This document shows, piece by piece, positions 1 through 64,000 of a stretch of 64,000 bases of DNA (position 1 is its first letter; every line of letters starts with the position of its first letter). The stretch lies in assembly GCF_014323725.1 (NCBI RefSeq), contig NZ_JABVED010000021.1, positions 368 to 64,367 on the forward strand, in the 5' to 3' direction. Made by a program: the position numbers and the translations under genes. This stretch comes from Actinokineospora xionganensis. Its GTDB lineage: Bacteria > Actinomycetota > Actinomycetes > Mycobacteriales > Pseudonocardiaceae. Under the pieces are notes generated by a model that was not told the origin of the DNA, ran no database searches, and saw only the letters and a list, made by a program, of their open reading frames with translations.

Positions 1-1054
1 GCTGGGCGGACTTGATGACCTTGCCCGCCAGCGCTGCCGTGTGCATCCGCAGGTAGGTGCGGGAGATGAAGCAGTCGCCCTCGCAGACGTAGCCCGCTTT
101 CAGGTCACCGAGGTCGCCGTCGGTCTTGTCGAAGTTGGCGGCGTTCGGCCAGTGTGACTGCACCACGACGTGGTGGGCCTTGGAGCACGAGTTGCACCTG
201 TGCGACGGGTCGATGAAGACGGGGTAGGTGGTGGCCGCGTCGGCGAGGAAGGTCTGGTCGGGAGTCACGGTGATCGCCGCGTCCGAGACCTCCAGGCCGA
301 GCGCCGCCAGGCTCGCGCCCTCGTTCGGGCCCGCCGCGCCGGGGATCGGGGTGCCCGCGGAGTCCCACATGGCCCGGGCATCCTGGGCGATCACCTCGTC
401 GCCAGCGGCGTTCTTGGCCGCGCCGCGCCGATGGTTGCCGAACGTGATCCGCTTGAGCTTCGGGTTGCGCGCCGCCTCAGGGGTCTTCACGACCAGCAGT
501 TGCTGGTACCCGAGAACGTCCGCGGTGACCGTCAGGTCGACACCGGGGAACACCTCGCGGTATGTCGCGGTCGGACCGTCCAGGACGGGTTCGGGGAGGT
601 CGCCGAGCCAGTCCATGCCCGCCTCGGCGCCCTTGGCGCCCATGCGGACCAGCGGGGTCCGCTTGCCGCCGGAGAATGTCAGGTCGACGGTCGTCGCCCG
701 TGGGCCCACAGTGCCGTCAGGACGGCGCTCGAGAGTCGTGTCGACGTCGACCCACTGGTTGGCGCGTTTCACCCGCACCGGTCGCACGTGCTGCTTCCAC
801 GTGAAGGTGCCGTCCGGGTTCGCCCGGACCTCGGTGTTCTCGTCCGTGCCGTCCAGCACCCGAATCGACTTCCCACCGGCACGGGCGGCCACGACGGCCT
901 CGGCCTCGGTGCGCAGCTCGTCCTGGACGGCAGCGGGAGAGGCAGCGGCCATAGCGGGTGCCGGAACGAAGACGACGGAGAGAGCAAGACCGGTGACGAC
1001 GACCGCCGCTCTCGCCCGTCCCACGGTTTTTCGGCATGCCAAATATAGCGACAT
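1..1054 (-). CDS. Secreted RHS/LamG-type large surface protein, N-terminal part (runs off window)
   Basis: About 351 residues are visible and the frame stays open to the window edge, so the 3' part is missing. Residues 1-38 form a signal peptide (Arg/Lys-rich start, VVVTGLALSVVFVPAPAMA core, likely cleavage near AMAA). The mature N-terminus has the pattern seen at the front of very large actinomycete exoproteins with LamG, DNRLRE or RHS repeats: a 'TEVRANPDGTFTW..HVRPVRVKRANQWVDVDTTL' stretch, then 'FPGVDLTVTADVLGYQQLLVVKTPEAARNP'. A pair CNSC near residue 296 and a CEGDC near residue 330 could form disulfides or bind metal. The start was chosen at the ATG that gives the signal peptide. Family placement is by recognition of this N-terminal pattern. 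The downstream domains and the function (surface protein, toxin or hydrolase) cannot be told. Confidence 0.75.
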   Translation of the reverse strand, partial: MSLYLACRKTVGRARAAVVVTGLALSVVFVPAPAMAAASPAAVQDELRTEAEAVVAARAGGKSIRVLDGTDENTEVRANPDGTFTWKQHVRPVRVKRANQWVDVDTTLERRPDGTVGPRATTVDLTFSGGKRTPLVRMGAKGAEAGMDWLGDLPEPVLDGPTATYREVFPGVDLTVTADVLGYQQLLVVKTPEAARNPKLKRITFGNHRRGAAKNAAGDEVIAQDARAMWDSAGTPIPGAAGPNEGASLAALGLEVSDAAITVTPDQTFLADAATTYPVFIDPSHRCNSCSKAHHVVVQSHWPNAANFDKTDGDLGDLKAGYVCEGDCFISRTYLRMHTAALAGKVIKSAQ

Positions 1055-1625
1055 CAGGCGGCCCCCAGGACACCTAACGCGGATTGAATATCCGCTGGTT
1101 GAGCAAACGGATCGAACAGTTCCCTACCAGCTGGCGGTAAGCAATGAACCAAATAGCCCAGTGACGGTCAGTGATCGAAATCCTGGAGAAACCCCAGGGG
1201 ATGTGACGGTCAGTAGCTCGATGATCTAGGAGACACCTGTCACGTGCGTTGGCAGCGTGAGCAGAAGAAGGACGACCGGTTCATGAACGGCTCCCGCGCG
1301 ATCGCCTTGCCGCAGCGGGGCAGGGCAGGCCCTCCTGGCCGTACGCGGCGAGGGAGGCAGATCTTCAGGTATTAGCCGACCTGCCAGGTGAAAGCACCGA
1401 GTGCGTTCATCGATGCCGACCTCGATGGTCACACCCGGGGGCCGTAGCTACTGGCCCCGCACCGGCCCGCACCGGCCGTCGTGTGTGGGTTCCTCGTGAA
1501 GGAACCCACACAGCACAGCAGATCACCTCGAGCTATTCGGCAAAACCTCGAGTGGGCTCGAACATGTGTTGATCGAATTCGGGCTCCGAAAGGATTTCTG
1601 AATGTAGAGGCTGCAACTCATCCCG
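1055..1625. other. Gene-free stretch upstream of the secreted protein
   Basis: No convincing coding frame. The segment is visibly richer in A/T than its surroundings and carries only short ORFs without ribosome sites. It should contain the promoter of the leftward secreted-protein gene. I see no repeat or insertion-sequence end. Confidence 0.4.
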
Positions 1626-2310
1626 GTGCGCGGTTCAACGGAATCAGTTCCGACGCCCCAGTTGAGCGCGAAGACATCTTCGAGCGCCATCGACTGGTGG
1701 GGAGAACGGCTCAACCAATTCTTCGGCGCACTGACCGACCCTGCGACGTTCACCGACACCAGCGGCGTATATGTCCCGGTCAAGCATATCCAGGGCATCA
1801 CCAGCGCAGAACAAGTATTCAGACGAATCACCTCAATACAGGTCGCCCACCGTGACATCGCCCCGCGCAGAGCCCTGTTCTTCTCAGCGCTGGATGCCCT
1901 CGAACGTTTGACAGCGCGAAACATCGAGACACATTGCTCACTGGCTTTTGCCACGAAACCTTGGACCGACTCAGGTCCATAATCCCGCCCTCCGCCGCCG
2001 AAATCCTCCTTCCCGGCGCCGAACGGGCAGTCGCCGCCCTTCGGCAGGCGCAGAATGGGTTCTATCTCCTGCGCCAATCGGTATGATCGAGATAGAAAAT
2101 CCTGGACGAGAGGGGTATCATCGACCGGCTAACCCCTGAAAGAGGCGTGACCGCCTATATCAAGATGTTGCGCAGACGCGACGCACGAATTCGGCTCGAA
2201 CAAACAGGGTCGAGCTCCGCTCGTGAACACCCTCCTCGCGCACCACACGGGCGAACTGCCACATGACCTCGCGTTACTGGGATACCTCTACCTCCTCGAC
2301 CGTCCTCACC
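1626..2310 (+). pseudogene. Decayed hypothetical gene with several frameshifts
   Basis: Three consecutive plus-strand frames give protein-like text that joins only if frameshifts are allowed. Frame one (1626-1955) reads '..WWGERLNQFFGALTDPATF..' through '..RALFFSALDALERLT'. Near 1950 it must switch to a frame reading 'ETLDRLRSIIPPSAAEILLPGAERAV..', which stops at 2086. Further on come 'LTPERGVTAYIKMLRRRD' (about 2130-2180) and 'LAHHTGELPHDLALLGYLYLLDR' (about 2230-2305), each in another frame. The amphipathic composition and Leu/Arg pattern suggest an alpha-helical protein. I do not recognise the family. Low GC and decay suggest an acquired, abandoned segment. Confidence 0.45.
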
Positions 2311-2626
2311 CAGCCCGACATGGTGCGAGGTGCGCTCTACCGCCAGGGACGCGCCTGACCCACCCCCGACTTTCCGAGGCTCAGCCAACCGCGACAACAA
2401 CATCAGCGCACTGCTCGACCAAGCACTCAACGATGGGCGCTCGAAGCCATACGACTTGAGCTTCCGTCTTGGAACACAGTCGACGCGTGGCTTCCGTACG
2501 ACGGGGTCTCGCCGCCACTTCGAGCCGAGAGCTCCTGCCCGCCGTGTCATGATTCATGCCATGAGCACCACCGAAATGGGGGCTACGGCAGGCCGTTATG
2601 GAGACGACCAGTGAGACATCTGCGCT
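2311..2626. other. Non-coding or decayed stretch before the tRNA remnant
   Basis: No frame here looks maintained. It may hold the last debris of the preceding pseudogene. I see no promoter or repeat I can support. Confidence 0.3.
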
Positions 2627-2683
2627 GGTAGAGGACCCATGTCTCCGGAGGCGGCGCAGGTTCGAATCCTGCCGGGGGCACCA
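2627..2683 (+). tRNA. 3' half of a tRNA-Arg(CCG)-like gene; 5' half missing or degenerate (possible att site)
   Basis: The T arm is perfect: GCAGG stem, TTCGAAT loop, CCTGC stem (2656-2672). It is followed by acceptor strand CGGGGGC, discriminator A and an encoded CCA. Upstream are an anticodon-loop-like CTCCGGA (anticodon CCG if real) and a D-loop-like GGTAGAG. The matching 5' acceptor strand GCCCCCG is absent at the expected distance, and the anticodon stem does not pair. It therefore looks like a tRNA remnant, of the kind left at the 3'-end attachment site of an integrative element, rather than a working tRNA. It lies at the border of the decayed A/T-richer segment, which fits an old element boundary. 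Confidence 0.5.
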
Positions 2684-2698
2684 GCCCTTAACAGCCAA

Positions 2699-2738
2699 GA
2701 AAGCCCTTGATCAGCTGATACACGGTCGAGGGGCTTTC
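2699..2738 (+). terminator. Hairpin after the tRNA remnant
   Basis: GAAAGCCC(TTGATC) pairs with (GGTCGA)GGGGCTTTC around a short loop, directly behind the tRNA remnant and before the next gene. This is the usual place and shape of a tRNA terminator. Confidence 0.55.
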
Positions 2739-2936
2739 TCGCGTGTCCAGCCGCGCCCCAGGTCCACGCGACGGCCGCCCAGGCCCACTCCACTGTGGAC
2801 AGGGTCCGCTCAGGGCGTAGACGCAGCCGGGTGGTTCCATTCCGGCCTCGAAAGGACGACAACGGCCGGGTCCGTACTATCCTGCCCCCTGGTCGGGGGA
2901 CCCACTTCTTTCGCAACGACATCACTGGGGGATAGC

Positions 2937-5072
2937 GTGCGCACTTTTCGTGGCGCAGCCTGCGCTACCGCACTTCTCATAGCGGCGACATCGCTGATCG
3001 GCGTGGCCCCGGCCGCCGCCGCTGGTGGGCCGCCCGCCGCACCGCACACGGCCCTCACCGTGCACTTCGAGGGCTGGGGCTACATCGACGGGAACTTCTC
3101 CTACGAGCCGTCGCGCAACACGGTCAACGTCCTTCAGCAGACTGCCAACGGGTACGCGTTCCAGATGCAGGCGTCCCGGGACAGCCACACCAACTGGCAC
3201 AGCATCGACCTGTCGCCCGCGAAGGGCATCCGATTCACCGCGGGCGAGTCCTATTCCACGGTCACGCACTGGGAGCCGCAGGACTCGGTGACCGTGCTCA
3301 ACATCCGCGGCGACGGACAGAGCTGTAGTGGAACGGGCACGCTCAAGGTCTTGGAGGCCGTCTACGACGACGCCACCGGCAACTTCACCGCGTTCGCCGC
3401 CACCTACTCGGCGAAGTGCTCAGGCGTGAACCAGGTCGCCACCGGCGAGATCAGGTTCCAGTCGTCCCTCGACTACCGCGCCGCGGACAGCTGGGACCCC
3501 TACCGGGTGCGGTTCGGTTCGCAGGCGGTGGGCCTGACCGGGTCGCCGCTGAAGGTCACCGTCGAGGCCAACGGCACCCTTCCCACCACCTTCGGCGCGG
3601 CCTCGCTCTCGGGCAGCAGCCCTGGATCCTTCGCGATCGCGTCGAACACCTGCTCGGGGAACGTCCTTTCCTACGGCCAGAAGTGCGAACTCACCTTCAC
3701 GGCGACGGCTCCCGCGGTCGGGGACCACAACGCGCTGCTGACTCTGGTTGAGGACTCCGTCGGCGGCAAGATCACCCGCTTGCTCGACGTCACCGGCTAC
3801 GTCGATGACCGAGGGACCTACTACCCCCTCTCGCCCCACCGTGTCCTGGACACCCGAAACGGCACCAACGCTCCGGTGGCGAGGGTGGCCGGGGGCCAGG
3901 AACTCCGCCTGCAGTTGCCGAGCCATGTGGCGGCCGCGGGGTCGACCGTCGTCATCAACGTGACGGTCGCCGACGCGCTCGCCTCCGGGCACATCTCCAT
4001 CTACCCCACCGGCGTGCCGCGTCCGACCGTGTCGTCGCTCAACTACAAGCATGGGTGGACCGGCGCCAACTCGGTCACGGTGAAGCTCGGCGCGGACGGC
4101 GCGATCAACCTGTACAACAGCGGCGGGTCCGTCCATCTCATCGCCGATCTGAACGGGTACTACGCGAAGGACCGCACCTGCTGCAACAGCTACACGGGCG
4201 GTCAGTACCACCCGCTGGCCAATCCCGGTCGGCTTGTGGACACCCGTGAGTGGGGCGTGGGCCGGGTCCCGGCCGACTACTACATCAAGGCGATCGCGTC
4301 GTGGGGCGCCACGATCAACCCGAAGATCCGCGCGTTCGCGGTCAACATCACCGCCACCGACCCCGTCACCTCCGGCTATCTCAGCGCCTGGAGCGGATAC
4401 AACGGCACCGCGCCGAGCACGTCCACGTTGAACTACACCCGGGGCGCCACGGTGTCGAACTTCGCGGTCGTGCCCACGATGCCGTGTGAAGACTGCGGCA
4501 GCCTCACGGGTGCGCCGTCGATCGCGGTGTACACCAACAACGACAGCCACATCATCGTGGACATCGTCGGCGTCTACGACGATGGTTCCCTGCCCGACGG
4601 GCTGCGGTTCGACCCCGTCGTGCCGACCCGGATCGCCGACACCCGGATCGGTCAGGGCTGGCCCGCGGCACTCGGCGCGGCCGCAACGGCGACAGTCGTC
4701 ACGCCGGACACCATCGCCGGGCCGGACACCCGGGCGCTGGCCACGAACGTCACCGCGGTCCAGCCGACCGCCTCGACGTACCTGACGGTGTGGCCCGCGG
4801 GTGAGGACGGCGTGAGCAGGCCCGGCACGTCCAATCTGAACCCGGCCGCGGGATCGATCGTGCCCAACGCCGTGCAGACCATGGTCGGCCCCGGAAACGG
4901 GTTCCACGTCTACAACAACGCGGGATCGACCAACTTCCTGGTGGACGTCGTCGGCACCTTCTACCGGTACCCGCAGAGCAAGCCGGTGGGACCGTCGGTG
5001 CAGTCGGCGGAGTCCGCGCGTGACCTGGGGACCCCGAAGGCGGAACCGATGATCCGGTTCCACCGCGCCTGA
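2937..5072 (+). CDS. Secreted protein with three repeated ~120-residue beta domains
   Basis: 711 residues, start GTG after a GGGGGAT site. An upstream extension of the frame would run through the tRNA remnant and is rejected. Residues 1-33 are a signal peptide ending AAAAGG. Residues ~35-180 form a unique N-terminal domain ('VHFEGWGYIDGNFSYEP'). Residues ~185-290 form a beta-sandwich domain with a Cys pair. Three copies follow of a domain starting 'RVLDTRNGT / RLVDTREWG / RIADTRIGQ' and ending 'LIADLNGYY / IIVDIVGVY / FLVDVVGTF' (about residues 300-405, 425-545, 560-675). This repeat is common in secreted actinobacterial proteins, often attached to enzymes, and is probably a binding or adhesion module. 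No catalytic domain is visible. It is monocistronic, bounded by hairpins on both sides. Confidence 0.75.
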   Translation: MRTFRGAACATALLIAATSLIGVAPAAAAGGPPAAPHTALTVHFEGWGYIDGNFSYEPSRNTVNVLQQTANGYAFQMQASRDSHTNWHSIDLSPAKGIRFTAGESYSTVTHWEPQDSVTVLNIRGDGQSCSGTGTLKVLEAVYDDATGNFTAFAATYSAKCSGVNQVATGEIRFQSSLDYRAADSWDPYRVRFGSQAVGLTGSPLKVTVEANGTLPTTFGAASLSGSSPGSFAIASNTCSGNVLSYGQKCELTFTATAPAVGDHNALLTLVEDSVGGKITRLLDVTGYVDDRGTYYPLSPHRVLDTRNGTNAPVARVAGGQELRLQLPSHVAAAGSTVVINVTVADALASGHISIYPTGVPRPTVSSLNYKHGWTGANSVTVKLGADGAINLYNSGGSVHLIADLNGYYAKDRTCCNSYTGGQYHPLANPGRLVDTREWGVGRVPADYYIKAIASWGATINPKIRAFAVNITATDPVTSGYLSAWSGYNGTAPSTSTLNYTRGATVSNFAVVPTMPCEDCGSLTGAPSIAVYTNNDSHIIVDIVGVYDDGSLPDGLRFDPVVPTRIADTRIGQGWPAALGAAATATVVTPDTIAGPDTRALATNVTAVQPTASTYLTVWPAGEDGVSRPGTSNLNPAAGSIVPNAVQTMVGPGNGFHVYNNAGSTNFLVDVVGTFYRYPQSKPVGPSVQSAESARDLGTPKAEPMIRFHRA

Positions 5073-5090
5073 CGCACTGCCCCACGAAAC

Positions 5091-5117
5091 GCCGCACACG
5101 CGATCTGCGTGTGCGGC
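5091..5117. terminator. Bidirectional hairpin between convergent genes
   Basis: A perfect 11-bp stem GCCGCACACGC / GCGTGTGCGGC with loop GATCT lies between the rightward repeat-protein gene and the leftward 145-residue gene. Confidence 0.7.
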
Positions 5118-5145
5118 GTCGCGTGCGGACGCCGATTCCGCGAAG

Positions 5146-5583
5146 TCAGTCGGCGATCAACACCCGGCGGGAGCGGAAGCCGGTGCCGCGTTCCTGTTGG
5201 CGGCGCACCAGCCAGCGTCCCGGGGCTATGCCGGTGCCGCCGTGTTCGGGGTGGATGAGGTAGGCCGGGGCGGTGTTCTCGACTATCGCGATGCCAAGGC
5301 CGAGGGGGTCGCGGACCTCGGCGGTGTAGCGGCACGCGCCCGGGTCGGCCGCGAGGGTGTGCGGGTTGTTGCCCGCGACGCCCCGAACCAGTTCCACACC
5401 GCCCGCGGGGACCGGGTTCCACCGCGCCCAGGTTTGGGCCGTGACTGTGGTGAGCAGATCCAGAGGGATGACGATCAGGTCGCCTTGGGCTTGGAGGCCG
5501 TCGATCACCGCGACGGTGATCTCCCGTTCCAAGTGGTCCAGGACGTCGAGGCTGGTGCGGTCGAGAAGTTCTGCGAGCTTCAT
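5146..5583 (-). CDS. Hypothetical protein, partner of the DUF6745 gene
   Basis: 145 residues, no signal peptide or membrane segment. It starts with ATG 17 bases behind the upstream DUF6745 gene, so the two are almost surely one transcript. The N-terminus (MKLAELLDRTSLDVLDHLEREITVAVIDGL) is helical. The rest is a beta-rich domain containing 'DPLGLGIAIVENTAPAYLIHPEHGGTGI', with several Gly turns and no obvious catalytic triad. I do not recognise the family. The tight pairing with DUF6745 suggests a common unknown role. Confidence 0.65.
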   Translation of the reverse strand: MKLAELLDRTSLDVLDHLEREITVAVIDGLQAQGDLIVIPLDLLTTVTAQTWARWNPVPAGGVELVRGVAGNNPHTLAADPGACRYTAEVRDPLGLGIAIVENTAPAYLIHPEHGGTGIAPGRWLVRRQQERGTGFRSRRVLIAD

Positions 5584-5600
5584 GTGATCACCTATGGGGT

Positions 5601-6758
5601 TCAGGTCCGGCGCTGGAGCCGGGCGTACTGGGGGCCGGTGAGGCCGTAGGACCAGGCCGCGGCGTCGATGGGGTCGTCGAACCAGGGCGGCACGCGCAGG
5701 CCGTACTTGCGGCGGGTGCCGTCGCGCTCAAGGGATCCGTTGATGGCCAGGAGCAGGCGGGTCTGCGGGCCCCACTGGTAGGGCAGGTCGTAGAGGCGTA
5801 GTTCGCAGCCGGGGTTGCCGGGGTCGTCGGCCCGCCGCACAAGAGCCAGGCCCGCCTGTTCGATGAAGGTTCCCCAGCCGAGCCGTTCGATGGCGCAGCG
5901 GCGGACTTCGATGTTGGTCTCCACGGCGATGCGGTCCGCCGTGGGGGCTTCGATAACCCAGGCGGGCACTCGGGTTCCGTGCCAGGCATGGACTTTCTCG
6001 CCGTCCCGGAAGGTGACGGCGGCACCGTCCGGGCAGTGCAGCCGCAGCTCGGGTTCGGTGTGGACGGACGACGGGCGGTCCGCGATCACACAGACGTCCT
6101 CGCGAGGCCACCACCAGCCACAGGACCGGCCGAGGGTGGCCCAAAGCTCCAGTTGCGCGGTGTCCCGCCCGAAGTCCACACCCCCGACCCGGCGATGCGC
6201 TTCGTAGTGGGCGATCCAGTGGGCGTCGTGCTGGCCCCACCACAGCAGGCCCAGTCGCTCCGGCAGCGTCGCGCGGATCAGGCCCGAAACAGAGCCTCGG
6301 ACCACACCGCGCAGGTTGTCGTGCACTTCCCTCGACAGGACGAGCCGCAAGGAGGTCCCGGGACGCAGCATCGCGACCGGGTCCTGCACGGGTGGTCGGA
6401 ACCACTCCCGATTGTCGCCGACGCGCTGGTCCAGCCGTTTCCGCATCGACGCGACCAGTGTCGCCAACCTGTTCTCCAACGGCTGCGGACCGTCGAAGGC
6501 CAACGACTGCGCTGCTCTGGGGAGGAGCCGGGTCGCGGCGGCGGGTGAACCCACCCACACGAACTCTGGTGGTGCGTGGCCGAGCAGCGTGTACAGGCCG
6601 GAGATCGCGTGCTCAGCGGCGCCGCGATCCGCGGGGGCGGTGGACAGCGCGTGGTCGAGCCACTCGGTTCGGAGATCGACTATCCGCTGCCAGAGCTCGA
6701 CGGCCCGGTCGGGATTGTCCGGAACACGGCGGTACCGCCGCCGTGTGCGGGCGCTCAA
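5601..6758 (-). CDS. DUF6745-type protein
   Basis: 385 residues, soluble. The Trp-rich middle ('LGLLWWGQHDAHWIAHYEAHRRVGGVDF') and the C-terminal 'YDLPYQWGPQTRLLLAINGSLERDGTRRKYGLRVPP' match the actinobacterial DUF6745 family as I know it; function is unknown. The reading frame has only a TTG start at 6758. The TTG overlaps the stop of a 12-codon ORF (MTERKGVFALAL, about 6794-6756), so either coupled translation from a leader or a small frameshift at the true N-terminus is possible. Its downstream neighbour is the 145-residue hypothetical. Confidence 0.65.
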   Translation of the reverse strand: MSARTRRRYRRVPDNPDRAVELWQRIVDLRTEWLDHALSTAPADRGAAEHAISGLYTLLGHAPPEFVWVGSPAAATRLLPRAAQSLAFDGPQPLENRLATLVASMRKRLDQRVGDNREWFRPPVQDPVAMLRPGTSLRLVLSREVHDNLRGVVRGSVSGLIRATLPERLGLLWWGQHDAHWIAHYEAHRRVGGVDFGRDTAQLELWATLGRSCGWWWPREDVCVIADRPSSVHTEPELRLHCPDGAAVTFRDGEKVHAWHGTRVPAWVIEAPTADRIAVETNIEVRRCAIERLGWGTFIEQAGLALVRRADDPGNPGCELRLYDLPYQWGPQTRLLLAINGSLERDGTRRKYGLRVPPWFDDPIDAAAWSYGLTGPQYARLQRRT

Positions 6759-6869
6759 AGCGCCAGGGCGAACACGCCCTTTCGTTCAGTCATGCCGGCG
6801 ATGGTCGCAGCCCGAGCCTCCGACGCGCAAGCCTCAAACCGCGCCGAAGCCGGGGGGACGACTCCGGCA

Positions 6870-7517
6870 TCAGTCAGTCGGCGACCGGCGCAGGAGCAGG
6901 TAGCAACGGTTGCTGGCGTGTTCGTGACCGTGCGGCGCCCGGTCGAGCCGGGCGACGACGGTCAGCCCCGCCGCGGCGAGGGCATCGGTCTCCGCGGCGG
7001 GGTCGAGGAAGTGGAAGGTGAGGTCCACGTCATGGCCCCACCAGGCGTCGAGGTGTCGCGCGCCGCCGGTGGGCAGGTCGGCGTCGCTGGTGTGGAAGGC
7101 GATCAGGGCGTGGCCGCCTGGGCTCAGGACCCGCGCGAACTCGGCGTAGGCCGCGGCGCGGTGGTCGGTGTCGAGATGGATGACGGCGTAGAGGCAGATG
7201 AGGCCGTTCAGCGCGTGCGACCGGATGGGGAGCGCGATCAGGTCGGCGGCGGACGCCGGGATGCCCGACTTCGCGGCGGCGGCGCACATCGCGGGTGAGA
7301 GATCCATGCCGACGACGGGGACACCGCGGCCCGCGAGGTAGGCGGCGACATGCGCCGGGCCGCAGCCGAGGTCGGCGACAGGACCACCCGCCACCTCCGC
7401 GAAGGCGTCGAGCAGGGCGCGGTCGAGCGGCTTGTGCCGCAACTCGTCACCCAGTTCGGCGGCGTACCGCTCGGCGACGAGGTCGTAGCTGCGGCGGGTG
7501 CGCGCGGCATCACTCAT
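6870..7517 (-). CDS. Class I SAM-dependent methyltransferase
   Basis: 215 residues. The N-terminal 'RTRRSYDLVAERYAAEL' is the standard lead-in of methyltransferase-11/25 proteins. Motif I is 'VADLGCGPAHVAAYLAGRG' (about residues 47-65), motif II 'VVGMDLSPAMCAAA', and post-II 'HALNGLICLYAVIHL'. The substrate is probably a small molecule but cannot be told from sequence. The ATG at 7517 was chosen: the longer start at 7580 would overlap the divergent LuxR gene and adds residues outside the family pattern. It is divergent from and adjacent to the AfsR/LuxR regulator, which may control it. Confidence 0.8.
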   Translation of the reverse strand: MSDAARTRRSYDLVAERYAAELGDELRHKPLDRALLDAFAEVAGGPVADLGCGPAHVAAYLAGRGVPVVGMDLSPAMCAAAAKSGIPASAADLIALPIRSHALNGLICLYAVIHLDTDHRAAAYAEFARVLSPGGHALIAFHTSDADLPTGGARHLDAWWGHDVDLTFHFLDPAAETDALAAAGLTVVARLDRAPHGHEHASNRCYLLLRRSPTD

Positions 7518-7570
7518 GTGGACCAACCTAGGCGTTAGATTGGGCCGTTCCGGAACCCGCGTCTGGTGAG

Positions 7571-9835
7571 GTGTGGACACTGCCCAGCGAGTTGACCAGT
7601 TACATCGGCAGGCGGCGCGAAGGCGCGCGGGCCCGGCAGTTGTTGGCCGCGGGCAGGCTGCTCACGCTGACCGGCCCCGGCGGTGTCGGCAAGACCCGGT
7701 TGGCGAGCCGGGTCATGCGGGACTCGGCCCGCCACTTTCGCGACGGTGTGGTGTTCGTCGGGCTCGCTGAGCTGCGCGACCCCGCGCTGGTGGCGAACCT
7801 GGTCGCCGATCGGCTGGGGCTGGGTGACCGGTCCACCCGGCTGGTGCTGTCGACCGTCGTCGAGCACCTGCGGGAACGCTCGCTGCTGCTCGTGCTGGAC
7901 AACTGCGAGCACTTGGTCGACGGCTGCGCGGACTTCGTCCGCGAGGTGCTGACCCAGTGCCCGGACGTCGCCGTGCTGACCACAAGCAGGCAGTCGCTGG
8001 GCATCGCGGGCGAGCGGCTGTTCACCGTGCCCCCGCTGCCCGTGCCCGACGACACCGGGCCGTGTGTGCCGGAGGAGTTGGCGCGCTACGACAGTGTGTC
8101 GCTTTTCGTCGACCGGGCCGTGGCGGTGTGGCCGACGTTCGCGTTGACGACGGAGAACTGCGCGGACGTGGTTTTGTTGTGCCGCAGGCTGGAGGGGCTG
8201 CCGCTGGCGATCGAGTTGGCGGCGGCGCGGATTCGGTCGCTGTCGCCGGGGCAGATCGCCGAGCGGCTGGGCAGGCGGCTGCCGCTGCTGACCGCCGGGC
8301 CGCGGACGGCGCCCCAGCGGCAGCAGACGTTGCGCGCCACAATCGACTGGAGCCACGAGCTCTGCACCGAGGACGAGCAGGCCCTGTGGGCCCGCGCGTC
8401 GGTGTTCGCCGGGTCGTTCGACGTGTCCGCGGCCGAGTCCGTCTGCGCGGGCGCGGGCGTGGACAGCGCCGACGTGCTCGATCTCGTCGACGCGCTGTTG
8501 GACAAGTCCGTGCTGGTGCGCGACGCGACGGACGCCGACGCGCGCTACCGGATGCTGGAGACCTTGCGCGAGTACGGCCAAGAGCGGCTGGCCGAGTCCG
8601 GCGAGCGGGCCCGGGTCGCGCGACTGCACCGCGACTGGTTCGACCGGCTGACCGCCACCGCCGACGACGAGTGGGCGAGCCCCAACCAGCTCACGTGGGT
8701 CGCGCGGTTGAAGGACGACCACGCCAACCTGCGGGCCGCCCTGGACTGGTGCCTCACCGAACCCGGCGAAGCCGACGTGGCGCTGCGCATGGCGGCGCGG
8801 CTCGACGAGTACTGGAGCCTGCGCGGGTTCATCACCGAGGCGCGGATGTGGCTGGACCGGGCCCTGGCGGCGACGCCCGAGGACCACCCCGACCGACCGT
8901 TCGCCCTGGGTGTGGCCGCGCTGCACGCGCTGTGGCAGTCCGATATGGACACTGCCGCCGGACGGCTGACCGAAGCCGAGAAGCTGTACGGCGAAGACAA
9001 GTTCCTGGTGACCTATCTGGGATACGTGCGCAGCCTGGAGGCGCTGATCTCGCTGGACTTGCGCACCGCCGAACTCGCCACCGCCGCCACCACCGGCTTC
9101 CGCGAACTGGGTGCGGTCCGCCGGGAACTGCACCCGCTGTTCATCCAAGGCGTCGCCGTCGCCTACGGCGGTGACATCGAAGGCGCCCGTGCCGCGCTCG
9201 ACCGGATGATCGACCTCTGCGAGTCACACGGCGAGAAATACCATCGAGCCATGGCGATGTTCGGCGTGACCATGGTGGAAGTCGACTTCGGAGACGTGGA
9301 CCGAGCGGCCGAAGCGGCACGGAGAGGGCTGTTGGCCGACGTGGCCATGGAAAACTCGTTCGGCGAGGCGTTCCACGTGGAGAGCATGGCCTGGGTCGCC
9401 GACCGCCAGGGCGACCACACCCGAGCCGCCACCCTCTTCGGCGCGGCGGCACCGCTGTGGACGGACATGGGAACGGCCCCGGAAGTCGCCGTGTCGATGC
9501 CCCACCTGGTGCATCGCAACAACTCCCGGAAAGCTTTGGGCGACGCGGCTTTCGAGCACGCCCACGCGACGGGCCGGGCGATGACCGCGGCCGAGCGACG
9601 GCAGTACGCCCTGGGCGGCGAGCCGATCGAGCCCAACGAACCGGACAATCCGTTGACGCAGCGGGAAGCGGAGATCGCGGAGCTGGTGGCGGAGGGGATG
9701 ACAAATGCGGACATCGCGGCGCGACTCGTCATCGCCCGGCGGACGGCGGACACACATGTCGGGAACATTTTGACGAAGCTCGGGTTCTCGAGCCGGGCAC
9801 AGATCGCCGCTTGGACCGTGCGCAGGCGGCGCTGA
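7571..9835 (+). CDS. NB-ARC-type ATPase with C-terminal LuxR HTH (transcription regulator)
   Basis: 754 residues. The P-loop GPGGVGKT is at residues 35-42 and Walker B is 'LLLVLDNCEHL'. The sensor-like 'VAVLTTSRQSLGI' and 'GLPLAIELAAARI' are typical of the STAND/AfsR NB-ARC ATPases. The middle (about residues 330-660) is helical and TPR-like. The end carries a GerE/LuxR helix-turn-helix: 'LTQREAEIAELVAEGMTNADIAARLVIARRTADTHVGNILTKLGFSSRAQIAAW'. Such proteins are ATP-dependent activators, often of secondary metabolism. GTG start preceded by GGTGAG. Divergent from the methyltransferase. Its ligand and targets are unknown. Confidence 0.85.
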   Translation: MWTLPSELTSYIGRRREGARARQLLAAGRLLTLTGPGGVGKTRLASRVMRDSARHFRDGVVFVGLAELRDPALVANLVADRLGLGDRSTRLVLSTVVEHLRERSLLLVLDNCEHLVDGCADFVREVLTQCPDVAVLTTSRQSLGIAGERLFTVPPLPVPDDTGPCVPEELARYDSVSLFVDRAVAVWPTFALTTENCADVVLLCRRLEGLPLAIELAAARIRSLSPGQIAERLGRRLPLLTAGPRTAPQRQQTLRATIDWSHELCTEDEQALWARASVFAGSFDVSAAESVCAGAGVDSADVLDLVDALLDKSVLVRDATDADARYRMLETLREYGQERLAESGERARVARLHRDWFDRLTATADDEWASPNQLTWVARLKDDHANLRAALDWCLTEPGEADVALRMAARLDEYWSLRGFITEARMWLDRALAATPEDHPDRPFALGVAALHALWQSDMDTAAGRLTEAEKLYGEDKFLVTYLGYVRSLEALISLDLRTAELATAATTGFRELGAVRRELHPLFIQGVAVAYGGDIEGARAALDRMIDLCESHGEKYHRAMAMFGVTMVEVDFGDVDRAAEAARRGLLADVAMENSFGEAFHVESMAWVADRQGDHTRAATLFGAAAPLWTDMGTAPEVAVSMPHLVHRNNSRKALGDAAFEHAHATGRAMTAAERRQYALGGEPIEPNEPDNPLTQREAEIAELVAEGMTNADIAARLVIARRTADTHVGNILTKLGFSSRAQIAAWTVRRRR

Positions 9836-9879
9836 TAGTTGCCGAGTTGTCGACAGGCAGTTGTGCGTAGACCTGTGCC

Positions 9880-12006
9880 TCAGGCCCGGAAGCCTGCAAC
9901 GATGTCGCCCGGTGGACCGGCGGGGCCGTAGAGGCCGCCGATCGCGGTGTCCGCGCCCGCCTCGGTCCACCACTGGGCCTGTTCCGGGTCGCGGACGCCG
10001 ACGACGGTGACAGCGGCGCCCGCCTGGTGGACCGCGCCCAGCAGGGTGCTGACGACCGTCGATCCGACCCCGGAGAGCCGGTCGGTGAGCCTGCGGGCCA
10101 CCCGCACGCCGGTCACGGGCAGCGATTCGACGGCGGACAGGTCGTCCGGGCTCAGGCCGAAATCGTCGAGCGTCATGCCCAGGCCCATGTCCGCCAGCAC
10201 CGTCAGGTTGTCGAGAGCCTCCGCGATCCCCACCGCGGCTATGGGCATGCCGAGGGTCAGCCGGTCCGGGGGCAGGCCGGTCTCCTCGAGCACCCGGACC
10301 ACCCTGGACACCAGGTCCGCGTCGGTGGACTGGTGCGCCGTGAGGCCGAGGGTCAACGGCAGGTCGACCGCGTTCCCCTTGTGCCACCAGTACGCCTGGC
10401 CGCACGCCACGCGCAGCAGCCATTCGCCCAGGGGCAGGATGAAGCCGGTCTGCTCGGCCAGCTCGGCGCACCGGTCGTGGTGCAGCGGGGTCTGTCCCGG
10501 GCGGTCCCAGCGCAGGGTCGCGGTGACCGCGGCGGTCCGACCGTCGGCCAGGTGTGCCACCGGCTGGTACCGGACGCCGAACTGGCCCTGCTCCCACGCC
10601 CCCGGCATGGTGACCGCGAGGGCATGGGAGCCGCGGTCGGCGGCGTCCTGGTCGGGGTGGTAGAGCTCCCACTGGCCGCGCCGCCCGGCCTTGGCCCGGC
10701 GCAGCGCCAAGTCCGCGGCCCGTAGCGGTTCCGCGGGGTCGAGGTCGCGCGATGGGCGGTGCACGACGCCGATGCTCGCCGACAGCGCCAGGCCATGACC
10801 GTCCACAAAGGCCGGTTTGGTGAGTTCGGTGTTGATCCGCGACACGATCGCGGCGACATCCGAGGTGGTGGCCGAGTTCTCCAGCAGGATGCCGAACTCG
10901 TCGCCGTCGAAGCGGGCGACCATGGCGTTCTCCCCCGCCATGACGGCGTTGAGCCGCTGCCCGACGTGCACCAGCAGCTGTTCGCCCGCGGATCTGCCGA
11001 GCCCGCCGCAGACCATCGCGAAGCCGTCGAGGTCCAGGTGGAACAGGGTGATGCCGTGCGCCGGGTCGGCCCGTCGCAAGGCGCTTTCGACGCGGGTGCC
11101 GAAGAACTGGCGGTTGGGCAGGCCGGTGAGCGGGTCGTGCAGCGACTGCCGGTGCAGTTCGTGGCGCAGCAGCATCAGCTCGGTACCGTCCTCGACCACG
11201 GCGACGACCTGGCTGGTGCGGCCGTCGAGCCCGCGCAGCAGCGAGGCGGCCAGTGAGATCCGGGCGACGTCGCCGTCCTTGCGCAGCAGCCGCTGCGACT
11301 GGCGGACCCGTTCCCGCGTGCCGTCGAGCAGCGAGCGCATCCCCGCGCGCAGCGACCGGACGGAGTCCGGATGCACCAGGTCGTAGAGCCCGACACCGGT
11401 GAGCTGGGCCGGGGAGTAACCGAGGATCTCGGCCATCGCGGCATTGGCCCGGACAAGCCTGCCGTCCAGCCCGATGATCATGATTCCGCTCGCCGAGGAC
11501 GTCGCCACCTCGTCGAACCGGGCCTCGCTCGCCCGCAGACTCCACTGGGCGTCCTGGATCGCCTTGAGCAGCGAACGCTGCATGCTCTCCTGCTGGTCGA
11601 GCACCGCGCGCTGGTTGGCCGAGACGAAACCGCAGGCCAGCGTGCCCAGCACGACGGTGATCCGCTCCGCGAACCGGTCGACGGGCTGGAACTCGGACAG
11701 CGCGAGCAGTCCCTTGCCGAGGACCTCGAGGGTGCAGCGCAGACCTTGCTCGCCGACGTTGCCGAGCGACACCAGGCGCTCGCCCAAGGCCTCGATCGGG
11801 GCGGCGACAAACGACTTGGCGTGCACCGAGGCGCAGAGCACGCCGAGTTGCTCGCCGAGTTCGGCGTCGAGCTCGTCGCCGGACAGCGGGACGAACACAG
11901 CGCTGCTGAGCAGGTAGGCCCACTTGCGCGCGAGCACCGTCCGACCACGGTCGGGAGAAGACGGCGCGATATCCGATCGCTGTCTTGGGTTCGACATTTC
12001 CGGCAC
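9880..12006 (-). CDS. PAS-GGDEF-EAL protein with degenerate catalytic motifs
   Basis: 708 residues, cytoplasmic. Residues ~1-150 form a GAF-like sensor region and ~165-280 a PAS domain ('GIMIIGLDGRLVRANAAMAEILGYS'). A GGDEF domain follows ('DPLTGLPNRQFF'; signature reads RFDGDEF near residue 366), then an EAL domain. The EAL signature is replaced by 'VTATLRW' (about residue 490), and 'DDFG' is kept but the following Thr-Gly and the Glu of the 'EITE' site are lost. c-di-GMP hydrolysis is therefore unlikely, and cyclase activity is doubtful with DGDEF. I infer a c-di-GMP receptor or regulatory scaffold. A second start (ATG, 11997) is equally possible. Confidence 0.85.
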   Translation of the reverse strand: MPEMSNPRQRSDIAPSSPDRGRTVLARKWAYLLSSAVFVPLSGDELDAELGEQLGVLCASVHAKSFVAAPIEALGERLVSLGNVGEQGLRCTLEVLGKGLLALSEFQPVDRFAERITVVLGTLACGFVSANQRAVLDQQESMQRSLLKAIQDAQWSLRASEARFDEVATSSASGIMIIGLDGRLVRANAAMAEILGYSPAQLTGVGLYDLVHPDSVRSLRAGMRSLLDGTRERVRQSQRLLRKDGDVARISLAASLLRGLDGRTSQVVAVVEDGTELMLLRHELHRQSLHDPLTGLPNRQFFGTRVESALRRADPAHGITLFHLDLDGFAMVCGGLGRSAGEQLLVHVGQRLNAVMAGENAMVARFDGDEFGILLENSATTSDVAAIVSRINTELTKPAFVDGHGLALSASIGVVHRPSRDLDPAEPLRAADLALRRAKAGRRGQWELYHPDQDAADRGSHALAVTMPGAWEQGQFGVRYQPVAHLADGRTAAVTATLRWDRPGQTPLHHDRCAELAEQTGFILPLGEWLLRVACGQAYWWHKGNAVDLPLTLGLTAHQSTDADLVSRVVRVLEETGLPPDRLTLGMPIAAVGIAEALDNLTVLADMGLGMTLDDFGLSPDDLSAVESLPVTGVRVARRLTDRLSGVGSTVVSTLLGAVHQAGAAVTVVGVRDPEQAQWWTEAGADTAIGGLYGPAGPPGDIVAGFRA

Positions 12007-12242
12007 CCTGCTGTCAGGTCAGATTCGCGGCAGTCTACTGAGGCATGCCGAGGTATGCATACGATTCCGGCTTCCCCGCGATCATGCGTACACGAACGGC
12101 GGAACCCGTTCCGCGCGATGACGCTCCGTGCGGCGACCCAGTATTCGTCGTAAACCTGCCAACCCGGACTTCCCCATCCATCCATTCTGCTTATGACTCC
12201 TTCTTATGTGTTCCCAAATGGATAGACACGTAATGTTCGATC

Positions 12243-15107
12243 GTGCCCGGAAGGAGAATTCCCACGATTCGGCGCGTCGCCGCCCTGGTGGGGCGGTCGG
12301 CGGAACTGGCCGAAGTCGCGCTCACCGTCCGGAGACCCCCCTCGGTCGTGCTTATCGAGGGCGAAGCAGGAGTGGGCAAGACCCGGCTGGTGCGGGAGTT
12401 GCTCAGGGGCATCGCCCCCGAGGGACGCGCGGTGCTTTTCGGCACCTGCCAACCGATGCGGGCGCCGCTGCCGTACGGACCCGTGGTCGACATCCTCCGT
12501 GACACCCGGACCCTCCTCGAAGGCGTCGCCGCGACGCTGAGCCCGTTGGCGGGCGCGCTGCGTCCGCTGCTGCCCGAGTTGGCGCCGCTGCTGCCGCCCG
12601 AGCCCTCACGCGGCGACGTGGCCACCGAGCGACACCAGGTCTTCCGCGCGGTCCGCGAGGTGCTGGCCGCCTTCGGGCCCACGCTGCTGGTCGTCGAGGA
12701 CGTGCACTGGGCCGACGAGGGCACCCAGGACCTGCTCCGGTTCCTCACCTGCCCGCCGACGCCGAACCTCTCGGTGGTCCTCACCTACCGCCGGGAGAGC
12801 CACCCGACCCAGCACGGGACGCTGCTGCCCGGCGGGGCGCACGTGCTTCTGGCCGAGGGCCGAAACACCCTGGTGCGGCTGCGGCCGCTGCAACCCGGGC
12901 ACGTCGGACAGCTCGCCGCCGACCTGCTGGGCACCGAACGGGTTCCCGACGACTTCGCCCGGGAACTGCACCGGCGGACCGCGGGTATCCCGTTCGTGGT
13001 CGAGGAACTGCTGCGCGAGGTCCGCGAGGGCGGGCTGGTGCCGCGGCCGAGGGCGCTCGACGAGGTCGACATCCCGATCCTGCTGCGCGACACCCTGGCC
13101 GACCGGCTCGCCCGCCTCGGGCCTGCCGTCACCACCGTCGTCCAAGCCGCCGCGGTGCTCGACACCGCCGCCACGGAAGCCGATCTGGCCGCGGTCGCGG
13201 GTCTCACCGACGACGGCGTCGAGGCCGCGCTGACCCACGCGCTGGACGGCGCCGTGCTGCACGAGGTCGGCGCCGAACGCTACGCCCTGCGCCATCCGCT
13301 GGCGACCCAGGCGGTGTACGTGTCGATCCCGGGCCCGCTGCGCCGCCGCATGCACGCGCGGGCCGCCGACCTGCTCGCCGCCGCCCCGGGATCGGGGGTC
13401 GTCCGGCTCGCCCACCACCACCGGCAGGCCGGTGACCTGGCCAACTGGGTGCGCCGGACCCTCGCCGCGGTCGACCACGCCACCCAGGTCGGCGACACCG
13501 CCCTCGCCCTGCAGGTGCTCGAGGCCGCGCTCGCCGACGACGCGCTGCCCGTGCGGGACCGCAACACCCTGGCGGTACGGCTGAGCCGGGTCGTGATCAA
13601 CGGGATCGCGGGCAACAGCACGGTCGAGCGGCTGCGCAGCGTGCTGCGGGAGGAGACGCTCGGCCCCCGCGCGCGGGGGGAGGTCCGACTCAACCTGGGC
13701 TTGCTGCTGATGAACCAGGTCGGCCGGGTCGAGGACGCCCAGGGCGAGATCGAGATGGCCCTGCACGACCTGGACAGCCAACCCGCCCTGGCCGCCCGTG
13801 GTTACGCGGCGCTCACCCTGCCGTTCACGGGGACCAGGCCGGTGCGCGACCACCTGCGCTGGCTGGCCGAGGCACTGCGGATCGCGGACTCGACCCCGAT
13901 CGACGACGAGCGGCTCATGGCCGTGCGGTCCAACGAGGTGACCGTGCTCGCGCAACTCGGCGATCCCGCCGCGTGGACCGCGGCCGGGCGACTGCCCCGG
14001 CCCGGCCGCTCGGTCAAGATCCGCAGGCAGCTCGCCCGCGCGCACATCAATCTCGCCGACGCCGCCGCGTGGCTCGGCCACCACGACCGCGCCCGGGAGT
14101 CGCTGGTCACCGGCCGCGAGTTGCTTTCCGAGACCGACGTGCCGTTCCTGTCGATGCTCGCCACCGGAACCGAGTTGCGGCTGGACTCGGCGGCAGGCCG
14201 GTGGACGAGCCTGGAGCAGGACGGAGCGCAACTCATCGACCAGGCCGGGGACATGGCCTATCTGGCCGCCGACGCCTGGCTGGCCCTGGGGTGGCTGGCC
14301 ATCGCCCGCGGCGACCGCGACACCGCGATCCGACACCTCGACCACGCACATGCCGCCGCGCTCGAAAACGCGCCCATCTGCGCGGCGATCGCGGCGGGCC
14401 GGGTCACGTTGGCCCTGACCCGCGGCGACGTGGCCGCGGCGGCGGTAGGGGTGGAGCGGGCGCTGGCCGCCATCCGGCACAAGGGCAACTGGCTGTGGGC
14501 CGCGGACCTGCTCCCGCCCGCCACCCGCGCCCTGCTGCGGACTGGACGGGCAGGCGACGCCGCGGCCATCGTCACCGAGTTCGACCAAGGAATCGAGGGC
14601 CGCGACGCGCCACTGGCCTGCGCCGCGCTCGATCTGTGCCGGGGGCTGCTCGCCACCGGGGACGAGGCGGTGGACCGCTTCACCCGCGCCGCCAAGCAAT
14701 ACCACGCGCTGCCGCAGCCGCATACGGCCGCTGTGGCGTACGAACTCGCGGGCAACACGGCGGTCGACCTCGGCGACATCCAGGCCGCGCTGCCGCTGCT
14801 CGACGCCGCCGCGTCCGCCTTCACCGAGCTGGGCCTGACCAAGGACGCCGCCCGCTGCGTCCGGCTGAGCCGCCGGTTCCGCCAGGGCGCCCCGCGCGGG
14901 CGCAAGAGCTACGGCGGCAACCTCTCGCCCCGCGAACGCGAAGTCGTGGACCTGGTCGCGGCGGGCAAGACCAACCGCCAGGTCGCGGAAGCGCTTTTCC
15001 TTTCGACCCGGACGGTGGAGAAACACGTCGGCCAGGCGATGCGAAAGCTCGGTCTGAGTTCGCGGGCCGAGTTCACGGGAATGCCGCTCTCCGATCCCGA
15101 GGAATAG
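12243..15107 (+). CDS. Large ATP-binding LuxR-family (LAL) regulator
   Basis: 954 residues. An AAA-type P-loop EGEAGVGKT is at residues 39-47 and Walker B is 'LLVVEDVHWADEGTQDLL', followed by a long helical MalT-like region. A C-terminal LuxR HTH reads 'LSPREREVVDLVAAGKTNRQVAEALFLSTRTVEKHVGQAMRKLGLSSRAEF'. LAL regulators often sit in antibiotic clusters, but none of the immediate neighbours is biosynthetic. The start is uncertain: the GTG at 12243 has no ribosome site, whereas a clear AAGGAG (12251-12256) sits ten bases before an in-frame ATT (12267), so the native start may be that rare codon or a later GTG (near 12285). Divergent from the GGDEF gene across 236 bases. Confidence 0.85.
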   Translation: MPGRRIPTIRRVAALVGRSAELAEVALTVRRPPSVVLIEGEAGVGKTRLVRELLRGIAPEGRAVLFGTCQPMRAPLPYGPVVDILRDTRTLLEGVAATLSPLAGALRPLLPELAPLLPPEPSRGDVATERHQVFRAVREVLAAFGPTLLVVEDVHWADEGTQDLLRFLTCPPTPNLSVVLTYRRESHPTQHGTLLPGGAHVLLAEGRNTLVRLRPLQPGHVGQLAADLLGTERVPDDFARELHRRTAGIPFVVEELLREVREGGLVPRPRALDEVDIPILLRDTLADRLARLGPAVTTVVQAAAVLDTAATEADLAAVAGLTDDGVEAALTHALDGAVLHEVGAERYALRHPLATQAVYVSIPGPLRRRMHARAADLLAAAPGSGVVRLAHHHRQAGDLANWVRRTLAAVDHATQVGDTALALQVLEAALADDALPVRDRNTLAVRLSRVVINGIAGNSTVERLRSVLREETLGPRARGEVRLNLGLLLMNQVGRVEDAQGEIEMALHDLDSQPALAARGYAALTLPFTGTRPVRDHLRWLAEALRIADSTPIDDERLMAVRSNEVTVLAQLGDPAAWTAAGRLPRPGRSVKIRRQLARAHINLADAAAWLGHHDRARESLVTGRELLSETDVPFLSMLATGTELRLDSAAGRWTSLEQDGAQLIDQAGDMAYLAADAWLALGWLAIARGDRDTAIRHLDHAHAAALENAPICAAIAAGRVTLALTRGDVAAAAVGVERALAAIRHKGNWLWAADLLPPATRALLRTGRAGDAAAIVTEFDQGIEGRDAPLACAALDLCRGLLATGDEAVDRFTRAAKQYHALPQPHTAAVAYELAGNTAVDLGDIQAALPLLDAAASAFTELGLTKDAARCVRLSRRFRQGAPRGRKSYGGNLSPREREVVDLVAAGKTNRQVAEALFLSTRTVEKHVGQAMRKLGLSSRAEFTGMPLSDPEE

Positions 15108-15117
15108 GAGAACGGCG

Positions 15118-15156
15118 GCGGGTGGGGCTCACGGAGGTCCCGTGAGCCCCACCCGC
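15118..15156. terminator. Bidirectional hairpin between LAL regulator and MFS gene
   Basis: A perfect 17-bp stem, GCGGGTGGGGCTCACGG with its complement, around loop AGGTC. It lies between two convergent stop codons 51 bases apart. Confidence 0.8.
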
Positions 15157-15158
15157 GG

Positions 15159-16574
15159 TCACGCCTCGACCAGCACCGGGTCGGCGGCCGCGCGCTTCGC
15201 CCCGCGCAGGGTGACCGCCGCGACCACAGCCCCGGCCAGCGCGACGACCGCGGCGCCGGTGAAGGCGGCCGAGTAGCCGTCGGTCAGCGCCGCGACGTCG
15301 CCGAGCGCGTCCGCGCCGTTGGAGTCCGCCACGGCCGTCATCGCGGCCAGGCCGAGCGCCGAGCCGATCTGGTAGGTCGTGTTGACCACGCCCGAGGCGA
15401 GGCCGCCCTCCTGCGGCGCCACACCGGTGATCGCGGAGATGGTCGCCGGGATGAAGACCAGCGCCATGCCGACCGCGGCGACCAATGAGCCGGGCAGGAC
15501 GTCGGCGGCGAAGCTGCCGTCCGGGTCGGCGGTGGCGAGCATCCCGAGCCCCGCCGCCAGCACGGCCAGGCCGGTGACGATCAGCCGCTTGGTGCCGAAC
15601 CGGCCGATCAGCCTGCCGGTGACCGTGGTCATCAGCAGCATCATGAGCGCGGTCATCGGGACCAGCGCGGCTCCGCTGGCGAAGGAGTCGAACCCGAGGA
15701 CCTGCTGCACGTAGAGGTTGAGGAAGTACCACATCGGGATCCAGGCCGCGCCGAGCAGCAGCATCGAGAAGTTGGCCGCGGCGAGGTCGGGCGTGCGCCA
15801 GACCTTCAACGGCATCAACGGGTTGCGGACCGAGCGCTGGATCACGACGAAGCCGATCAGCAGCGCTGCCGCCGCGCCGAGCTGGGCCAGCGTGGCCGCC
15901 GAGGTCCAGCCGCGGGCCGGGGCCTGGACGATCGCGTAGACCGCCAGTGCCAATCCGCCGGTGACCGCGATGGCACCGCCCACGTCCAGACCGCCGCGGC
16001 GGCCGGGGACGGCCGGGAGCAGGCGCGGGATCAGGGCGAGGGTGAGCAGGCCGATCGGGATGTAGATGACGAACACCCACGGCCAGCTCAGCCACTCGGT
16101 GATGACGCCGCCGAGGAACACGCCCGCGGTGCCGCCCGCCGGAGCCGCGGCGCCGTAGAACGCCATGGCCTTGGGCAGTTCCCTGGGCTGCCCGGCGAAC
16201 AGGACCATCAGCAGCGTCATCGCCGCGGGGGCGATGAGCGCCGCGCCGACGCCCTGGACGGCCCGACCGAGAACCTCCGTGCCCGCGTCGTTCGCCGCGG
16301 CGGCGACCACCGAGCCTGCGGTGAGGACGGCCCAACCCGCGGCGAAGACCCGCCGGGCGCCCCAGATATCGGATAGCCGGCCGCCGAGCAGGAGTAGACC
16401 GCCGAGGGCCACGGCGTAGGCGTTGAAGACCCATTGCAGGCCGGTGGCGCTGAAGCCGAGATCGCGCTGCATCTCGGGCAGGGCCACGGCGATGATCGAG
16501 GTATCCATGATGACCATGAACTGCGCGGTGGCGAGCACGGCCAGTGCCCACCAGCGGCGGGGGTCGGGACTCAT
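15159..16574 (-). CDS. EmrB/QacA-type MFS exporter under a CsoR-like operator
   Basis: 471 residues with about 14 membrane helices. 'AVLATAQFMVIMDTSIIAVALPEMQRDLGFS' (TM1) and 'GGRLSDIWGARRVF' (motif A) identify drug:H+ antiporter family 2 (EmrB/QacA), which expels hydrophobic drugs. The ATG at 16574 follows AAAGGA and gives the standard N-terminus. The longer frame would read through the operator. Just upstream is a perfect palindrome of the CsoR type (16592-16610), shared in sequence with the copper genes at 20.4 kb. Copper control of an MFS drug exporter is unusual; alternatives are that it exports a copper complex, or that its promoter was captured from the neighbouring copper operon. Confidence 0.85.
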   Translation of the reverse strand: MSPDPRRWWALAVLATAQFMVIMDTSIIAVALPEMQRDLGFSATGLQWVFNAYAVALGGLLLLGGRLSDIWGARRVFAAGWAVLTAGSVVAAAANDAGTEVLGRAVQGVGAALIAPAAMTLLMVLFAGQPRELPKAMAFYGAAAPAGGTAGVFLGGVITEWLSWPWVFVIYIPIGLLTLALIPRLLPAVPGRRGGLDVGGAIAVTGGLALAVYAIVQAPARGWTSAATLAQLGAAAALLIGFVVIQRSVRNPLMPLKVWRTPDLAAANFSMLLLGAAWIPMWYFLNLYVQQVLGFDSFASGAALVPMTALMMLLMTTVTGRLIGRFGTKRLIVTGLAVLAAGLGMLATADPDGSFAADVLPGSLVAAVGMALVFIPATISAITGVAPQEGGLASGVVNTTYQIGSALGLAAMTAVADSNGADALGDVAALTDGYSAAFTGAAVVALAGAVVAAVTLRGAKRAAADPVLVEA

Positions 16575-16591
16575 TTCGGTTCCTTTCTCCT

Positions 16592-16610
16592 GATACCCCC
16601 AGGGGGTATC
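16592..16610. promoter_or_regulatory. CsoR-type operator before the MFS exporter
   Basis: Perfect palindrome GATACCCCCAGGGGGTATC, 17 bases upstream of the MFS start codon. It has the TACCC..GGGTA form bound by copper-sensing CsoR repressors. Two near copies lie at 20366 and 20427 in the copper operon promoters. Confidence 0.75.
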
Positions 16611-16662
16611 GACTGATCGGAACGTAGCATACGGGTGGAGGGTATGGAAGGGGGGTGAAAAA

Positions 16663-16699
16663 AGCGACACCGCACCCTTTGATGGGGTGCGGTGTCGCT
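16663..16699 (-). terminator. Rho-independent terminator of the copper operon
   Basis: A perfect 15-bp GC-rich stem (AGCGACACCGCACCC and complement) with a 7-base loop. Read leftward it is followed by a run of six T. It closes the leftward copZ-copA transcript. Confidence 0.85.
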
Positions 16700-16882
16700 C
16701 GGGGATCGCCGTTTGGACGCGGCTTTGACGTGCCGGACTTGCGAGTGAAGGCCGGTGGCGTCGGGGTGGGGGTTGGCGGATCGGGCAGACAGGGCTGGCA
16801 GGGGCGCCCGATCTGCCCGGCCCGCGTGAGCGGCCCGGCTACCCGACCTGTCGACCTGGCCCGGCTACCCGGGCCGCCCGAC

Positions 16883-19117
<2,235 letters not shown>

Positions 19118-19136
19118 GCCTTCTCCTCCTCGCGCG

Positions 19137-20093
19137 TCAGTTGTGGCCATGACCGGGCGCTTCGTCCGAAGTGGACGGAGCGGCGGGCTCAGCGGGCTTG
19201 GTGGTCGGCGACTTGTCCGCAGTGGACACGGTGAACTCGGCCGTGCGCACCTTGCCCTCGTGCTGGAAGTCGAGGAACAGCCGGTACGTCGCCGTGGTCG
19301 GCACCTCGGCGAAGAACACGACCTCCGGTCCCGGCTGGGTCTTGCCGTCGCCGGGCGCGCCCTCCGGGTGCACGTGCAGGTACGCGAGGTCGCCTTCACG
19401 GAGCGCGACGAGGTGCCCGTACGCGCCGAGATACGGCCGCAGGTCGGTGACCGGCTTGCCGTCCCTGGACACCGACAGGGTCACCTTGGAGGACGAGCCC
19501 GCCACCAGGTCACCGGCGAGGCGCACCTCGTAACCATCCACTGTGGCCACCCGCGACTCCGAGTGCGTGACCGGCTCGACGGCGCCGGGCACCGCGAGGT
19601 CCACGCCGAGGGTCATCCCCTCACCGCCGGTCGGCGCGAAGTCGGCGAACGCCCGGTAGCTGCCCGGCTTGGCCAGGTTCAGCCGGACCGTCCACGTCCC
19701 GTCGGGCGCCATCTCCGGGTGGACGTGCTGGAAGCCCGAGGTGTCGCGGCGCACCACGATGAGGTGCAGGCGCTTCTCGTGCTCGAGGTCGAAGGCGGTG
19801 ACCGGCTGTCCGCCGGTTTTGGTGATCCGGAAGGAGAACGGCTGGTCGGGGCCCGCGGGGAGCGTCGCTTGGGTGGGCGTGAAGGTGTATCCGCCCCTGG
19901 ACGACGACAGGCCCTCGGGCAGGTCGTTCGGCGTGCTCTCCGGGACAGTGTCGCCGTGGGTCTCCCCGTGCGCGTCGGCCCGCGCGGCGGGCTCGGCGGA
20001 GAAGGGACCGACAGCCGTGCCGACCGCCCAGGCGCCGGTGGCGACCAGGACGAGCGCCACACCGTAGGCGGTGAGCTTCGCTGGAGTCTTCAT
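19137..20093 (-). CDS. Secreted or anchored His-rich protein of copper operons
   Basis: 318 residues. The N-terminus ([24 protein letters not shown]) is a membrane anchor or signal peptide, followed by a His-containing linker. Two repeated beta domains each contain a His pair in equivalent places: '[13 protein letters not shown]' and '[13 protein letters not shown]'. The tail ends GHGHN. This protein type accompanies CopZ/CopA in many actinobacteria. A role as extracellular copper binder or metallochaperone is inferred from the His motifs and operon position. It lies 19 bases upstream of copA and 27 bases downstream of copZ. Confidence 0.8.
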
Positions 20094-20120
20094 GTCTCTG
20101 CTTTCTGACTTGCCGCCGAT

Positions 20121-20330
20121 CTAGGCGGTCAGTTCGTAACCGGCTTCCTCGACTGCCGCGCGCACCTCGGCTTCGGCGAGGTCGCGGTCGCTCTCCACGG
20201 TGACCGCACCGGTCGGCAGGTCGACCTTGACCGACGTGACACCGTCGATGCGGCCGACTTCGTCCCGGACGGACTGGACACAGTGGCCACAGGTCATCCC
20301 GGTCACGGTGTAGGTGGTGGACTCGGACAT
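20121..20330 (-). CDS. copZ: Copper chaperone CopZ
   Basis: 69 residues, a single heavy-metal-associated domain. The metal site is GMTCGHC, with the usual 'VRDEVGRIDGVTSVKVDLPTGAVTVESDRDL' ferredoxin-like fold and C-terminal 'EEAGYELTA'. It carries Cu(I) to CopA. ATG chosen at 20330, behind GGAGAG; the longer frame would include the operator. First gene of the leftward copper operon, with the CsoR-type palindrome 36 bases upstream. Confidence 0.93.
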   Translation of the reverse strand: MSESTTYTVTGMTCGHCVQSVRDEVGRIDGVTSVKVDLPTGAVTVESDRDLAEAEVRAAVEEAGYELTA

Positions 20331-20365
20331 CGGGGCACTCTCCTTCGGTTGAACTGGTCGCAACC

Positions 20366-20382
20366 ATACCCCCAGGGGGTAT
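20366..20382. promoter_or_regulatory. CsoR-type operator for copZ operon
   Basis: Perfect palindrome ATACCCCCAGGGGGTAT, identical in its core to the box at 16592. It sits in the divergent promoter region on the copZ side. Confidence 0.8.
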
Positions 20383-20426
20383 CAAAAACAAGGTTGCCGT
20401 CTTCGAATCACGGTGTTAGGTTACCG

Positions 20427-20443
20427 ATACCCCCCAAGGGTAT
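20427..20443. promoter_or_regulatory. CsoR-type operator for the DUF4396 gene
   Basis: ATACCCCCCAAGGGTAT, an imperfect version of the same palindrome, on the rightward side of the divergent region, 26 bases before the GTG start. The csoR gene itself is not in this window. Confidence 0.75.
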
Positions 20444-20468
20444 GCACAACTAGCTCAGGAGGCACCAG

Positions 20469-20999
20469 GTGTCCAGCGAAGAACCTCAGCACGCGGGTAC
20501 CCACGACCACAGCGCCATGGACCACGGCGCGATGGGCCACGACCACAGCACCATGGGCCACGGCCCCGTGTCCTGGCGGATGGCCGCGTCGGCCACGCTG
20601 CACTGCCTCACCGGCTGCGCCATCGGCGAGGTGCTCGGCATGGTCATCGGCACCGCTCTGGGCTGGGGAAACGTGGCCACCATTGTGCTGGCCGTCACGC
20701 TCGCCTTCTTCTTCGGCTACGCGCTGACCATGCGCGGCGTGCTCCGGGCGGGCGTCGACTTCAAGCAGGCCGTCAAGGTCGCGCTGGCCGCCGACACCCT
20801 GTCCATCGCCGTGATGGAGATCGTCGACAACGGCATCATGCTGGCCGTGCCGGGCGCCATGGAGGCAGGCCTGAGCAGCTTCCTGTTCTGGGGCGCGCTC
20901 GCGTTCGCCCTGGGCGTGGCGTTCGTCGTCACCTGGCCGATCAACCGGTGGATGATCGGCCGCGGCATGGGCCACGCTGTGGTCCACGCCTACCACTGA
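20469..20999 (+). CDS. DUF4396 membrane protein with His/Met-rich N-terminus
   Basis: 176 residues. Residues 8-35 repeat His-Asp/Met units (DHSAMDHGAMGHDHSTMGHG), typical of copper-handling tails. Four to five membrane helices follow ('GMVIGTALGWGNVATIVLAVTLAFFFGYALTMRG'), ending 'PINRWMIGRGMGHAVVHAYH'. This is the DUF4396 family, often found in copper loci. GTG start with AGGAGG 8 bases upstream and its own CsoR-type box. A role in copper transport or sensing at the membrane is inferred. Confidence 0.85.
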   Translation: MSSEEPQHAGTHDHSAMDHGAMGHDHSTMGHGPVSWRMAASATLHCLTGCAIGEVLGMVIGTALGWGNVATIVLAVTLAFFFGYALTMRGVLRAGVDFKQAVKVALAADTLSIAVMEIVDNGIMLAVPGAMEAGLSSFLFWGALAFALGVAFVVTWPINRWMIGRGMGHAVVHAYH

Positions 21000-21005
21000 G
21001 CCCGC

Positions 21006-22091
21006 TCAGGTGACGGTGATGACCCCGGTGTACATCCCCATCGAGCACGAGTACTCGACGGTGCCGGGTTCGAGAACACCGAGGTCGATCCGGGTCTCAC
21101 CGTTCACCGGCAGCGTCTCCTCGATGCCGCGCGAGGGCACCACCAGCGCCCGCACACACCCCTTGGCGTTGTGCGTGCGCACCAGCAGGGTTGTCGGCAC
21201 ACCCGCCCGCGCGGCGACGTTGGGCGGGCGGTACGCGCCCGTGACGGCGATGATCTCGACGACCTGGGCGCCGTCGCTGACAGTGGCCGCGGACTGGTCG
21301 ACTTCGGCACTCATCAGCCTGCTCGCGGCCAGCGGTGAACCGGCCAGCTCCAGACCGCCGTTGACCGTGTAGAGGCCGGTCAGCAGCAGTACGACGCCGG
21401 TCGCGATGGCAAGCCTTCCACGCCAGGCAGTGGCGGCCTTGCGGGCGGCGTAGCCCAGGACGGCGAACAGCGGGCCGGTGCCGAGCACGAAGACCGCCAT
21501 CGTCGCCGCGCCCGCCAGGGCCGAACCGGACGCCAGGGCCAGCGCCTCGACCGAGAGCGTCACCCCGCACGGGATGACCACGGTGGCGAACCCGAGGATG
21601 GCGGGCGCGAACGCCGCCTGTGAGCGCGACTGGTTGCGGACCATCCGCATCCACGGCAGCGGCGGCATGATCACGATCCGCCGGAACCCGGGCACCCCGA
21701 GTTGGGCGAGCCCGAACACGATGATCAACGCCCCGGCGACGAACTGCAACGCGGTCCGGGCGCCGAGGGAGAGCTGGACGGCGCCGCCGACCGCGCCGAG
21801 CAGCGCGCCGAGCAGGGTGTGGGAGAGCAGTTTGCCCGCCATGAAGCCGCCGACGGGGATGAGGTCGTCACCGAGACGGGCCAGCGCGGTCTGGCCGGCG
21901 GGTGCGGGTGTCCCACCGTCGGACCGCTGACGACCGGCCGAAGCCGCGCCGCCGGACCGTCGGCGGCCCGCCGGTACCGCGTCGTCGGGCCGCTGCCGGG
22001 CGACCAGGCCCGCGAGCAGGCCGCCCTGCACGGCGGCGCAGGAGATCCCGCCTGCCAGCAGGCCGGTGAGGAGTACAGCGAAAAGATCCAC
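21006..22091 (-). CDS. UreH-like/TauE-family membrane protein with C-terminal cupredoxin-like domain
   Basis: 361 residues. The N-terminal ~240 residues contain about six helices ('LLTGLLAGGISCAAVQGGLLAGL', 'GKLLSHTLLGALLGAVGGAVQLSLG', 'VVIPCGVTLSVEALALASGS') as in the urease-accessory UreH-like transmembrane family. The C-terminal ~100 residues form a beta domain ending 'EYSCSMGMYTGVITV', a cupredoxin-like Cys-Met-Met copper site. A Cys pair in helix one and 'PCG' in helix four may relay metal or electrons. Convergent with the DUF4396 gene, 6 bases apart. I infer copper delivery or efflux across the membrane. Confidence 0.8.
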   Translation of the reverse strand: MDLFAVLLTGLLAGGISCAAVQGGLLAGLVARQRPDDAVPAGRRRSGGAASAGRQRSDGGTPAPAGQTALARLGDDLIPVGGFMAGKLLSHTLLGALLGAVGGAVQLSLGARTALQFVAGALIIVFGLAQLGVPGFRRIVIMPPLPWMRMVRNQSRSQAAFAPAILGFATVVIPCGVTLSVEALALASGSALAGAATMAVFVLGTGPLFAVLGYAARKAATAWRGRLAIATGVVLLLTGLYTVNGGLELAGSPLAASRLMSAEVDQSAATVSDGAQVVEIIAVTGAYRPPNVAARAGVPTTLLVRTHNAKGCVRALVVPSRGIEETLPVNGETRIDLGVLEPGTVEYSCSMGMYTGVITVT

Positions 22092-22161
22092 GGAATTGCC
22101 TTTCGGAGTGCGTGCGAAGTGGAGGTCGGTGGCCCGAAACGGCGTCTCGGACAGAACTCTC

Positions 22162-22689
22162 CTACGTACGCAGCACGCAGAGGCGGACCGGATCAGGACT
22201 CGGCCAAACCAGACTCGCGATCGAGGCGGGGAGCCTTTTCACCGGCGCACGAACCTCGACGGCACGAGGTTGCCCGAGCCGCACCAGCGCCAGCAGAACA
22301 GCCACCGCCACGCAGACACAGAGCGCGATGAGCCCACTCGACCCGGACTCCGCGGGTGAACCGGGGCGCGCGGCCTGATCAACCATTGGCTGGAACGCCA
22401 TTCCGGCGGCGCCGCCGTGGTGACCGGTCTGATCGCCGGGCATTCGCATCGCCACCACAGCGGTGCCGCCGCGGTGGGTGATCTGATCGGCGACTGGCTG
22501 GTGTCCTGCGCGAGCATCGCTGCCGTGGTGCGTCCTGTGACCGTCGACGGCCGCCGTCGCGACGGGGCTGGTTGTCTCGGCGGCGGCGGTGCAGTGCGCG
22601 CCCAGGGTTGCCACCGCCGCGAAGAGGAGCGCGACCGCCAGCCCGGCGAGGGACGCTCGCCGGGGTCGGTTGATCCTCGCCTCGGACAC
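22162..22689 (-). CDS. DUF6153-type membrane protein, His-rich
   Basis: 175 residues. One N-terminal helix (signal or anchor, 'ASLAGLAVALLFAAVATLGAHC'), a His/Met-rich outer loop (HRTHHGSDARAGHQ, MRMPGDQTGHHGG), a second helix ('GLIALCVCVAVAVLLALV') and the short conserved C-terminus LCVLRT match the actinobacterial DUF6153 family. It lies downstream of the promoter shared with the copper genes, 70 bases before the UreH-like gene, and is probably cotranscribed with it. A periplasmic-side metal-binding role is inferred from the His clusters. Confidence 0.65.
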   Translation of the reverse strand: MSEARINRPRRASLAGLAVALLFAAVATLGAHCTAAAETTSPVATAAVDGHRTHHGSDARAGHQPVADQITHRGGTAVVAMRMPGDQTGHHGGAAGMAFQPMVDQAARPGSPAESGSSGLIALCVCVAVAVLLALVRLGQPRAVEVRAPVKRLPASIASLVWPSPDPVRLCVLRT

Positions 22690-22820
22690 CCCGCCAGGGT
22701 ACGGGCGGCCGGGTCAGGGCGGTATCGCGCACCTTTCCCACTTGGTTCCCGAAGCGCGGGGAGTGGTGATCGGGGATGATTCGGGCAATCGTCGCTGACA
22801 GCACTGTCCGGAAAGCGGAC

Positions 22821-23246
22821 ATGAGCCAACTCGGGATGGTCCTCGCCGCGATCGCCCTCGCCACCGCCCTGCGGGGGGCACTCCGCACGAACCCGCGGGC
22901 CCCCACAGGGCGACCTCCGACTCGCGGAGCACGCACAACGAGCAGGACGTCGCCTTCGCCACCGACATGATCGCCCACCCCGGCCAGGCGATCGAGATGG
23001 CGAAGCTGGTGCCGTCGCGGTCGACCGAGCCGAAGATGCTGGATCCGGCGGGCAGCGTCGAGCAGGCGCAGGGTCCGGAGATCGAGAAGATGCGGGAGTG
23101 GTCGGACGAGCGGGGCGCGCCCACCGCCACATGGCCGAGGTGGAACCGGAGAGGGGCCGCAGCGACGCCGCCAGGGCGCCTGCCCAGCAGATCATCGACG
23201 GCCAGCGCGCCGAGATGACCCAGACGCGGGAACTGCTCCAGGCGTG
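22821..23246 (+). pseudogene. DUF305 (copper-associated four-helix) gene, frameshifted
   Basis: A signal-peptide-like start (ATG 22821, 'MSQLGMVLAAIALATAL') is followed, in a different frame, by 'HNEQDVAFATDMIAHPGQAIEMAKLVPSRS' and 'QGPEIEKMREWSDE'. These are the hallmarks of the first half of DUF305, although the usual His-His is His-Pro here. A second shift leads to 'RAPAQQIIDGQRAEMTQTRELLQA', the end of the second half. At least two frameshifts and an internal deletion show it is dead. DUF305 proteins accompany copper and silver resistance genes, which fits this island. Confidence 0.7.
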
Positions 23247-23302
23247 ATTGCGCCGCCGAGACGTGGGTAACCAAGACCGGTCACCTATGGAAGGACTCGG
23301 TC

Positions 23303-23719
23303 ATGACAGTCGCGGCCCAGATGCTCCAGACCTATCCCAAGGACCTCGGCGGGCTCGACCCGGAGAAACTCGCCACCTGCGTCGAAGCGTGCTTCGAGTG
23401 CGCGGCGGCGTGCACGGCCTGCGCGGACGCCTGCCTCAGCGAGGACATGGTCGCGGAGCTGACGACCTGCGTGCGCGTCAACCAGGACTGCGCCGACCTG
23501 TGTGAGACCACCGGGCGTGTGCTGTCCCGGCACACCGGCTACGACCCCGACCTGACCCGCTGCGTCCTGCTCGCCTGCGCCGTCGCCTGCAAGGCCTGCG
23601 CCACCGAGTGCGAGTCGCACGCGCGGGCCCACGAACACTGCCGGGTCTGCGCGGAGGCGTGCAGGCGTTGCGAACAAGCCTGCCGGGCTCTGCTCGACGA
23701 CCTCGGCGGCGTCTCCTAG
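23303..23719 (+). CDS. Four-helix-bundle copper storage protein (Csp3-like)
   Basis: 138 residues with 19 cysteines, spaced as CxxxC and CxxC along four predicted helices (for example 'CVEACFECAAACTACADAC' and 'CRVCAEACRRCEQAC'). This is the pattern of cytosolic copper storage proteins that fill the helix-bundle core with Cu(I). No signal peptide, so it is the Csp3 (cytosolic) type. ATG with GGAAGGA upstream. Its neighbours are all copper-related. Its stop overlaps by 4 bases the stop of the convergent membrane protein. Confidence 0.88.
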   Translation: MTVAAQMLQTYPKDLGGLDPEKLATCVEACFECAAACTACADACLSEDMVAELTTCVRVNQDCADLCETTGRVLSRHTGYDPDLTRCVLLACAVACKACATECESHARAHEHCRVCAEACRRCEQACRALLDDLGGVS

Positions 23720-24222
23720 GGCACCGCTCGACGCGCGCGGCCGAACCCCGTCACCCCTCGGGGCTTGAACACCGCGAGCACCGTGGCCACGAGCAGCACC
23801 AGCAGCGCCAGCACCGAGTGCAGCACGTGGGTGGGATCGCGCAGGGCTCCGACGTCGCGCGCGGTCGGCGCGAGGTCGGCGAAGTGGCCGATCGACCTGG
23901 TGTACAGCAGAAGCAGGGTGGTCGCGACCAGGTTGAGCACCAGTTTGAACAGCACCCAGTAGTGCCGCACCAGCCCCCACGGCCCGCCAAGGGCGGAGAT
24001 CACGCCCGTGAGCAGCGAGCCCAGGCTCAGCGGCACCACGGCCGCCCACATCACCAGTTCCATCAGCGGGTACGCACCGCGCACCAGGGCGACGTCCTCG
24101 CTTCGAAGGGCCGCGGCGGCTAGCACCAGATACGCCCCGACCGCGCCCAGCCAGCCCACCGAGGCCACGACGTGCAGGGTGAGTGCGAACTTCCGCGTGC
24201 GCGGGCCCATCCCGACAGTCAT
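23716..24222 (-). CDS. Four-helix membrane protein (DUF2269-like)
   Basis: 168 residues with four hydrophobic helices: 'FALTLHVVASVGWLGAVGAYLVLAAAAL', 'LMELVMWAAVVPLSLGSLLTGVIS', 'HYWVLFKLVLNLVATTLLLLY' and 'VLALLVLLVATVLAVF'. His residues face the membrane in helices one, three and four. It resembles the CopD/DUF2269 class, whose function is unclear (possibly heme or copper). It is translated from an ATGA overlap with the preceding 53-residue gene, so the two form one unit, divergent from the TetR regulator. Confidence 0.7.
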   Translation of the reverse strand: MTVGMGPRTRKFALTLHVVASVGWLGAVGAYLVLAAAALRSEDVALVRGAYPLMELVMWAAVVPLSLGSLLTGVISALGGPWGLVRHYWVLFKLVLNLVATTLLLLYTRSIGHFADLAPTARDVGALRDPTHVLHSVLALLVLLVATVLAVFKPRGVTGFGRARRAVP

Positions 24223-24380
24223 GCGAGCACCGCCGCGGCGGAGAGGTGTCTGCCCGGTCCGTGGACGCCGCCGAGGGCGCCCGTCGCCATGAGGACCACC
24301 AGCAGGGCGATGAGAGCGCCCACCGCGATGAGCGAGATCTTCACCCAGCGCGGGACGCCAGGCCGAGAGTCGTGTGCCAT
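24219..24380 (-). CDS. Small single-helix membrane protein
   Basis: 53 residues: a short charged N-terminus (MAHDSRPGVPRWVK), one helix ('ISLIAVGALIALLVVLMATGAL') and a short tail. It overlaps the next gene by the ATGA of its stop. Probably a small partner of the four-helix protein. Expression is likely controlled by the divergent TetR gene. Confidence 0.6.
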   Translation of the reverse strand: MAHDSRPGVPRWVKISLIAVGALIALLVVLMATGALGGVHGPGRHLSAAAVLA

Positions 24381-24455
24381 GTCTCCAGTTTTACGAGACA
24401 CTATGTCGCTGTCAAGTCATGTTGTATCCACTTCGGCGAAACGTATGCTGGCCAG

Positions 24456-25046
24456 GTGCCGAAACTGTGGAGCGACACGATCGAGGAGCACCGCCGCACG
24501 GTGCGCGACGCGACGCTGGACACCACGGCCGCGCTGGTGGCCCGACATGGCCTGGCGGGCGTGACGATGTCGCGGGTCGCCAAGGAGACCGGAATCGGTC
24601 GGGCCACGCTGTACAAGTACTTCCCGAGCGTCGAAGCGATCGTGCACGCCTGGCACGAGCGGCAGGTCGGCGATCACTTGGCACACCTTGCGGCCATCCG
24701 CGACCGGGCGGGCGACGACCCGGGCACAAAGCTCGCCGCGGTCCTCGACGCCTACGCCGTGATCAACCACCACCGGTCGCCGCACGGGCGTCAGCCCCAC
24801 GGCGCCGAATTCGCCCAGGTCCTGCACGCGGGCGCGCGGGTCGCGGACGCCCACGCCCAGTTGCGCACCATGATCGCCGACCTGCTGCGCGCCGCCGCGG
24901 CGAGCGGGGACGTGCGCGACGACGTCTCCCCCGACGAACTGGCGGTTTTCTGCCTGCACGCCCTCGACGCCGCGACCGAGGCGCCCGCCCAGGCGGCGGT
25001 CCGCAGACTGGTCGGGATCACGCTCGACGCGCTGCGACCGCGCTGA
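24456..25046 (+). CDS. TetR-family regulator
   Basis: 196 residues. The N-terminal HTH is 'ALVARHGLAGVTMSRVAKETGIGRATLYKYFPSVEAIVHAW' (about residues 28-68), the TetR hallmark with the TLYKYFPS turn, followed by a helical ligand domain. GTG start at 24456. It is divergent from the small membrane-protein pair, with 75 bases between the starts, so it most likely represses that pair and itself. The ligand is unknown. Confidence 0.88.
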   Translation: MPKLWSDTIEEHRRTVRDATLDTTAALVARHGLAGVTMSRVAKETGIGRATLYKYFPSVEAIVHAWHERQVGDHLAHLAAIRDRAGDDPGTKLAAVLDAYAVINHHRSPHGRQPHGAEFAQVLHAGARVADAHAQLRTMIADLLRAAAASGDVRDDVSPDELAVFCLHALDAATEAPAQAAVRRLVGITLDALRPR

Positions 25047-25168
25047 CCCCTATTCTCGGTATAGCGGGAATTGATACCCACGTCGCTATAGGGGCTGCCC
25101 CCGATCCCTCCAGCAGGATGGTCGTCGGGCGCGCGCGGCGCCGACTCCTCGACCTGCTTGGAGACGAT

Positions 25169-26428
25169 GTGATCAGCAAGGTGTTGGCCGGGGCCGTCGT
25201 GATCGCGGCACTGGTGGCGGGCGCGCCCCTGGCGGCCGCGGAAGAACGACGTGACTGCTACGACCCGACCGTCCAGTTGACCGTCGAGGAGAACCGGCTG
25301 GCCCGCCCCGTCCCGCAGGACATCTTGCGCCGCAGCGGTTTCGACCGGTACGCGAGCACCTTCAGCGCCGCGCTGTGCGCGCTGCCGGGCGCGCGGGCGG
25401 CGACGACGCTGGCCTCGGCGACCGGCAAGACGCTGTGGGCCGCCGCCGTGGCCAGGGCGCAGTCCCCCGTGCCGACCGACGGCCTCTCTGTCACCGACGA
25501 CCGCCCGCTCTACTGGGCGAGGCTGAGTTTCACCAGCCTGCTGCGCCAGTGGACACCGACCGACGGGCTGGACGCCCGGGAGCGGGCAGCGCTGATCCTG
25601 ACGTTCGACCGCGCCTCCCGCGGGCAGGACTCGATGCGACTGCCCACGGGCGACGGGGTCCGCCGGATCGTGGTCAGCGGCTTCGACCCGTTCATCCTCG
25701 ACGCCGACATCCGGCGCAGCAACCCGTCCGGCGCCGCCGCGCTGGCCATGGACGGCCTGATCGTGCGCACGCCGAACGGTCCCGCGCGGATCGAGACGGC
25801 GATCTTCCCGGTGCTGTGGCGGCCGTTCGAGCAGGGCACGGTGGAGGACACGTTCCTGCCGCACCTGCGGGAGGGCCGCGCCCGGGCGGACATGTTCGTG
25901 ACCGTGAGCCAGGGCAGGCCGGGCCGGTTCGACGTGGAGGGCCACAACGGCCGTTGGCGGGGCGGGTTCCCGGACAACGACAACATCTCCTACACCGGTG
26001 TCGTCCCGATCCCCGCGCACGTCCCGACCGTGACGCCCGCGCCCGAGTTCGTGCCGAGCACGCTACCCGCCGCCGAGATGGTCGCGGCGCCGCCCGGGCG
26101 GTTCCCGGTGCACGCCAACCCGAGCGTGACCGAGATCCCGGCGGGCGCGACGGCCCCGGTGTTCCAGCCGAACGGCCCGACCCCGGGCTCGGTCGCGCGG
26201 GCGGGCGGCGGCGGCAACTACCTGTCCAACGAGATCGCGTACCGCACGACCCTGCTGCGCGACGCCTTGGGCGCGCCGATGCCGGGCGGGCACCTGCACA
26301 CGCCGGTCCTGCTGTTCGGGCCCGGGAACACCACCGAGATCAGCGACCCGGTGTTCGAGCAGAACCGGCTGGACATCATCGACCAGACCCAAGCCCTCGT
26401 GATCGCCGCGGCGGGGACCCTCAGCTGA
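25169..26428 (+). CDS. Secreted pyroglutamyl-peptidase I-like protein, catalytic Cys replaced by Ser
   Basis: 419 residues. GTG start with GGAG upstream; signal peptide residues 1-26 ending AAAEE. The region 'RIVVSGFDPFILDADIRRSNPSGAAAL' matches the start of peptidase family C15 (GFxPF...NPS). The segment that normally reads 'C-N-x-x-x-Y' around the nucleophile reads S353-NEIAY. The later 'GHLHTPVLLFG' gives the expected His. With Ser in place of Cys the enzyme may be a Ser hydrolase, or inactive and ligand-binding. A ~150-residue N-terminal extension is unlike cytosolic C15 enzymes. Convergent with the amidohydrolase gene, overlapping by 8 bases. Confidence 0.7.
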   Translation: MISKVLAGAVVIAALVAGAPLAAAEERRDCYDPTVQLTVEENRLARPVPQDILRRSGFDRYASTFSAALCALPGARAATTLASATGKTLWAAAVARAQSPVPTDGLSVTDDRPLYWARLSFTSLLRQWTPTDGLDARERAALILTFDRASRGQDSMRLPTGDGVRRIVVSGFDPFILDADIRRSNPSGAAALAMDGLIVRTPNGPARIETAIFPVLWRPFEQGTVEDTFLPHLREGRARADMFVTVSQGRPGRFDVEGHNGRWRGGFPDNDNISYTGVVPIPAHVPTVTPAPEFVPSTLPAAEMVAAPPGRFPVHANPSVTEIPAGATAPVFQPNGPTPGSVARAGGGGNYLSNEIAYRTTLLRDALGAPMPGGHLHTPVLLFGPGNTTEISDPVFEQNRLDIIDQTQALVIAAAGTLS

Positions 26429-27125
26429 GGGTGGCCTTGGCGATCGCGCCCGGCTCGCGGTCCACAGCGGACACTAGGACGCCGTCTGGGCGCAGGATGC
26501 CGGATCGGCCCGCGGCGTGGTCGAAGCCGCCGCCGGTCGATCCGGCGAACGAGGCCACGGCCACCCAGACGCGGTGCTCGACAGCGATGGCTTCGGCGCG
26601 CGCGGCGACCTTCGCGGTGGCATCCACGGTTTCCAGGATGGAGGCCACGTAGCCGTCGATGCCCAGCGCGGCGGTGTCGACGGCGTGCCTCGGGGTGTTC
26701 AGGTCCTTGCAGATCGCGAGACCGAGCCGGTGGCCGTCGACCTCGACGACCGCGGGCTGGTCACCCGGCGCGAAGTAGGTGGGTTCCGCGCCGCCCAACC
26801 ACATCTTGCGGTAGGCGACACGGACGCCGGTCTCGTCGACGGCCAGGGTGGCGATGTGCGCGGCGCCGCCGTCACCCTGGACTGGCGCTCCCACGAGGGC
26901 CAGCGAACCGGAGCGGGCGCAGGCTTCGACGATCGGTGCGAGCCGGGGGTCGTCGGCGGTGATCGCCGGGGCGTCCAACTCGTATCCGGTCAGGGAGAGT
27001 TCGGGGAAGACAACGACCCTCGCGCCCGCCGCGGCCACGGTGGCCGCGTGGATGGCGGCGTTGGCTTCGACGTCGTAGGGCACGCAGCGCGGTTGGGCCA
27101 CGGCGATGGACAGCGACTTCGGCAT
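26421..27125 (-). CDS. Carbon-nitrogen hydrolase (nitrilase superfamily)
   Basis: 234 residues, about 30 shorter than most family members. The catalytic triad is visible: Glu42 (VVFPELSLTGYE), Lys107 (AYRKMWLGG) and Cys139 (GLAICKDLNTP). These enzymes cleave amide or nitrile bonds in the cytosol; the substrate is unknown. ATG chosen at 27125, where the protein begins with the typical beta-strand 'LSIAVAQPRC'. Monocistronic. Confidence 0.85.
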   Translation of the reverse strand: MPKSLSIAVAQPRCVPYDVEANAAIHAATVAAAGARVVVFPELSLTGYELDAPAITADDPRLAPIVEACARSGSLALVGAPVQGDGGAAHIATLAVDETGVRVAYRKMWLGGAEPTYFAPGDQPAVVEVDGHRLGLAICKDLNTPRHAVDTAALGIDGYVASILETVDATAKVAARAEAIAVEHRVWVAVASFAGSTGGGFDHAAGRSGILRPDGVLVSAVDREPGAIAKATLS

Positions 27126-27238
27126 GTGGTCTCCCCTACGGCTCGAACCGGAATGGCGCCTCGGCGCAACCCGCGCACACCCCACTCACCCTCTCATGAT
27201 CGCTTGATTCACCGACGGAAAACGGGATACTGCCCGAC

Positions 27239-28354
27239 ATGGGCGGACGCGTGGCGCGACTCGTGGTGATCTCGGCTCTGCTCCTCGGGGGATGCTCGTC
27301 GCCCGCGAGGGCGAAGACTGTGGTGTTCACCAAGGTCGACCTGCCCGCCGCACCGGTCGTGCTCGCCGCGGACGGCGACGCGCTGGTCATCGGGGTGCGC
27401 CGGGATGGGCAGGCGACCAAACCCGGCCTGCTGCGCCGGGCGGCGGATGGCGCGGTCACCGAGATTCCCGTGCGCGGAGTCAGCCCGTACGGCCTGCTGG
27501 CGACCTGGAAGTCGATCGACGTCGACGCGGGCCGGATCGTGGCGGTCGGCGGCGAACGCGGTGGCGCGCACGGCAACGTGCGATGGAGCGTGTGGGACGG
27601 GTCCGCGTCCGGGGTCGTGGAGAAGCCCCAGGGTTTCAGCACGTTCGGCGGCTACGGCGCGGGTGACCTGACCGCGGCGGTGATCACGCCGGTCGGACCG
27701 GCGCTGGTCGGCTCGTGGAACAGCGAGCAAGTCGGGCTCGACGTCGCGACGTGGACCGCCGACGGCGACACCTGGACGCGGCGGAGTTCGGCCGGGACGG
27801 CACTGGAGAGCACCCAGGCCGCGCTCGGCTTCCCGATGGCGGCTTCCGCGCTGGACCAAGGTGTTCTGGTGGCGGGCTGGCAACTCGCCGACGACCGGCT
27901 GACGCCGGTGGTGTGGCGCTCGGCATCGGGTGTCGTTGGGTGGACGAAGACCGCGCTGCCCGACACCGGAACCACGGCGAGCGCGATCTCCTTGGCGTGT
28001 CAGGCAAGCACGTGCGCGGCTGCGGGCCAGGTCGACGGAAAGCTCGCGGTCTGGCGGTTCATCGATGGGACCTGGACCCGACTTCCGGGCGCACCGCCGA
28101 TCCCGGTCAGCGACAAAGACCCACTGGCCGCGCCGGTGGAGATCGAACTACGGGTGGTTCAGGTGCTGTCCGAGGACGGTCAGGTCAAGATCGCCCGGGC
28201 GGACGGCCGGGACTGGACCCTGCTGGCCGCGGAAGGTCCGACCGGCACGGTGACCGCGGCGACGACCGTCGGCGACGCCCTGTTCGTGTTGGCGGGCCCC
28301 GACGCCGAGCACCAGAGCCTGTGGCGGGTAGACGGCGCGAAGATCACCGACTAA
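27239..28354 (+). CDS. Lipoprotein with beta-propeller-like repeats
   Basis: 371 residues. Lipobox LLLGGC at residues 15-20, so the protein is exported and lipid-anchored. The rest contains repeated 'GxxxxVG/AxW..D' beta-blade segments ('VRWSVWDGS', 'DVATWTADGDTW', 'TPVVWRSASG', 'KLAVWRFIDGTW'), suggesting a WD-like propeller. No catalytic motif is seen. Function unknown; probably a binding protein of the cell surface. Confidence 0.75.
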   Translation: MGGRVARLVVISALLLGGCSSPARAKTVVFTKVDLPAAPVVLAADGDALVIGVRRDGQATKPGLLRRAADGAVTEIPVRGVSPYGLLATWKSIDVDAGRIVAVGGERGGAHGNVRWSVWDGSASGVVEKPQGFSTFGGYGAGDLTAAVITPVGPALVGSWNSEQVGLDVATWTADGDTWTRRSSAGTALESTQAALGFPMAASALDQGVLVAGWQLADDRLTPVVWRSASGVVGWTKTALPDTGTTASAISLACQASTCAAAGQVDGKLAVWRFIDGTWTRLPGAPPIPVSDKDPLAAPVEIELRVVQVLSEDGQVKIARADGRDWTLLAAEGPTGTVTAATTVGDALFVLAGPDAEHQSLWRVDGAKITD

Positions 28355-28549
28355 CCGTCCGAATTTCGCCCATTGCCGCCGAATTCATTCCGACATTCGT
28401 CCTACGCTATTCGGTCCATCAGTGGATGCTATAGCCAATTGATATGACCGAAACGTCGGCACGTATTCAATTCGTGATAACCGACTCATGCGTTCTCGCC
28501 TACGTTGCGGCTTCAACCTATCCCCACCGAAGTCACCACAGGAGGACGC

Positions 28550-30925
28550 GTGCGTCGCAGAATGGTCGTCGCGATCGCGGCGGTCGCGGGAATCAGCTTC
28601 TTACCGGGGGTGTCGGCGAACGCGGCTCCCGCGCCCGCCGCCGCACCGCAGGGGGGCGTCGAGAACGCACCCGACGAGCTGGTCTCGCCCGCCGAGAACA
28701 AGCGCAGGCAGATGCGCCAGGACGGACTCTCCAAGGTCCTCAAGGGCGAAGCCAAGGCCGAGAAGCGCGGCGCCAGCACCGTCGTGAAGCTCAGCGACGG
28801 GTCCGGGGCGCGGACCGCCAACGCCACGCCCGCCCAGTACGTCGAGCTGGCCCGGGAGAAGACCGACAAGATCTTCGTCGTGCTCGCCGAATTCGGCGAC
28901 GAGCGGCACCCCGATTTCCCCGACCGCGACACCGACCCGGCCACCCCGGGTCCCGCGCGGTTCGACGGTCCCCGGCACAACGAGATCGCCCAGCCCAACC
29001 GGGCCGTGGACAACAAGACGATCTGGCAGCCTAACTACGGCCGTGAGCACTACCAGGACCTGTACTTCTCCGACGCCCCCGGCGTCGAATCGGTGAAGAC
29101 GTTCTACGAGCGGCAGTCCTCGGGCCGCTACTCGGTCGAGGGCACCGTCACCGACTGGGTCAAGGTCAAGTACAACGAGGCCCGCTACGGCCGGTCCAAC
29201 GGATTCCCGTGCGGCGGCCGGATCTGCGGCAACAGCTGGAACCTGGTCTCCGACGCGGTGACCCAGTGGGTCGCCGACCGCCAGGCCGCGGGCGCGACCA
29301 CCGAGCAGATCCGCACCGAGCTCGCCGAATTCGACACGTGGGACCGCTACGACCACGACCACGACGGCGACTTCAACGAGCGCGACGGCTACATCGACCA
29401 CTTCCAGATCGTGCACGCGGGCGGCGATCAGTCCGACGCGGATCCCGCCCAGGGCGAGGACGCGATCTGGGCGCACCGCTGGTACGCCTTCTTCAGCACC
29501 ACCGCCGGTCCCGCGGGCAACCCGCTGGGCGGCGCGCAGATCGGTGACACCGACCTGTGGGTCGGCGACTACACGATGCAGCCGGAGAACGGCGGCCTCG
29601 GCGTGTTCGCGCACGAGTACGGCCACGACCTCGGCCTGCCGGACCACTACGACACGGTCGGACCCGGTGGCGGCAAGGAGAACGGCATCAACTGGTGGTC
29701 ACTGATGGGACAGAGCCGCGTCTCCGCGGGCGACGAGCCCATCGGCCTGCGCGCCAATGACCTCTCGGCGTGGGACAAGCTGCAGTTGGGCTGGCTCGAC
29801 TACGAGACCGTCGTGGCGGGGCAGGACACCAAACTCAAGCTCGGCCCGCACGCGTACAACACCGCTGCCGCTCAGGGTCTGGTCGTCGTGCTGCCGGACA
29901 AGGAGAAGACCACCCTGCTGGGCACCCCCACCGATGGCGCCAACATGTGGTGGAGCGAGCGCGGCGACAACCTGTCGAACACGCTGACCCGCACGGTCGA
30001 CCTGACCGGCAAGTCGGCCGCCGAGCTCAAGCTCAAGGCGCTCTACGACATCGAGGACTGCGACTGCGACTTCCTCTACGTCGAGGGATCGGTCGACGGC
30101 GGCGCCACCTGGACGGCCCTCGACGGCGTGGCCGACGGCAAGCCGTTCACCCGCAGCGCGGTGGGCCAGCCCGCCATCACCAACGTCACCGGCGGACGCT
30201 GGGTCGACGTGTCGGTGCCGCTGGACTCGCTGGCGGGCAAGACCGCGCAGCTGCGGTTCCGCTACCAGACCGACGGCGGCCTGATCATGGACGGCTTCCG
30301 CGCCGACCAGATCTCCATCACCGCGGACGGCGCGCCGATCTTCAACGACGGCGCGGAAGCAGGCGACAACGGGTGGACCGCGAAAGGTTTCCGGATCACC
30401 ACCGGCAAGGAATCGAAGTTCTACGACAACTTCTACATCGCGAGCTACCGGGCGTACACCTCGTACGACCGCTACCTGCAGGTCGGCCCGTACGACTACG
30501 GCCACCCGGACAAGCCCGACTGGGCGACCCGGTTCCCGTACCAGAACGGTCTGCTCGTGTCCTACTGGGACACTTCGCAGGTGGACAACAACACCAGCGC
30601 CCACCCCGGTGAGGGCCTGATGTTGGTCGTCGACGCCAACCCCGACCCGATCTACAACCTGCAGGGCACCGCGTGGCGCCCGCGGGTGGCGGGGTACGAC
30701 GCGCCGTTCTCGCTGCAGAAGTCGGACTCGTTCACCCTGTACGCGCAGGGCAAGCCGAGCTACGTGCGTGGCAAGTCGGCCCAGCCACTGTTCGACGACC
30801 GGCGCCCGTTCTGGTCGCCGCGGCAGCCGACGGCGGGCGTCAAGCTGCCCGCGGTGGGTGTGGGGATTCGGGTGCTTTCGCAGCAGGACAGCACGATGAC
30901 TGTCCGCGTGTTCCCGACGAAGTAG
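28550..30925 (+). CDS. Secreted M6-family (immune inhibitor A) zinc metalloprotease
   Basis: 791 residues. GTG start after GGAGGA; signal peptide 1-26 (ANA-AP). A propeptide follows, then the M6 domain with zinc motif H355-E-Y-G-H359 ('VFAHEYGHDLGLPDHYD') and the downstream 'WWSLMGQSR' Met-turn typical of InhA peptidases. The C-terminal part carries MAM/lectin-like beta domains ('LYDIEDCDCDFLYVEGSVDGGATW'). It secretes and degrades external protein; in other organisms InhA attacks host proteins. Followed by a strong terminator, so monocistronic. Confidence 0.92.
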   Translation: MRRRMVVAIAAVAGISFLPGVSANAAPAPAAAPQGGVENAPDELVSPAENKRRQMRQDGLSKVLKGEAKAEKRGASTVVKLSDGSGARTANATPAQYVELAREKTDKIFVVLAEFGDERHPDFPDRDTDPATPGPARFDGPRHNEIAQPNRAVDNKTIWQPNYGREHYQDLYFSDAPGVESVKTFYERQSSGRYSVEGTVTDWVKVKYNEARYGRSNGFPCGGRICGNSWNLVSDAVTQWVADRQAAGATTEQIRTELAEFDTWDRYDHDHDGDFNERDGYIDHFQIVHAGGDQSDADPAQGEDAIWAHRWYAFFSTTAGPAGNPLGGAQIGDTDLWVGDYTMQPENGGLGVFAHEYGHDLGLPDHYDTVGPGGGKENGINWWSLMGQSRVSAGDEPIGLRANDLSAWDKLQLGWLDYETVVAGQDTKLKLGPHAYNTAAAQGLVVVLPDKEKTTLLGTPTDGANMWWSERGDNLSNTLTRTVDLTGKSAAELKLKALYDIEDCDCDFLYVEGSVDGGATWTALDGVADGKPFTRSAVGQPAITNVTGGRWVDVSVPLDSLAGKTAQLRFRYQTDGGLIMDGFRADQISITADGAPIFNDGAEAGDNGWTAKGFRITTGKESKFYDNFYIASYRAYTSYDRYLQVGPYDYGHPDKPDWATRFPYQNGLLVSYWDTSQVDNNTSAHPGEGLMLVVDANPDPIYNLQGTAWRPRVAGYDAPFSLQKSDSFTLYAQGKPSYVRGKSAQPLFDDRRPFWSPRQPTAGVKLPAVGVGIRVLSQQDSTMTVRVFPTK

Positions 30926-30941
30926 GTTTGATTCTCTTCAG

Positions 30942-30969
30942 CCGGGGTCCGCTTTCGAGCGGACCCCGG
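30942..30969 (+). terminator. Intrinsic terminator after the metalloprotease
   Basis: A perfect 12-bp stem (CCGGGGTCCGCT and complement) with a TTCG tetraloop, followed by TTTCGTTT. Confidence 0.85.
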
Positions 30970-31092
30970 TTTCGTTTGCGACCCTCGGGCTTATCCACAG
31001 CCTGGCCGGCTATCCACAGATCGCTCGGCGCACCCCTTCGTGGACCCATGCCCCGGTAGACTGGAAAAGGTCGGGCACATGGAACGCGTAGA

Positions 31093-31338
31093 TCAACGAC
31101 GCTGCTCAGCGACGAGGTCGCTCACCAGACCATCAGCTCGAACCGGGATCGGAGCCGAACGCTTCCGACGCTTCGCCTGCCGCACTCGCCGCTCGGCGAC
31201 GAACTGCTCCGGCTTGGTCGGGGCACCGGCAGGCATGGCCCGGGCAACCTCCTGACCGCGTTTGGGTGTCAACGTGCCGCCGCTCCGCACCGCAGCCAGG
31301 TATCTACTCAGCCGGGCCGTCAACGACCTCACCCTCAT
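31093..31338 (-). CDS. Small basic hypothetical protein
   Basis: 81 residues from the ATG at 31338, very rich in Arg and Lys ('RRVRQAKRRKRSAPIPVRAD'), no membrane segment. It lies just behind dinB in the same direction, about 80 bases past its stop. No family recognised; it could be a small nucleic-acid-binding protein or not be expressed at all. Confidence 0.35.
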   Translation of the reverse strand: MRVRSLTARLSRYLAAVRSGGTLTPKRGQEVARAMPAGAPTKPEQFVAERRVRQAKRRKRSAPIPVRADGLVSDLVAEQRR

Positions 31339-31419
31339 ACCCGCCTCCCGAAAGCCACACCCAAATCTAGTGGCCCGTCCAGGAGCCAACGAGCAGGATG
31401 TCGCTCGCCGGAACGCAAG

Positions 31420-32616
31420 TCAGTCGGGCAGCAGAGGCACCGAAATGCCCGGGTCGCGGCCCAGCAGGACCGCCCGCGTCACCGCCACCGAGCCGAAGCG
31501 GTCGCGTAACCCGTCGATGGTCACGTCCAGTTCCGAAGTGTCCGAGGCCTCGAACGAGAACGCGAGTTGCACCGCGCTGTCCTTGCTCAGGTTGGCCAGG
31601 GTCAGGCCGACCAGAGTGATGCCCTGGTCGTGGATCAAGGGCATCGCGGTACGCAGGAGGGTTCTCGCCGCCGCCATGATCTGGGCGGTGTCGTCCGTGG
31701 CCTGGGCGAGGGTGTGGGAGCGGGTGGCTCGGGTGTAGTCGTCGAATCTGAGGCGGAGGGTGACTGTTCGGCAGACGCGCCTGCCGTCGCGTAGGCGTTT
31801 GGCCAGGCGATCGGCTATGGCGACGACTGTGGCGTCGAGGTCTGCGTGGGTCCTCGGCTTTCGACCCAGCGCGCGTTGGGAACCGATGGAGCGGCGGCGG
31901 ACGCCCACCCGGATGCGGCGGGGGTCGCGGTTGTGGGCCAGGGCGTGCAGGTGTCTGCCGGAGGCGCGGCCGAGCATGGACATCAGGGCCGACTCCGACA
32001 AATCGGCCACCTCGCCGACCGTGGTCAGGCCCAGTTCGTGCAGCTTGCGGGCGGTCACCTTGCCCACGCCCCACAGCCGCTCGACCGGCAGCGGGTGCAG
32101 GAACGCCAACTCACCCTCCGGCTCGACGACGAGCAGGCCGTCCGGCTTGGCCACCGCGCTCGCCACCTTCGCGAGGAACTTGGTTCGGGCGACGCCGACG
32201 GTGATCGGGAGGCCGACCCGGCGCATGACCTCGGCGCGCAGCCGGGTGGCTATCTCGGTGGGGGTGCCCGCGATGCGCCAGAGGCCTGCGACGTCGAGGA
32301 AGGCCTCGTCGATGGAGATGCCCTCGACCAGCGGCGTCGTGTCCCGGAAGACCTCGAACACCGCCTTGCTGGCCTCGGAGTACGCCGACATCCGGGGCGC
32401 GACGACCACCGCCCGAGGGCAGAGCCGACGCGCCTCCCCGCCGCCCATGGCGGTGCGGACGCCGAAGGCCTTCGCCTCGTAGCTGGCCGCCAGCACCACC
32501 CCGCCGCCGACGATCACCGGCCGCCCGCGCAGCCACGGCTTGTCACGCTGCTCGACCGACGCGTAGAACGCGTCCAGGTCGGCATGCAGGGTCGTCGCGC
32601 GGCTCGACACGAACAT
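31420..32616 (-). CDS. dinB: DNA polymerase IV (Y-family translesion polymerase)
   Basis: 398 residues. The palm motif 'LHADLDAFYASVEQRD' and the catalytic 'EGISIDEAFLDV' (Asp-Glu pair) are intact. 'VAVGVARTKFLAKVAS'-type fingers, the HhH-like thumb ('LWGVGKVTARKLHELGLTTVGEVADL') and the little-finger domain follow. The C-terminus does not end in an obvious beta-clamp QLxLF motif but contains 'AVQLAFSF' near residue 347, which may serve. A perfect SOS box overlaps the ATG used here. If it is the operator, translation may begin at the GTG two codons later on a very short leader. Confidence 0.92.
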   Translation of the reverse strand: MFVSSRATTLHADLDAFYASVEQRDKPWLRGRPVIVGGGVVLAASYEAKAFGVRTAMGGGEARRLCPRAVVVAPRMSAYSEASKAVFEVFRDTTPLVEGISIDEAFLDVAGLWRIAGTPTEIATRLRAEVMRRVGLPITVGVARTKFLAKVASAVAKPDGLLVVEPEGELAFLHPLPVERLWGVGKVTARKLHELGLTTVGEVADLSESALMSMLGRASGRHLHALAHNRDPRRIRVGVRRRSIGSQRALGRKPRTHADLDATVVAIADRLAKRLRDGRRVCRTVTLRLRFDDYTRATRSHTLAQATDDTAQIMAAARTLLRTAMPLIHDQGITLVGLTLANLSKDSAVQLAFSFEASDTSELDVTIDGLRDRFGSVAVTRAVLLGRDPGISVPLLPD

Positions 32617-32623
32617 ATGTTCG
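32610..32623. promoter_or_regulatory. SOS box (LexA operator) over the dinB start
   Basis: CGAACATATGTTCG is a perfect 14-base palindrome matching the Gram-positive/actinobacterial LexA consensus CGAAC-N4-GTTCG. It covers the ATG at 32614-32616. Confidence 0.8.
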
Positions 32624-32689
32624 CATGCCGGGCCGACAATCTCGAATAGATCACAGTCCACACACACCTATTGCCGATAGGTTGGTGCG

Positions 32690-33436
32690 GTGTCATTCCC
32701 CGAATCCTCATCCGGGCGCCGGGCGACGCCGACGTTCCCGCCCCGCCCCCTCGATGACTCACGCACCCCTTCGCTGATCCTGAGCGCACTGCCCGACGTG
32801 CTGCCGGAGTCGCTGCGCCGCGAGGAGGAACCGCCGCCACCGCCCCGCCGCACCGGCCCGAGCCGCGCCACGCTCGTCAAGGCGGCTGCCGCCGTCGTCA
32901 TCGTCGCGGCCCTGGTCGGCCTGGGTGTCTGGGCGCTGACCGACAGCGAGCCCGCACCGCCCGCACCGGTCGCCCAGCACGAGTTCACCTTCACCCGCGC
33001 CGCCCAGCCACCCGCCGCCGTCCTCGACAGCGACTGCGCGGACCACGCCTACGGGCAGACCAAGCGCTTCCTGGCCACGACCGTCTGCCAGCAGCTGACC
33101 CGCGCCCTGTTCACCACGACCCTGAGTGACGGTCGCGTGGCCTACAGCTCCGTCGCGGTCGTGCGCATGCGGTCCGAGGCCGACGCGGCGGCCCTGTTCG
33201 AGCTGGTGCGCAAGGACAACACCGGCAGCGTCGTCGACATCGTGCGCGACCGGGTCGCCACGGCCCCCGGGCTCGACCGCTTGAGCAGGGGCGGGTTCGC
33301 CGCGGCCAAGCACGAACGCGACGTGGTGATCGTCGAGACCGACACCGCGACGAAGGACCCGGACCCCGAGGCGCACCGCAACGAGATGAAGCGGGTCAGC
33401 AGGGACGCGCTGCGGCTTGGCCGCGATCTGAAGTAG
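32690..33436 (+). CDS. Single-pass membrane protein with extracytoplasmic domain
   Basis: 248 residues. A Pro-rich cytosolic N-terminus (PPPPPRRTGPS), one helix ('ATLVKAAAAVVIVAALVGLGVWAL', about residues 62-85) and an outer domain with two Cys (DSDCADH, TTVCQQL) that probably form a disulfide. This architecture is common in actinomycetes. No enzymatic motif. Divergent from dinB. Function unknown. Confidence 0.7.
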   Translation: MSFPESSSGRRATPTFPPRPLDDSRTPSLILSALPDVLPESLRREEEPPPPPRRTGPSRATLVKAAAAVVIVAALVGLGVWALTDSEPAPPAPVAQHEFTFTRAAQPPAAVLDSDCADHAYGQTKRFLATTVCQQLTRALFTTTLSDGRVAYSSVAVVRMRSEADAAALFELVRKDNTGSVVDIVRDRVATAPGLDRLSRGGFAAAKHERDVVIVETDTATKDPDPEAHRNEMKRVSRDALRLGRDLK

Positions 33437-33539
33437 ACACTCGCCGATTCGGCATTCACGGAGAACTTCCTGCTCAGGCCCGGCGATACGGTTCGTTTCA
33501 GTGTGCCGTCGCAACGCTGAGAAGGAGGCTGTCGCAGCC

Positions 33540-34904
33540 ATGAGCATCTCCGAAATCGCGCATCCGAGCGATCAGGCAGACCGGGTTCCGCTGTCGTTCA
33601 ACCAAGAGTTCCTCTGCAACTTCGACGACGGCACCGACAACGGCCCGTTCGGCTCCGCCTACAACATCGTCACCGGCTGGCGGCTGACCGGCGCGGTGGA
33701 CGTGGAGACACTGCGGGCGGCCCTGGGCGACCTGGTGGCCCGGCACGAGACGTTGCGGACGCTGATCGTCAACGAGGGCGAGGTGCGCTACCAGCGCATC
33801 GATCCGCCCAGCGTCCCGGATCTGACCGTGCTCGACCTCAGCGATGTCGCCCCCGAAGACCGCGAGCGGCGCGTCGAGCAAATGCTCTGCGACGGCGAGG
33901 CAGGCAAGCACACCGCGCGTGAGCTGCCGCTGATCCGTGCGGTCCTGGGCAAGTTCACCGAGACCGACTCGGCGCTGGTGTTCAGCGCCCACCACAGCGC
34001 GGTCGACGAGTGGTCGCTGCAGCTGATCATGCGCGACGTCGCCGCCTTCTACATCGCCCGCAAGACCGGCCAGGAGCCCGACCTGCCGGAGATGGCGCAG
34101 TACCGCGAGTTCTCGGCGAAGGAACTGGCCAAAGCGGACTCCCCCGCGGTCGACGCCGCCCGCGCTTACTGGCGCACGAAGCTAGCGGGCGCCCGGCTGA
34201 CGCCCACGCCGCTGGACATCCCGCGGTCCGAGGGGCTGCCGAAGATCACCTCGTGGCACCGGTTCCTGATCGAGAAGGAGCTGACCGCGCCGGTGGCCAC
34301 GCTCGCGCGGGAGCTGCGGTGCACGCCCTTCATGGTGCTGCTGGCGGCGTACAAGGTCATGCTGCACAAGGCTTCCGGGTCGACCGACATCACCGTGGCG
34401 ACGTTCACGGCGGGCCGCAGCGACGCCCGGTTCCACCACACCGTGGGCTCGTTCTTCAACTTCGTGCCGCTGCGCACGGATCTCGCCGGCTGCGCGAACT
34501 TCCGTGAGGTGGTCAAGCGGACCCGCGCCACCTGCCTTGAGGCGTACAAGCACGACATCCCGTTCGGACAGATCATGGCCGAGGCACCGGAGCTGATGGC
34601 GTCGGTCATGACCAACACCGACGCGGGCACGGCGTTCCAGGTCATCGGCTCGCCCTTCGTCGCCGACACCACCACCGGTGAACTGCGGTACAGCGCTTTC
34701 CGGCGTCGGGTGATGTCGCAGGAGGTCGGCGGCGACATCCCGGACGGCGCCCTGCTGCAGCTCGGCGTGGCCCCCGAGGGCGACCTCGTCGGCACCCTCG
34801 GCTTCAACAGCAACCTGCTGCGCGAGAGCACCATGCTCGCGATGCTCGACGACCTGCGCACGGTGCTCGCCGACCACGTGGCGAAGCCGGACGCGGCGCT
34901 CTAG
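33540..34904 (+). CDS. Stand-alone NRPS condensation enzyme
   Basis: 454 residues covering one complete condensation domain and nothing else. Core motif C3 reads H151-H-S-A-V-D156-E157, so both His and the structural Asp are kept (Gly is Glu). C1 'LSFNQEFL', C2 'RHETLRTL' and C5-like 'VGSFFNFVPLRTD' are present. Free condensation enzymes of this size, such as SgcC5 of the C-1027 pathway, couple carrier-bound beta-tyrosine to an alcohol or amine. The tyrosine aminomutase and carrier at 61-63 kb make the same role likely here, although 15 kb separate them. ATG chosen behind GGAGG; ended by a strong hairpin. Confidence 0.85.
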   Translation: MSISEIAHPSDQADRVPLSFNQEFLCNFDDGTDNGPFGSAYNIVTGWRLTGAVDVETLRAALGDLVARHETLRTLIVNEGEVRYQRIDPPSVPDLTVLDLSDVAPEDRERRVEQMLCDGEAGKHTARELPLIRAVLGKFTETDSALVFSAHHSAVDEWSLQLIMRDVAAFYIARKTGQEPDLPEMAQYREFSAKELAKADSPAVDAARAYWRTKLAGARLTPTPLDIPRSEGLPKITSWHRFLIEKELTAPVATLARELRCTPFMVLLAAYKVMLHKASGSTDITVATFTAGRSDARFHHTVGSFFNFVPLRTDLAGCANFREVVKRTRATCLEAYKHDIPFGQIMAEAPELMASVMTNTDAGTAFQVIGSPFVADTTTGELRYSAFRRRVMSQEVGGDIPDGALLQLGVAPEGDLVGTLGFNSNLLRESTMLAMLDDLRTVLADHVAKPDAAL

Positions 34905-34915
34905 CGACAGACGAG

Positions 34916-34948
34916 ATCGGGGGCGACTTCACTGAAGTCGCCCCCGAT
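34916..34948. terminator. Bidirectional hairpin
   Basis: A perfect 15-bp stem (ATCGGGGGCGACTTC and complement) with a 3-base loop, between the convergent condensation-enzyme and monooxygenase genes. Confidence 0.85.
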
Positions 34949-34961
34949 TTCCGTTGTCCGG

Positions 34962-36206
34962 TCAGTGTTCGTCGACCACGCCGAACTCCAGCTTGGTCAG
35001 CTCGCGCTTGGCGATCGTGGTCAGGAAGATCGAGATACCCGCGTGGCTGTGCTGCATCGACAGGTCACGCCACACCCGCTCGATCCGCTGGCCCTGGCGG
35101 ACCGCGCTGGAACCCGCGGTGGGGAACAGGTACTTCTGCACCGCGTCCCAGCACAGGCGCACGACCTCGCGGCAGATCACCGCGATCCGCAGCTCCTGCT
35201 CGACGGTGAAGGCCTCCGGGCCCTGCTCGCACAGCTCGCGCCAGGTCTGGATCGACTGGTGGAAAGCGGCTTCCGCGGTGGCGATCATGCCGGTGGCCTC
35301 GCCGTACCAGAACTGGAAGTCCTCGTTCTCCGCGCGGCCGACGATCGGCGGGAACATGGTGGTGCGGCTGCGCATCAGGTCGCCGTACGCGTCGAGGGCG
35401 CCCTGCGCCATGCCGACGGCGAGCACCGCGTCCTCGAGCACCATGAAGCTCAGCGGACCGCCGCCGTACTCGGGGTTCGCGTGCAGCCTGCGGCCCGGCG
35501 TGCCCTCGGTGACGTTGACCTGACTCATGTGCGTGGCGATCGTCTGGTAGTCGGCGACGAACGCGTTCTCCATGACGATGCTGTGCGAGCCGCTGCCCTT
35601 GAGGCCGAGCTGGCCGCCCCAGTCGTCGAGCCGGGTCCACTGCGAGCTGTCGACGATGAACATCATCGGCTCCGGCGGCTCGCCCTCGGCGCGCGAAACC
35701 AAGGTGTGGCCGACGAAGTGGGAGGCGTACGGGATGCCCGAGCAGTAGCTCCACGTGCCGGTGAGCAGCCAGCCGCCTTCGGTGCGGACCGCGTCGCCGG
35801 ACGGCATGACCGTGGCGGGAGCGATGAACTCGCCGCCCGCGAAAGCCTCCTCCTGCACGCGCTCCTCGAACAACGTCCCCACCACGTGCGCGTGCGCGGC
35901 GCCGAGGCAGTACATCCAGCCGGTCGACGGGCACGCGCGGGTGAGGATCTGCACGACCCGCATGAAGGTGTCGATGCCGAAGTCGTAGCCGCCGAAGCGG
36001 CGCGGCACCAGGATTCGGTAGAAACCGGCGTCCCGGAACGCTTCGTGGGTGTCCTCGGCGTAGAAGGTGCGCTGCTCGGTCTCCGCCTGCCGGTCGACGA
36101 GCGTCGCGGCGATGGCGTGTGCGCGCGCGATGACCTCGGCGGGGGTCAGGTCCGGCTCGGGTGGACCGGCGAAGATGGGCTCGGCAATGTTCGTGGTCAG
36201 TGTCAT
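34962..36206 (-). CDS. Acyl-CoA-dehydrogenase-fold flavin monooxygenase (group D)
   Basis: 414 residues. The N-terminal 'EAFRDAGFYRILVPRRFGGYDF' and middle 'LTGTWSYCSGIPYASHFVGH' match the HsaA / p-hydroxyphenylacetate-hydroxylase C2 branch of the acyl-CoA dehydrogenase fold. These use reduced flavin from a separate reductase to hydroxylate aromatic rings or N atoms. 'GWMYCLGAAHAHVVG' and a catalytic His near the C-terminus ('MQHSHAGISIF') are typical. Convergent with the condensation enzyme. I infer hydroxylation of the carrier-bound beta-tyrosine ring or another aromatic, as SgcC does with a different fold. No flavin reductase gene is in the window. Confidence 0.82.
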   Translation of the reverse strand: MTLTTNIAEPIFAGPPEPDLTPAEVIARAHAIAATLVDRQAETEQRTFYAEDTHEAFRDAGFYRILVPRRFGGYDFGIDTFMRVVQILTRACPSTGWMYCLGAAHAHVVGTLFEERVQEEAFAGGEFIAPATVMPSGDAVRTEGGWLLTGTWSYCSGIPYASHFVGHTLVSRAEGEPPEPMMFIVDSSQWTRLDDWGGQLGLKGSGSHSIVMENAFVADYQTIATHMSQVNVTEGTPGRRLHANPEYGGGPLSFMVLEDAVLAVGMAQGALDAYGDLMRSRTTMFPPIVGRAENEDFQFWYGEATGMIATAEAAFHQSIQTWRELCEQGPEAFTVEQELRIAVICREVVRLCWDAVQKYLFPTAGSSAVRQGQRIERVWRDLSMQHSHAGISIFLTTIAKRELTKLEFGVVDEH

Positions 36207-36467
36207 CGCTGCGCAGATCCTTTACCTCGGAGGGATGGCGCCGCTCGTCCGCCCCATATTTCGGCCGCCCAAGCAGCCTCACACAGGCCCGCGGGCGGTC
36301 GCCTCTCCCTCGATGCGAAGTTGCGGGCAGGACCGCATTTTGGAAGGTGCGCGCAAACGCTTGAACCACAAGGCTTTAGGCGGATGCGCCGACCCGCGGG
36401 CCCACCGTGGCGGCGCCCTCCACCATGCAGTCCGACCAGACCGAATGCATTCAGAAAGGACAGTTCG
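36207..36467. promoter_or_regulatory. Divergent promoter region, monooxygenase / SRPBCC gene
   Basis: 261 bases without a coding frame separate the two divergent starts. A palindrome GAATGCATTC (36441-36450) lies 17 bases before the SRPBCC start, a possible operator. AAAGGACAG serves as its ribosome site. Confidence 0.4.
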
Positions 36468-36920
36468 ATGACTGATTCCTCGACGGGCGAACTGACCATC
36501 ACCCGCCTGCTCGACGCCACCCCGGAGCAGGCCTTCGCGGCGTGGACCGAGGCCGAGCGCTTCTCCCAGTGGTGGGGTGGCCCTGGCTTCACCGCGCCCG
36601 TGGCCGACGTCGCGCTCGACCCGAAGGTCGGCGGCGAGTGGAAGGCCACCATCGTCGCCGACGAGGACGGCTCGAAGTACCCGTTCCAGGGCAACTACGA
36701 GGTCGTCGACGCGCCGAACAAGCTGGTGTTCACGCTGCTGGACAACAACCACCCGGACGCGGCGCCGGAGTCGATGACCGTCACCTTCACCCCGGCGGGC
36801 GAGAAGACCGAGATGGTCGTGCACCAGGACAGCAACCTGGACGCGGAGACCCTGGAGAAGGCCAAGGAGGGCTGGGGCGGGTTCTTCGACGGCCTGGCGA
36901 CCTACTTGGCCAAGGCCTGA
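36468..36920 (+). CDS. SRPBCC / AHSA1-type protein
   Basis: 150 residues. 'LTITRLLDATPEQAFAAWTEAERFSQWWGGPGF' is the classic start of the activator-of-Hsp90-like SRPBCC fold, a hydrophobic ligand pocket. 'GWGGFFDGLATYLAKA' is the C-terminal helix closing the pocket. Members bind lipids or aromatic polyketides or act as stress proteins, and the ligand here is unknown. It could serve the adjacent monooxygenase, but the sequence does not prove this. Followed by two hairpins. Confidence 0.85.
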   Translation: MTDSSTGELTITRLLDATPEQAFAAWTEAERFSQWWGGPGFTAPVADVALDPKVGGEWKATIVADEDGSKYPFQGNYEVVDAPNKLVFTLLDNNHPDAAPESMTVTFTPAGEKTEMVVHQDSNLDAETLEKAKEGWGGFFDGLATYLAKA

Positions 36921-36980
36921 GTGGCTTAGGTCCCCACGCGGCCACGCGCGGGGACGTCGCGGGTGTGTCGGGTGATCTGC

Positions 36981-37028
36981 GGAGCCGCGGTCCCACTGTC
37001 CGTTGAGGACAGTTGGGACCGCGGCTCC
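36981..37028 (+). terminator. Strong hairpin after the SRPBCC gene
   Basis: A 21-bp stem with one bulged base (left arm starts GGAGCCGCGGTCCCA) around loop GTTGA, followed by ACTGCTTTTC. A weaker hairpin (GTCCCC..GGGGAC, 36930-36955) precedes it. Confidence 0.75.
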
Positions 37029-37162
37029 ACTGCTTTTCGGGAAAAGTTCCCGAGCCTGGGATGAAAGTGACGAAGACCGCACTCGCGAAGATGTCGCCCC
37101 GCACGGTCGGGCGAATCATTGTCCCGGTCGGACCAGTCGAGCCAGGTCAGAGGAGATCAACC

Positions 37163-37870
37163 GTGACACAGGAAATGGAAAGGATCGCTCCGGCGCTGCC
37201 GACGGACACGGCAGGCGAGCGACCGGGGCGGACGATTCCGCGTGCGCCGTGGATGATCCCGATGGCGTTGCTGGTCATCGGATTCCTCATCTACCAGTTA
37301 CCTCCCTGGGCTGCGCTGGACCCGACGCGGTCGCGTATCCCGCTGCAGAACCCGGCGCACTACTGGCTGATCGTCGGGCACGTGTTCACCGGGACGATCT
37401 CGCTGGTGACAGGTGTCTTGCAGGTGTGGCCGCGGTTGCGGATCACCCGGCCGAAGGCACACCGGTGGATCGGGCGGGCGTACGTGTTCCTTGGGGCGGT
37501 GCCGTCCGGAATTCTCGCGCTCGTGATGCTGCCGGTGGCGTACCCGGTCGGGAAGATCGGCGTTGCCATGTCGGCATCGTTGTGGACCGGCGCGGCGATC
37601 TTGGGCTGGGTCAAGCTGCGGCAGCGGCGGTATGCGGCGCACCGGCAGCTGATGCTCTACAGCATCGCGATCATGTGGGGGCAGGTGATCTGGGGGTTCA
37701 TGATCGGGATGCCGTTCGTGCTCGGGTGGATCCCTGGTCAGATCAACTTCGCGTTGGTGATCGAGGCGGCCCGATGGGTCGGGTGGACCGGCAACATCGT
37801 GCTTCTGGGTTGGTGGCTCAACCGGACTCGTGGGCGTCGGATCGGTGGACTCGCGGGCGTCAAGGCCTGA
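37163..37870 (+). CDS. DUF2306-like multi-pass membrane protein
   Basis: 235 residues with six to seven helices. Conserved His residues lie in 'AHYWLIVGHVFTGTISLVTGVLQVW', 'KAHRWIGRAYVFLGAVPSGI' and 'YAAHRQLMLYSIAIMWGQVIW', as in the DUF2306 family (possible heme or metal ligands). GTG start with AGGAGATCAACC upstream. No functional assignment exists for the family that I can apply here. Confidence 0.8.
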   Translation: MTQEMERIAPALPTDTAGERPGRTIPRAPWMIPMALLVIGFLIYQLPPWAALDPTRSRIPLQNPAHYWLIVGHVFTGTISLVTGVLQVWPRLRITRPKAHRWIGRAYVFLGAVPSGILALVMLPVAYPVGKIGVAMSASLWTGAAILGWVKLRQRRYAAHRQLMLYSIAIMWGQVIWGFMIGMPFVLGWIPGQINFALVIEAARWVGWTGNIVLLGWWLNRTRGRRIGGLAGVKA

Positions 37871-37951
37871 TTGTCCGGAGTGGAGTCGCGCTCGGCATGG
37901 TCGCCGGGCGCGACTTCGTCGTCCACTCCTGAGCAGGTCGTGCGGAGCGCC

Positions 37952-38569
37952 TCAGACCGGCCTGCCCGCCTTGAGGTCCCAACCCGCTACCGCTGTCCCG
38001 TCGTCGTAGTTGATGACGATCTTCGAGAAGCTCAATTCGACTTGTTCCTTGGACGTGCCCGTGTCGCCGGCCTGATACGACGACACGATCACGTCGGACA
38101 GTGTGATGACCAGGAAGTCGCTCGTCTCGCCCTCGATCGTGCGCCGCGCGCTGAAAGTGACTTGCTTGATCACCTGTCCGCTCGCCGCGGCCTGCATCAA
38201 CGGTGGGCCTGCCTTCCCAGTGCTCGCCGAGGCCAAGGCCAGATTGGCGAACACGGGTTTGCCCGCGGCCGAGCCGTTGGTGGCGCCGTTCGACACGCCC
38301 CACTTCATCGAGGAGAATTCGATCTCGTCCTCGTGCCCGTCTCGAACCGAGGAACCCTCGATGCCGTCCACCTTCAGGAAGAAATCCCCCGAGTCCTGGG
38401 TGGCGACCATCCCCGCGAGCGTCGCGAAATCGACACCGGTTGTCTGCTGTGTAGCGGGCGCCGCCGGCTCAAGCCCGACCGCGATCACGGCCATGATGGC
38501 GACAAGCGCGGCAACGGGCTTCGCCCTCAGCCGTGGTGTCGAGCGGAGCACACTCCCTGCGCTGGTCAT
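37952..38569 (-). CDS. Exported Hcp-like (T6SS tube family) protein in a Gram-positive
   Basis: 205 residues. The N-terminal helix 'AKPVAALVAIMAVIAVGLEPAAPATQ' is a signal peptide. The rest has the Hcp pattern: 'DFFLKVDGIEGSSVRDGHEDEIEFSSMKWG', later 'VIKQVTFSARRTIEGETSDFLVITLSDVIVSSYQ', and a final 'KIVINYDDGTAVAGWDLKAGRPV'. Hcp forms hexameric rings in Proteobacteria. Actinobacterial members lack the rest of the secretion system and are exported by Sec, so the function is unknown. The ATG at 38569 follows GGAAGG; an upstream TTG (38587) is in frame. Monocistronic. Confidence 0.8.
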   Translation of the reverse strand: MTSAGSVLRSTPRLRAKPVAALVAIMAVIAVGLEPAAPATQQTTGVDFATLAGMVATQDSGDFFLKVDGIEGSSVRDGHEDEIEFSSMKWGVSNGATNGSAAGKPVFANLALASASTGKAGPPLMQAAASGQVIKQVTFSARRTIEGETSDFLVITLSDVIVSSYQAGDTGTSKEQVELSFSKIVINYDDGTAVAGWDLKAGRPV

Positions 38570-38704
38570 GGTGGAGCCTTCCGTCAACGTTGCCCGAGGC
38601 GAGGTGCCTCGGCTATGGCGTCGACCGAACGGACCAGGTTGTTACGGCGGTTTCCCGCCGCGGTACCGGCAAATGGATGCGGTGTCGACATTCGTTTACC
38701 GAAC

Positions 38705-38815
38705 GTGACCAGGACGCGCCGTTGCGTCAGAGAGGCACGTTCGGCTTCGTTGTCGACAAGGGCGACGGTGGCCTTGTACACGTTCGTCGCCTCCGTCAGC
38801 AGCAGATACGCGCGG
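38705..38815 (-). pseudogene. Fragment of an ECF sigma factor C-terminus
   Basis: Read leftward it gives 'VYKATVALVDNEAERASLTQRRV'. The intact ECF gene at 48444-49682 ends 'AYKAAIALAENEAERAFLTQRLAEVS'. DNA over about 73 bases agrees at roughly four in five positions by eye. No upstream part of a sigma gene remains, so it is a stranded remnant. Confidence 0.65.
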
Positions 38816-38829
38816 CTTGCCGTCTCGCA

Positions 38830-39308
38830 CTACTCGGCGGGCAACACGTAGTGCAGTTGATACCGATCCGCACTCAACACCATGTCGTTGACTTCAACCG
38901 GATATCCGCCGTCCGCGATCGCGACCCGGGTGATCGTCAGCACTGGAATGCCGGACGTCAGCTGGAGGCTTGAGCGCTCCTGCGGCGTGGGCTGACGAGC
39001 GCTCACCAACTCCTCGAAGTGTCCGAGCCGGTGACCGGCTTCTTCCAGCCGTGCATAGACCCCGCCCTCCCCGGTGTCCACTTCCTCGATGGCCGTCTGC
39101 CGCCTGCAGTGTTGACGAGTGCGGCGACGTCGCCGGCCAGTTTGCGGCGGTCGGACTCGCTGTTGCCGTAGTGGTCGCGCTTGTAGTCGAGATCGAACGA
39201 TTCTTTGGTGCTTGAGGCGACCAGCGCCTCCAGGTGTTCGGCTACCAGTTGGTCCAGCGTGACGCCGAACAAGGTTTCCAAACGGCGTGATCGAAGGTTG
39301 ACCATCAC
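38830..39308 (-). pseudogene. Hybrid remnant: AlbA_2-like N-terminus joined to a GntR UTRA tail
   Basis: The leftward frame from 39308 begins 'MMVNLRSRRLETLFGVTLDQLVAEHLEALV..TKESFDLDYKRDHYGNSESDRRKLAGDVAALVNTAGG', the start of an AlbA_2 (Schlafen-like) DNA-binding protein. At about 39105 the homology ends. In another frame 'DTGEGGVYARLEEAGHRLGHFEELVSARQ..SGIPVLTITRVAIADGGYPVEVNDMVLSADRYQLHYVL' is the C-terminal effector domain of a GntR regulator. The two pieces are out of frame, so a deletion has fused two dead genes. Confidence 0.65.
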
Positions 39309-39383
39309 CCCATTGTGAGGCGCGGCGAGACTGGCCCTCGCCTGCTACACGGGTGAGATCTCCGGCCAGACCCATGAAACACA

Positions 39384-39412
39384 CTCGACCCCCGGCGCTG
39401 CCGGGGGTCGAG
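39384..39412 (-). terminator. Terminator behind the DUF397 gene
   Basis: A perfect 13-bp stem CTCGACCCCCGGC with its complement around loop GCT, about 55 bases downstream of the leftward DUF397 stop. Confidence 0.75.
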
Positions 39413-39465
39413 GGACTAGCGCGGGTCGTCGCGCGTCCGTTGTGATCGCGCGGGACAGAATGCGA

Positions 39466-39696
39466 TCAGGTCAGGTGGTCGAACTCGCCACCCTTCGCGC
39501 CGGAGAGCATGGCGGCAATCTCGTTCTCGGTGAACTGGAGGATCGCGCTGTGAGCGCCGAGTTTGCTGTCGCGGACGCCGATGACGCGGCCGACCTTGGT
39601 GAACTCGACGCAGCTCTGGTTGGGCTGACTCGCGGTGGCCTTCTGCCAGGTGGCTGCGGCGAACGCCTCGGCGGGCAGGTAGTCGTGTAGGGCCAT
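39466..39696 (-). CDS. DUF397 protein
   Basis: 76 residues. 'TWQKATASQPNQSCVEFTKVGRVIGVRDSKLGAHSAILQFTENEIAAMLSGAKGGEFDHL' is the DUF397 pattern (W.KSS.S...CVEVA....VAVRDSKDP....L.F....W..F). These small proteins are encoded beside Scr1-type HTH regulators and are thought to modulate them. It lies 21 bases behind the HTH gene, so they are cotranscribed. Confidence 0.85.
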   Translation of the reverse strand: MALHDYLPAEAFAAATWQKATASQPNQSCVEFTKVGRVIGVRDSKLGAHSAILQFTENEIAAMLSGAKGGEFDHLT

Positions 39697-39717
39697 GAGC
39701 GGTTCCTTCCGGTGGTG

Positions 39718-40587
39718 CTAGCTGTAGTGGTCCGCCACTTTCCCGATGAACTCAACGGAGTCCTGCGGGCCCAGTGCGGCGGCTTGGAGGTAGCCCCAGA
39801 GCTGTTCGTAAGCCTCGACGCGGTCGTGGTCGTCGAGGTAGCGCGCGTCGTCGTACTGCTCGACGTAGACGAAGTTGAGCGGGTTGGCGATACCCGGGCC
39901 GGGGACGTGGATGAGGCAGAAGTCGAGGGAGGCGTAGAGGATCGGGTCGTTGCCGCCGAATGGCAGGACCTGGATCTGGACGTTCGGATAGTCGGCGATC
40001 TCGATCAACCGGTGCATCTGGTCGCGCATTACCGCAGCGCCGCCATAACCGCGGCGCAGGTACGATTCGGACAAGGCGAAGCTGACGGTGGGTGGAGCGG
40101 GGGCCTCGCGGGTGAGAATCGACTGTCGGTAGCGCAGCGCCTGGATCTCGCCGTCGACATCGGTCTTGCCGTGGAACGGGGTGGGCGCGTCGTGCAGAGC
40201 CCGCCGGTATGCCTCGGTCTGGAGCAGGCCGGGAATGATCTCAGACTGCACCTGACGCAGGCGGCCGGCGTGGTGTTCGAGGTCGACCAGCAGCCGGAAG
40301 GATTCTCGGAACAGGTCCCGGTAGCTGGTCCAGTCGCCCTTCTGACCGAGGTTGCGGGCCAGGTCGAGCATGACCTCGATCAGCTCGGGGCTGGCGCCGT
40401 AGAGCTCGCCGAGCAGTTTCGTGTCACCGACGGAGATCTTCGACTGGCCGAGCATGATGCGGTTGATCTTCGAGGGCTGACAGCCGAGATGCCGCGCGGC
40501 CTCGGCGTCCTTGATGCCCGAGCTGGTCTTGAGTCGGGTGAGCTCGTTGAGCAGCATCAACAGCGGAACGGTGTGCGCGATCGCCAT
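39718..40587 (-). CDS. Scr1-type XRE regulator (HTH_31 + DUF5753)
   Basis: 289 residues. The N-terminal HTH 'SGIKDAEAARHLGCQPSKINRIMLGQSKISVGDTKLLGELYG' is followed by the DUF5753 domain ('SEIIPGLLQTEAYRRALHD', 'SYLRRGYGGAAVMRDQMHRLIEIADYPNVQIQVLPFGG'), as in many actinomycete developmental and antibiotic regulators. Paired with the DUF397 gene. Divergent from the 128-residue gene and upstream of the lanthipeptide cluster. TCCTAC repeats in the divergent promoter are candidate binding sites. Confidence 0.88.
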   Translation of the reverse strand: MAIAHTVPLLMLLNELTRLKTSSGIKDAEAARHLGCQPSKINRIMLGQSKISVGDTKLLGELYGASPELIEVMLDLARNLGQKGDWTSYRDLFRESFRLLVDLEHHAGRLRQVQSEIIPGLLQTEAYRRALHDAPTPFHGKTDVDGEIQALRYRQSILTREAPAPPTVSFALSESYLRRGYGGAAVMRDQMHRLIEIADYPNVQIQVLPFGGNDPILYASLDFCLIHVPGPGIANPLNFVYVEQYDDARYLDDHDRVEAYEQLWGYLQAAALGPQDSVEFIGKVADHYS

Positions 40588-40669
40588 CGGCAGGCCGCCT
40601 CCATCAACAAGGCCTGGTCACACACGGTGAGACAGAAACTCACCCGTTAGAACCAAGCGGAAATAGGAA

Positions 40670-40716
40670 CTCCTACGTTAGCTTCATCCTACGGAACGCA
40701 GAAGCCATTGTAGGAG
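40670..40716. promoter_or_regulatory. Candidate operator: three TCCTAC boxes
   Basis: TCCTACG at 40671 and again at 40687 (16-base period), then the inverse GTAGGAG at 40710, all within the divergent promoter of the Scr1-type regulator. The first is itself half of a TAGGA-AC-TCCTA dyad. Confidence 0.45.
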
Positions 40717-40721
40717 CCACC

Positions 40722-41108
40722 ATGTTGGGGTCAGAGGTTAGCGCAGCGTATCTCGGCTCAACCGGTCACGCGGACGGTTGGAGTCAGGCCGCCGGCCTGT
40801 TCGGGCTGACCCTCATCGGCGTACTCGTCCTGTGTGGCGTGGTGACCTGGGTTCTGCACCTGGTTGAGGAACGCCGCCTTGCCCGCTGCCGCCGCGCCGG
40901 CCTCGCGGTCGAGTGGGTGACGATCCGGGCCCGCCGCGCGGTGCTGGACTTCCAGCCCGCCACCCCGCACACGGTCGGCGCTTCTGCTCAATCCCCTGGT
41001 GATCCGATCTCGGCCCCCGACGCGGGTCGGGTCACCGGGCTCCATTCGCGCCGTCGTCGCACTGTCGCGGTACTGCGCGAGGACGCGGCGACTGCCCGCA
41101 CAGCGTGA
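40722..41108 (+). CDS. Small membrane protein
   Basis: 128 residues. One helix ('LFGLTLIGVLVLCGVVTWVLHLV', residues ~27-50) followed by a basic cytosolic tail (EERRLARCRRAGLAVEW) and a His/Arg-rich end. Start ATG at 40722, just behind the TCCTAC boxes. No family recognised. Similar small membrane genes often accompany Scr1/DUF397 pairs. Confidence 0.55.
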   Translation: MLGSEVSAAYLGSTGHADGWSQAAGLFGLTLIGVLVLCGVVTWVLHLVEERRLARCRRAGLAVEWVTIRARRAVLDFQPATPHTVGASAQSPGDPISAPDAGRVTGLHSRRRRTVAVLREDAATARTA

Positions 41109-41275
41109 TCTCGCGCTGTGTTCCCGATGCGCGCACATCCCCAGGTGGCCAGATCCGAAGCCGTCCATCGCGGCCGTGGCCACCGTGCGCGCCGCCCGCC
41201 CGCACGACCGAGGCGACTCCCAGTGCCGCCAGGTCGTGCGGGCCGGGCCGAACACCGAAGAGAGGACAGGGACAG

Positions 41276-41935
41276 ATGGCCACGACGCAGGCCGCGTACC
41301 CCACCGACTACACCCCTGATCGGCACACCGCGCTGCACCTGGTCAACACCGGTCAGATCGTCGCGACCGAGGCGATCCTGCGCCGCCCCGACGGCCGCGA
41401 CCTCGATCCGGGCGTGTTCGCCGCGCTGATGCGACTGGCCAGGGCCGGCTACGTCGAGGCCCGGCTGCCCCAGACCGGGAATCCCGCCGCCGTGCGGGAC
41501 TGGCCGGCGCGGCTGACCGTGGCGGGCATCCAGATGCTCACCCGGTTCGCCAGGCCCACGGCCGGTTCCCGCAGTCGAGCGAGCCAAGCCGCGCGGTGGC
41601 GAGCACGGTGCCCCGTGCCTGACGAGGGGAGCGAGGATGGCCACCACTCCGGTGCTGCGGTGGGGCACCAACAGTCCCGGTGGTCTCTTCTACGCCGGTC
41701 GCGTCCACGCCGTGTCACCCCACGGTCCTCCGCAGGCGATCTGCGGGCTGCCGGTCGGCGAAGTGTGGTCGCACCGGCCGCCTGCTCCCGAACTCCTGTG
41801 CCCGGACTGCTGTGTCGCGGTGATCTCCGCGCTGTTTCCTACGTCCCCGCCACCGCCGCAGCCGATCGCCTGTCCTCCGGGGGCATGGCTGCCTCCCAGG
41901 CCGAGGTGACTGTTTTCCTTCCCGTCCAAGGATAA
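41276..41935 (+). CDS. Hypothetical protein, possibly winged-helix
   Basis: 219 residues from the ATG behind GGACAG. Residues 1-90 look like a real helical domain ('TALHLVNTGQIVATEAILRR', 'DPGVFAALMRLARAGYVEARLP', 'RLTVAGIQMLTRFA'), of winged-helix type. The second half is Arg/Ser-rich and overlaps another gene in a different frame (41637-41909). The true end may therefore lie earlier through a frameshift, or the overlap is real. Function unknown. Confidence 0.4.
   Translation: MATTQAAYPTDYTPDRHTALHLVNTGQIVATEAILRRPDGRDLDPGVFAALMRLARAGYVEARLPQTGNPAAVRDWPARLTVAGIQMLTRFARPTAGSRSRASQAARWRARCPVPDEGSEDGHHSGAAVGHQQSRWSLLRRSRPRRVTPRSSAGDLRAAGRRSVVAPAACSRTPVPGLLCRGDLRAVSYVPATAAADRLSSGGMAASQAEVTVFLPVQG
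41637..41909 (+). CDS. Small Cys-containing hypothetical protein
   Basis: 90 residues with a good ribosome site (GAGCGAGG). 'AICGLPVGEVW...ELLCPDCCVAV' suggests a Cys-based metal site. 'SPGGLFYAGRVHAVSPHG' and 'PAPELLCPDCCV' resemble small proteins encoded near actinomycete HTH/DUF397 loci, but I cannot name a family. It ends about 290 bases before the lanthipeptide precursor. Confidence 0.5.
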   Translation: MATTPVLRWGTNSPGGLFYAGRVHAVSPHGPPQAICGLPVGEVWSHRPPAPELLCPDCCVAVISALFPTSPPPPQPIACPPGAWLPPRPR

Positions 41936-42196
41936 CTCCCGATCGAGACGCCCACGGTTCCAGTTCCTCGCACCACTGCCGCTTTGCTGGTCCCCGGAGA
42001 GCCACCCACCACTCTGGTCAGCGACCCCGGCGATCCCGACTTCCTTCTGCGCGTTCTGCGCGGGCTGCGGAGCCTGTGATGATCGTGATCATCCTGGCTG
42101 CGGGTGGCGCTGCTGCGCCCGTCACGACTTCCGGCCCCGGTGTGCGCGCCGCGGGCCGGTTGGAAGAGATCGACGAGAACCGACGAAAGGACAATT

Positions 42197-42343
42197 GTGA
42201 TCAACACGCTGGACGACTTCGACCTCGACGTCGCCATCTCCACCGACCTGGGCACCGGCGACCAGGCGGCTGCGGCGGCGGCGTGCAGGACCGACGACGG
42301 CTGCGCGGCGACGTGCGCGTCGTCGTGCGTCAGCAACGTCTGA
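42197..42343 (+). CDS. FxLD-family class I lanthipeptide precursor
   Basis: 48 residues, GTG start behind AAAGGA. The leader contains F8-D-L-D11, the FxLD signature recognised by the dehydratase. A run of six Ala precedes the core. The core (from about Cys30) holds four Cys (30, 36, 40, 44) and Thr32, Thr39, Ser42, Ser43 and Ser46 for lanthionine rings. It also has Asp33-Asp34-Gly35, an ideal Asp-Gly site for the isoaspartate-forming methyltransferase of the cluster. An upstream ATG (42104) in frame is rejected for lack of a ribosome site and family fit. It is followed at 82 bases by lanB. Leader protease and exporter are not evident nearby. Confidence 0.85.
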   Translation: MINTLDDFDLDVAISTDLGTGDQAAAAAACRTDDGCAATCASSCVSNV

Positions 42344-42424
42344 TCTGACCCTTGTCGCCGGGACCGGGTACGGCACCCGGTCCCGGCGGCCACTTCACGC
42401 TCAACCCGTTGACGGGAGAACCCT

Positions 42425-45400
42425 GTGCACACCGGAAGTTCGCCGCTCTATCGGCACGGCGGCGCGGCACTGCTGCGGGCGGCGGCGGCCCCGCTCGATG
42501 GGCTGGGCGGTGACTGGCCCGACCCGACTGAGCCCCTGTCCTGCCGTGCGTGGCTGGCCCGCGTGTGGCGGCGGCCGGAGTTCGTCGAGGCGGTGCGGGT
42601 GGCCAGCCCTGGGCTGGTCGAGCGGGTGAACGGCTTGGATTCGTTGTCCGACAAGCAGATCCTGCGGGCGTGCATGTCTGTGCTCCGGTACGCGCTGCGC
42701 GCCTCGAGCAGGCACACGCCGTTCGGGATGTTCGCCGGGGTCGCCCCGGCTGCCGTCGCCACCGGCGCCAAGGTGCGTTGGGGTGCGGGGCACCGGCCGG
42801 TCGCCCGGGTGGACGCCCAGTGGCTCGCCAAGGTGATCGACGGGTTGGAGCGCGACGCCGCGCTGCTGACACGGCTGGAAGTCGTGTTCGGCACTCTGGC
42901 GATGGTGCGTGGTCCGCGGATGGAAGCCCCGGCCGGGAACAGCACGGTCAGCGTCCGGCACACCCGCGCGGTCGCGGCTGTGCATGCGGCCGCCGCGACC
43001 CCGACCCGCTTCGCCGACCTGGCCACGGCGCTGGCCGAGACGTTCCCGGCGGCCGACCCGGCGGCGGTCGCCGCGATGCTCACCGAGTTGGTGCGCCAGC
43101 GGTTCCTGATCACCAGCCTGCGTGCTCCGCTGACCGTCACCGACCCGCTCGGGCACCTGCTCGATCGTCTTCACGAGGCCGGAGCGGCCGACCTCGCCGA
43201 GATCGCGCCCATCGTCGGGGAGCTGCGAGCGGTGGAGACGAACCTGTTCCGCCACAACCACCCCGCCACCAGCGCCCCGGAGCGCACCGGCATCCGCGCC
43301 GACTTGGCCGACCGGATGCGGGCACTGGCGGACGGTGCGCGGACCCCGCTGGCCGTGGACCTACGCCTGGACTGCGACGTGCGGGTCCCCGATCACGTCG
43401 CGCGGGAGATGGAGGCTGCGGCCACCGCGATGGCCCGGCTCAGCGGGCAACCGACCGGCGAGCCCGCCTGGCGGGACTTCCACAGCGCGTTCTACGACCG
43501 GTACGGCATGGGAACGCTTGTCCCGGTCGCCGACGTCGTCGACCCGGACACCGGGATCGGCTACCCGGCCGGGTATCCCGGCAGCGTGCTCCCGGCCCGC
43601 ACCGGCACCGTTTCGGAGCGGGACCACGCGCTGCTGGCGTTGGCGTGGGCCGCGCTGGCCGACGGCAGTGATGAGGTCGTGCTGGACGACGACGTCATCA
43701 CCTCGGTCGCCGTGGGCGACCGGGTTGCTGGTGAGCCGCGTTTCGCGCCGCACGTGGAGATCGCCGCCCGCATCCACGCCACCAGTGCCGACGCGCTCGA
43801 TCGCGGCGACTGCCTGCTGACCGTGGCACCGGCGCGCGGGTTCGGCACGTTCACGTCGCGGTTCACGACGATCACCCCAGGATCCCGGCTGCACGAGGTG
43901 TACGCGGCCGTGCCCACCAGTGTGGACGGTGCGCTGCCAGTGCAGCTGTCGTTCCCACCCGCCTACCCACATGCCGAGAACATCTGCCGCGTCCCCGCCT
44001 ACCTGCCGCACGTGCTTTCCCTCGGCGAACACCAGGGCCCCGACGAGTCGGTGATCCCGCTGGAGGACTTGGCGGTCACCGCGACCCGCGACGGGCTGCG
44101 CCTGGTCAGCCTGTCGCGGCAGCGGGTCGTGGAACCGCAGGCGTTCCACGGGCTGGCGTTGACCAAGCAGACACCGCCGCTGGCCCGGTTCCTGATCCAC
44201 CTCGCGCGCGGCCTGGGCGCCTCCTGGCACCGGTTCGACTGGGGACCAGCCGCGCAGCGGCTGCCCTACCTGCCCCGGGTGCGCTACCGGCGCTCAATCC
44301 TGGCCCCGGCCCGCTGGCGACTCACCTCCGCCTATCTGCCCGCCGACGCTGATCTCGGCGAGTTCGCGGCGGCGCTGCAGAAATGGCGCGCACGCTCGCG
44401 CTGCCCGGCCGTGGTCGAGCTCGTCGACGCCGACCGCACCCTGCGCCTGGACCTCGATGTCCCCGCTCACGTCGCGATCCTGCGTGCCCACCTCGCGCGC
44501 AACGACGACGCCACCCTCACCGAGGCCGTCGCCGACCCAGCCGAGTACGGCTGGATCGGCGGGCACGCCCACGAGATCGTTCTCCCGCTGGTCAGCACCC
44601 AGGCGCCCGCGCCCGCTCCCGCTCCGTCGGCGGTGTCCCGGCCGCCGCTGACCAGTCACGGCCGACTGCCCGCTGCGCCAGGCACGAACTGGCTCAACGC
44701 GAAACTGCACACCCACCCGCAACGACTCGACGAACTCATCACCGAGCACGTGCCGCGCCTGCTGGCCGGGCTGGACAACCCGGCCTGGTGGTTCATCCGC
44801 TACCGCAGCGCCACCGAGACCGACCACCTGCGGCTACGACTGCCCACCCCTGACACCGAGACCTACGCGGCCACGCTGCTCGCCGTCGGCGCATGGGCCG
44901 ACCAGCTCCGAACCGAGAAGGTGATCGGGCGGCTGGTGATCGACACCTACTACCCCGAGGTCGGCCGCTACGGGCACGGCCAGGCGCTGGCCGCGGCGGA
45001 GGCGGCGTTCGTCGCCGACTCGGCCGCCGTCACCACGCAGCTGCGGCGCCTGCCCGAACCGGTGCTGGCCCGCGATGCGCTGGTGGCGCTGAACATGGCC
45101 GCCACTGTCGCGGGCCTGCTCGGCGACACGGCCGCCGCGATGCGGTGGCTGACCGCTCGCCCCGCGCCGCCCGGCCCGGCTACCGACCGGGCGGTCCTGG
45201 CACAGCTCACCACCCTGCTCGACGACGCCACTACCGTGCCCGCCGGGTGGGATGGGGATCTCGCCGCGACCTGGCAGGCCAGGGCCGCCGCGCTGGACAC
45301 GTGTCGCCACCACCTGGCCACCAGCACGGACCTCGATGTCGCGGCGGAGGCGTTGCTGCACATGCACCACAACCGGGCGATCGGTATCGACCGCGACCGG

Positions 45401-45472
45401 GAGAACAGGTGCAGACGGCTGGCTCGTCACGCCGCGCTTGCTTGGATCGCCCGCCACCGGGAGGAAGGATGA
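42425..45472 (+). CDS. Class I lanthipeptide dehydratase (LanB)
   Basis: 1015 residues, the full-length form. The N-terminal glutamylation domain (about residues 1-720) includes 'YALRASSRHTPFGMFAGV', the conserved start of LanB proteins. A Pro-Ala linker (PAPAPAPS) and the C-terminal elimination (SpaB_C) domain (about 750-1015; 'WWFIRYRSATETDHLRLRLP', 'VIDTYYPEVGRYGHGQAL') follow. It uses glutamyl-tRNA to activate Ser/Thr of the precursor and eliminates Glu to give dehydroamino acids. GTG start behind GGGAGAA. Its stop overlaps the LanC start (ATGA). Confidence 0.93.
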   Translation: MHTGSSPLYRHGGAALLRAAAAPLDGLGGDWPDPTEPLSCRAWLARVWRRPEFVEAVRVASPGLVERVNGLDSLSDKQILRACMSVLRYALRASSRHTPFGMFAGVAPAAVATGAKVRWGAGHRPVARVDAQWLAKVIDGLERDAALLTRLEVVFGTLAMVRGPRMEAPAGNSTVSVRHTRAVAAVHAAAATPTRFADLATALAETFPAADPAAVAAMLTELVRQRFLITSLRAPLTVTDPLGHLLDRLHEAGAADLAEIAPIVGELRAVETNLFRHNHPATSAPERTGIRADLADRMRALADGARTPLAVDLRLDCDVRVPDHVAREMEAAATAMARLSGQPTGEPAWRDFHSAFYDRYGMGTLVPVADVVDPDTGIGYPAGYPGSVLPARTGTVSERDHALLALAWAALADGSDEVVLDDDVITSVAVGDRVAGEPRFAPHVEIAARIHATSADALDRGDCLLTVAPARGFGTFTSRFTTITPGSRLHEVYAAVPTSVDGALPVQLSFPPAYPHAENICRVPAYLPHVLSLGEHQGPDESVIPLEDLAVTATRDGLRLVSLSRQRVVEPQAFHGLALTKQTPPLARFLIHLARGLGASWHRFDWGPAAQRLPYLPRVRYRRSILAPARWRLTSAYLPADADLGEFAAALQKWRARSRCPAVVELVDADRTLRLDLDVPAHVAILRAHLARNDDATLTEAVADPAEYGWIGGHAHEIVLPLVSTQAPAPAPAPSAVSRPPLTSHGRLPAAPGTNWLNAKLHTHPQRLDELITEHVPRLLAGLDNPAWWFIRYRSATETDHLRLRLPTPDTETYAATLLAVGAWADQLRTEKVIGRLVIDTYYPEVGRYGHGQALAAAEAAFVADSAAVTTQLRRLPEPVLARDALVALNMAATVAGLLGDTAAAMRWLTARPAPPGPATDRAVLAQLTTLLDDATTVPAGWDGDLAATWQARAAALDTCRHHLATSTDLDVAAEALLHMHHNRAIGIDRDRENRCRRLARHAALAWIARHREEG

Positions 45473-46638
45473 CCGCCGCCGAGCCGAGCCCGCCGGGTGA
45501 CTCACTCGGCGACGGCGCCGCCGGGATGGCGCTACTGCCCTTCGAGCGGGCCCGCACCGATGACCCGGCCGCCGTGGCGGTCGCCCACCAGTGGGCCAAG
45601 CGGATGACCACCGGCACCGTGGCCGCGCATCCTGACCTCGCCAGCCTGTTCCGGGGTGCACCGGCGGTCGCGTTCGCTTTGCACACCAGCGGGCAGCCCG
45701 CCTACGCCCGCGCCCTGGACTCGCTCGACGAGCACATCGTCACGCTGACCCGTTACCGCCTGCAGGCCGCGCACGACCGCATCGACGAGGGCCGGTTGCC
45801 CGCGGTGCGCGAGTTCGACCTGATCAGCGGTCTGACCGGGATCGGCGCCTACTTGCTGCACCGCGACCGCCACTCTCAACTGCTGCGCGAGGTGCTGGCC
45901 TACCTGGTGCGGCTCACCGAACCGGTCCAGGTGGACGGCGACACGCTGCCGGGCTGGTGGTCGGCCGCCCCACCCGCCGACCGGCCCGCCGAGGACTGGC
46001 CCGGCGGGCACGGCAACCTCGGACTCGCGCACGGCGCGGCCGGGCCGCTTGCCCTGTTGGCCACCGCGATGCGCCACGGCACCACCGTGCCCGGTCAGGA
46101 GGCGGCGATGGCCACGATCGGGCAATGGTTCGACCGCTGCCGGGTCGGTGCCGGGCGGGCCGCGTGGTGGCCGGGCAGGATCACCCTGGCCGAGCAGCGA
46201 ACCGGCGTGATCACCCAGGACGGCCCGCAACGTCCGTCGTGGTGTTACGGCACGCCAGGGCAGGCCCGCGCACAGCAGCTCGCCGCCCTTGCGCTCGGCG
46301 ACCTGCAACGACGACAGCAGGCGGAGGACGCGTTCGCCGGGTGCGTCACCGACGACCGGCAACTCGTGCTGCTGCGGGACAACTCGCTGTGCCACGGCTT
46401 CGCCGGGCTCGTCCTCGCCGCTTGGCGCGCCGCCGCCGACGCCGCCCCCGGAAATGAACTCGCCGTCGTCGTGCCGCGCCTGCGCACCCGCCTGGAGCAG
46501 CGGCTGCACATCGAGGGCTCGCCCGACAGCGGCGGGCTGCTCGAGGGCGAAGCCGGGACGCGCCTGGCCGGACACACCGTCGACACCGACCAGCCGGAGG
46601 CGACCCAGTGGGACCTGTGCCTGCTGCTGTCCGGCTGA
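45469..46638 (+). CDS. Lanthionine synthetase C-like cyclase (LanC)
   Basis: 389 residues, alpha-toroid. Zinc ligands are Cys259 ('SWCYGTPG'), Cys308 and His309 ('NSLCHGFAG'), all present. 'GNLGLAHGAAGPLALL' carries the conserved catalytic His. The enzyme adds Cys thiols to the dehydroamino acids to close the lanthionine rings. Start codon overlaps the lanB stop, so the two are translationally coupled. Confidence 0.92.
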   Translation: MTAAEPSPPGDSLGDGAAGMALLPFERARTDDPAAVAVAHQWAKRMTTGTVAAHPDLASLFRGAPAVAFALHTSGQPAYARALDSLDEHIVTLTRYRLQAAHDRIDEGRLPAVREFDLISGLTGIGAYLLHRDRHSQLLREVLAYLVRLTEPVQVDGDTLPGWWSAAPPADRPAEDWPGGHGNLGLAHGAAGPLALLATAMRHGTTVPGQEAAMATIGQWFDRCRVGAGRAAWWPGRITLAEQRTGVITQDGPQRPSWCYGTPGQARAQQLAALALGDLQRRQQAEDAFAGCVTDDRQLVLLRDNSLCHGFAGLVLAAWRAAADAAPGNELAVVVPRLRTRLEQRLHIEGSPDSGGLLEGEAGTRLAGHTVDTDQPEATQWDLCLLLSG

Positions 46639-46688
46639 CCCGCTCCACCCCAGACCTGCACAATCACAATCACAACCGGAAGGAACCG

Positions 46689-47891
46689 ATGAACACCACC
46701 ACCGACAGCGCACCGGAGACGCTGCGGGACACCATGGTCGACACCGTCAAGAAGGGCGGGTACGCCCGCACCAGCGCGGTCGAGGCCGCGATGCGCGCCG
46801 TCCCGCGCCACCAGTTCGTGCCCGAGGCCACCCTCACCGATGCCTACGCCGACATCGCCGTCATCACCAAACGCGCTGCCGACGGCTCCGCCCTGAGCTG
46901 CGCGTCGGTGCCCACCGTCGTGGCGATGATGCTCGACCAACTCGACGTCCGCACCGGCCACAACATCCTGGAGATCGGCGCGGGCACCGGCTACAACGCC
47001 GCACTCCTCGCCGCCCTCACCGGACCGAATGGACAGGTCACCACCGTCGACATCGACCAGGAGGTCACCGCCGGAGCACGCCGCGGCCTCGACACCACAG
47101 GCAACCAGGACGTCGAGGTCATCACCCGGGACGGAGCGCTCGGCGCACCGGAGAACGGCCCCTACGACCGGATCATCGTCACCGTCGGCGCCTGGGACCT
47201 GCCCGCCGCCTGGCGCGAACAACTCGCCCCCGGCGGTCGACTCGTCGTGCCGCTGCGCTGGCGCGGACAGACCCGCAGCGTCGCGTTCGTCCGCGACGGC
47301 GACCGCCTCATCTCCGACCGCACCGACCTGTGCGGGTTCGTCCCCATGATCGGACAGGAAGGCGAACAGACCGGCACCATCGACACCGGCGGGCTGGTCA
47401 GCCTGTACTTCGATGTCGACCAAGGCATCGACCCCGCCGCCCTGCGCGGTGTGCTGGATCAGCCCAAGTCGACCGTCTGGTCCGACGTCACGGTCGGGCC
47501 CGCCGATTCGTTCGACGGGGTATGGCTGAACCTGACCGCCACCGACCCGGGGACCTGCCGCATCGCCGCCGAAGACGAGGCGATCAGCACCGGCTTGTGC
47601 ACCCCGGTGTTCCAGTGGCGGACCGCGGCGATCACCGACGGCGCCAGCCTGGCCTACCTGACCTACCGCCGCGTCGACGGCCCCGACCGGCGTTCCGAAC
47701 TCGGCGCGATCGGCCACGGCCCCGCCGGGCAGCAACTCGCCGAACGACTGTGTGCGCAGGTCACCGTGTGGGACCGCGACCGCGACCACCAGCCCCACAT
47801 CGACGCCTACCCCGCCGGAGCCCCGGTCACAGTGCCGTCGGCCGGGGTGGTCATCGACAAGCAGGACACGCGCCTCGTCCTGTCGCTCTGA
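46689..47891 (+). CDS. PIMT-type methyltransferase of the FxLD lanthipeptide system
   Basis: 400 residues. The N-terminal ~220 residues are a protein-L-isoaspartate O-methyltransferase fold: 'VEAAMRAVPRHQFVPEA' and the SAM motif 'NILEIGAGTGYNAALLAALTGPNGQVTTVDID'. The C-terminal ~180 residues are an extension typical of the 'methyltransferase, FxLD system' family. Related enzymes (for example OlvSA) methylate a core Asp, which collapses to a succinimide and then isoaspartate, a beta-amino acid. The Asp-Asp-Gly in the precursor core is the likely target. ATG with GGAAGGAACC, 50 bases behind lanC. Confidence 0.92.
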   Translation: MNTTTDSAPETLRDTMVDTVKKGGYARTSAVEAAMRAVPRHQFVPEATLTDAYADIAVITKRAADGSALSCASVPTVVAMMLDQLDVRTGHNILEIGAGTGYNAALLAALTGPNGQVTTVDIDQEVTAGARRGLDTTGNQDVEVITRDGALGAPENGPYDRIIVTVGAWDLPAAWREQLAPGGRLVVPLRWRGQTRSVAFVRDGDRLISDRTDLCGFVPMIGQEGEQTGTIDTGGLVSLYFDVDQGIDPAALRGVLDQPKSTVWSDVTVGPADSFDGVWLNLTATDPGTCRIAAEDEAISTGLCTPVFQWRTAAITDGASLAYLTYRRVDGPDRRSELGAIGHGPAGQQLAERLCAQVTVWDRDRDHQPHIDAYPAGAPVTVPSAGVVIDKQDTRLVLSL

Positions 47892-48040
47892 ACTACTCGC
47901 CGCGCCGCTTCGTGACCCGGTCGGCCGCACGCCGGTGGACCGGGTCGCGGGCCCCTCTGCCCGGTCTCGCCGTGTCCTGCTCGACGTCCTCGGGTGGCAG
48001 GGCACTCCGACAGATCAAACCTATCTCTACATATCTGGAG
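47892..48040. other. Short gap after the lanthipeptide cluster
   Basis: No gene or hairpin that I can support. It should hold the promoter of the former PadR gene. Confidence 0.3.
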
Positions 48041-48340
48041 ATGGCTTCCATGCGAAGCCTGAGTCGAGTCACACCAGCGACGCTGGACGTGCTGACGGTG
48101 TGTTGGTGCAGGCCCCGCAAGACGCGCACGGTTTCTCGATCGCCAAGGAGACCAAGGGACCGACGGGCAGCGTGTATCCGATCCTTGCGCGCTTGGAGGC
48201 TGCCGGTTGGGTGGAAAGCCGTTGAGAGACCGAGCATCCCGCCGAAGGTCGGCCCCGGCGACGGATCTATCGCCTGACCCGCTCGGATGGGCTGCGTGCG
48301 GCCCGCACGCGATCCCACCCCGCATGTGGTGAGGTTTCGC
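48041..48340 (+). pseudogene. PadR-family regulator, inactivated
   Basis: Starting at ATG 48041 or 48050 the frame gives 'RVTPATLDVLTV', then must shift near 48095 to continue 'LVQAPQDAHGFSIAKETKGPTGSVYPILARLEAAGWVESR', the PadR winged helix. A TGA (48223) follows where a Trp is expected, after which the same frame reads 'ETEHPAEGRPRRRIYRLTRSDGLRAAR', the beta-wing. One frameshift and one nonsense change therefore kill it. Its position suggests it once regulated the lanthipeptide or the sigma-factor operon. Confidence 0.75.
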
Positions 48341-48443
48341 GCCTTCACGGGTAGTCCACATCGGACCTCGCGCTTCCGCGCCGGGCCACGCCCGGCATCC
48401 GGCGGGTGTACGGCAGGCCATAGACCAGACCGTCAGCCGACGG

Positions 48444-49682
48444 TCAACTGACTTCCGCGAGGCGTTGGGTCAGGAAGGCGCGTTCGGCTTCGTTTTCCGC
48501 CAAGGCGATGGCGGCCTTGTACGCGTTCGCCGCCTCTTCCTTGCGGTCCAGTCTGCGGAGGAGGTCTGCCTTGGTTGCCGGGAGGTAGCGGTAGCCCTCC
48601 AGCCTGCCGTCGCTTTCCAGTTCCTCGATCTCGGTCAGTCCCGCTTCCGGGCCGAACACCATCGTCAGGGCGATCGCGCGGTTGAGGGCGACCACCGGGG
48701 ATGGCCACACCCTCAGCAGCGCGTCGTACAGGGTGATGATTTGGGGCCAGTCGGTGTCTTCGTACTTCTTCGCCGTGGCGTGCAGGGCGGCGATTGCTGC
48801 CTGTAGGGCGAATCTACCCGGGTTGCCGCCTCGCAGGGCGTCGAGGACCAGGCGGTGGCCCTCCTCGATTGCTTCCTGGTCCCAGGCTGTGCGGTCCTGT
48901 TCCTCCAGCAGGAGCAGGCGGCCTTCCGCGTCCGTTCGGGTTTCGCGGCGGGCGTGGGTGACCAACAGCAGAGCCAGCAGGCCCCAGACCTCGCGTTCGT
49001 CGGGCATCAGGTCGCGCAGCATTCTGGTGAGGTCCAGAGCTCGTTGGACCAGGTCCGCGCGGACCAGTTGGTCGCCTGACGGCGCTGTGTATCCGGTGGT
49101 GAAGAGTAGGTGGATGACCGTCAGGACCGCGTCCAGCCGATCGGGGAGTTCCTCGGCGGCGGGGACGCGGTAGGCGATACGGGCGGCGGAGATCTTCTTC
49201 TTGGCCCTCGTGACCCGTGCGGCCATGGTGGCTTCGGAGACCAGGAAGGCCTGGGCGATGTCGGCCGTGCTCACACCGCACACCAGGCGCAGGGTGAGCG
49301 CGATCTGGGCCTCACCCGACAGCGCCGGGTGACAGCAGGTGAAGATCAACCGGAGACGGTCGTCGGGTATGACGTCTCCGGTCGACTCAGCGGAATAGTT
49401 CATGTCGGCCTCGTCCGGTTCCACGAGCAGGGGAAGCTTCGAGCGGAACACGTTCTGCCGGCGCAGCGCATCCAGGGCGGTGCGTTTGGCGACGGTGGTC
49501 AGCCAGGCGCCGGGGTTGTTGGGTATGCCGTCGCGCTCCCAGACCTGCAGTGCGGTGGCGTAGGCCTCCTGCACGCATTCCTCGGCCAGGTCCATGTCTC
49601 GGGCGACGCGCGCCGTCGCGGCGAGCACGAATGCCCACTCGCGACGGTGCGTGTCGGCCACCGCGCGCTCGATCGGGGTCAT
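48444..49682 (-). CDS. ECF sigma factor with long C-terminal (DUF6596/TPR-like) domain
   Basis: 412 residues. Sigma region 2 is 'EECVQEAYATALQVWERDGIPNNPGAWLTTVAKRTALDALRR' and region 4 'ALTLRLVCGVSTADIAQAFLVSEATMAARVTRAKKKI'. The ~200-residue C-terminal helical domain is that of the ECF42-type factors. These have no anti-sigma factor and are encoded with YciI/DGPF proteins, as here (49813-50154). The ATG at 49682 was chosen over upstream starts because it begins at the family N-terminus. It may control the adjacent exporter and biosynthetic operon (inference). Confidence 0.9.
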   Translation of the reverse strand: MTPIERAVADTHRREWAFVLAATARVARDMDLAEECVQEAYATALQVWERDGIPNNPGAWLTTVAKRTALDALRRQNVFRSKLPLLVEPDEADMNYSAESTGDVIPDDRLRLIFTCCHPALSGEAQIALTLRLVCGVSTADIAQAFLVSEATMAARVTRAKKKISAARIAYRVPAAEELPDRLDAVLTVIHLLFTTGYTAPSGDQLVRADLVQRALDLTRMLRDLMPDEREVWGLLALLLVTHARRETRTDAEGRLLLLEEQDRTAWDQEAIEEGHRLVLDALRGGNPGRFALQAAIAALHATAKKYEDTDWPQIITLYDALLRVWPSPVVALNRAIALTMVFGPEAGLTEIEELESDGRLEGYRYLPATKADLLRRLDRKEEAANAYKAAIALAENEAERAFLTQRLAEVS

Positions 49683-49812
49683 GCGGCGGAGATTACCGGC
49701 TTGGTCGCGGTGACGATTGGGCTCCGCTGACACGCTGACGCAGTCAGTCGTGGCAGTGGGGCCCAATCGTCACCTGAGAGCGACCGAGCCCGCGTCCCCG
49801 GAGGGGCGCCGA

Positions 49813-50154
49813 CTATTCCGCGGGCGGCTCGAAGATCGGCCGAACCTCGACGCCGCCGCCGGGCGAGGTCGGGACCAGCTTGGCGATCTCCAGGGCCTCG
49901 TCCAAGTCCTTGGCCTCCAGCAGGAAGAAGCCGGCCAGCACCTCCTTGGACTCGATGAACGGGCCGTCGGTGATGGCGCCGCCGCGCAGCGAGGTGGCCG
50001 TGGTGCTCGGCTGCAGGGCCTGCGGGTAGAGGATCTGGGTGCCGCGCTTCTCGATCTCCTTGTTGAAGACCTCGTGCGCCGCCAGCTCGGCCTCGGTGAT
50101 GTCCATCGGGTCGGCGGGTGCGGGCGAGTAGAGCAGGATCGCGTACTGAGCCAT
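49813..50154 (-). CDS. YciI/DGPF-domain protein
   Basis: 113 residues. 'YAILLYSP' start and 'ITDGPFIESKEVLAGFFLLEAKDLDEALEIAKLVP' carry the DGPF signature of YCII-related proteins. These pair with ECF42 sigma factors in actinobacteria, and their biochemical role is not established. It lies 130 bases upstream of the sigma gene in the same direction. Confidence 0.9.
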   Translation of the reverse strand: MAQYAILLYSPAPADPMDITEAELAAHEVFNKEIEKRGTQILYPQALQPSTTATSLRGGAITDGPFIESKEVLAGFFLLEAKDLDEALEIAKLVPTSPGGGVEVRPIFEPPAE

Positions 50155-50320
50155 GTCGGGCTCCCCTTCTTGATTTCTTGTTCTCATACAGACGACGAAC
50201 GGGCCGGGCGGAAATCGACAACTTCCCCACCCGAATTCATACCCGATTCGCATGGACGGCACGCGCGCCGATGGCCGGCTCCGCGAGCGGAGTCGGCCAT
50301 CGGCGGGAACGTGCGATAGA

Positions 50321-51898
50321 TCAGTGTGCTTCTTCCGCGACCGGCGCGAGGTCACCGTCGGCTGGGGCCTGAGCGGCCCCGAACGGCAACACGTGCTTGA
50401 GCTTGACCGCCACGACGACGGCCATGGTGGCCAGCAGCACCGCGCCGATGGTGGCCACGGTCTGCACACCGTCGGTGAAGGCGTCCCGCGCCGGTGAGAG
50501 CAGCGCGTCGGCCTCACCCGGGGACAGCTTGGCGGCCTCCACGGTGGCGCCTGCCAGGCTGTCCTTGGCGATGTCGGCGGTCTCCGCGTTCAGCCCGCCG
50601 GGCAGTGAGTCGGACACGTTGGCCCGGTAGACAGCCGTGCCGATGGTGCCCAGGACCGCCAGGCCCAGGGTGCCGCCGAACTCGTTGGCCATCTGCGCCA
50701 GCGAGCCCGCCGAGCCCATCTTCTCCGGCGGCGCGGAGGTGACGACCAGGTTGGTGCCCAGGCCCGCCATCGGAGCGCCGCAGAAGGCGATGATCGCGAA
50801 GCCCACGACCAGCGCGGTGGTGCCGGAGTCGGCGCTGATCTGGGTCATCCAGACCAGGGTGATGGCCGCGCCGAGCAGACCGGCCGAGATGACGTACGCC
50901 GGACGGAACTTGTTGGCCAGCTTCGGGCCGACCGCGAAGCCGATGGCGCCACCGGCCATGCCGGGGACCATCGCCAGACCGGCTTCGAGCGTCGACATGC
51001 CCTGCACCAGCTGGAAGTACAGCATCATCAGCAGCATGATCCCGCCGCCGGTCATGCTGTAGGACAGCTGCCCGGCCAGCGACGTGCCGATGGTGTTGTT
51101 CTTGAACAGGCTCAGGTCCAGCAGCGGGTCGCTGATGGTGCGCTGCCTGCGCAGGAACGCCCAGCCCGCGACCACACCGACGACGACCGCGACGACCGCG
51201 ACGGCGGAGAAGCCGTCCCGGGCCAGCGACTTGATGCCGTAGATGATCGGGAAGAGCGCGGCCAGCGAGAGCGCGACGCTGATGAGGTCGGGCTTGCCGG
51301 GCTGGCCGTTGCGGAACTCGGGCAGGAACTTCGGCCCCAGGACCAGCGCGGCGATGACGAACGGCACGCCCAGCAGGAACACCGAGCCCCACCACCACTG
51401 CGTCAGCATGGCGCCGCCGATGACCGGGCCGAACAGCGCGCCCATGGTGAACACGCTGCCCCAGATGCCGAACGCGGCGGCCTGCTGCTTCGGGTCCTGG
51501 AACATGGTGCCGATGAGCGAGAGCGTCGATGGGCCGAGGGTGGCGCCCGCGATGCCCAGCAGCGCGCGGGCCGCGATCAGGACCTCGGGACTCCAGGCGT
51601 AGGCGCAGAGCAGCGAGGCCACGGCGAACGCGGAGCAGCCGATCATCAGCAGCTTGCGGCGGCCGATGCGGTCGCCCAGGGTGCCCATCGTGACCAGGAA
51701 GCCTGCAAGCATGAACCCGTAGACGTCCATGGTCCACAGCTGTTCCATGCCGGTCGCGCCGAGATCCGACGAGAGATTCGGCAGCGCCAGCATCAGGACG
51801 AACAGGTCGATGGCCATGACGAAGGTCGGCAGCGCGAGCACCGCCAGCCCCAACCACTCCCGTCGCCCCGCCTTGGCAGGGGCAGTGTTGGCAGTCAC
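50321..51898 (-). CDS. 14-helix MFS exporter (EmrB/QacA family)
   Basis: 525 residues. 'LAVLALPTFVMAIDLFVLMLALPNLSSDLG' (TM1) and motif A 'GTLGDRIGRRKLLMIG' mark DHA2 drug:proton antiporters. The GTG at 51898 follows AGAGGAAAAG. Located between the YciI/ECF pair and the methyltransferases of the beta-tyrosine cluster, it is the likely product exporter and self-resistance gene. Confidence 0.88.
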   Translation of the reverse strand: MTANTAPAKAGRREWLGLAVLALPTFVMAIDLFVLMLALPNLSSDLGATGMEQLWTMDVYGFMLAGFLVTMGTLGDRIGRRKLLMIGCSAFAVASLLCAYAWSPEVLIAARALLGIAGATLGPSTLSLIGTMFQDPKQQAAAFGIWGSVFTMGALFGPVIGGAMLTQWWWGSVFLLGVPFVIAALVLGPKFLPEFRNGQPGKPDLISVALSLAALFPIIYGIKSLARDGFSAVAVVAVVVGVVAGWAFLRRQRTISDPLLDLSLFKNNTIGTSLAGQLSYSMTGGGIMLLMMLYFQLVQGMSTLEAGLAMVPGMAGGAIGFAVGPKLANKFRPAYVISAGLLGAAITLVWMTQISADSGTTALVVGFAIIAFCGAPMAGLGTNLVVTSAPPEKMGSAGSLAQMANEFGGTLGLAVLGTIGTAVYRANVSDSLPGGLNAETADIAKDSLAGATVEAAKLSPGEADALLSPARDAFTDGVQTVATIGAVLLATMAVVVAVKLKHVLPFGAAQAPADGDLAPVAEEAH

Positions 51899-52090
51899 TG
51901 TCTTTTCCTCTCGTGTTGTCGTCCTACGCACCTACGACGAACGAGCCACCGCGAAATCGACAGCGCCTCGACCGAGCGTTTTCGCGACGTCGGTGTCACC
52001 TATGGCAGATACATTGTTTCGTCGGCGTCCTGCGTACAGCCAGTGCCTCGCGCACGGCTCTGACATGCGTTTCGCATACGCCCTCGCTGG

Positions 52091-53635
52091 TCAGCCCCGG
52101 CGTTCGGCGGTGAGGAAGACGAACGTCCCCTCGTCCGACGACTCCTCCACTATGGACAGACCGGCCTCGGCGAACCACGTGTGCAGCTCGTCGAGTTCGA
52201 AGAGCAGGTGGCCCTCCGGACGGCTCGGGAAGTACTGGCACTCCTGGAAGTGCCGGGCGACCTTATCGTCGGACCACTTGAAGGTCATCATCGTCAGGCT
52301 TCCGCCCGGCTTGAGCACGCGGCCCATCTCGAGGATCGCCTCGCGCGCGTCGTCGGGGAACGCCTGCAGCGCGTTCCAGCAGTTGACCGCGCCGAGGCTG
52401 CCGTCACTGAACGGGAGGTTCAACGCGGACGCCTTCACCGCGGGCACCTCCGGCAGCGCGCCGCGCAGCACGTTGAGCATCGGCAGCGCCATGTCCAGGG
52501 CGATGAGCCGGTCGGCGCCGACGGCCTTGGCGACGATCTTGGTCCAGCGGCCCGCGCCCGCGGCGAGGTCGAGGACCGGGCCGTCGACCGGGCGCACGTG
52601 CGAGGCGATGTAGGAGTCCTCGTCGGTCGGGCTGATCTGGTCGCCCCAGTTGGAGCCCGCGATGCGCAGGTACGCCGGGCGCAGGACCGCCTCGTAGTAC
52701 AGGCCCATGCTCGGCATCTCGGCGAGCTTCTGCAGCAGGTCGTTGGTGGCGTCGTCGGCTTCCTGGTCCTCCCGCACACCGGCGGAGAGGTCGAGGATGC
52801 CGTTGGCGATGGCGAAACCGGTGGCGCACTTGGGGCAGCGCACACCGTTGTCGGAGAACTCCAGGCCGCCGTGGCAGGTCGGGCAGCGCAGCGACTCGAC
52901 GTGCTTGGCGAAGACCGCGGTTGACTGGCCGGTCGGCTCGGGCAGGATCGCGTCCTCCGGCGACATCGCGGTCGCGAGGGTGGACGCGGGCTTGTTGTTC
53001 GCCACCGACCAGTACGCGCGGGCCCCGGTGTAGCCGAGCACGGTGAGCGTGTCGTTGTTCCAATTGGACTCGATCTGTTCCGCGGTCAGGCTCTTGATCC
53101 AGCCCGCGGTGAAGTCCTTCTCGTTCTCGTCGAGCACCCACACCGACGGCGACGGCCACACACGGCCGAGGTCGGGTTTCGCCGGGTCGAGCTGGGCGAG
53201 CGCCCGCTCGAGCCGGGTCTGGTCGTCGGCGTCGAGGTTCAGCGGCGCGACGGCGGCGAGGACGGCCTCGCGGTCGGCCGGGAAGTGCGAGAGCAGGTAC
53301 AGGAAGGCCAGCGTCAGCGGCTCGCCCTTCGCCCCGGTGCCGGCCAGGTCGAGGTAGCGGCCCAGGCCCGCGTGCACGGCGGTGAAGACGTCGGCGTCGC
53401 CGGTCTCGGCCAGCAGTCCCAGCAGAATCGCGAGGTAGCCCTGACGGTCGGTGTCGACCAGGTCGAGGTGCTCGACCAGCACGGGCGTACCCTGCCGGGC
53501 CAGATCCGTTGCCGCGCCGCCGTTCCACAACCCGCCGACCAGTCGCCGGTACTCCGACTCCAGACGATCAGGTGCGGCGTTCGCGAAAGACTTGACCAGT
53601 TCCGCGACGGTCGAATGGATCGTGGAGTCACTCAT
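52091..53635 (-). CDS. Methyltransferase with N-terminal helical domain and zinc ribbon
   Basis: 514 residues. The first ~250 residues form a helical, repeat-like domain I do not recognise. A zinc ribbon follows, 'RCPTCHGG..DNGVRCPKCATGF' (two CxxC pairs, Trm112-like, about residues 255-285). A class I SAM methyltransferase then has motif I 'GPVLDLAAGAGRWTKIVAKAVG' and 'LNLPFSDGSLGAVNCWNALQAFPD'. The fused ribbon resembles sugar/lipid or antibiotic methyltransferases of the UbiE-like type. ATG chosen behind AAAGGA. Part of the leftward tailoring operon; probably methylates the natural product. Confidence 0.8.
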   Translation of the reverse strand: MSDSTIHSTVAELVKSFANAAPDRLESEYRRLVGGLWNGGAATDLARQGTPVLVEHLDLVDTDRQGYLAILLGLLAETGDADVFTAVHAGLGRYLDLAGTGAKGEPLTLAFLYLLSHFPADREAVLAAVAPLNLDADDQTRLERALAQLDPAKPDLGRVWPSPSVWVLDENEKDFTAGWIKSLTAEQIESNWNNDTLTVLGYTGARAYWSVANNKPASTLATAMSPEDAILPEPTGQSTAVFAKHVESLRCPTCHGGLEFSDNGVRCPKCATGFAIANGILDLSAGVREDQEADDATNDLLQKLAEMPSMGLYYEAVLRPAYLRIAGSNWGDQISPTDEDSYIASHVRPVDGPVLDLAAGAGRWTKIVAKAVGADRLIALDMALPMLNVLRGALPEVPAVKASALNLPFSDGSLGAVNCWNALQAFPDDAREAILEMGRVLKPGGSLTMMTFKWSDDKVARHFQECQYFPSRPEGHLLFELDELHTWFAEAGLSIVEESSDEGTFVFLTAERRG

Positions 53636-53717
53636 CTTCGCGTGTCCTTTCACCCAGTGTGTCGCCGTAAACGATGCTCGCAGCGACAGCCCGCCGCGGT
53701 CGTCCTCTCACGTGCGA

Positions 53718-53789
53718 AGTGGTGTGTCTGCCGACCTTGACCCGCTCTCGACCGGCCTATACCGGGTCAATGCCGACAGACACACCACT
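53718..53789. repeat. 27-bp near-perfect inverted repeat between two methyltransferase genes
   Basis: The left arm (53718-53744, starting AGTGGTGTGTCTGCCGACCT) and right arm (53763-53789) match at all but about three positions around an 18-base loop. The right arm touches the stop codon of the upstream methyltransferase gene (53788). No T-run follows, so it is either an attenuator/processing hairpin or a short palindromic element. Confidence 0.8.
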
Positions 53790-54615
53790 ACCCCCGGTAC
53801 GACTTGCGCGCGGAGACGATGACGTAGCCGATCTGGTCCTTGCGCGGGGCGTAGAAACCGGTGTTCTTCTTGGAGAACTCGGTGATCGCGCCCTCGCCGA
53901 ACTTCGCCGCGACCTCGGTGCGCCGGGTCATCGCCGCTTCGAGGTACTTGGTCTTCATGCCGAAAACCCTTGGGCCGCACTGGGTGTACTCCTCGACGGC
54001 GAAACCGGCGGCGGTGCTCAGCGCCAGCCACTCGTCGAGGGTCGGCAGCGTGCCGAGCTTCAGCGTGGTCATGAACTTCGCCAGCCGCTCGGGGTCCTCG
54101 TGCGAGCGGAGGCTGAAGTCGGAGAAGGTGACGCGCCCGCCGGGGCGCAGGACACGGTGGAACTCGCGCAGCACGACCTCCAGGTCGGGCGCGTTCTGCA
54201 GCGACTCCAACGCGAGGATGGCGTCGAACGTGTTATCCGGATAGGACAGTGACATGAAGTCGCCGTACTCGAACTTGACCGCGTCCGCCACGCCCGCCGC
54301 CGCGGCGCGCTCGTTGGCCTTGTCGACCTCGAACCCGCTGACCGTGACCCCGGTGACCCGCGCGCCGTACTCTTTGTTGACGAAGATCGCCGTCTCGCCG
54401 GGCCCGCAGCCCGCGTCCAGCACGTGCTCGCCGGGGCGCAAGCCCAAAGTGGCCGTGACCTTCTGGCTGATCCGGTGCAGGGCCTCGGTCAGCGGCGCGT
54501 TGTCTTCCCGGTCGTACCAGTACCACATGTGCAGCTGCCCCTCGCGGATCTCGTCCTCGATGGGCGCGCGTTCGTCGTAGTGCCGTCCGATGTCGGCCGA
54601 GTCGATGATGCTCAT
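53788..54615 (-). CDS. Class I SAM methyltransferase (small-molecule C/O-type)
   Basis: 275 residues. The SAM motif is 'EHVLDAGCGPGETAIFVNKEYGARVTGVTVS' (about residues 64-95). The N-terminal 'QLHMWYWYDREDNAPLTEALHRISQKV' and 'DFMSLSYPDNTFDAILALESLQNAPD' resemble the geranyl-diphosphate / rifamycin / sterol methyltransferase branch. It starts in an ATGA overlap with the reductase stop, so the two are coupled. Product tailoring in the beta-tyrosine cluster is inferred. Confidence 0.88.
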   Translation of the reverse strand: MSIIDSADIGRHYDERAPIEDEIREGQLHMWYWYDREDNAPLTEALHRISQKVTATLGLRPGEHVLDAGCGPGETAIFVNKEYGARVTGVTVSGFEVDKANERAAAAGVADAVKFEYGDFMSLSYPDNTFDAILALESLQNAPDLEVVLREFHRVLRPGGRVTFSDFSLRSHEDPERLAKFMTTLKLGTLPTLDEWLALSTAAGFAVEEYTQCGPRVFGMKTKYLEAAMTRRTEVAAKFGEGAITEFSKKNTGFYAPRKDQIGYVIVSARKSYRG

Positions 54616-55202
54616 GCTGTCCGGGGCTCCGTTCGGGTCACGCGGTAGCTGAGATGGGTCACGCCGTCACCCGGCACCACCCGGCTGATCTCCAGTCCGA
54701 CCTGCTCGGGCGCGTCACCGAAGAGCCGCACACCGCCGCCGAGCACCACCGGGACCATGTGCAGACGGACCTCGTCGAGCAGGCCCGCGGCGAGGTACTG
54801 CCTGCCGACGTCGGCGCCGCCCATGACGTAGACGTCCTTGTCCCCCGCCACCGCCCGCGCCTGGGCGAGCGCGCTCTCGATCCCGTCGGTGACGAACGTG
54901 AAGACGCCCGGATCCTCGCGCTCAGGAGCCTTATGGGTCAGCACGAACACGGGCACCTCGCCCAGCGGGCCGGTCCCCCACCCGTTCGGGCCTTCGGAGT
55001 TGTCGTAGGTGCGCCTGCCCGCGATCACCGCGCCGGTCTCGGTGAACAGCGCGCCGAGCACCGCGTCGCCGCGCGGACCGGAGGCGGAAACCCAGTCGTG
55101 CAGGCACTCCCCGTCCGGACCCAGCGGGAACTCCTGGTCGTCGCCGGGCGCGGTGATGTATCCGTCCAAGGACACCGTGATGTCGAAGACGACGATTCCC
55201 AT
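54612..55202 (-). CDS. RibD C-terminal / dihydrofolate-reductase-like protein
   Basis: 196 residues. 'VVFDITVSLDGYITAPGDDQEFPLG', 'AVIAGRRTYDNSEG' and 'YVMGGADVGRQYLAAGLLDEVRLHMVPVVLGGGVRLFG' form the RibD_C/DHFR fold with the NADPH-binding GGADV. Such proteins are NADPH reductases of uncertain substrate. The ATG at 55202 was preferred over the upstream GTG. First gene of the leftward operon, divergent from the solute-binding-like gene. Confidence 0.88.
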   Translation of the reverse strand: MGIVVFDITVSLDGYITAPGDDQEFPLGPDGECLHDWVSASGPRGDAVLGALFTETGAVIAGRRTYDNSEGPNGWGTGPLGEVPVFVLTHKAPEREDPGVFTFVTDGIESALAQARAVAGDKDVYVMGGADVGRQYLAAGLLDEVRLHMVPVVLGGGVRLFGDAPEQVGLEISRVVPGDGVTHLSYRVTRTEPRTA

Positions 55203-55366
55203 GCCACACATCGTGTTCGCCCGACGGACGAGCCCACATCTCCGCGCGTGCTCAGTAGCCCGGCCGACGGCAACCGGGAAGATGCGACGGCGGTGACCTG
55301 CGGGGAACGATGGATCGCGACGTGACCCGCGTTATCCGGCGTGCGGTCCCACGAGGAGGAGACCGA
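55203..55366. promoter_or_regulatory. Divergent promoter of the beta-tyrosine cluster
   Basis: 164 bases between the divergent reductase and solute-binding-like genes, the natural control point of both arms. GAGGAGGAGACCGA is the rightward ribosome site. I see no clear operator palindrome. Confidence 0.5.
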
Positions 55367-56788
55367 ATGACGAGCAAGATCGACATCGACGTCTGGGTAG
55401 CCGACCTGAACTTCCCCGGGTGGATGGACCGCTGGCACGCGCAGGCCGCCGAGTTCAGCCGGATCCATCCCGAGTACCGGGTCAACGTCCGGGGCATGAA
55501 CTTCTTCTCCTTCCCCGAAGACGTGGCCAAGGAGGTCGCGGAAGGTCGCAGGCCCGCGCTCGCCGAGTACTACTTCTACGCCAACCAGGTGGCCCGCGAC
55601 GCCGTGGCGCCCGACGGAAGTCCACTGTGGACGTCGGTCACGAAGGCGGTCGGCGACCGCACCGAGTTCCTCGGCGAGCCGGTCATGCTCGACGACCTGC
55701 ACCCGGCGTTCCGCGACTACTACACCGTCGGCGGCGACATGGACTCGCTGCCGTCGGTCGGCACGACGAGCCTGCTGTTCGCCAACCGCGAGCTGCTTGA
55801 GAAGGCCGGGGTGTCGGAGCTGCCGAGGACCTGGGACGACGTGACCTCGGTGTGCGAGGCGGTCTCCCGCGTCCAGGACGGCCCGTCGCACGCGATCACG
55901 TGGTCGAACCACGGCACGTTCGTGCAGCAGGCGCTGGCCACTCAGGGCGGCTTCCTCACCGACAACCGCAACGGCCGCGACGCCCGCGCCACCACGATGG
56001 ACCTGGCGTCGAAGGAGATGATGACCTGGGTCGAGTGGTGGAACGGCCTGCACAAGGCGGGCCACTACCTCTACACCGGCGGGTACCCGGACTGGGCGGG
56101 CACGCTGCAGGCCTACCGCGACGCGCACGTGGCGATCCGGATCTCCTCGTCCAACGACGTCAACTACATGGCGCACGCGGCCAAGCTCGGCGGCTTCACC
56201 ATGGACGTCGATGTGTTCCCGCACAACGACAACTCCCCCTACGTCGGCAACGCAGTCGCGGGCACGTCGATGTGGCTGGGCAACAACCTCGACGAGGACG
56301 TCCAGGAGGGCGCGCTCGCGTTCCTGATGTGGATGCACAACCCGGTCAACGTCGCCCAGCGGCACAAGGACAACAGCTTCGCCCCGATCACCAAGGCGTC
56401 CTACGACCTGCTCAAGGACGAGGGCTGGTTCGAGCAGCACCCGTACCACGCGCTGACCTACGACCACCTGCTCGCCTTCCCGGCCTCCACCGGCAAGTCG
56501 GGCATCCCGCTCTCGGAGGGCGCGGTGTTCGGCGACTTCGCCGGCGTGCAGGACGTGATGGTGCACGCGATGGGCGACGTCCTCGCCCGCGGCGCGGACC
56601 CGTTCGACCGGTTCACCCAGGCCACTGGCGAGGCGCAGAAGCTGCTCGACGCCTACAACCACTGGGCGCTGAACACCCCGCGCAAGGCCGCTGACATCCC
56701 GGGCAGCAGCCACCGCGTCGAGTTCTGGAACGACGTCGCCCCCTACACCGCTCAGGACATGGAGAACGTGGTCCCGCTGAACGGCTGA
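55367..56788 (+). CDS. Solute-binding-protein homologue without signal peptide
   Basis: 473 residues. The fold of family 1 ABC sugar-binding proteins is clear: 'IDVWVADLNFPGWMDRWHAQAAEFSRIHPEYRVNVRG', 'DSLPSVGTTSLLFANRELLEKAGVSELPRTWDDVTSVCEAV', 'GNAVAGTSMWLGNN' and 'ALAFLMWMHNPVN'. It starts MTSKIDIDVW with no signal peptide or lipobox, and there are no ABC permease or ATPase genes. It must act in the cytosol, as an enzyme or a carrier of a pathway intermediate. First gene of the rightward operon. Repurposed binding-protein folds (THI5, MqnA/MqnD) are known precedents. Confidence 0.82.
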   Translation: MTSKIDIDVWVADLNFPGWMDRWHAQAAEFSRIHPEYRVNVRGMNFFSFPEDVAKEVAEGRRPALAEYYFYANQVARDAVAPDGSPLWTSVTKAVGDRTEFLGEPVMLDDLHPAFRDYYTVGGDMDSLPSVGTTSLLFANRELLEKAGVSELPRTWDDVTSVCEAVSRVQDGPSHAITWSNHGTFVQQALATQGGFLTDNRNGRDARATTMDLASKEMMTWVEWWNGLHKAGHYLYTGGYPDWAGTLQAYRDAHVAIRISSSNDVNYMAHAAKLGGFTMDVDVFPHNDNSPYVGNAVAGTSMWLGNNLDEDVQEGALAFLMWMHNPVNVAQRHKDNSFAPITKASYDLLKDEGWFEQHPYHALTYDHLLAFPASTGKSGIPLSEGAVFGDFAGVQDVMVHAMGDVLARGADPFDRFTQATGEAQKLLDAYNHWALNTPRKAADIPGSSHRVEFWNDVAPYTAQDMENVVPLNG

Positions 56789-56840
56789 TCCACCCGGTTC
56801 ACCGCACCCTCAAGCAGAGACGAACGTCAAGGAGATATCC

Positions 56841-58256
56841 GTGAGCGACGCTACAAAAACTCGCGCGGTGGTATTGGGCGGAAGTATCGCCGGCCTGTTC
56901 GCGGCCAGGGTCCTGGCCGACGCCTACGACGAGGTCCAGATCGTCGACCGGGACACGCTGATCGATGTCGCGGGCCCGCGCCGCAGCTGCCCGCAGGGCA
57001 AGCACATCAACGGCCTGCTCGCCCGCGGCCAGCAGGTCATGGAGGAGTTCTACCCGGGCATCACCAACGAGATCTTCGCCGACGGCGTGCCGACCGGCGA
57101 CCTCTGCGGCAACGTGCGCTGGTACTTCAACGGCGTCCGCATCCAGCAGCAGGAAGCGGGCCTGACCTGCGTCTCGGCCAGCAGGCCGATGCTGGAGAAG
57201 CACATCCGCCGGCGCACCGCGGCGCTGCCGAACGTCGTTTTCGTGGAGCAGCACGACATCCTCGGCCTGGCCACCACGCCGGACAAGAGCAAGGTGACCG
57301 GCGCGCGCGTGCAGGCCCGCGGCCAGAAGCGCGAGAAGGTCATCGACGCCGACCTGGTGATCGACGCGACCGGCCGCGGCTCCCGCACGCCGATCTGGTT
57401 GCAGGAACTCGGTTATGGGCTGGTCGAGGAGGAGAGCAAGAAGGTCGGCCTGGGCTACGTCACCCAGCACTACCGCCTCAAGTCCGACCCGTACCACGGC
57501 GACCTGTCGATCAACCCGGTCGCCAACGCCACCCTTCCCCGCGGCGCCATCTTCACCAAGACCGACGGCGGACGGGTCGAGCTGACCGCGTACGGCATTC
57601 TCGGCGACCACCCGCCCACCGACCAGCAGGGCTTCTACGACTTCGTCAAGACGCTCGCCGCGCCGGAGATCCACGAGGCGCTCATGCACGCCGAGCCGCT
57701 CGACGAGCCGGTGGCCTTCCGGTTCCCGACCACGCTGCGCCGCCACTACGAGAAGCTCGACCGCTTCCCGGACGGCCTGCTGGTCGTCGGCGACGCGGTG
57801 ACCTGCTTCAACCCGGTGTACGCGCAGGGCATGACGGTCTCGGCGCTCTCGGCCCTGACCATCCGCAACCACCTGCACAGCGGCGCCGCGCCGCAGCCGA
57901 TGCAGTACTTCCAGGACCTGTCGAAGAACGTGATCGACCCGCCGTGGGAGATGACCAACACCGTCGACCTCAGCTTCCCCGGGGTCGAGGGCGAGCGGCC
58001 GCTGCAGATGCGGTTCGCGCAGAAGTTCCTCAAGCTCGTGCAGTACGCGGCGACGAAGGACAAGGCCATCGCCGCGCAGTACATGCGGGCCGCGGGCCTG
58101 ATCGACGGACCCGAGAAGATGCAGCGCCCCGGCTTCATGCTCAAGGTGCTGCTGAAGGGGATCTTCGGCCCGGCGAAGAAGACCCCGGCGCCGCCGCTGG
58201 TGCCGATCGCGGGCGGCCACGTCGAGACCTGGTCGGAATACCGCAACGCCGCGTAA
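56841..58256 (+). CDS. FAD-dependent monooxygenase/epoxidase
   Basis: 471 residues. FAD-binding 'VVLGGSIAGLFAARVLADAYDEVQIVDRD' (GxGxxG variant GGSIAG), then 'PRRSCPQGKHINGLLARGQQ', the hallmark of the MonCI/LasC-like epoxidase branch. 'VIDATGRGS' and 'LLVVGDAVTCFNPVYAQGMTVSALSA' (GD motif) follow. It probably oxidises a double bond or aromatic ring of a pathway intermediate. GTG behind AAGGAGATATCC. Closed by a terminator, so the NRPS genes have their own promoter. Confidence 0.88.
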   Translation: MSDATKTRAVVLGGSIAGLFAARVLADAYDEVQIVDRDTLIDVAGPRRSCPQGKHINGLLARGQQVMEEFYPGITNEIFADGVPTGDLCGNVRWYFNGVRIQQQEAGLTCVSASRPMLEKHIRRRTAALPNVVFVEQHDILGLATTPDKSKVTGARVQARGQKREKVIDADLVIDATGRGSRTPIWLQELGYGLVEEESKKVGLGYVTQHYRLKSDPYHGDLSINPVANATLPRGAIFTKTDGGRVELTAYGILGDHPPTDQQGFYDFVKTLAAPEIHEALMHAEPLDEPVAFRFPTTLRRHYEKLDRFPDGLLVVGDAVTCFNPVYAQGMTVSALSALTIRNHLHSGAAPQPMQYFQDLSKNVIDPPWEMTNTVDLSFPGVEGERPLQMRFAQKFLKLVQYAATKDKAIAAQYMRAAGLIDGPEKMQRPGFMLKVLLKGIFGPAKKTPAPPLVPIAGGHVETWSEYRNAA

Positions 58257-58273
58257 GCACTGGGCTGTTTGGG

Positions 58274-58309
58274 AATCGCCTCTTCTCGGTTCGCCGGGAA
58301 GGGGCGATT
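58274..58309 (+). terminator. Intrinsic terminator after the FAD monooxygenase
   Basis: AATCGCC-TCTTC pairs with GAAGG-GGCGATT around a 12-base loop, followed by TTTCCTTT. Confidence 0.75.
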
Positions 58310-58384
58310 TTCCTTTGCCGGACAAGGAAATCCTGCGCACTACACGAGATGCGACCCGGTGTGACCGGGCCGGACGATAGAGCG

Positions 58385-61300
58385 GTGAGTCCACCCGCGT
58401 CCGATGTGCCCAGCCCCCACGGTTTCGACAAAGCCACGAGTTCCGCGGTCCAGAACGGTTTATGGTTCCTGGAGAAGGTGGATTCGGAATCGGCGGCGTC
58501 GACCGTGTGTCTGGCATACCAGGTGACGGGGGAACTGGATCTGGACGCGTTGCGGGCCGCGTGGCAGGCCGTCCTCGCCCGACACCCGATGCTGCGCACC
58601 ACGTTCACCGAGCGCGCGGGCGTGCCGGTGCCGGTGGTGGCCGCCGAGGGCGCGCCGCTGGTGCTCGCCGATTTCGTCGACGAGCCCGAGGCCGTGGCGG
58701 ACTGGGCGCGCGAGCAGGCCGCCGCGCCGCTGCGGATGTCCGAGGGACTCGCCCGGCTGGCGGTGGCGAAGTTCGGCGAGTGGGACCACGCGGTCGTCCT
58801 GTGTCTGCACCGGGCCGCGGCCGACGACGAGTCGGTGTCGATCGTGCTGACCGACCTGTCGGAGGCGTACACCGGCGCCAAGCTGGGCACCCCGCCCGAC
58901 ACGCAAGCGCTTTCGCCCAGCTACGCGGAGTTCGCTCGGGACGAGGACGAGCGCGCCGAGGACCCCGCGTTCGCCGAACGCCTGCGCTGGTGGACCGCGA
59001 CCGTCACCCCGGCCCCGACCGCCGCCACGCTGCCGGTCGACCGGGCACGTCCGGCCGGGCGGTCCACGGCGGGCGACGTCCTGCGGTTCGAATGGGGCCC
59101 GGAGGTGACCCGGCCGCTGGGCGAGCTGGCCCGCGCGGCGGGCACGACACCGTTCGCCGTGCTGCTGGCCGCTTTCCAGGCCCTGCTCGGCCGCTACGGC
59201 AACGACGAGCGGATCGCCGTGGGCTGCCCGGTGTCGGTGCGCCCGCGCCCGGAGTTCGACGGCGTGGTCGGCGCGTTCGAGCACCCCTTGGTGTTCACCG
59301 CCGACCTGTCGGGGCGACCGACGCTGCGGACCGTGGTCGAGCGGGTGGCGCGGCTGAGCGCCGAGGCGCTGCAGCGCGCCGACGTGCCGTTCGCCGACGT
59401 GGTGGCGGCCACCAAGGCCGAGCGCGCCCCGCGGCGGATCCCCCTGTGCGACACCATGTTCGTCTTCCACGACCAGGCCAGGGCGGATCTGGTATTCGAC
59501 GGCGCGACGGTGGCCCCGCGCGTCGTGGAGAACGGCTCGGCCGTCACCGACGTGACCCTGGACCTGCGGCTGGTGAACGCGAACCTGCTGGGAGCGATGG
59601 AGTTCCGGTCGTCCATGTTCGACCGCGCGGGCGCCGAGCGACTGCTCAGCCAGTTCCAGATGCTGCTCACCGCCGGGCTGCGCGACCCCGACCGGCCCAT
59701 CGCCGACCTGGCCCTCGACGGCGCGGACCGGATCGCGAACGCCGTGCGCGACGCCGACCAGATCACCGCCGCCGCGCCGGCCGCGCGCACCGCGAACGAG
59801 CTGTTCCACTCCCAGGCGCAGCTGCGCCCCGAGCAGATCGCGCTGTCGGCCGGAAACCAGGTCACCACCTACCGCGAACTCGAACGGCTCGCCGCGGTCA
59901 TCACGGCGGCACTGGTGTCCGACGAGCTCATCGGGGGCAGGCCGGTGGTCGTGCGGATGCCCGCGGGCAGGCTCCAGGTGGCCGCCGTGATCGCCGTGCT
60001 CGACGCGGGCGCGCACGTGGCGTGCCTCGGCGAGGGGGACACGGGTGAGCGCGGGAAGTCCGTCCTGACCGAACTGCAGCCCGCGTGCCTGATCGTCGAC
60101 GGCGACCCGGCGCAGGACGAGCTGGCCCAGTGGTACCTCAACGAACTGGGCGGCACGGTGCTCGACGCGGCGCTGCTCGAACCGGACTCGGCCCCGCGGC
60201 CGCACGTGCCGAGTGTGCGCAACGCGCGGGCCTACGTCACCTACACGTCGGGGTCGACCGGGCAGCCCAAGGGCATCCCGCAGACCCACGCCACCCTCGC
60301 CCAGTTCGTCACCTGGTTCTCCGGTGAGTTCGCCGTCCGGCCGGGGTCGCGGATGGCGCAGTGGGCCGCGCCCGGCTACGACGCGGCGCTGATGGAGATC
60401 TTCGCCGGGCTGGTCGCCGGGGCGACGCTGTGCCTGGTGCCCGACCGGATCCGGGCCAACCCGGAGAAAATCGTCGACTGGCTCATCGAGCAGCGGGTCA
60501 CCCTGTTCCAGACCGTGCCCAGCTTCGCCCGGCAGGTGCTCGGCGTGGTGAACACCCGTGGAGTGGCGGCACAGCTGGCCGCGCTGGACCACGTGCTGCT
60601 GGCGGGCGAGGCGCTGCCCGCGGACCTGGCGAACGGCCTGCGCGCCGCCCTGCCGTCGACCCGGCTGGTCAACCTGTACGGGCCGACGGAGTCGATCCTG
60701 GCCACCTGGCACGAGGTCGCGGGCGAGCTGAACGGCACGTCGCCGATCGGGCGGTCCATCCCCGGCAGGCAGGTCCTCGTGCTCGACGACGAAGGCAGGC
60801 CGTGCCCCGACGGGGTCACCGGGAACCTCGTCATCCGCAGCCCGTACCTGACCGAGGGTTACCTGGGCGCCGAGGACCGCTCGGCGTTCGAGCCGGTGAC
60901 CGACCTCGCCGCGTACGGCATCGACGGCTCCCACTGCTACCGGACCGGCGACATGGGCGCCCGGCGCCGCGACGGCGTCCTGGAGTTCCGCGGTCGCAAG
61001 GACTTCCAGATCAAGTTCAACGGAATGCGGATCGAGCTCAGCGACATCGAGTCGGCGCTCTCGGCGCACGAGTCGGTGGCAGACTGCGCGGTCATCGCGG
61101 TCACGACGTCGGACGGGCTGGTGAGCAGGCTGGTCGGCTACGTCGTGCCGCGCCGCACCGAGTCCGGCGACGCGGTCGGGTCGGCGAGCGTCTGGCGCGC
61201 GGCGCTGCGCACCCGGTTCGGCAAGGCCATGCCGCCGGTGTCGTTCCAGACGATGATCGGCCTGCCGCGCGGCATCGGCGGCAAGGTGGACCGGCGCAGG

Positions 61301-61624
61301 CTGCCCGATCCCGCCGCCGCGCCTAGCCGGGCCGCCGCCACCCCCAAGACGCCCGTGGAGACCGCTGTCGCCGAGCTGTGGGCCGGGCTTCCCGGTGTCC
61401 GGCCGCCCGGCGCCGACGAGTCGTTCTTCGCCGCGGGCGGCCGGTCATTGCAAGTCCTCGTGCTGCTCGACCAGGTCCGCGAGCGGTTCGACGTCGAGGT
61501 ATCGCTACACGATTTCCTAGCCGCACCAACGGTGACCGGACTATCCACAGTGGTCGAATCGCACACAGTTTCCCTGACAGCCGCAACTGGAACCAGACGG
61601 GGTGAAGAACGTGACTCTGCTTGA
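58385..61624 (+). CDS. NRPS module C-A-T; C domain lacks the catalytic His
   Basis: 1079 residues. Residues ~10-450 are a condensation domain whose HHxxxDG motif reads H142-R143-A-A-A-D147-D148; the second (catalytic) His is Arg. Residues ~470-970 are an adenylation domain with A3 'YTSGSTGQPKG', A5 'NLYGPTES', A7 'YRTGDMG', A8 'GRKDFQIKFNGMRIELSDIE' and A10 'GGKVDRR' (catalytic Lys). My manual specificity code is D-A-M-Q-L-A-L-L-A-K, not matched to a known one. The carrier Ser is S1021 (GGRSL). GTG at 58385 chosen; an in-frame ATG lies 36 bases upstream. Its 3' end overlaps the aminomutase gene by 23 bases, so they are coupled. It likely activates beta-tyrosine or another acyl unit. Confidence 0.9.
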   Translation: MSPPASDVPSPHGFDKATSSAVQNGLWFLEKVDSESAASTVCLAYQVTGELDLDALRAAWQAVLARHPMLRTTFTERAGVPVPVVAAEGAPLVLADFVDEPEAVADWAREQAAAPLRMSEGLARLAVAKFGEWDHAVVLCLHRAAADDESVSIVLTDLSEAYTGAKLGTPPDTQALSPSYAEFARDEDERAEDPAFAERLRWWTATVTPAPTAATLPVDRARPAGRSTAGDVLRFEWGPEVTRPLGELARAAGTTPFAVLLAAFQALLGRYGNDERIAVGCPVSVRPRPEFDGVVGAFEHPLVFTADLSGRPTLRTVVERVARLSAEALQRADVPFADVVAATKAERAPRRIPLCDTMFVFHDQARADLVFDGATVAPRVVENGSAVTDVTLDLRLVNANLLGAMEFRSSMFDRAGAERLLSQFQMLLTAGLRDPDRPIADLALDGADRIANAVRDADQITAAAPAARTANELFHSQAQLRPEQIALSAGNQVTTYRELERLAAVITAALVSDELIGGRPVVVRMPAGRLQVAAVIAVLDAGAHVACLGEGDTGERGKSVLTELQPACLIVDGDPAQDELAQWYLNELGGTVLDAALLEPDSAPRPHVPSVRNARAYVTYTSGSTGQPKGIPQTHATLAQFVTWFSGEFAVRPGSRMAQWAAPGYDAALMEIFAGLVAGATLCLVPDRIRANPEKIVDWLIEQRVTLFQTVPSFARQVLGVVNTRGVAAQLAALDHVLLAGEALPADLANGLRAALPSTRLVNLYGPTESILATWHEVAGELNGTSPIGRSIPGRQVLVLDDEGRPCPDGVTGNLVIRSPYLTEGYLGAEDRSAFEPVTDLAAYGIDGSHCYRTGDMGARRRDGVLEFRGRKDFQIKFNGMRIELSDIESALSAHESVADCAVIAVTTSDGLVSRLVGYVVPRRTESGDAVGSASVWRAALRTRFGKAMPPVSFQTMIGLPRGIGGKVDRRRLPDPAAAPSRAAATPKTPVETAVAELWAGLPGVRPPGADESFFAAGGRSLQVLVLLDQVRERFDVEVSLHDFLAAPTVTGLSTVVESHTVSLTAATGTRRGEERDSA

Positions 61625-63206
61625 CACCAACCTGTCCGTTGACTTCGACGGCGAGAACGTCGAGATCCTGGACATCCGCCGCATCGCCGAGGACGGTGCT
61701 CCGTGCAAGGTCGCCCCGGCCGCGCTGACCCGGGCCGCGGCCAGCAGGCAGCAGTTCGAGGAGACCGTCCGGGCAGGCGTCCCCGTCTACGGTGTCACGA
61801 CCGGTTACGGCGAGATGATCTACATGCTCGTCGGCACGGCCAAGGAAGTCGAGCTGCAGACCAACCTGGTGCGCAGCCACAGCGCGGGCGTCGGCCCGAT
61901 CTTCGCCGAGGACGAGGCGCGGGCGATCGTGGCCGCCCGCCTCAACGCGCTGTCCAAGGGCTACTCCGCTGTCCGCCCCGAACTGCTGGAGCGGCTGGCG
62001 CTGTACTTGAACCTGGGCATCACCCCGGCCATCCCGGAGATCGGCTCGCTGGGCGCCAGCGGCGACCTCGGGCCGCTGGCCCACATCGCCTCCACGATCA
62101 TCGGTGAGGGCTACGTCCTGAAGAACGGCCGCCGCACCGAGACCGCCACCGTGCTGCGCGAGCACGGCATCGAGCCGCTGGAGCTGCGGTTCAAGGAAGG
62201 CCTCGCGCTGATCAACGGCACATCGGCCATGACCGGCCTTGGCTGCCTGGTCGTGAGCCGGGCCATGGAGCAGGTCAAGCAGGCCGAGATCGTCACCGCG
62301 CTGGTCGTGGAGACCCTGCTCGGCTCGACCAGCCCGTTCCAGGCCGAGGGCCACGACATCGCCCGCCCGCACCAGGGGCAGATCGACACCGCGTTCAACA
62401 TGCGCAACCTGCTCGACGGCAGCGCGCTGGCGGTCTCGCACCACGAGCTGCGCACCCAGGCCGCGGCCCAGTCCAGCGGCGACGTGTCCCGGACCGACGT
62501 CTACATCCAGAAGGCCTACACCCTGCGCGCGATCCCGCAGGTCGTCGGCGCGGTCCGCGACACCCTGTACTACGCGACCAAGACGATCGACATCGAGCTC
62601 AACTCGTCGAACGACAACCCGCTGTTCTTCGAGGGCAAGGAGGTGTTCCACGGCGCGAACTTCCACGGCCAGCCGGTCGCGTTCGCCATGGACTACGCCA
62701 CCATCGCCCTCACCCAGCTGGGCGTGTTCTCCGAGCGGCGCACCAACCGGCTGCTCAACCGCTACCTGTCGGGGCTGCCGGAGTTCCTGGTCTCCACCGG
62801 CGAGCCGGGCCTCAACAGCGGCTTCGCGGGCGCGCAGTACCCGGCCACCGCGCTGGTCGCCGAGAACCGGACCATCGGCCCGGCCAGCATCCAGAGTGTC
62901 CCGTCCAACGGTGACAACCAGGACGTCGTGTCGATGGGCCTGATCGCGGCCCGCAACGCGCGCCGGGTGCTGTCGAACAACAACTACATCCTGGCCGTCG
63001 AGTTCCTCGCCGCCGCCCAGGCCGTGGACGTCTCGGGCCGCTACGACGGCCTCAGCCCCGCGGGCAAGGCGGCGTACAACCAGATCCGGTCGCTGGTGCC
63101 GACCCTGGAGCACGACCGCTACATGTCCGACGACATCGAGGCGGTCGCCGGAGCCCTGTCCCGCGGCGAGTTCCTCGAAGCCGCCCGCGATGTCGAACTG
63201 CGCTAG
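61602..63206 (+). CDS. Tyrosine 2,3-aminomutase (MIO enzyme, SgcC4-like)
   Basis: 534 residues. The self-formed MIO cofactor comes from A152-S153-G154 ('GSLGASGDLGPL'). The catalytic Tyr63 ('VYGVTTGYGEMIYM'), Glu71 and His93 ('LVRSHSAGVG') fall at the same numbers as in SgcC4 of the C-1027 pathway, and His93 marks tyrosine over phenylalanine. The 'QSVPSNGDNQDVVSMG' signature is intact. It converts L-tyrosine to beta-tyrosine. An ammonia-lyase activity (giving coumarate) is the alternative, but the close SgcC4 pattern and the NRPS context favour the mutase. It overlaps the NRPS gene and precedes the carrier by 10 bases. Confidence 0.88.
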   Translation: MKNVTLLDTNLSVDFDGENVEILDIRRIAEDGAPCKVAPAALTRAAASRQQFEETVRAGVPVYGVTTGYGEMIYMLVGTAKEVELQTNLVRSHSAGVGPIFAEDEARAIVAARLNALSKGYSAVRPELLERLALYLNLGITPAIPEIGSLGASGDLGPLAHIASTIIGEGYVLKNGRRTETATVLREHGIEPLELRFKEGLALINGTSAMTGLGCLVVSRAMEQVKQAEIVTALVVETLLGSTSPFQAEGHDIARPHQGQIDTAFNMRNLLDGSALAVSHHELRTQAAAQSSGDVSRTDVYIQKAYTLRAIPQVVGAVRDTLYYATKTIDIELNSSNDNPLFFEGKEVFHGANFHGQPVAFAMDYATIALTQLGVFSERRTNRLLNRYLSGLPEFLVSTGEPGLNSGFAGAQYPATALVAENRTIGPASIQSVPSNGDNQDVVSMGLIAARNARRVLSNNNYILAVEFLAAAQAVDVSGRYDGLSPAGKAAYNQIRSLVPTLEHDRYMSDDIEAVAGALSRGEFLEAARDVELR

Positions 63207-63216
63207 GAGGTACTCG

Positions 63217-63462
63217 ATGAGCACTATCTGTCAACAGGTCGAAGCGATCTGGAACGACGTGCTGAATGTCCGAAGTGGACAGGAAGAGGCGACGTTCTTC
63301 GAACTGGGCGGCGAGTCGATCTCGGCGGTCCGCCTGGTCTCGCGGATCGAGGACGAGCTGGAAATCCTGATCGACGTCGGTGACATCTTCGAGGACGACC
63401 CGACCCTGTCCGCGCTCATCAGCACGGTCACGGCCAAGGCCGCGGAGACGTCGGCGGCCTGA
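63217..63462 (+). CDS. Stand-alone peptidyl carrier protein
   Basis: 81 residues. The phosphopantetheine site is Ser34 in 'FFELGGESISAVRLVSRIEDEL'. TAGGAGGT ribosome site, 10 bases after the aminomutase. Probably carries beta-tyrosine while flavoenzymes modify it, like SgcC2. It can be loaded by the A domain of the upstream NRPS in trans. Confidence 0.93.
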   Translation: MSTICQQVEAIWNDVLNVRSGQEEATFFELGGESISAVRLVSRIEDELEILIDVGDIFEDDPTLSALISTVTAKAAETSAA

Positions 63463-63466
63463 GTTT

Positions 63467-63505
63467 GAGGGTGGCCCGCGGGCTGTTCGCCTGCGGGCCA
63501 CCCTC
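63467..63505. terminator. Bidirectional terminator at the end of the biosynthetic operon
   Basis: A perfect 13-bp stem GAGGGTGGCCCGC with its complement around a 13-base loop, between the convergent carrier-protein and VOC genes. Confidence 0.85.
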
Positions 63506-63962
63506 ATGCGGGTTGGAACAGTTCGATCAGGTTGCCCGCGGGGTCGGTGAGCAGGATCTGGCGCCCACCCGGCCCGGAGACCACGTCGCTCAGGAAGGAC
63601 AGCCCAGCCTCGCGGAGGCGCGCGATCTCGGCGTCCAGGTCGTCGACGATGAGGTGGATGCGGTTGCGGCCCGGGCTGGCGGCGATGTCCGCGGGAGTGG
63701 CGCGGGCCCCGGAACTGGCGGCGCCGGAGAGCAGCAGCCGCAGCGGACCGCGGGTCACGTCGGCGAAGGCGGGCGCGGCACTGGTGTTCACAGTGAAGCC
63801 GAGGTGGGTGGTGTAGAAGTCGATGGCCGCCTGCACGTCGTCGACGAGGTAGCGAACACTCGCGAACGGTCGGACTCGGTCGTACCGCCAAGCGTAGATT
63901 CCCGCACCACCTCGCGCGACCCACGGCCCCGGCGGCGCTGACCAGCGATTTAGAGTCCACAC
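63504..63962 (-). CDS. VOC-superfamily (glyoxalase/bleomycin-resistance-like) protein
   Basis: About 152 residues from a GTG at 63962 (a TTG at 63968 is also in frame). 'VRYLVDDVQAAIDFYTTHLGFTV' and 'HLIVDDLDAEIARLREAGLSFLSDVVSGPGGRQILLTDPAGNLIELFQ' are the paired beta-alpha-beta units, with the usual His and Glu metal ligands (HLIVDD, NLIELF). Could be a resistance or metabolic dioxygenase-like protein; substrate unknown. The first ~30 residues are unusual and the start may lie further in. Confidence 0.82.
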   Translation of the reverse strand: MWTLNRWSAPPGPWVARGGAGIYAWRYDRVRPFASVRYLVDDVQAAIDFYTTHLGFTVNTSAAPAFADVTRGPLRLLLSGAASSGARATPADIAASPGRNRIHLIVDDLDAEIARLREAGLSFLSDVVSGPGGRQILLTDPAGNLIELFQPA

Positions 63963-63985
63963 GGCCAACTGGAAGCCGGAGATCG

Positions 63986-64000
63986 ATGCGCATTAGGCAG
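63986..64000 (+). CDS. First codons of a gene running off the window
   Basis: ATG behind GGAGATCG, divergent from the VOC gene. Only five codons (MRIRQ) are visible, so nothing can be said of the product. Confidence 0.35.

Follow-up and report, generated by a model that had tools for sequence, protein, structure and literature searches.

The closest described system is the C-1027 (sgc) pathway of Streptomyces globisporus, whose gene cluster is described as one region of 75 kb with 56 ORFs (PMC2657911). Ansamitocin in Actinosynnema and gerumycin in Pseudonocardia are cited as cases in which the genes for one product lie at two loci (PMC5484115). Here we analysed a stretch of 64,000 nucleotides, the window, from the genome of Actinokineospora xionganensis (G000), a draft of 70 contigs. 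The window lies on the 90 kb contig C14, and features past its end are given in window-extended coordinates (C14 position minus 367). We consider it likely that an island on C14 is the β-tyrosine and tailoring half of one split enediyne pathway, the core of which is at a separate locus on contig C9. Our main comparisons were with the nearest sister (G001, single contig), a single-contig relative in the same genus (G013), and Actinokineospora fastidiosa (G007) and Actinophytocola algeriensis (G016), both with a contiguous enediyne cluster. The island extends beyond the window to about 76165, and its features are as follows.

33501–64000, no strand: window part of the tailoring island (homologues in enediyne loci; absent at the colinear G001 site)
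33501–34904, plus strand: free condensation enzyme, SgcC5-like (PDB 4znm, 455 bits; HHSAVD intact)
34962–36206, minus strand: acyl-CoA-dehydrogenase-type flavoprotein (ACAD1), HsaA-like (model matches; homologues in enediyne loci)
50321–51931, minus strand: MFS exporter (Pfam; homologues of 47–66% in the G013, A. fastidiosa, G001, Actinophytocola, Amycolatopsis and Salinispora enediyne loci)
52091–53653, minus strand: long methyltransferase (Pfam; 57% in A. fastidiosa)
53788–54615, minus strand: methyltransferase (Pfam; 76% in G013, 68–70% in A. fastidiosa and Actinophytocola)
55310–56788, plus strand: extracellular solute-binding protein (SBP; Pfam; homologues of 41–67% in the loci compared)
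56841–58256, plus strand: FAD-dependent monooxygenase (homologues in five contiguous enediyne clusters)
58382–61624, plus strand: synthetase, C(degenerate)-A-PCP (Pfam; 1080 aa, no stop)
61602–63206, plus strand: tyrosine 2,3-aminomutase, SgcC4-like (534 aa; TIGR03832, PDB 2ohy, ASG triad)
63190–63462, plus strand: free peptidyl carrier protein (PF00550)
67113–67547, window-extended: SgcJ/EcaC-like protein
67571–68755, window-extended: ACAD2
68985–70565, window-extended: HpaB-type hydroxylase, SgcC-like (PDB 4oo2, 926 bits)
72088–73335, window-extended: P450
73935–75320, window-extended: FAD-linked oxidase
75377–76165, window-extended: SDR, followed by glycyl-tRNA synthetase

On its model scores, the protein encoded at 61602–63206 is a tyrosine 2,3-aminomutase, which confirms the observation that had been made from the window. 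It scored 912 bits against TIGR03832 (tyrosine 2,3-aminomutase, cut-off 501), and its top solved structures (2ohy, 2rjr and 2qve, 807–808 bits, 2ohy at 808) are labelled tyrosine aminomutase and are, we assume, SgcC4. The A152-S153-G154 triad found in it is presumably the MIO-forming one. An ordinary histidine or tyrosine ammonia-lyase, yielding urocanate or coumarate, would belong to the same family (PF00221), but the score against the hutH model TIGR01225 was 523 bits, under its cut-off of 539, and a second PF00221 member on contig C67 (39% identical) stays under the TIGR03832 cut-off. We dropped the ammonia-lyase identity on these scores and regard it as most improbable. The aminomutase reading frame overlaps that of the free carrier protein, which has the phosphopantetheine serine motif GGESI and homologues of 72% in both A. 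fastidiosa and G013.

By homology to C-1027, the enzyme steps of the arm pathway can be proposed. The SgcC4-like aminomutase would convert tyrosine to β-tyrosine, and the A domain of 58382–61624 would load this onto the free carrier at 63190–63462. The SgcC-like hydroxylase would then act on carrier-bound β-tyrosine, probably using reduced FAD supplied by an SgcE6-like enzyme, and the free SgcC5-like enzyme (33501–34904) would couple the β-tyrosine arm to a core supplied by the C9 locus with its PKSE, cassette partners and reductase. Cooperation of the two loci is a prediction, as is the product. The synthetase has the order Condensation, AMP-binding, PP-binding, with a best start at about 58382; counted from 57944, the ORF would overlap the preceding gene. 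Its Condensation motif reads HRAAADD, the second His of HHxxxD being lost, and its active-site segments are common to the synthetases of other enediyne loci. This also holds for most segments of the A domain code, D-A-M-Q-L-A-L-L-A, which was read by eye at presumed positions. The best solved structure for the free condensation enzyme was 4znm, which we take to be SgcC5, and the next scored 122 bits. For the monooxygenase at 56841–58256 the nearest solved structures were polyether epoxidases (Lsd18/LasC, 186 bits).

The sequence-only reading had assigned these genes to β-tyrosine, and the assignment was upheld by the TIGR03832 score and by the closest structures, 2ohy, 4oo2 and 4znm. It had also given the hydroxylase role to 34962–36206 and concluded that the hydroxylase had a different fold, not of HpaB type. 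The acyl-CoA-dehydrogenase type of ACAD1 was borne out, but this is a separate gene. Its homologues (58–68%) occur in the enediyne loci of G001, A. fastidiosa, Actinophytocola, Amycolatopsis and Salinispora, the G001 locus being one without an aminomutase. The SgcC-like enzyme sits 5 kb past the window end, and its closest solved structure is 4oo2, presumably SgcC; by sequence it belongs to the HpaB-type fold family.

We found no ketosynthase on C14: none of the 37 PF00109 matches in the genome falls on this contig, and its 90 kb hold no standard enediyne cluster, a form present as a contiguous cluster in A. fastidiosa. The earlier reading without a visible enediyne synthase holds for C14 but fails for the genome, since contig C9 carries a PKSE cassette; the suggestion that the acceptor might be encoded outside the window fared well for the same reason. 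The inferences on HpaB and on the synthase failed because the window ends short of the hydroxylase and the PKSE is on C9. The core locus (C9, 49–77 kb) comprises the PKSE (C9:66010–71832, 1940 aa, KS-AT-KR-DH), which has the DYNE8 acyltransferase among its matches, its cassette partners and a flavin reductase. The partners are two DUF1702 proteins, one UnbV/ASPIC protein and one 4HBT-type (4HBT_2) thioesterase, and we take the cassette partners to be E3/E4/E5/E10. No Pfam family was assigned to the E5-like protein (G013 copy), but it is conserved beside the PKSEs of relatives. The flavin reductase adjoins the PKSE (PF01613; 5cho 178 bits, 4r82 and 4hx6 172 and 169 bits), and 4hx6 is, we believe, SgcE6. 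The gene set of nine-membered type is not clustered in one place here, the C14 island and the C9 cassette being separate. The pathway is probably nine-membered, a reading we base on the likeness of the arm genes to those of C-1027. For ring size, an E2/E3 subfamily assignment is mentioned in PMC5181780.

The two sites, their gene content and their separation in relatives are directly observed. On the single contig of G013, the island and cassette gene sets recur 2.03 Mb from each other, and the same split is present in Amycolatopsis arida, Salinispora oceanensis and Micromonospora sp. CB01531. Genes of both sets lie within one cluster in A. fastidiosa and Actinophytocola algeriensis, with 34 kb and 67 kb, respectively, between aminomutase and PKSE. 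A draft in 70 contigs might have broken one cluster over C9 and C14, but such an assembly artefact is scarcely credible: at least about 63 kb would separate the sets even were the two contigs neighbours, the C9 and C14 sites are each colinear with a separate site of the single-contig G001, and G013 repeats the arrangement. At the colinear site in G001 the island is missing and the site is empty. The C9-type PKSE of G001 is one shortened open frame with fewer partner genes, beside which the thioesterase and four other genes are retained. A further enediyne cluster, this one contiguous, is also present in G001 and could by itself account for the reduction of its older PKSE.

A PKSE match of at least 52% identity was present in 71 of 79 aminomutase genomes (E-value limits 1e-200 and 1e-150; matches of 43–47% identity in G027, G046, G066, G082 and G091 were excluded before counting). 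Aminomutase and PKSE lay within 105 kb in 39 of the 41 pairs on the same contig; these distances omit G029, G031, G034, G036, G045, G047, G048 and G050, for which the aminomutase search gave no match within its limit. A Saccharothrix MAG, whose PKSE contig measures 66.6 kb, is a possible further split. Kibdelosporangium banguiense (G071; 2.98 Mb apart) and S. anulatus (G085) were dropped as further splits, as the surroundings of their aminomutases (60 and 40 kb, respectively) lack the hydroxylase and condensation partners. These two genomes, and the eight of 79 without a PKSE match at that level, from which it follows that the aminomutase can serve other products, speak for two independent pathways in A. 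xionganensis: C14 would make a β-tyrosyl amide or peptide on an acceptor of its own, and the PKSE on C9 would belong to an unrelated enediyne or be an orphan. The placement of the halves on different contigs and their unlike divergence patterns point the same way. Against this, the SgcJ-like, ACAD2 and HpaB genes of the island recur in enediyne clusters without an aminomutase (G001, G003 and G005), and among the 220 genes predicted across five contiguous clusters not one matches both loci (48 match the island only, 59 the C9 cassette only and 113 neither). We therefore think independent pathways unlikely, and the new β-tyrosyl peptide or amide first proposed is now the weaker reading. No match anywhere on contigs C9 and C14 was obtained for 108 of those 220 genes, which means that A. 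xionganensis lacks some parts of the pathways of those five clusters or encodes them elsewhere.

Thirteen genes were compared between G000 and G013. None showed a stop along the aligned stretch, and dN/dS was at most 0.39 in 12 of them; the values for the aminomutase (0.27), hydroxylase (0.11), PKSE (0.26) and glycyl-tRNA synthetase (0.18) count in favour of the split pathway. The set includes two genes outside the pathway or uncertain, the glycyl-tRNA synthetase and a carboxyl transferase. The exception was the free condensation enzyme, with 0.68 at 49% identity; its strong divergence, and that of the MFS (50%) and SBP (41%), counts against the split pathway. This variation in partner genes, and a sister (G001) lacking one half and holding a reduced copy of the other, would fit an island or cassette no longer functional in G000, but the stop-free alignments and low ratios make loss of function very unlikely.

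Core and tailoring genes differed in their pattern of divergence (median ratio 1.44 versus 0.99). A plain division of one cluster would therefore not account for the two halves, and the difference suggests partly separate histories. The tailoring tree uses six genes and replaces an eight-gene version that included a weak G001 synthetase match (31%). Six of seven core genes were closer between A. fastidiosa and Actinophytocola algeriensis than to their counterparts in G000. By nearest distances the PKSE had seemed nearest to Saccharothrix and Amycolatopsis. The likelihood tree did not bear this out and grouped the PKSE with those of A. fastidiosa and Actinophytocola (SH-aLRT 95); the Saccharothrix/Amycolatopsis alternative was not rejected (p-AU 0.10). 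PKSE and aminomutase distances gave a Mantel correlation of 0.46 over 14 genomes (G071 excluded beforehand), and 25 of 5000 permutations were as high. We judged the promoter words shared by C9 and C14 to be no evidence: 46 of 11 bases (shuffles mean 25, maximum 43), 17 of 12 (8, 14), 6 of 13 (2, 5) and 1 of 14 (0.5, 3). It is conceivable, though we lean slightly against it, that enediyne pathways run in trans, a stably inherited core (PKSE) locus being served by a separate, recombining β-tyrosine/tailoring island with a partly independent history. The Actinokineospora core would then diverge like a housekeeping gene and the island would be a mosaic akin to clusters with other cores, in which case island swapping would exchange arms and cores between enediynes.

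Genome mining finds enediynes through genes near the PKSE. With the core at a distant site, each half alone resembles an orphan; joined, the C9 cassette with its little tailoring and the PKSE-less arm island predict one product. Hosts of the split belong to the Pseudonocardiaceae and Micromonosporaceae, and the arrangement may thus be general. With such an arrangement, comparing the histories of both loci becomes a way to test how enediyne diversity arose, with arms exchanged against a fixed core. Our search of the open-licence literature returned no description of such a split enediyne cluster, a remark on Salinispora arenicola aside, and we do not claim that none is in print. That remark, in the portion available, divides enediyne matches into several families and mentions neither chromosomal separation nor β-tyrosine. 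The ansamitocin and gerumycin splits also involve two loci but are not enediynes, and the passages on them describe no core cassette parted from tailoring genes. The clusters of A. fastidiosa and Actinophytocola algeriensis contain homologues of both halves, but as one cluster each. No match to the apoprotein (PF00960) was found in the genome, control genomes being equally silent, and the PF04820 halogenase is absent from the C14 island and the C9 locus, its matches in the genome being on C34 and, weakly, C12 only. C-1027 differs in being a single region, as against two distant loci with neither a PF04820 halogenase nor an apoprotein match; the synthetase here is of the form C(degenerate)-A-PCP. 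Like C-1027, A. xionganensis has SgcC4-, SgcC-, SgcC5- and SgcE6-like proteins alongside a free carrier, and its PKSE is likewise accompanied by cassette partners.

The gene at 61602-63206 is a tyrosine 2,3-aminomutase by TIGR03832 (912 bits; cut-off 501) and by its nearest solved structures, which are tyrosine aminomutases (2ohy and kin, ~808 bits), and the beta-tyrosine aminomutase of the sequence-only reading was thus correctly named. It carries the ASG triad, which we take to be the MIO-forming triad. The window spans C14:368-64367 of a contig of 90256 bases (C14), and the last four genes listed are in window-extended coordinates.

33501-34904, free condensation enzyme; closest structure 4znm (presumably SgcC5), HHSAVD kept
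34962-36206, acyl-CoA-dehydrogenase-type flavoprotein
Best start ~58382, synthetase with condensation, adenylation and carrier domains, preceding the aminomutase; condensation motif degenerate (HRAAADD)
61602-63206, tyrosine 2,3-aminomutase
63190-63462, free carrier protein, overlapping the aminomutase end
67113-67547, SgcJ/EcaC-family protein
67571-68755, second acyl-CoA-dehydrogenase-type flavoprotein (ACAD2)
68985-70565, HpaB-type hydroxylase; nearest structure 4oo2 (presumably SgcC), 926 bits, next 647
72088-73335, P450

More oxidoreductase genes lie beyond the P450, and an FAD enzyme similar to polyether epoxidases is encoded at 56841. The earlier claim of a hydroxylase of different fold falls because an HpaB-type hydroxylase lies beyond the window; 34962-36206 is a separate gene. 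Also within the tailoring island are class I lanthipeptide genes at 42425-47891 (LanB, LanC, then a PCMT-type methyltransferase; LanB, the one of the two Lan genes compared, has no match in the corresponding region of G013, a single-contig genus relative) and, at 37952-38587 (-), a T6SS Hcp domain protein (PF05638, 97 bits) in an actinomycete. An open-ended ORF at C14:88898-90256 (L004:8899-10257) has a cyclic-nucleotide-binding-like segment and may encode an encapsulin shell protein of family 2.

A search for ketosynthases gave 37 PF00109 matches genome-wide, none of them on contig C14. An enediyne synthase (PKSE) of 1940 aa with KS, AT, KR and DH domains is encoded on contig C9 (125784 bases) at 66010-71832. 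Its neighbours encode two DUF1702 proteins, an UnbV/ASPIC protein, a protein that we take to be E5-like (its G013 copy matches no Pfam family), a thioesterase of 4HBT type and a flavin reductase, for which 4r82 and 4hx6 (the latter presumably SgcE6) are among the three best solved structures. In C-1027, SgcC pairs with SgcE6, according to a portion of PMC6165268. Even with C9 and C14 taken as neighbouring contigs, at least ~63 kb would separate the island from this cassette. To the left of the cassette, four consecutive genes (C9:40070-48429, L055) appear by eye to be a modified-peptide (cyclodehydratase-type) cluster, with homologues in G013 and the nearest sister, G001; a topoisomerase/gyrase A-like ORF (C9:92976-97142, L057) appears by eye to hold at least one intein.

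We compared both loci with 220 mechanically called genes from five contiguous clusters, namely those of Actinokineospora fastidiosa (48 genes), Actinophytocola algeriensis (64), G001 (46), G003 (31) and G005 (31). A match needed at least 38% identity and 45% or more of the length covered, and we chose the bounds of loci and clusters after earlier locus comparisons. Matches in the island or cassette were found for 107 genes (48 island only, 59 cassette only, none in both), whereas 5 matched contig flanks only and 108 had no match. Taken together, island and cassette thus resemble a large part of a single enediyne cluster. The SgcJ-like protein (58-60%) and ACAD2 (68-76%) have homologues in enediyne loci of G001, G003 and G005, all without an aminomutase; the hydroxylase has homologues in 13 other genomes (76-94%), and the enediyne loci of G013, A. 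fastidiosa, G001, Actinophytocola and Salinispora have homologues of the P450 (71-92%) and of the FAD-linked oxidase (59-74%).

An aminomutase over the cut-off occurs in 3 of 16 genomes of the genus, Actinokineospora. In A. fastidiosa it lies 34 kb from the PKSE in a single cluster. In G013 (one contig, 7.4 Mb) the two, with 86% (PKSE) and 91% (aminomutase) identity to those of A. xionganensis, are 2.03 Mb apart; around the PKSE the genes are colinear with C9, and the island site has the same flanking genes with a partly rearranged interior. G001 (single contig) is the closest sister by glycyl-tRNA synthetase (94%, next 86%, among 13 other genus genomes with a match) and is colinear with both sites. 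Here the island is missing: the genes to its left (to 33436) are followed directly by a sigma-factor gene and glycyl-tRNA synthetase. The G001 PKSE (C1:6106124-6110545, L251), colinear with the intact one, is shortened to one open frame of 1504 aa in which residues 1-91 and 308-482 (ketosynthase region) are unmatched. That site keeps the thioesterase, the second DUF1702 and three other genes; the E5-like, UnbV, epimerase and reductase genes and one DUF1702 gene have no match in it. Loss of one half and damage to the other fit a dependence of the two loci. An alternative cause is redundancy with a further contiguous enediyne cluster in G001 (417-480 kb), which has hydroxylase and condensation genes; no aminomutase is over the cut-off in G001, this cluster included.

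We then sampled aminomutase loci from public genomes (the best 80 of 102 relatives) and searched 79 for a PKSE (L203 left out). A match of at least 52% identity was present in 71, in some as pieces only. Both genes could be placed in 63 genomes, on the same contig in 41 (39 of them 7-105 kb apart) and on different contigs in 22, where the aminomutase contig was under 100 kb in 17. Of the 24 cases with the two genes far apart or on different contigs, six had their partner genes inspected (G039, G042, G057, G071, G081, G085). A split was upheld in Salinispora oceanensis (479 kb, one scaffold), Amycolatopsis arida (contig ends imply at least ~410 kb) and Micromonospora sp. CB01531 (at least ~160 kb), to which A. 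xionganensis and G013 are added; Kibdelosporangium and S. anulatus were dropped, and Saccharothrix was counted as neither. The SgcC4-like aminomutases L162, L165, L175, L184, L188, L195, L196 and L200, from genomes without such a PKSE match, are candidates for non-enediyne beta-tyrosine products.

With A. fastidiosa and A. algeriensis as reference pair, and genes chosen by us among those present in all three genomes, the relative divergence of A. xionganensis had a median ratio of 1.44 (0.97-1.84) for 7 core genes and 0.99 (0.76-1.08) for 11 tailoring genes (Mann-Whitney p 0.003; 0.002 with G013; 0.006 on rounded values). In a six-gene core tree, A. fastidiosa, A. algeriensis and G001 group together (100/100), and A. 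xionganensis and G013 fall outside this group. Six tailoring genes jointly rejected this grouping (p-AU 0.009); of four taken singly, one rejected it narrowly (0.047), two did not (0.08, 0.19) and the P450 showed it weakly. The case for separate histories is weakened because PKSE and aminomutase trees (14 genomes) have one six-genome clade in common. Between A. xionganensis and G013, core identities (PKSE 85%, E5-like 89%) are like that of glycyl-tRNA synthetase (86%); island genes range from 91-94% (aminomutase, hydroxylase, P450) through intermediate values to 41-50% (solute-binding protein, free condensation enzyme, exporter). The best fit, short of proof, is a stable core beside an island that recombines. 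In the same pair, dN/dS was 0.11-0.38 in 12 of 13 genes and 0.68 in the free condensation enzyme, with no stops within the aligned parts.

In C-1027, tyrosine is converted to beta-tyrosine, activated, loaded onto a carrier, hydroxylated there and transferred by the free condensation enzyme. By analogy, the aminomutase would form beta-tyrosine, which would be activated and carrier-loaded, then hydroxylated while carrier-bound with the help of reduced FAD; the free condensation enzyme would transfer the arm. We infer that the C9 core serves as acceptor, both loci giving one product. No PF04820 (halogenation) gene was found on the island or at the C9 locus; the apoprotein search of the genome gave no match, its control being silent too.

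Ansamitocin and gerumycin are known examples of split pathways, as a section of PMC5484115 describes, and part of a 2025 Salinispora survey reports a calicheamicin-like cluster in two halves (PMC12838356); the open-licence literature searched showed no other comparable enediyne core/arm split. The C-1027 genes occupy one 75 kb region (in an excerpt of PMC2657911), whereas the two gene sets of A. xionganensis lie at separate loci.
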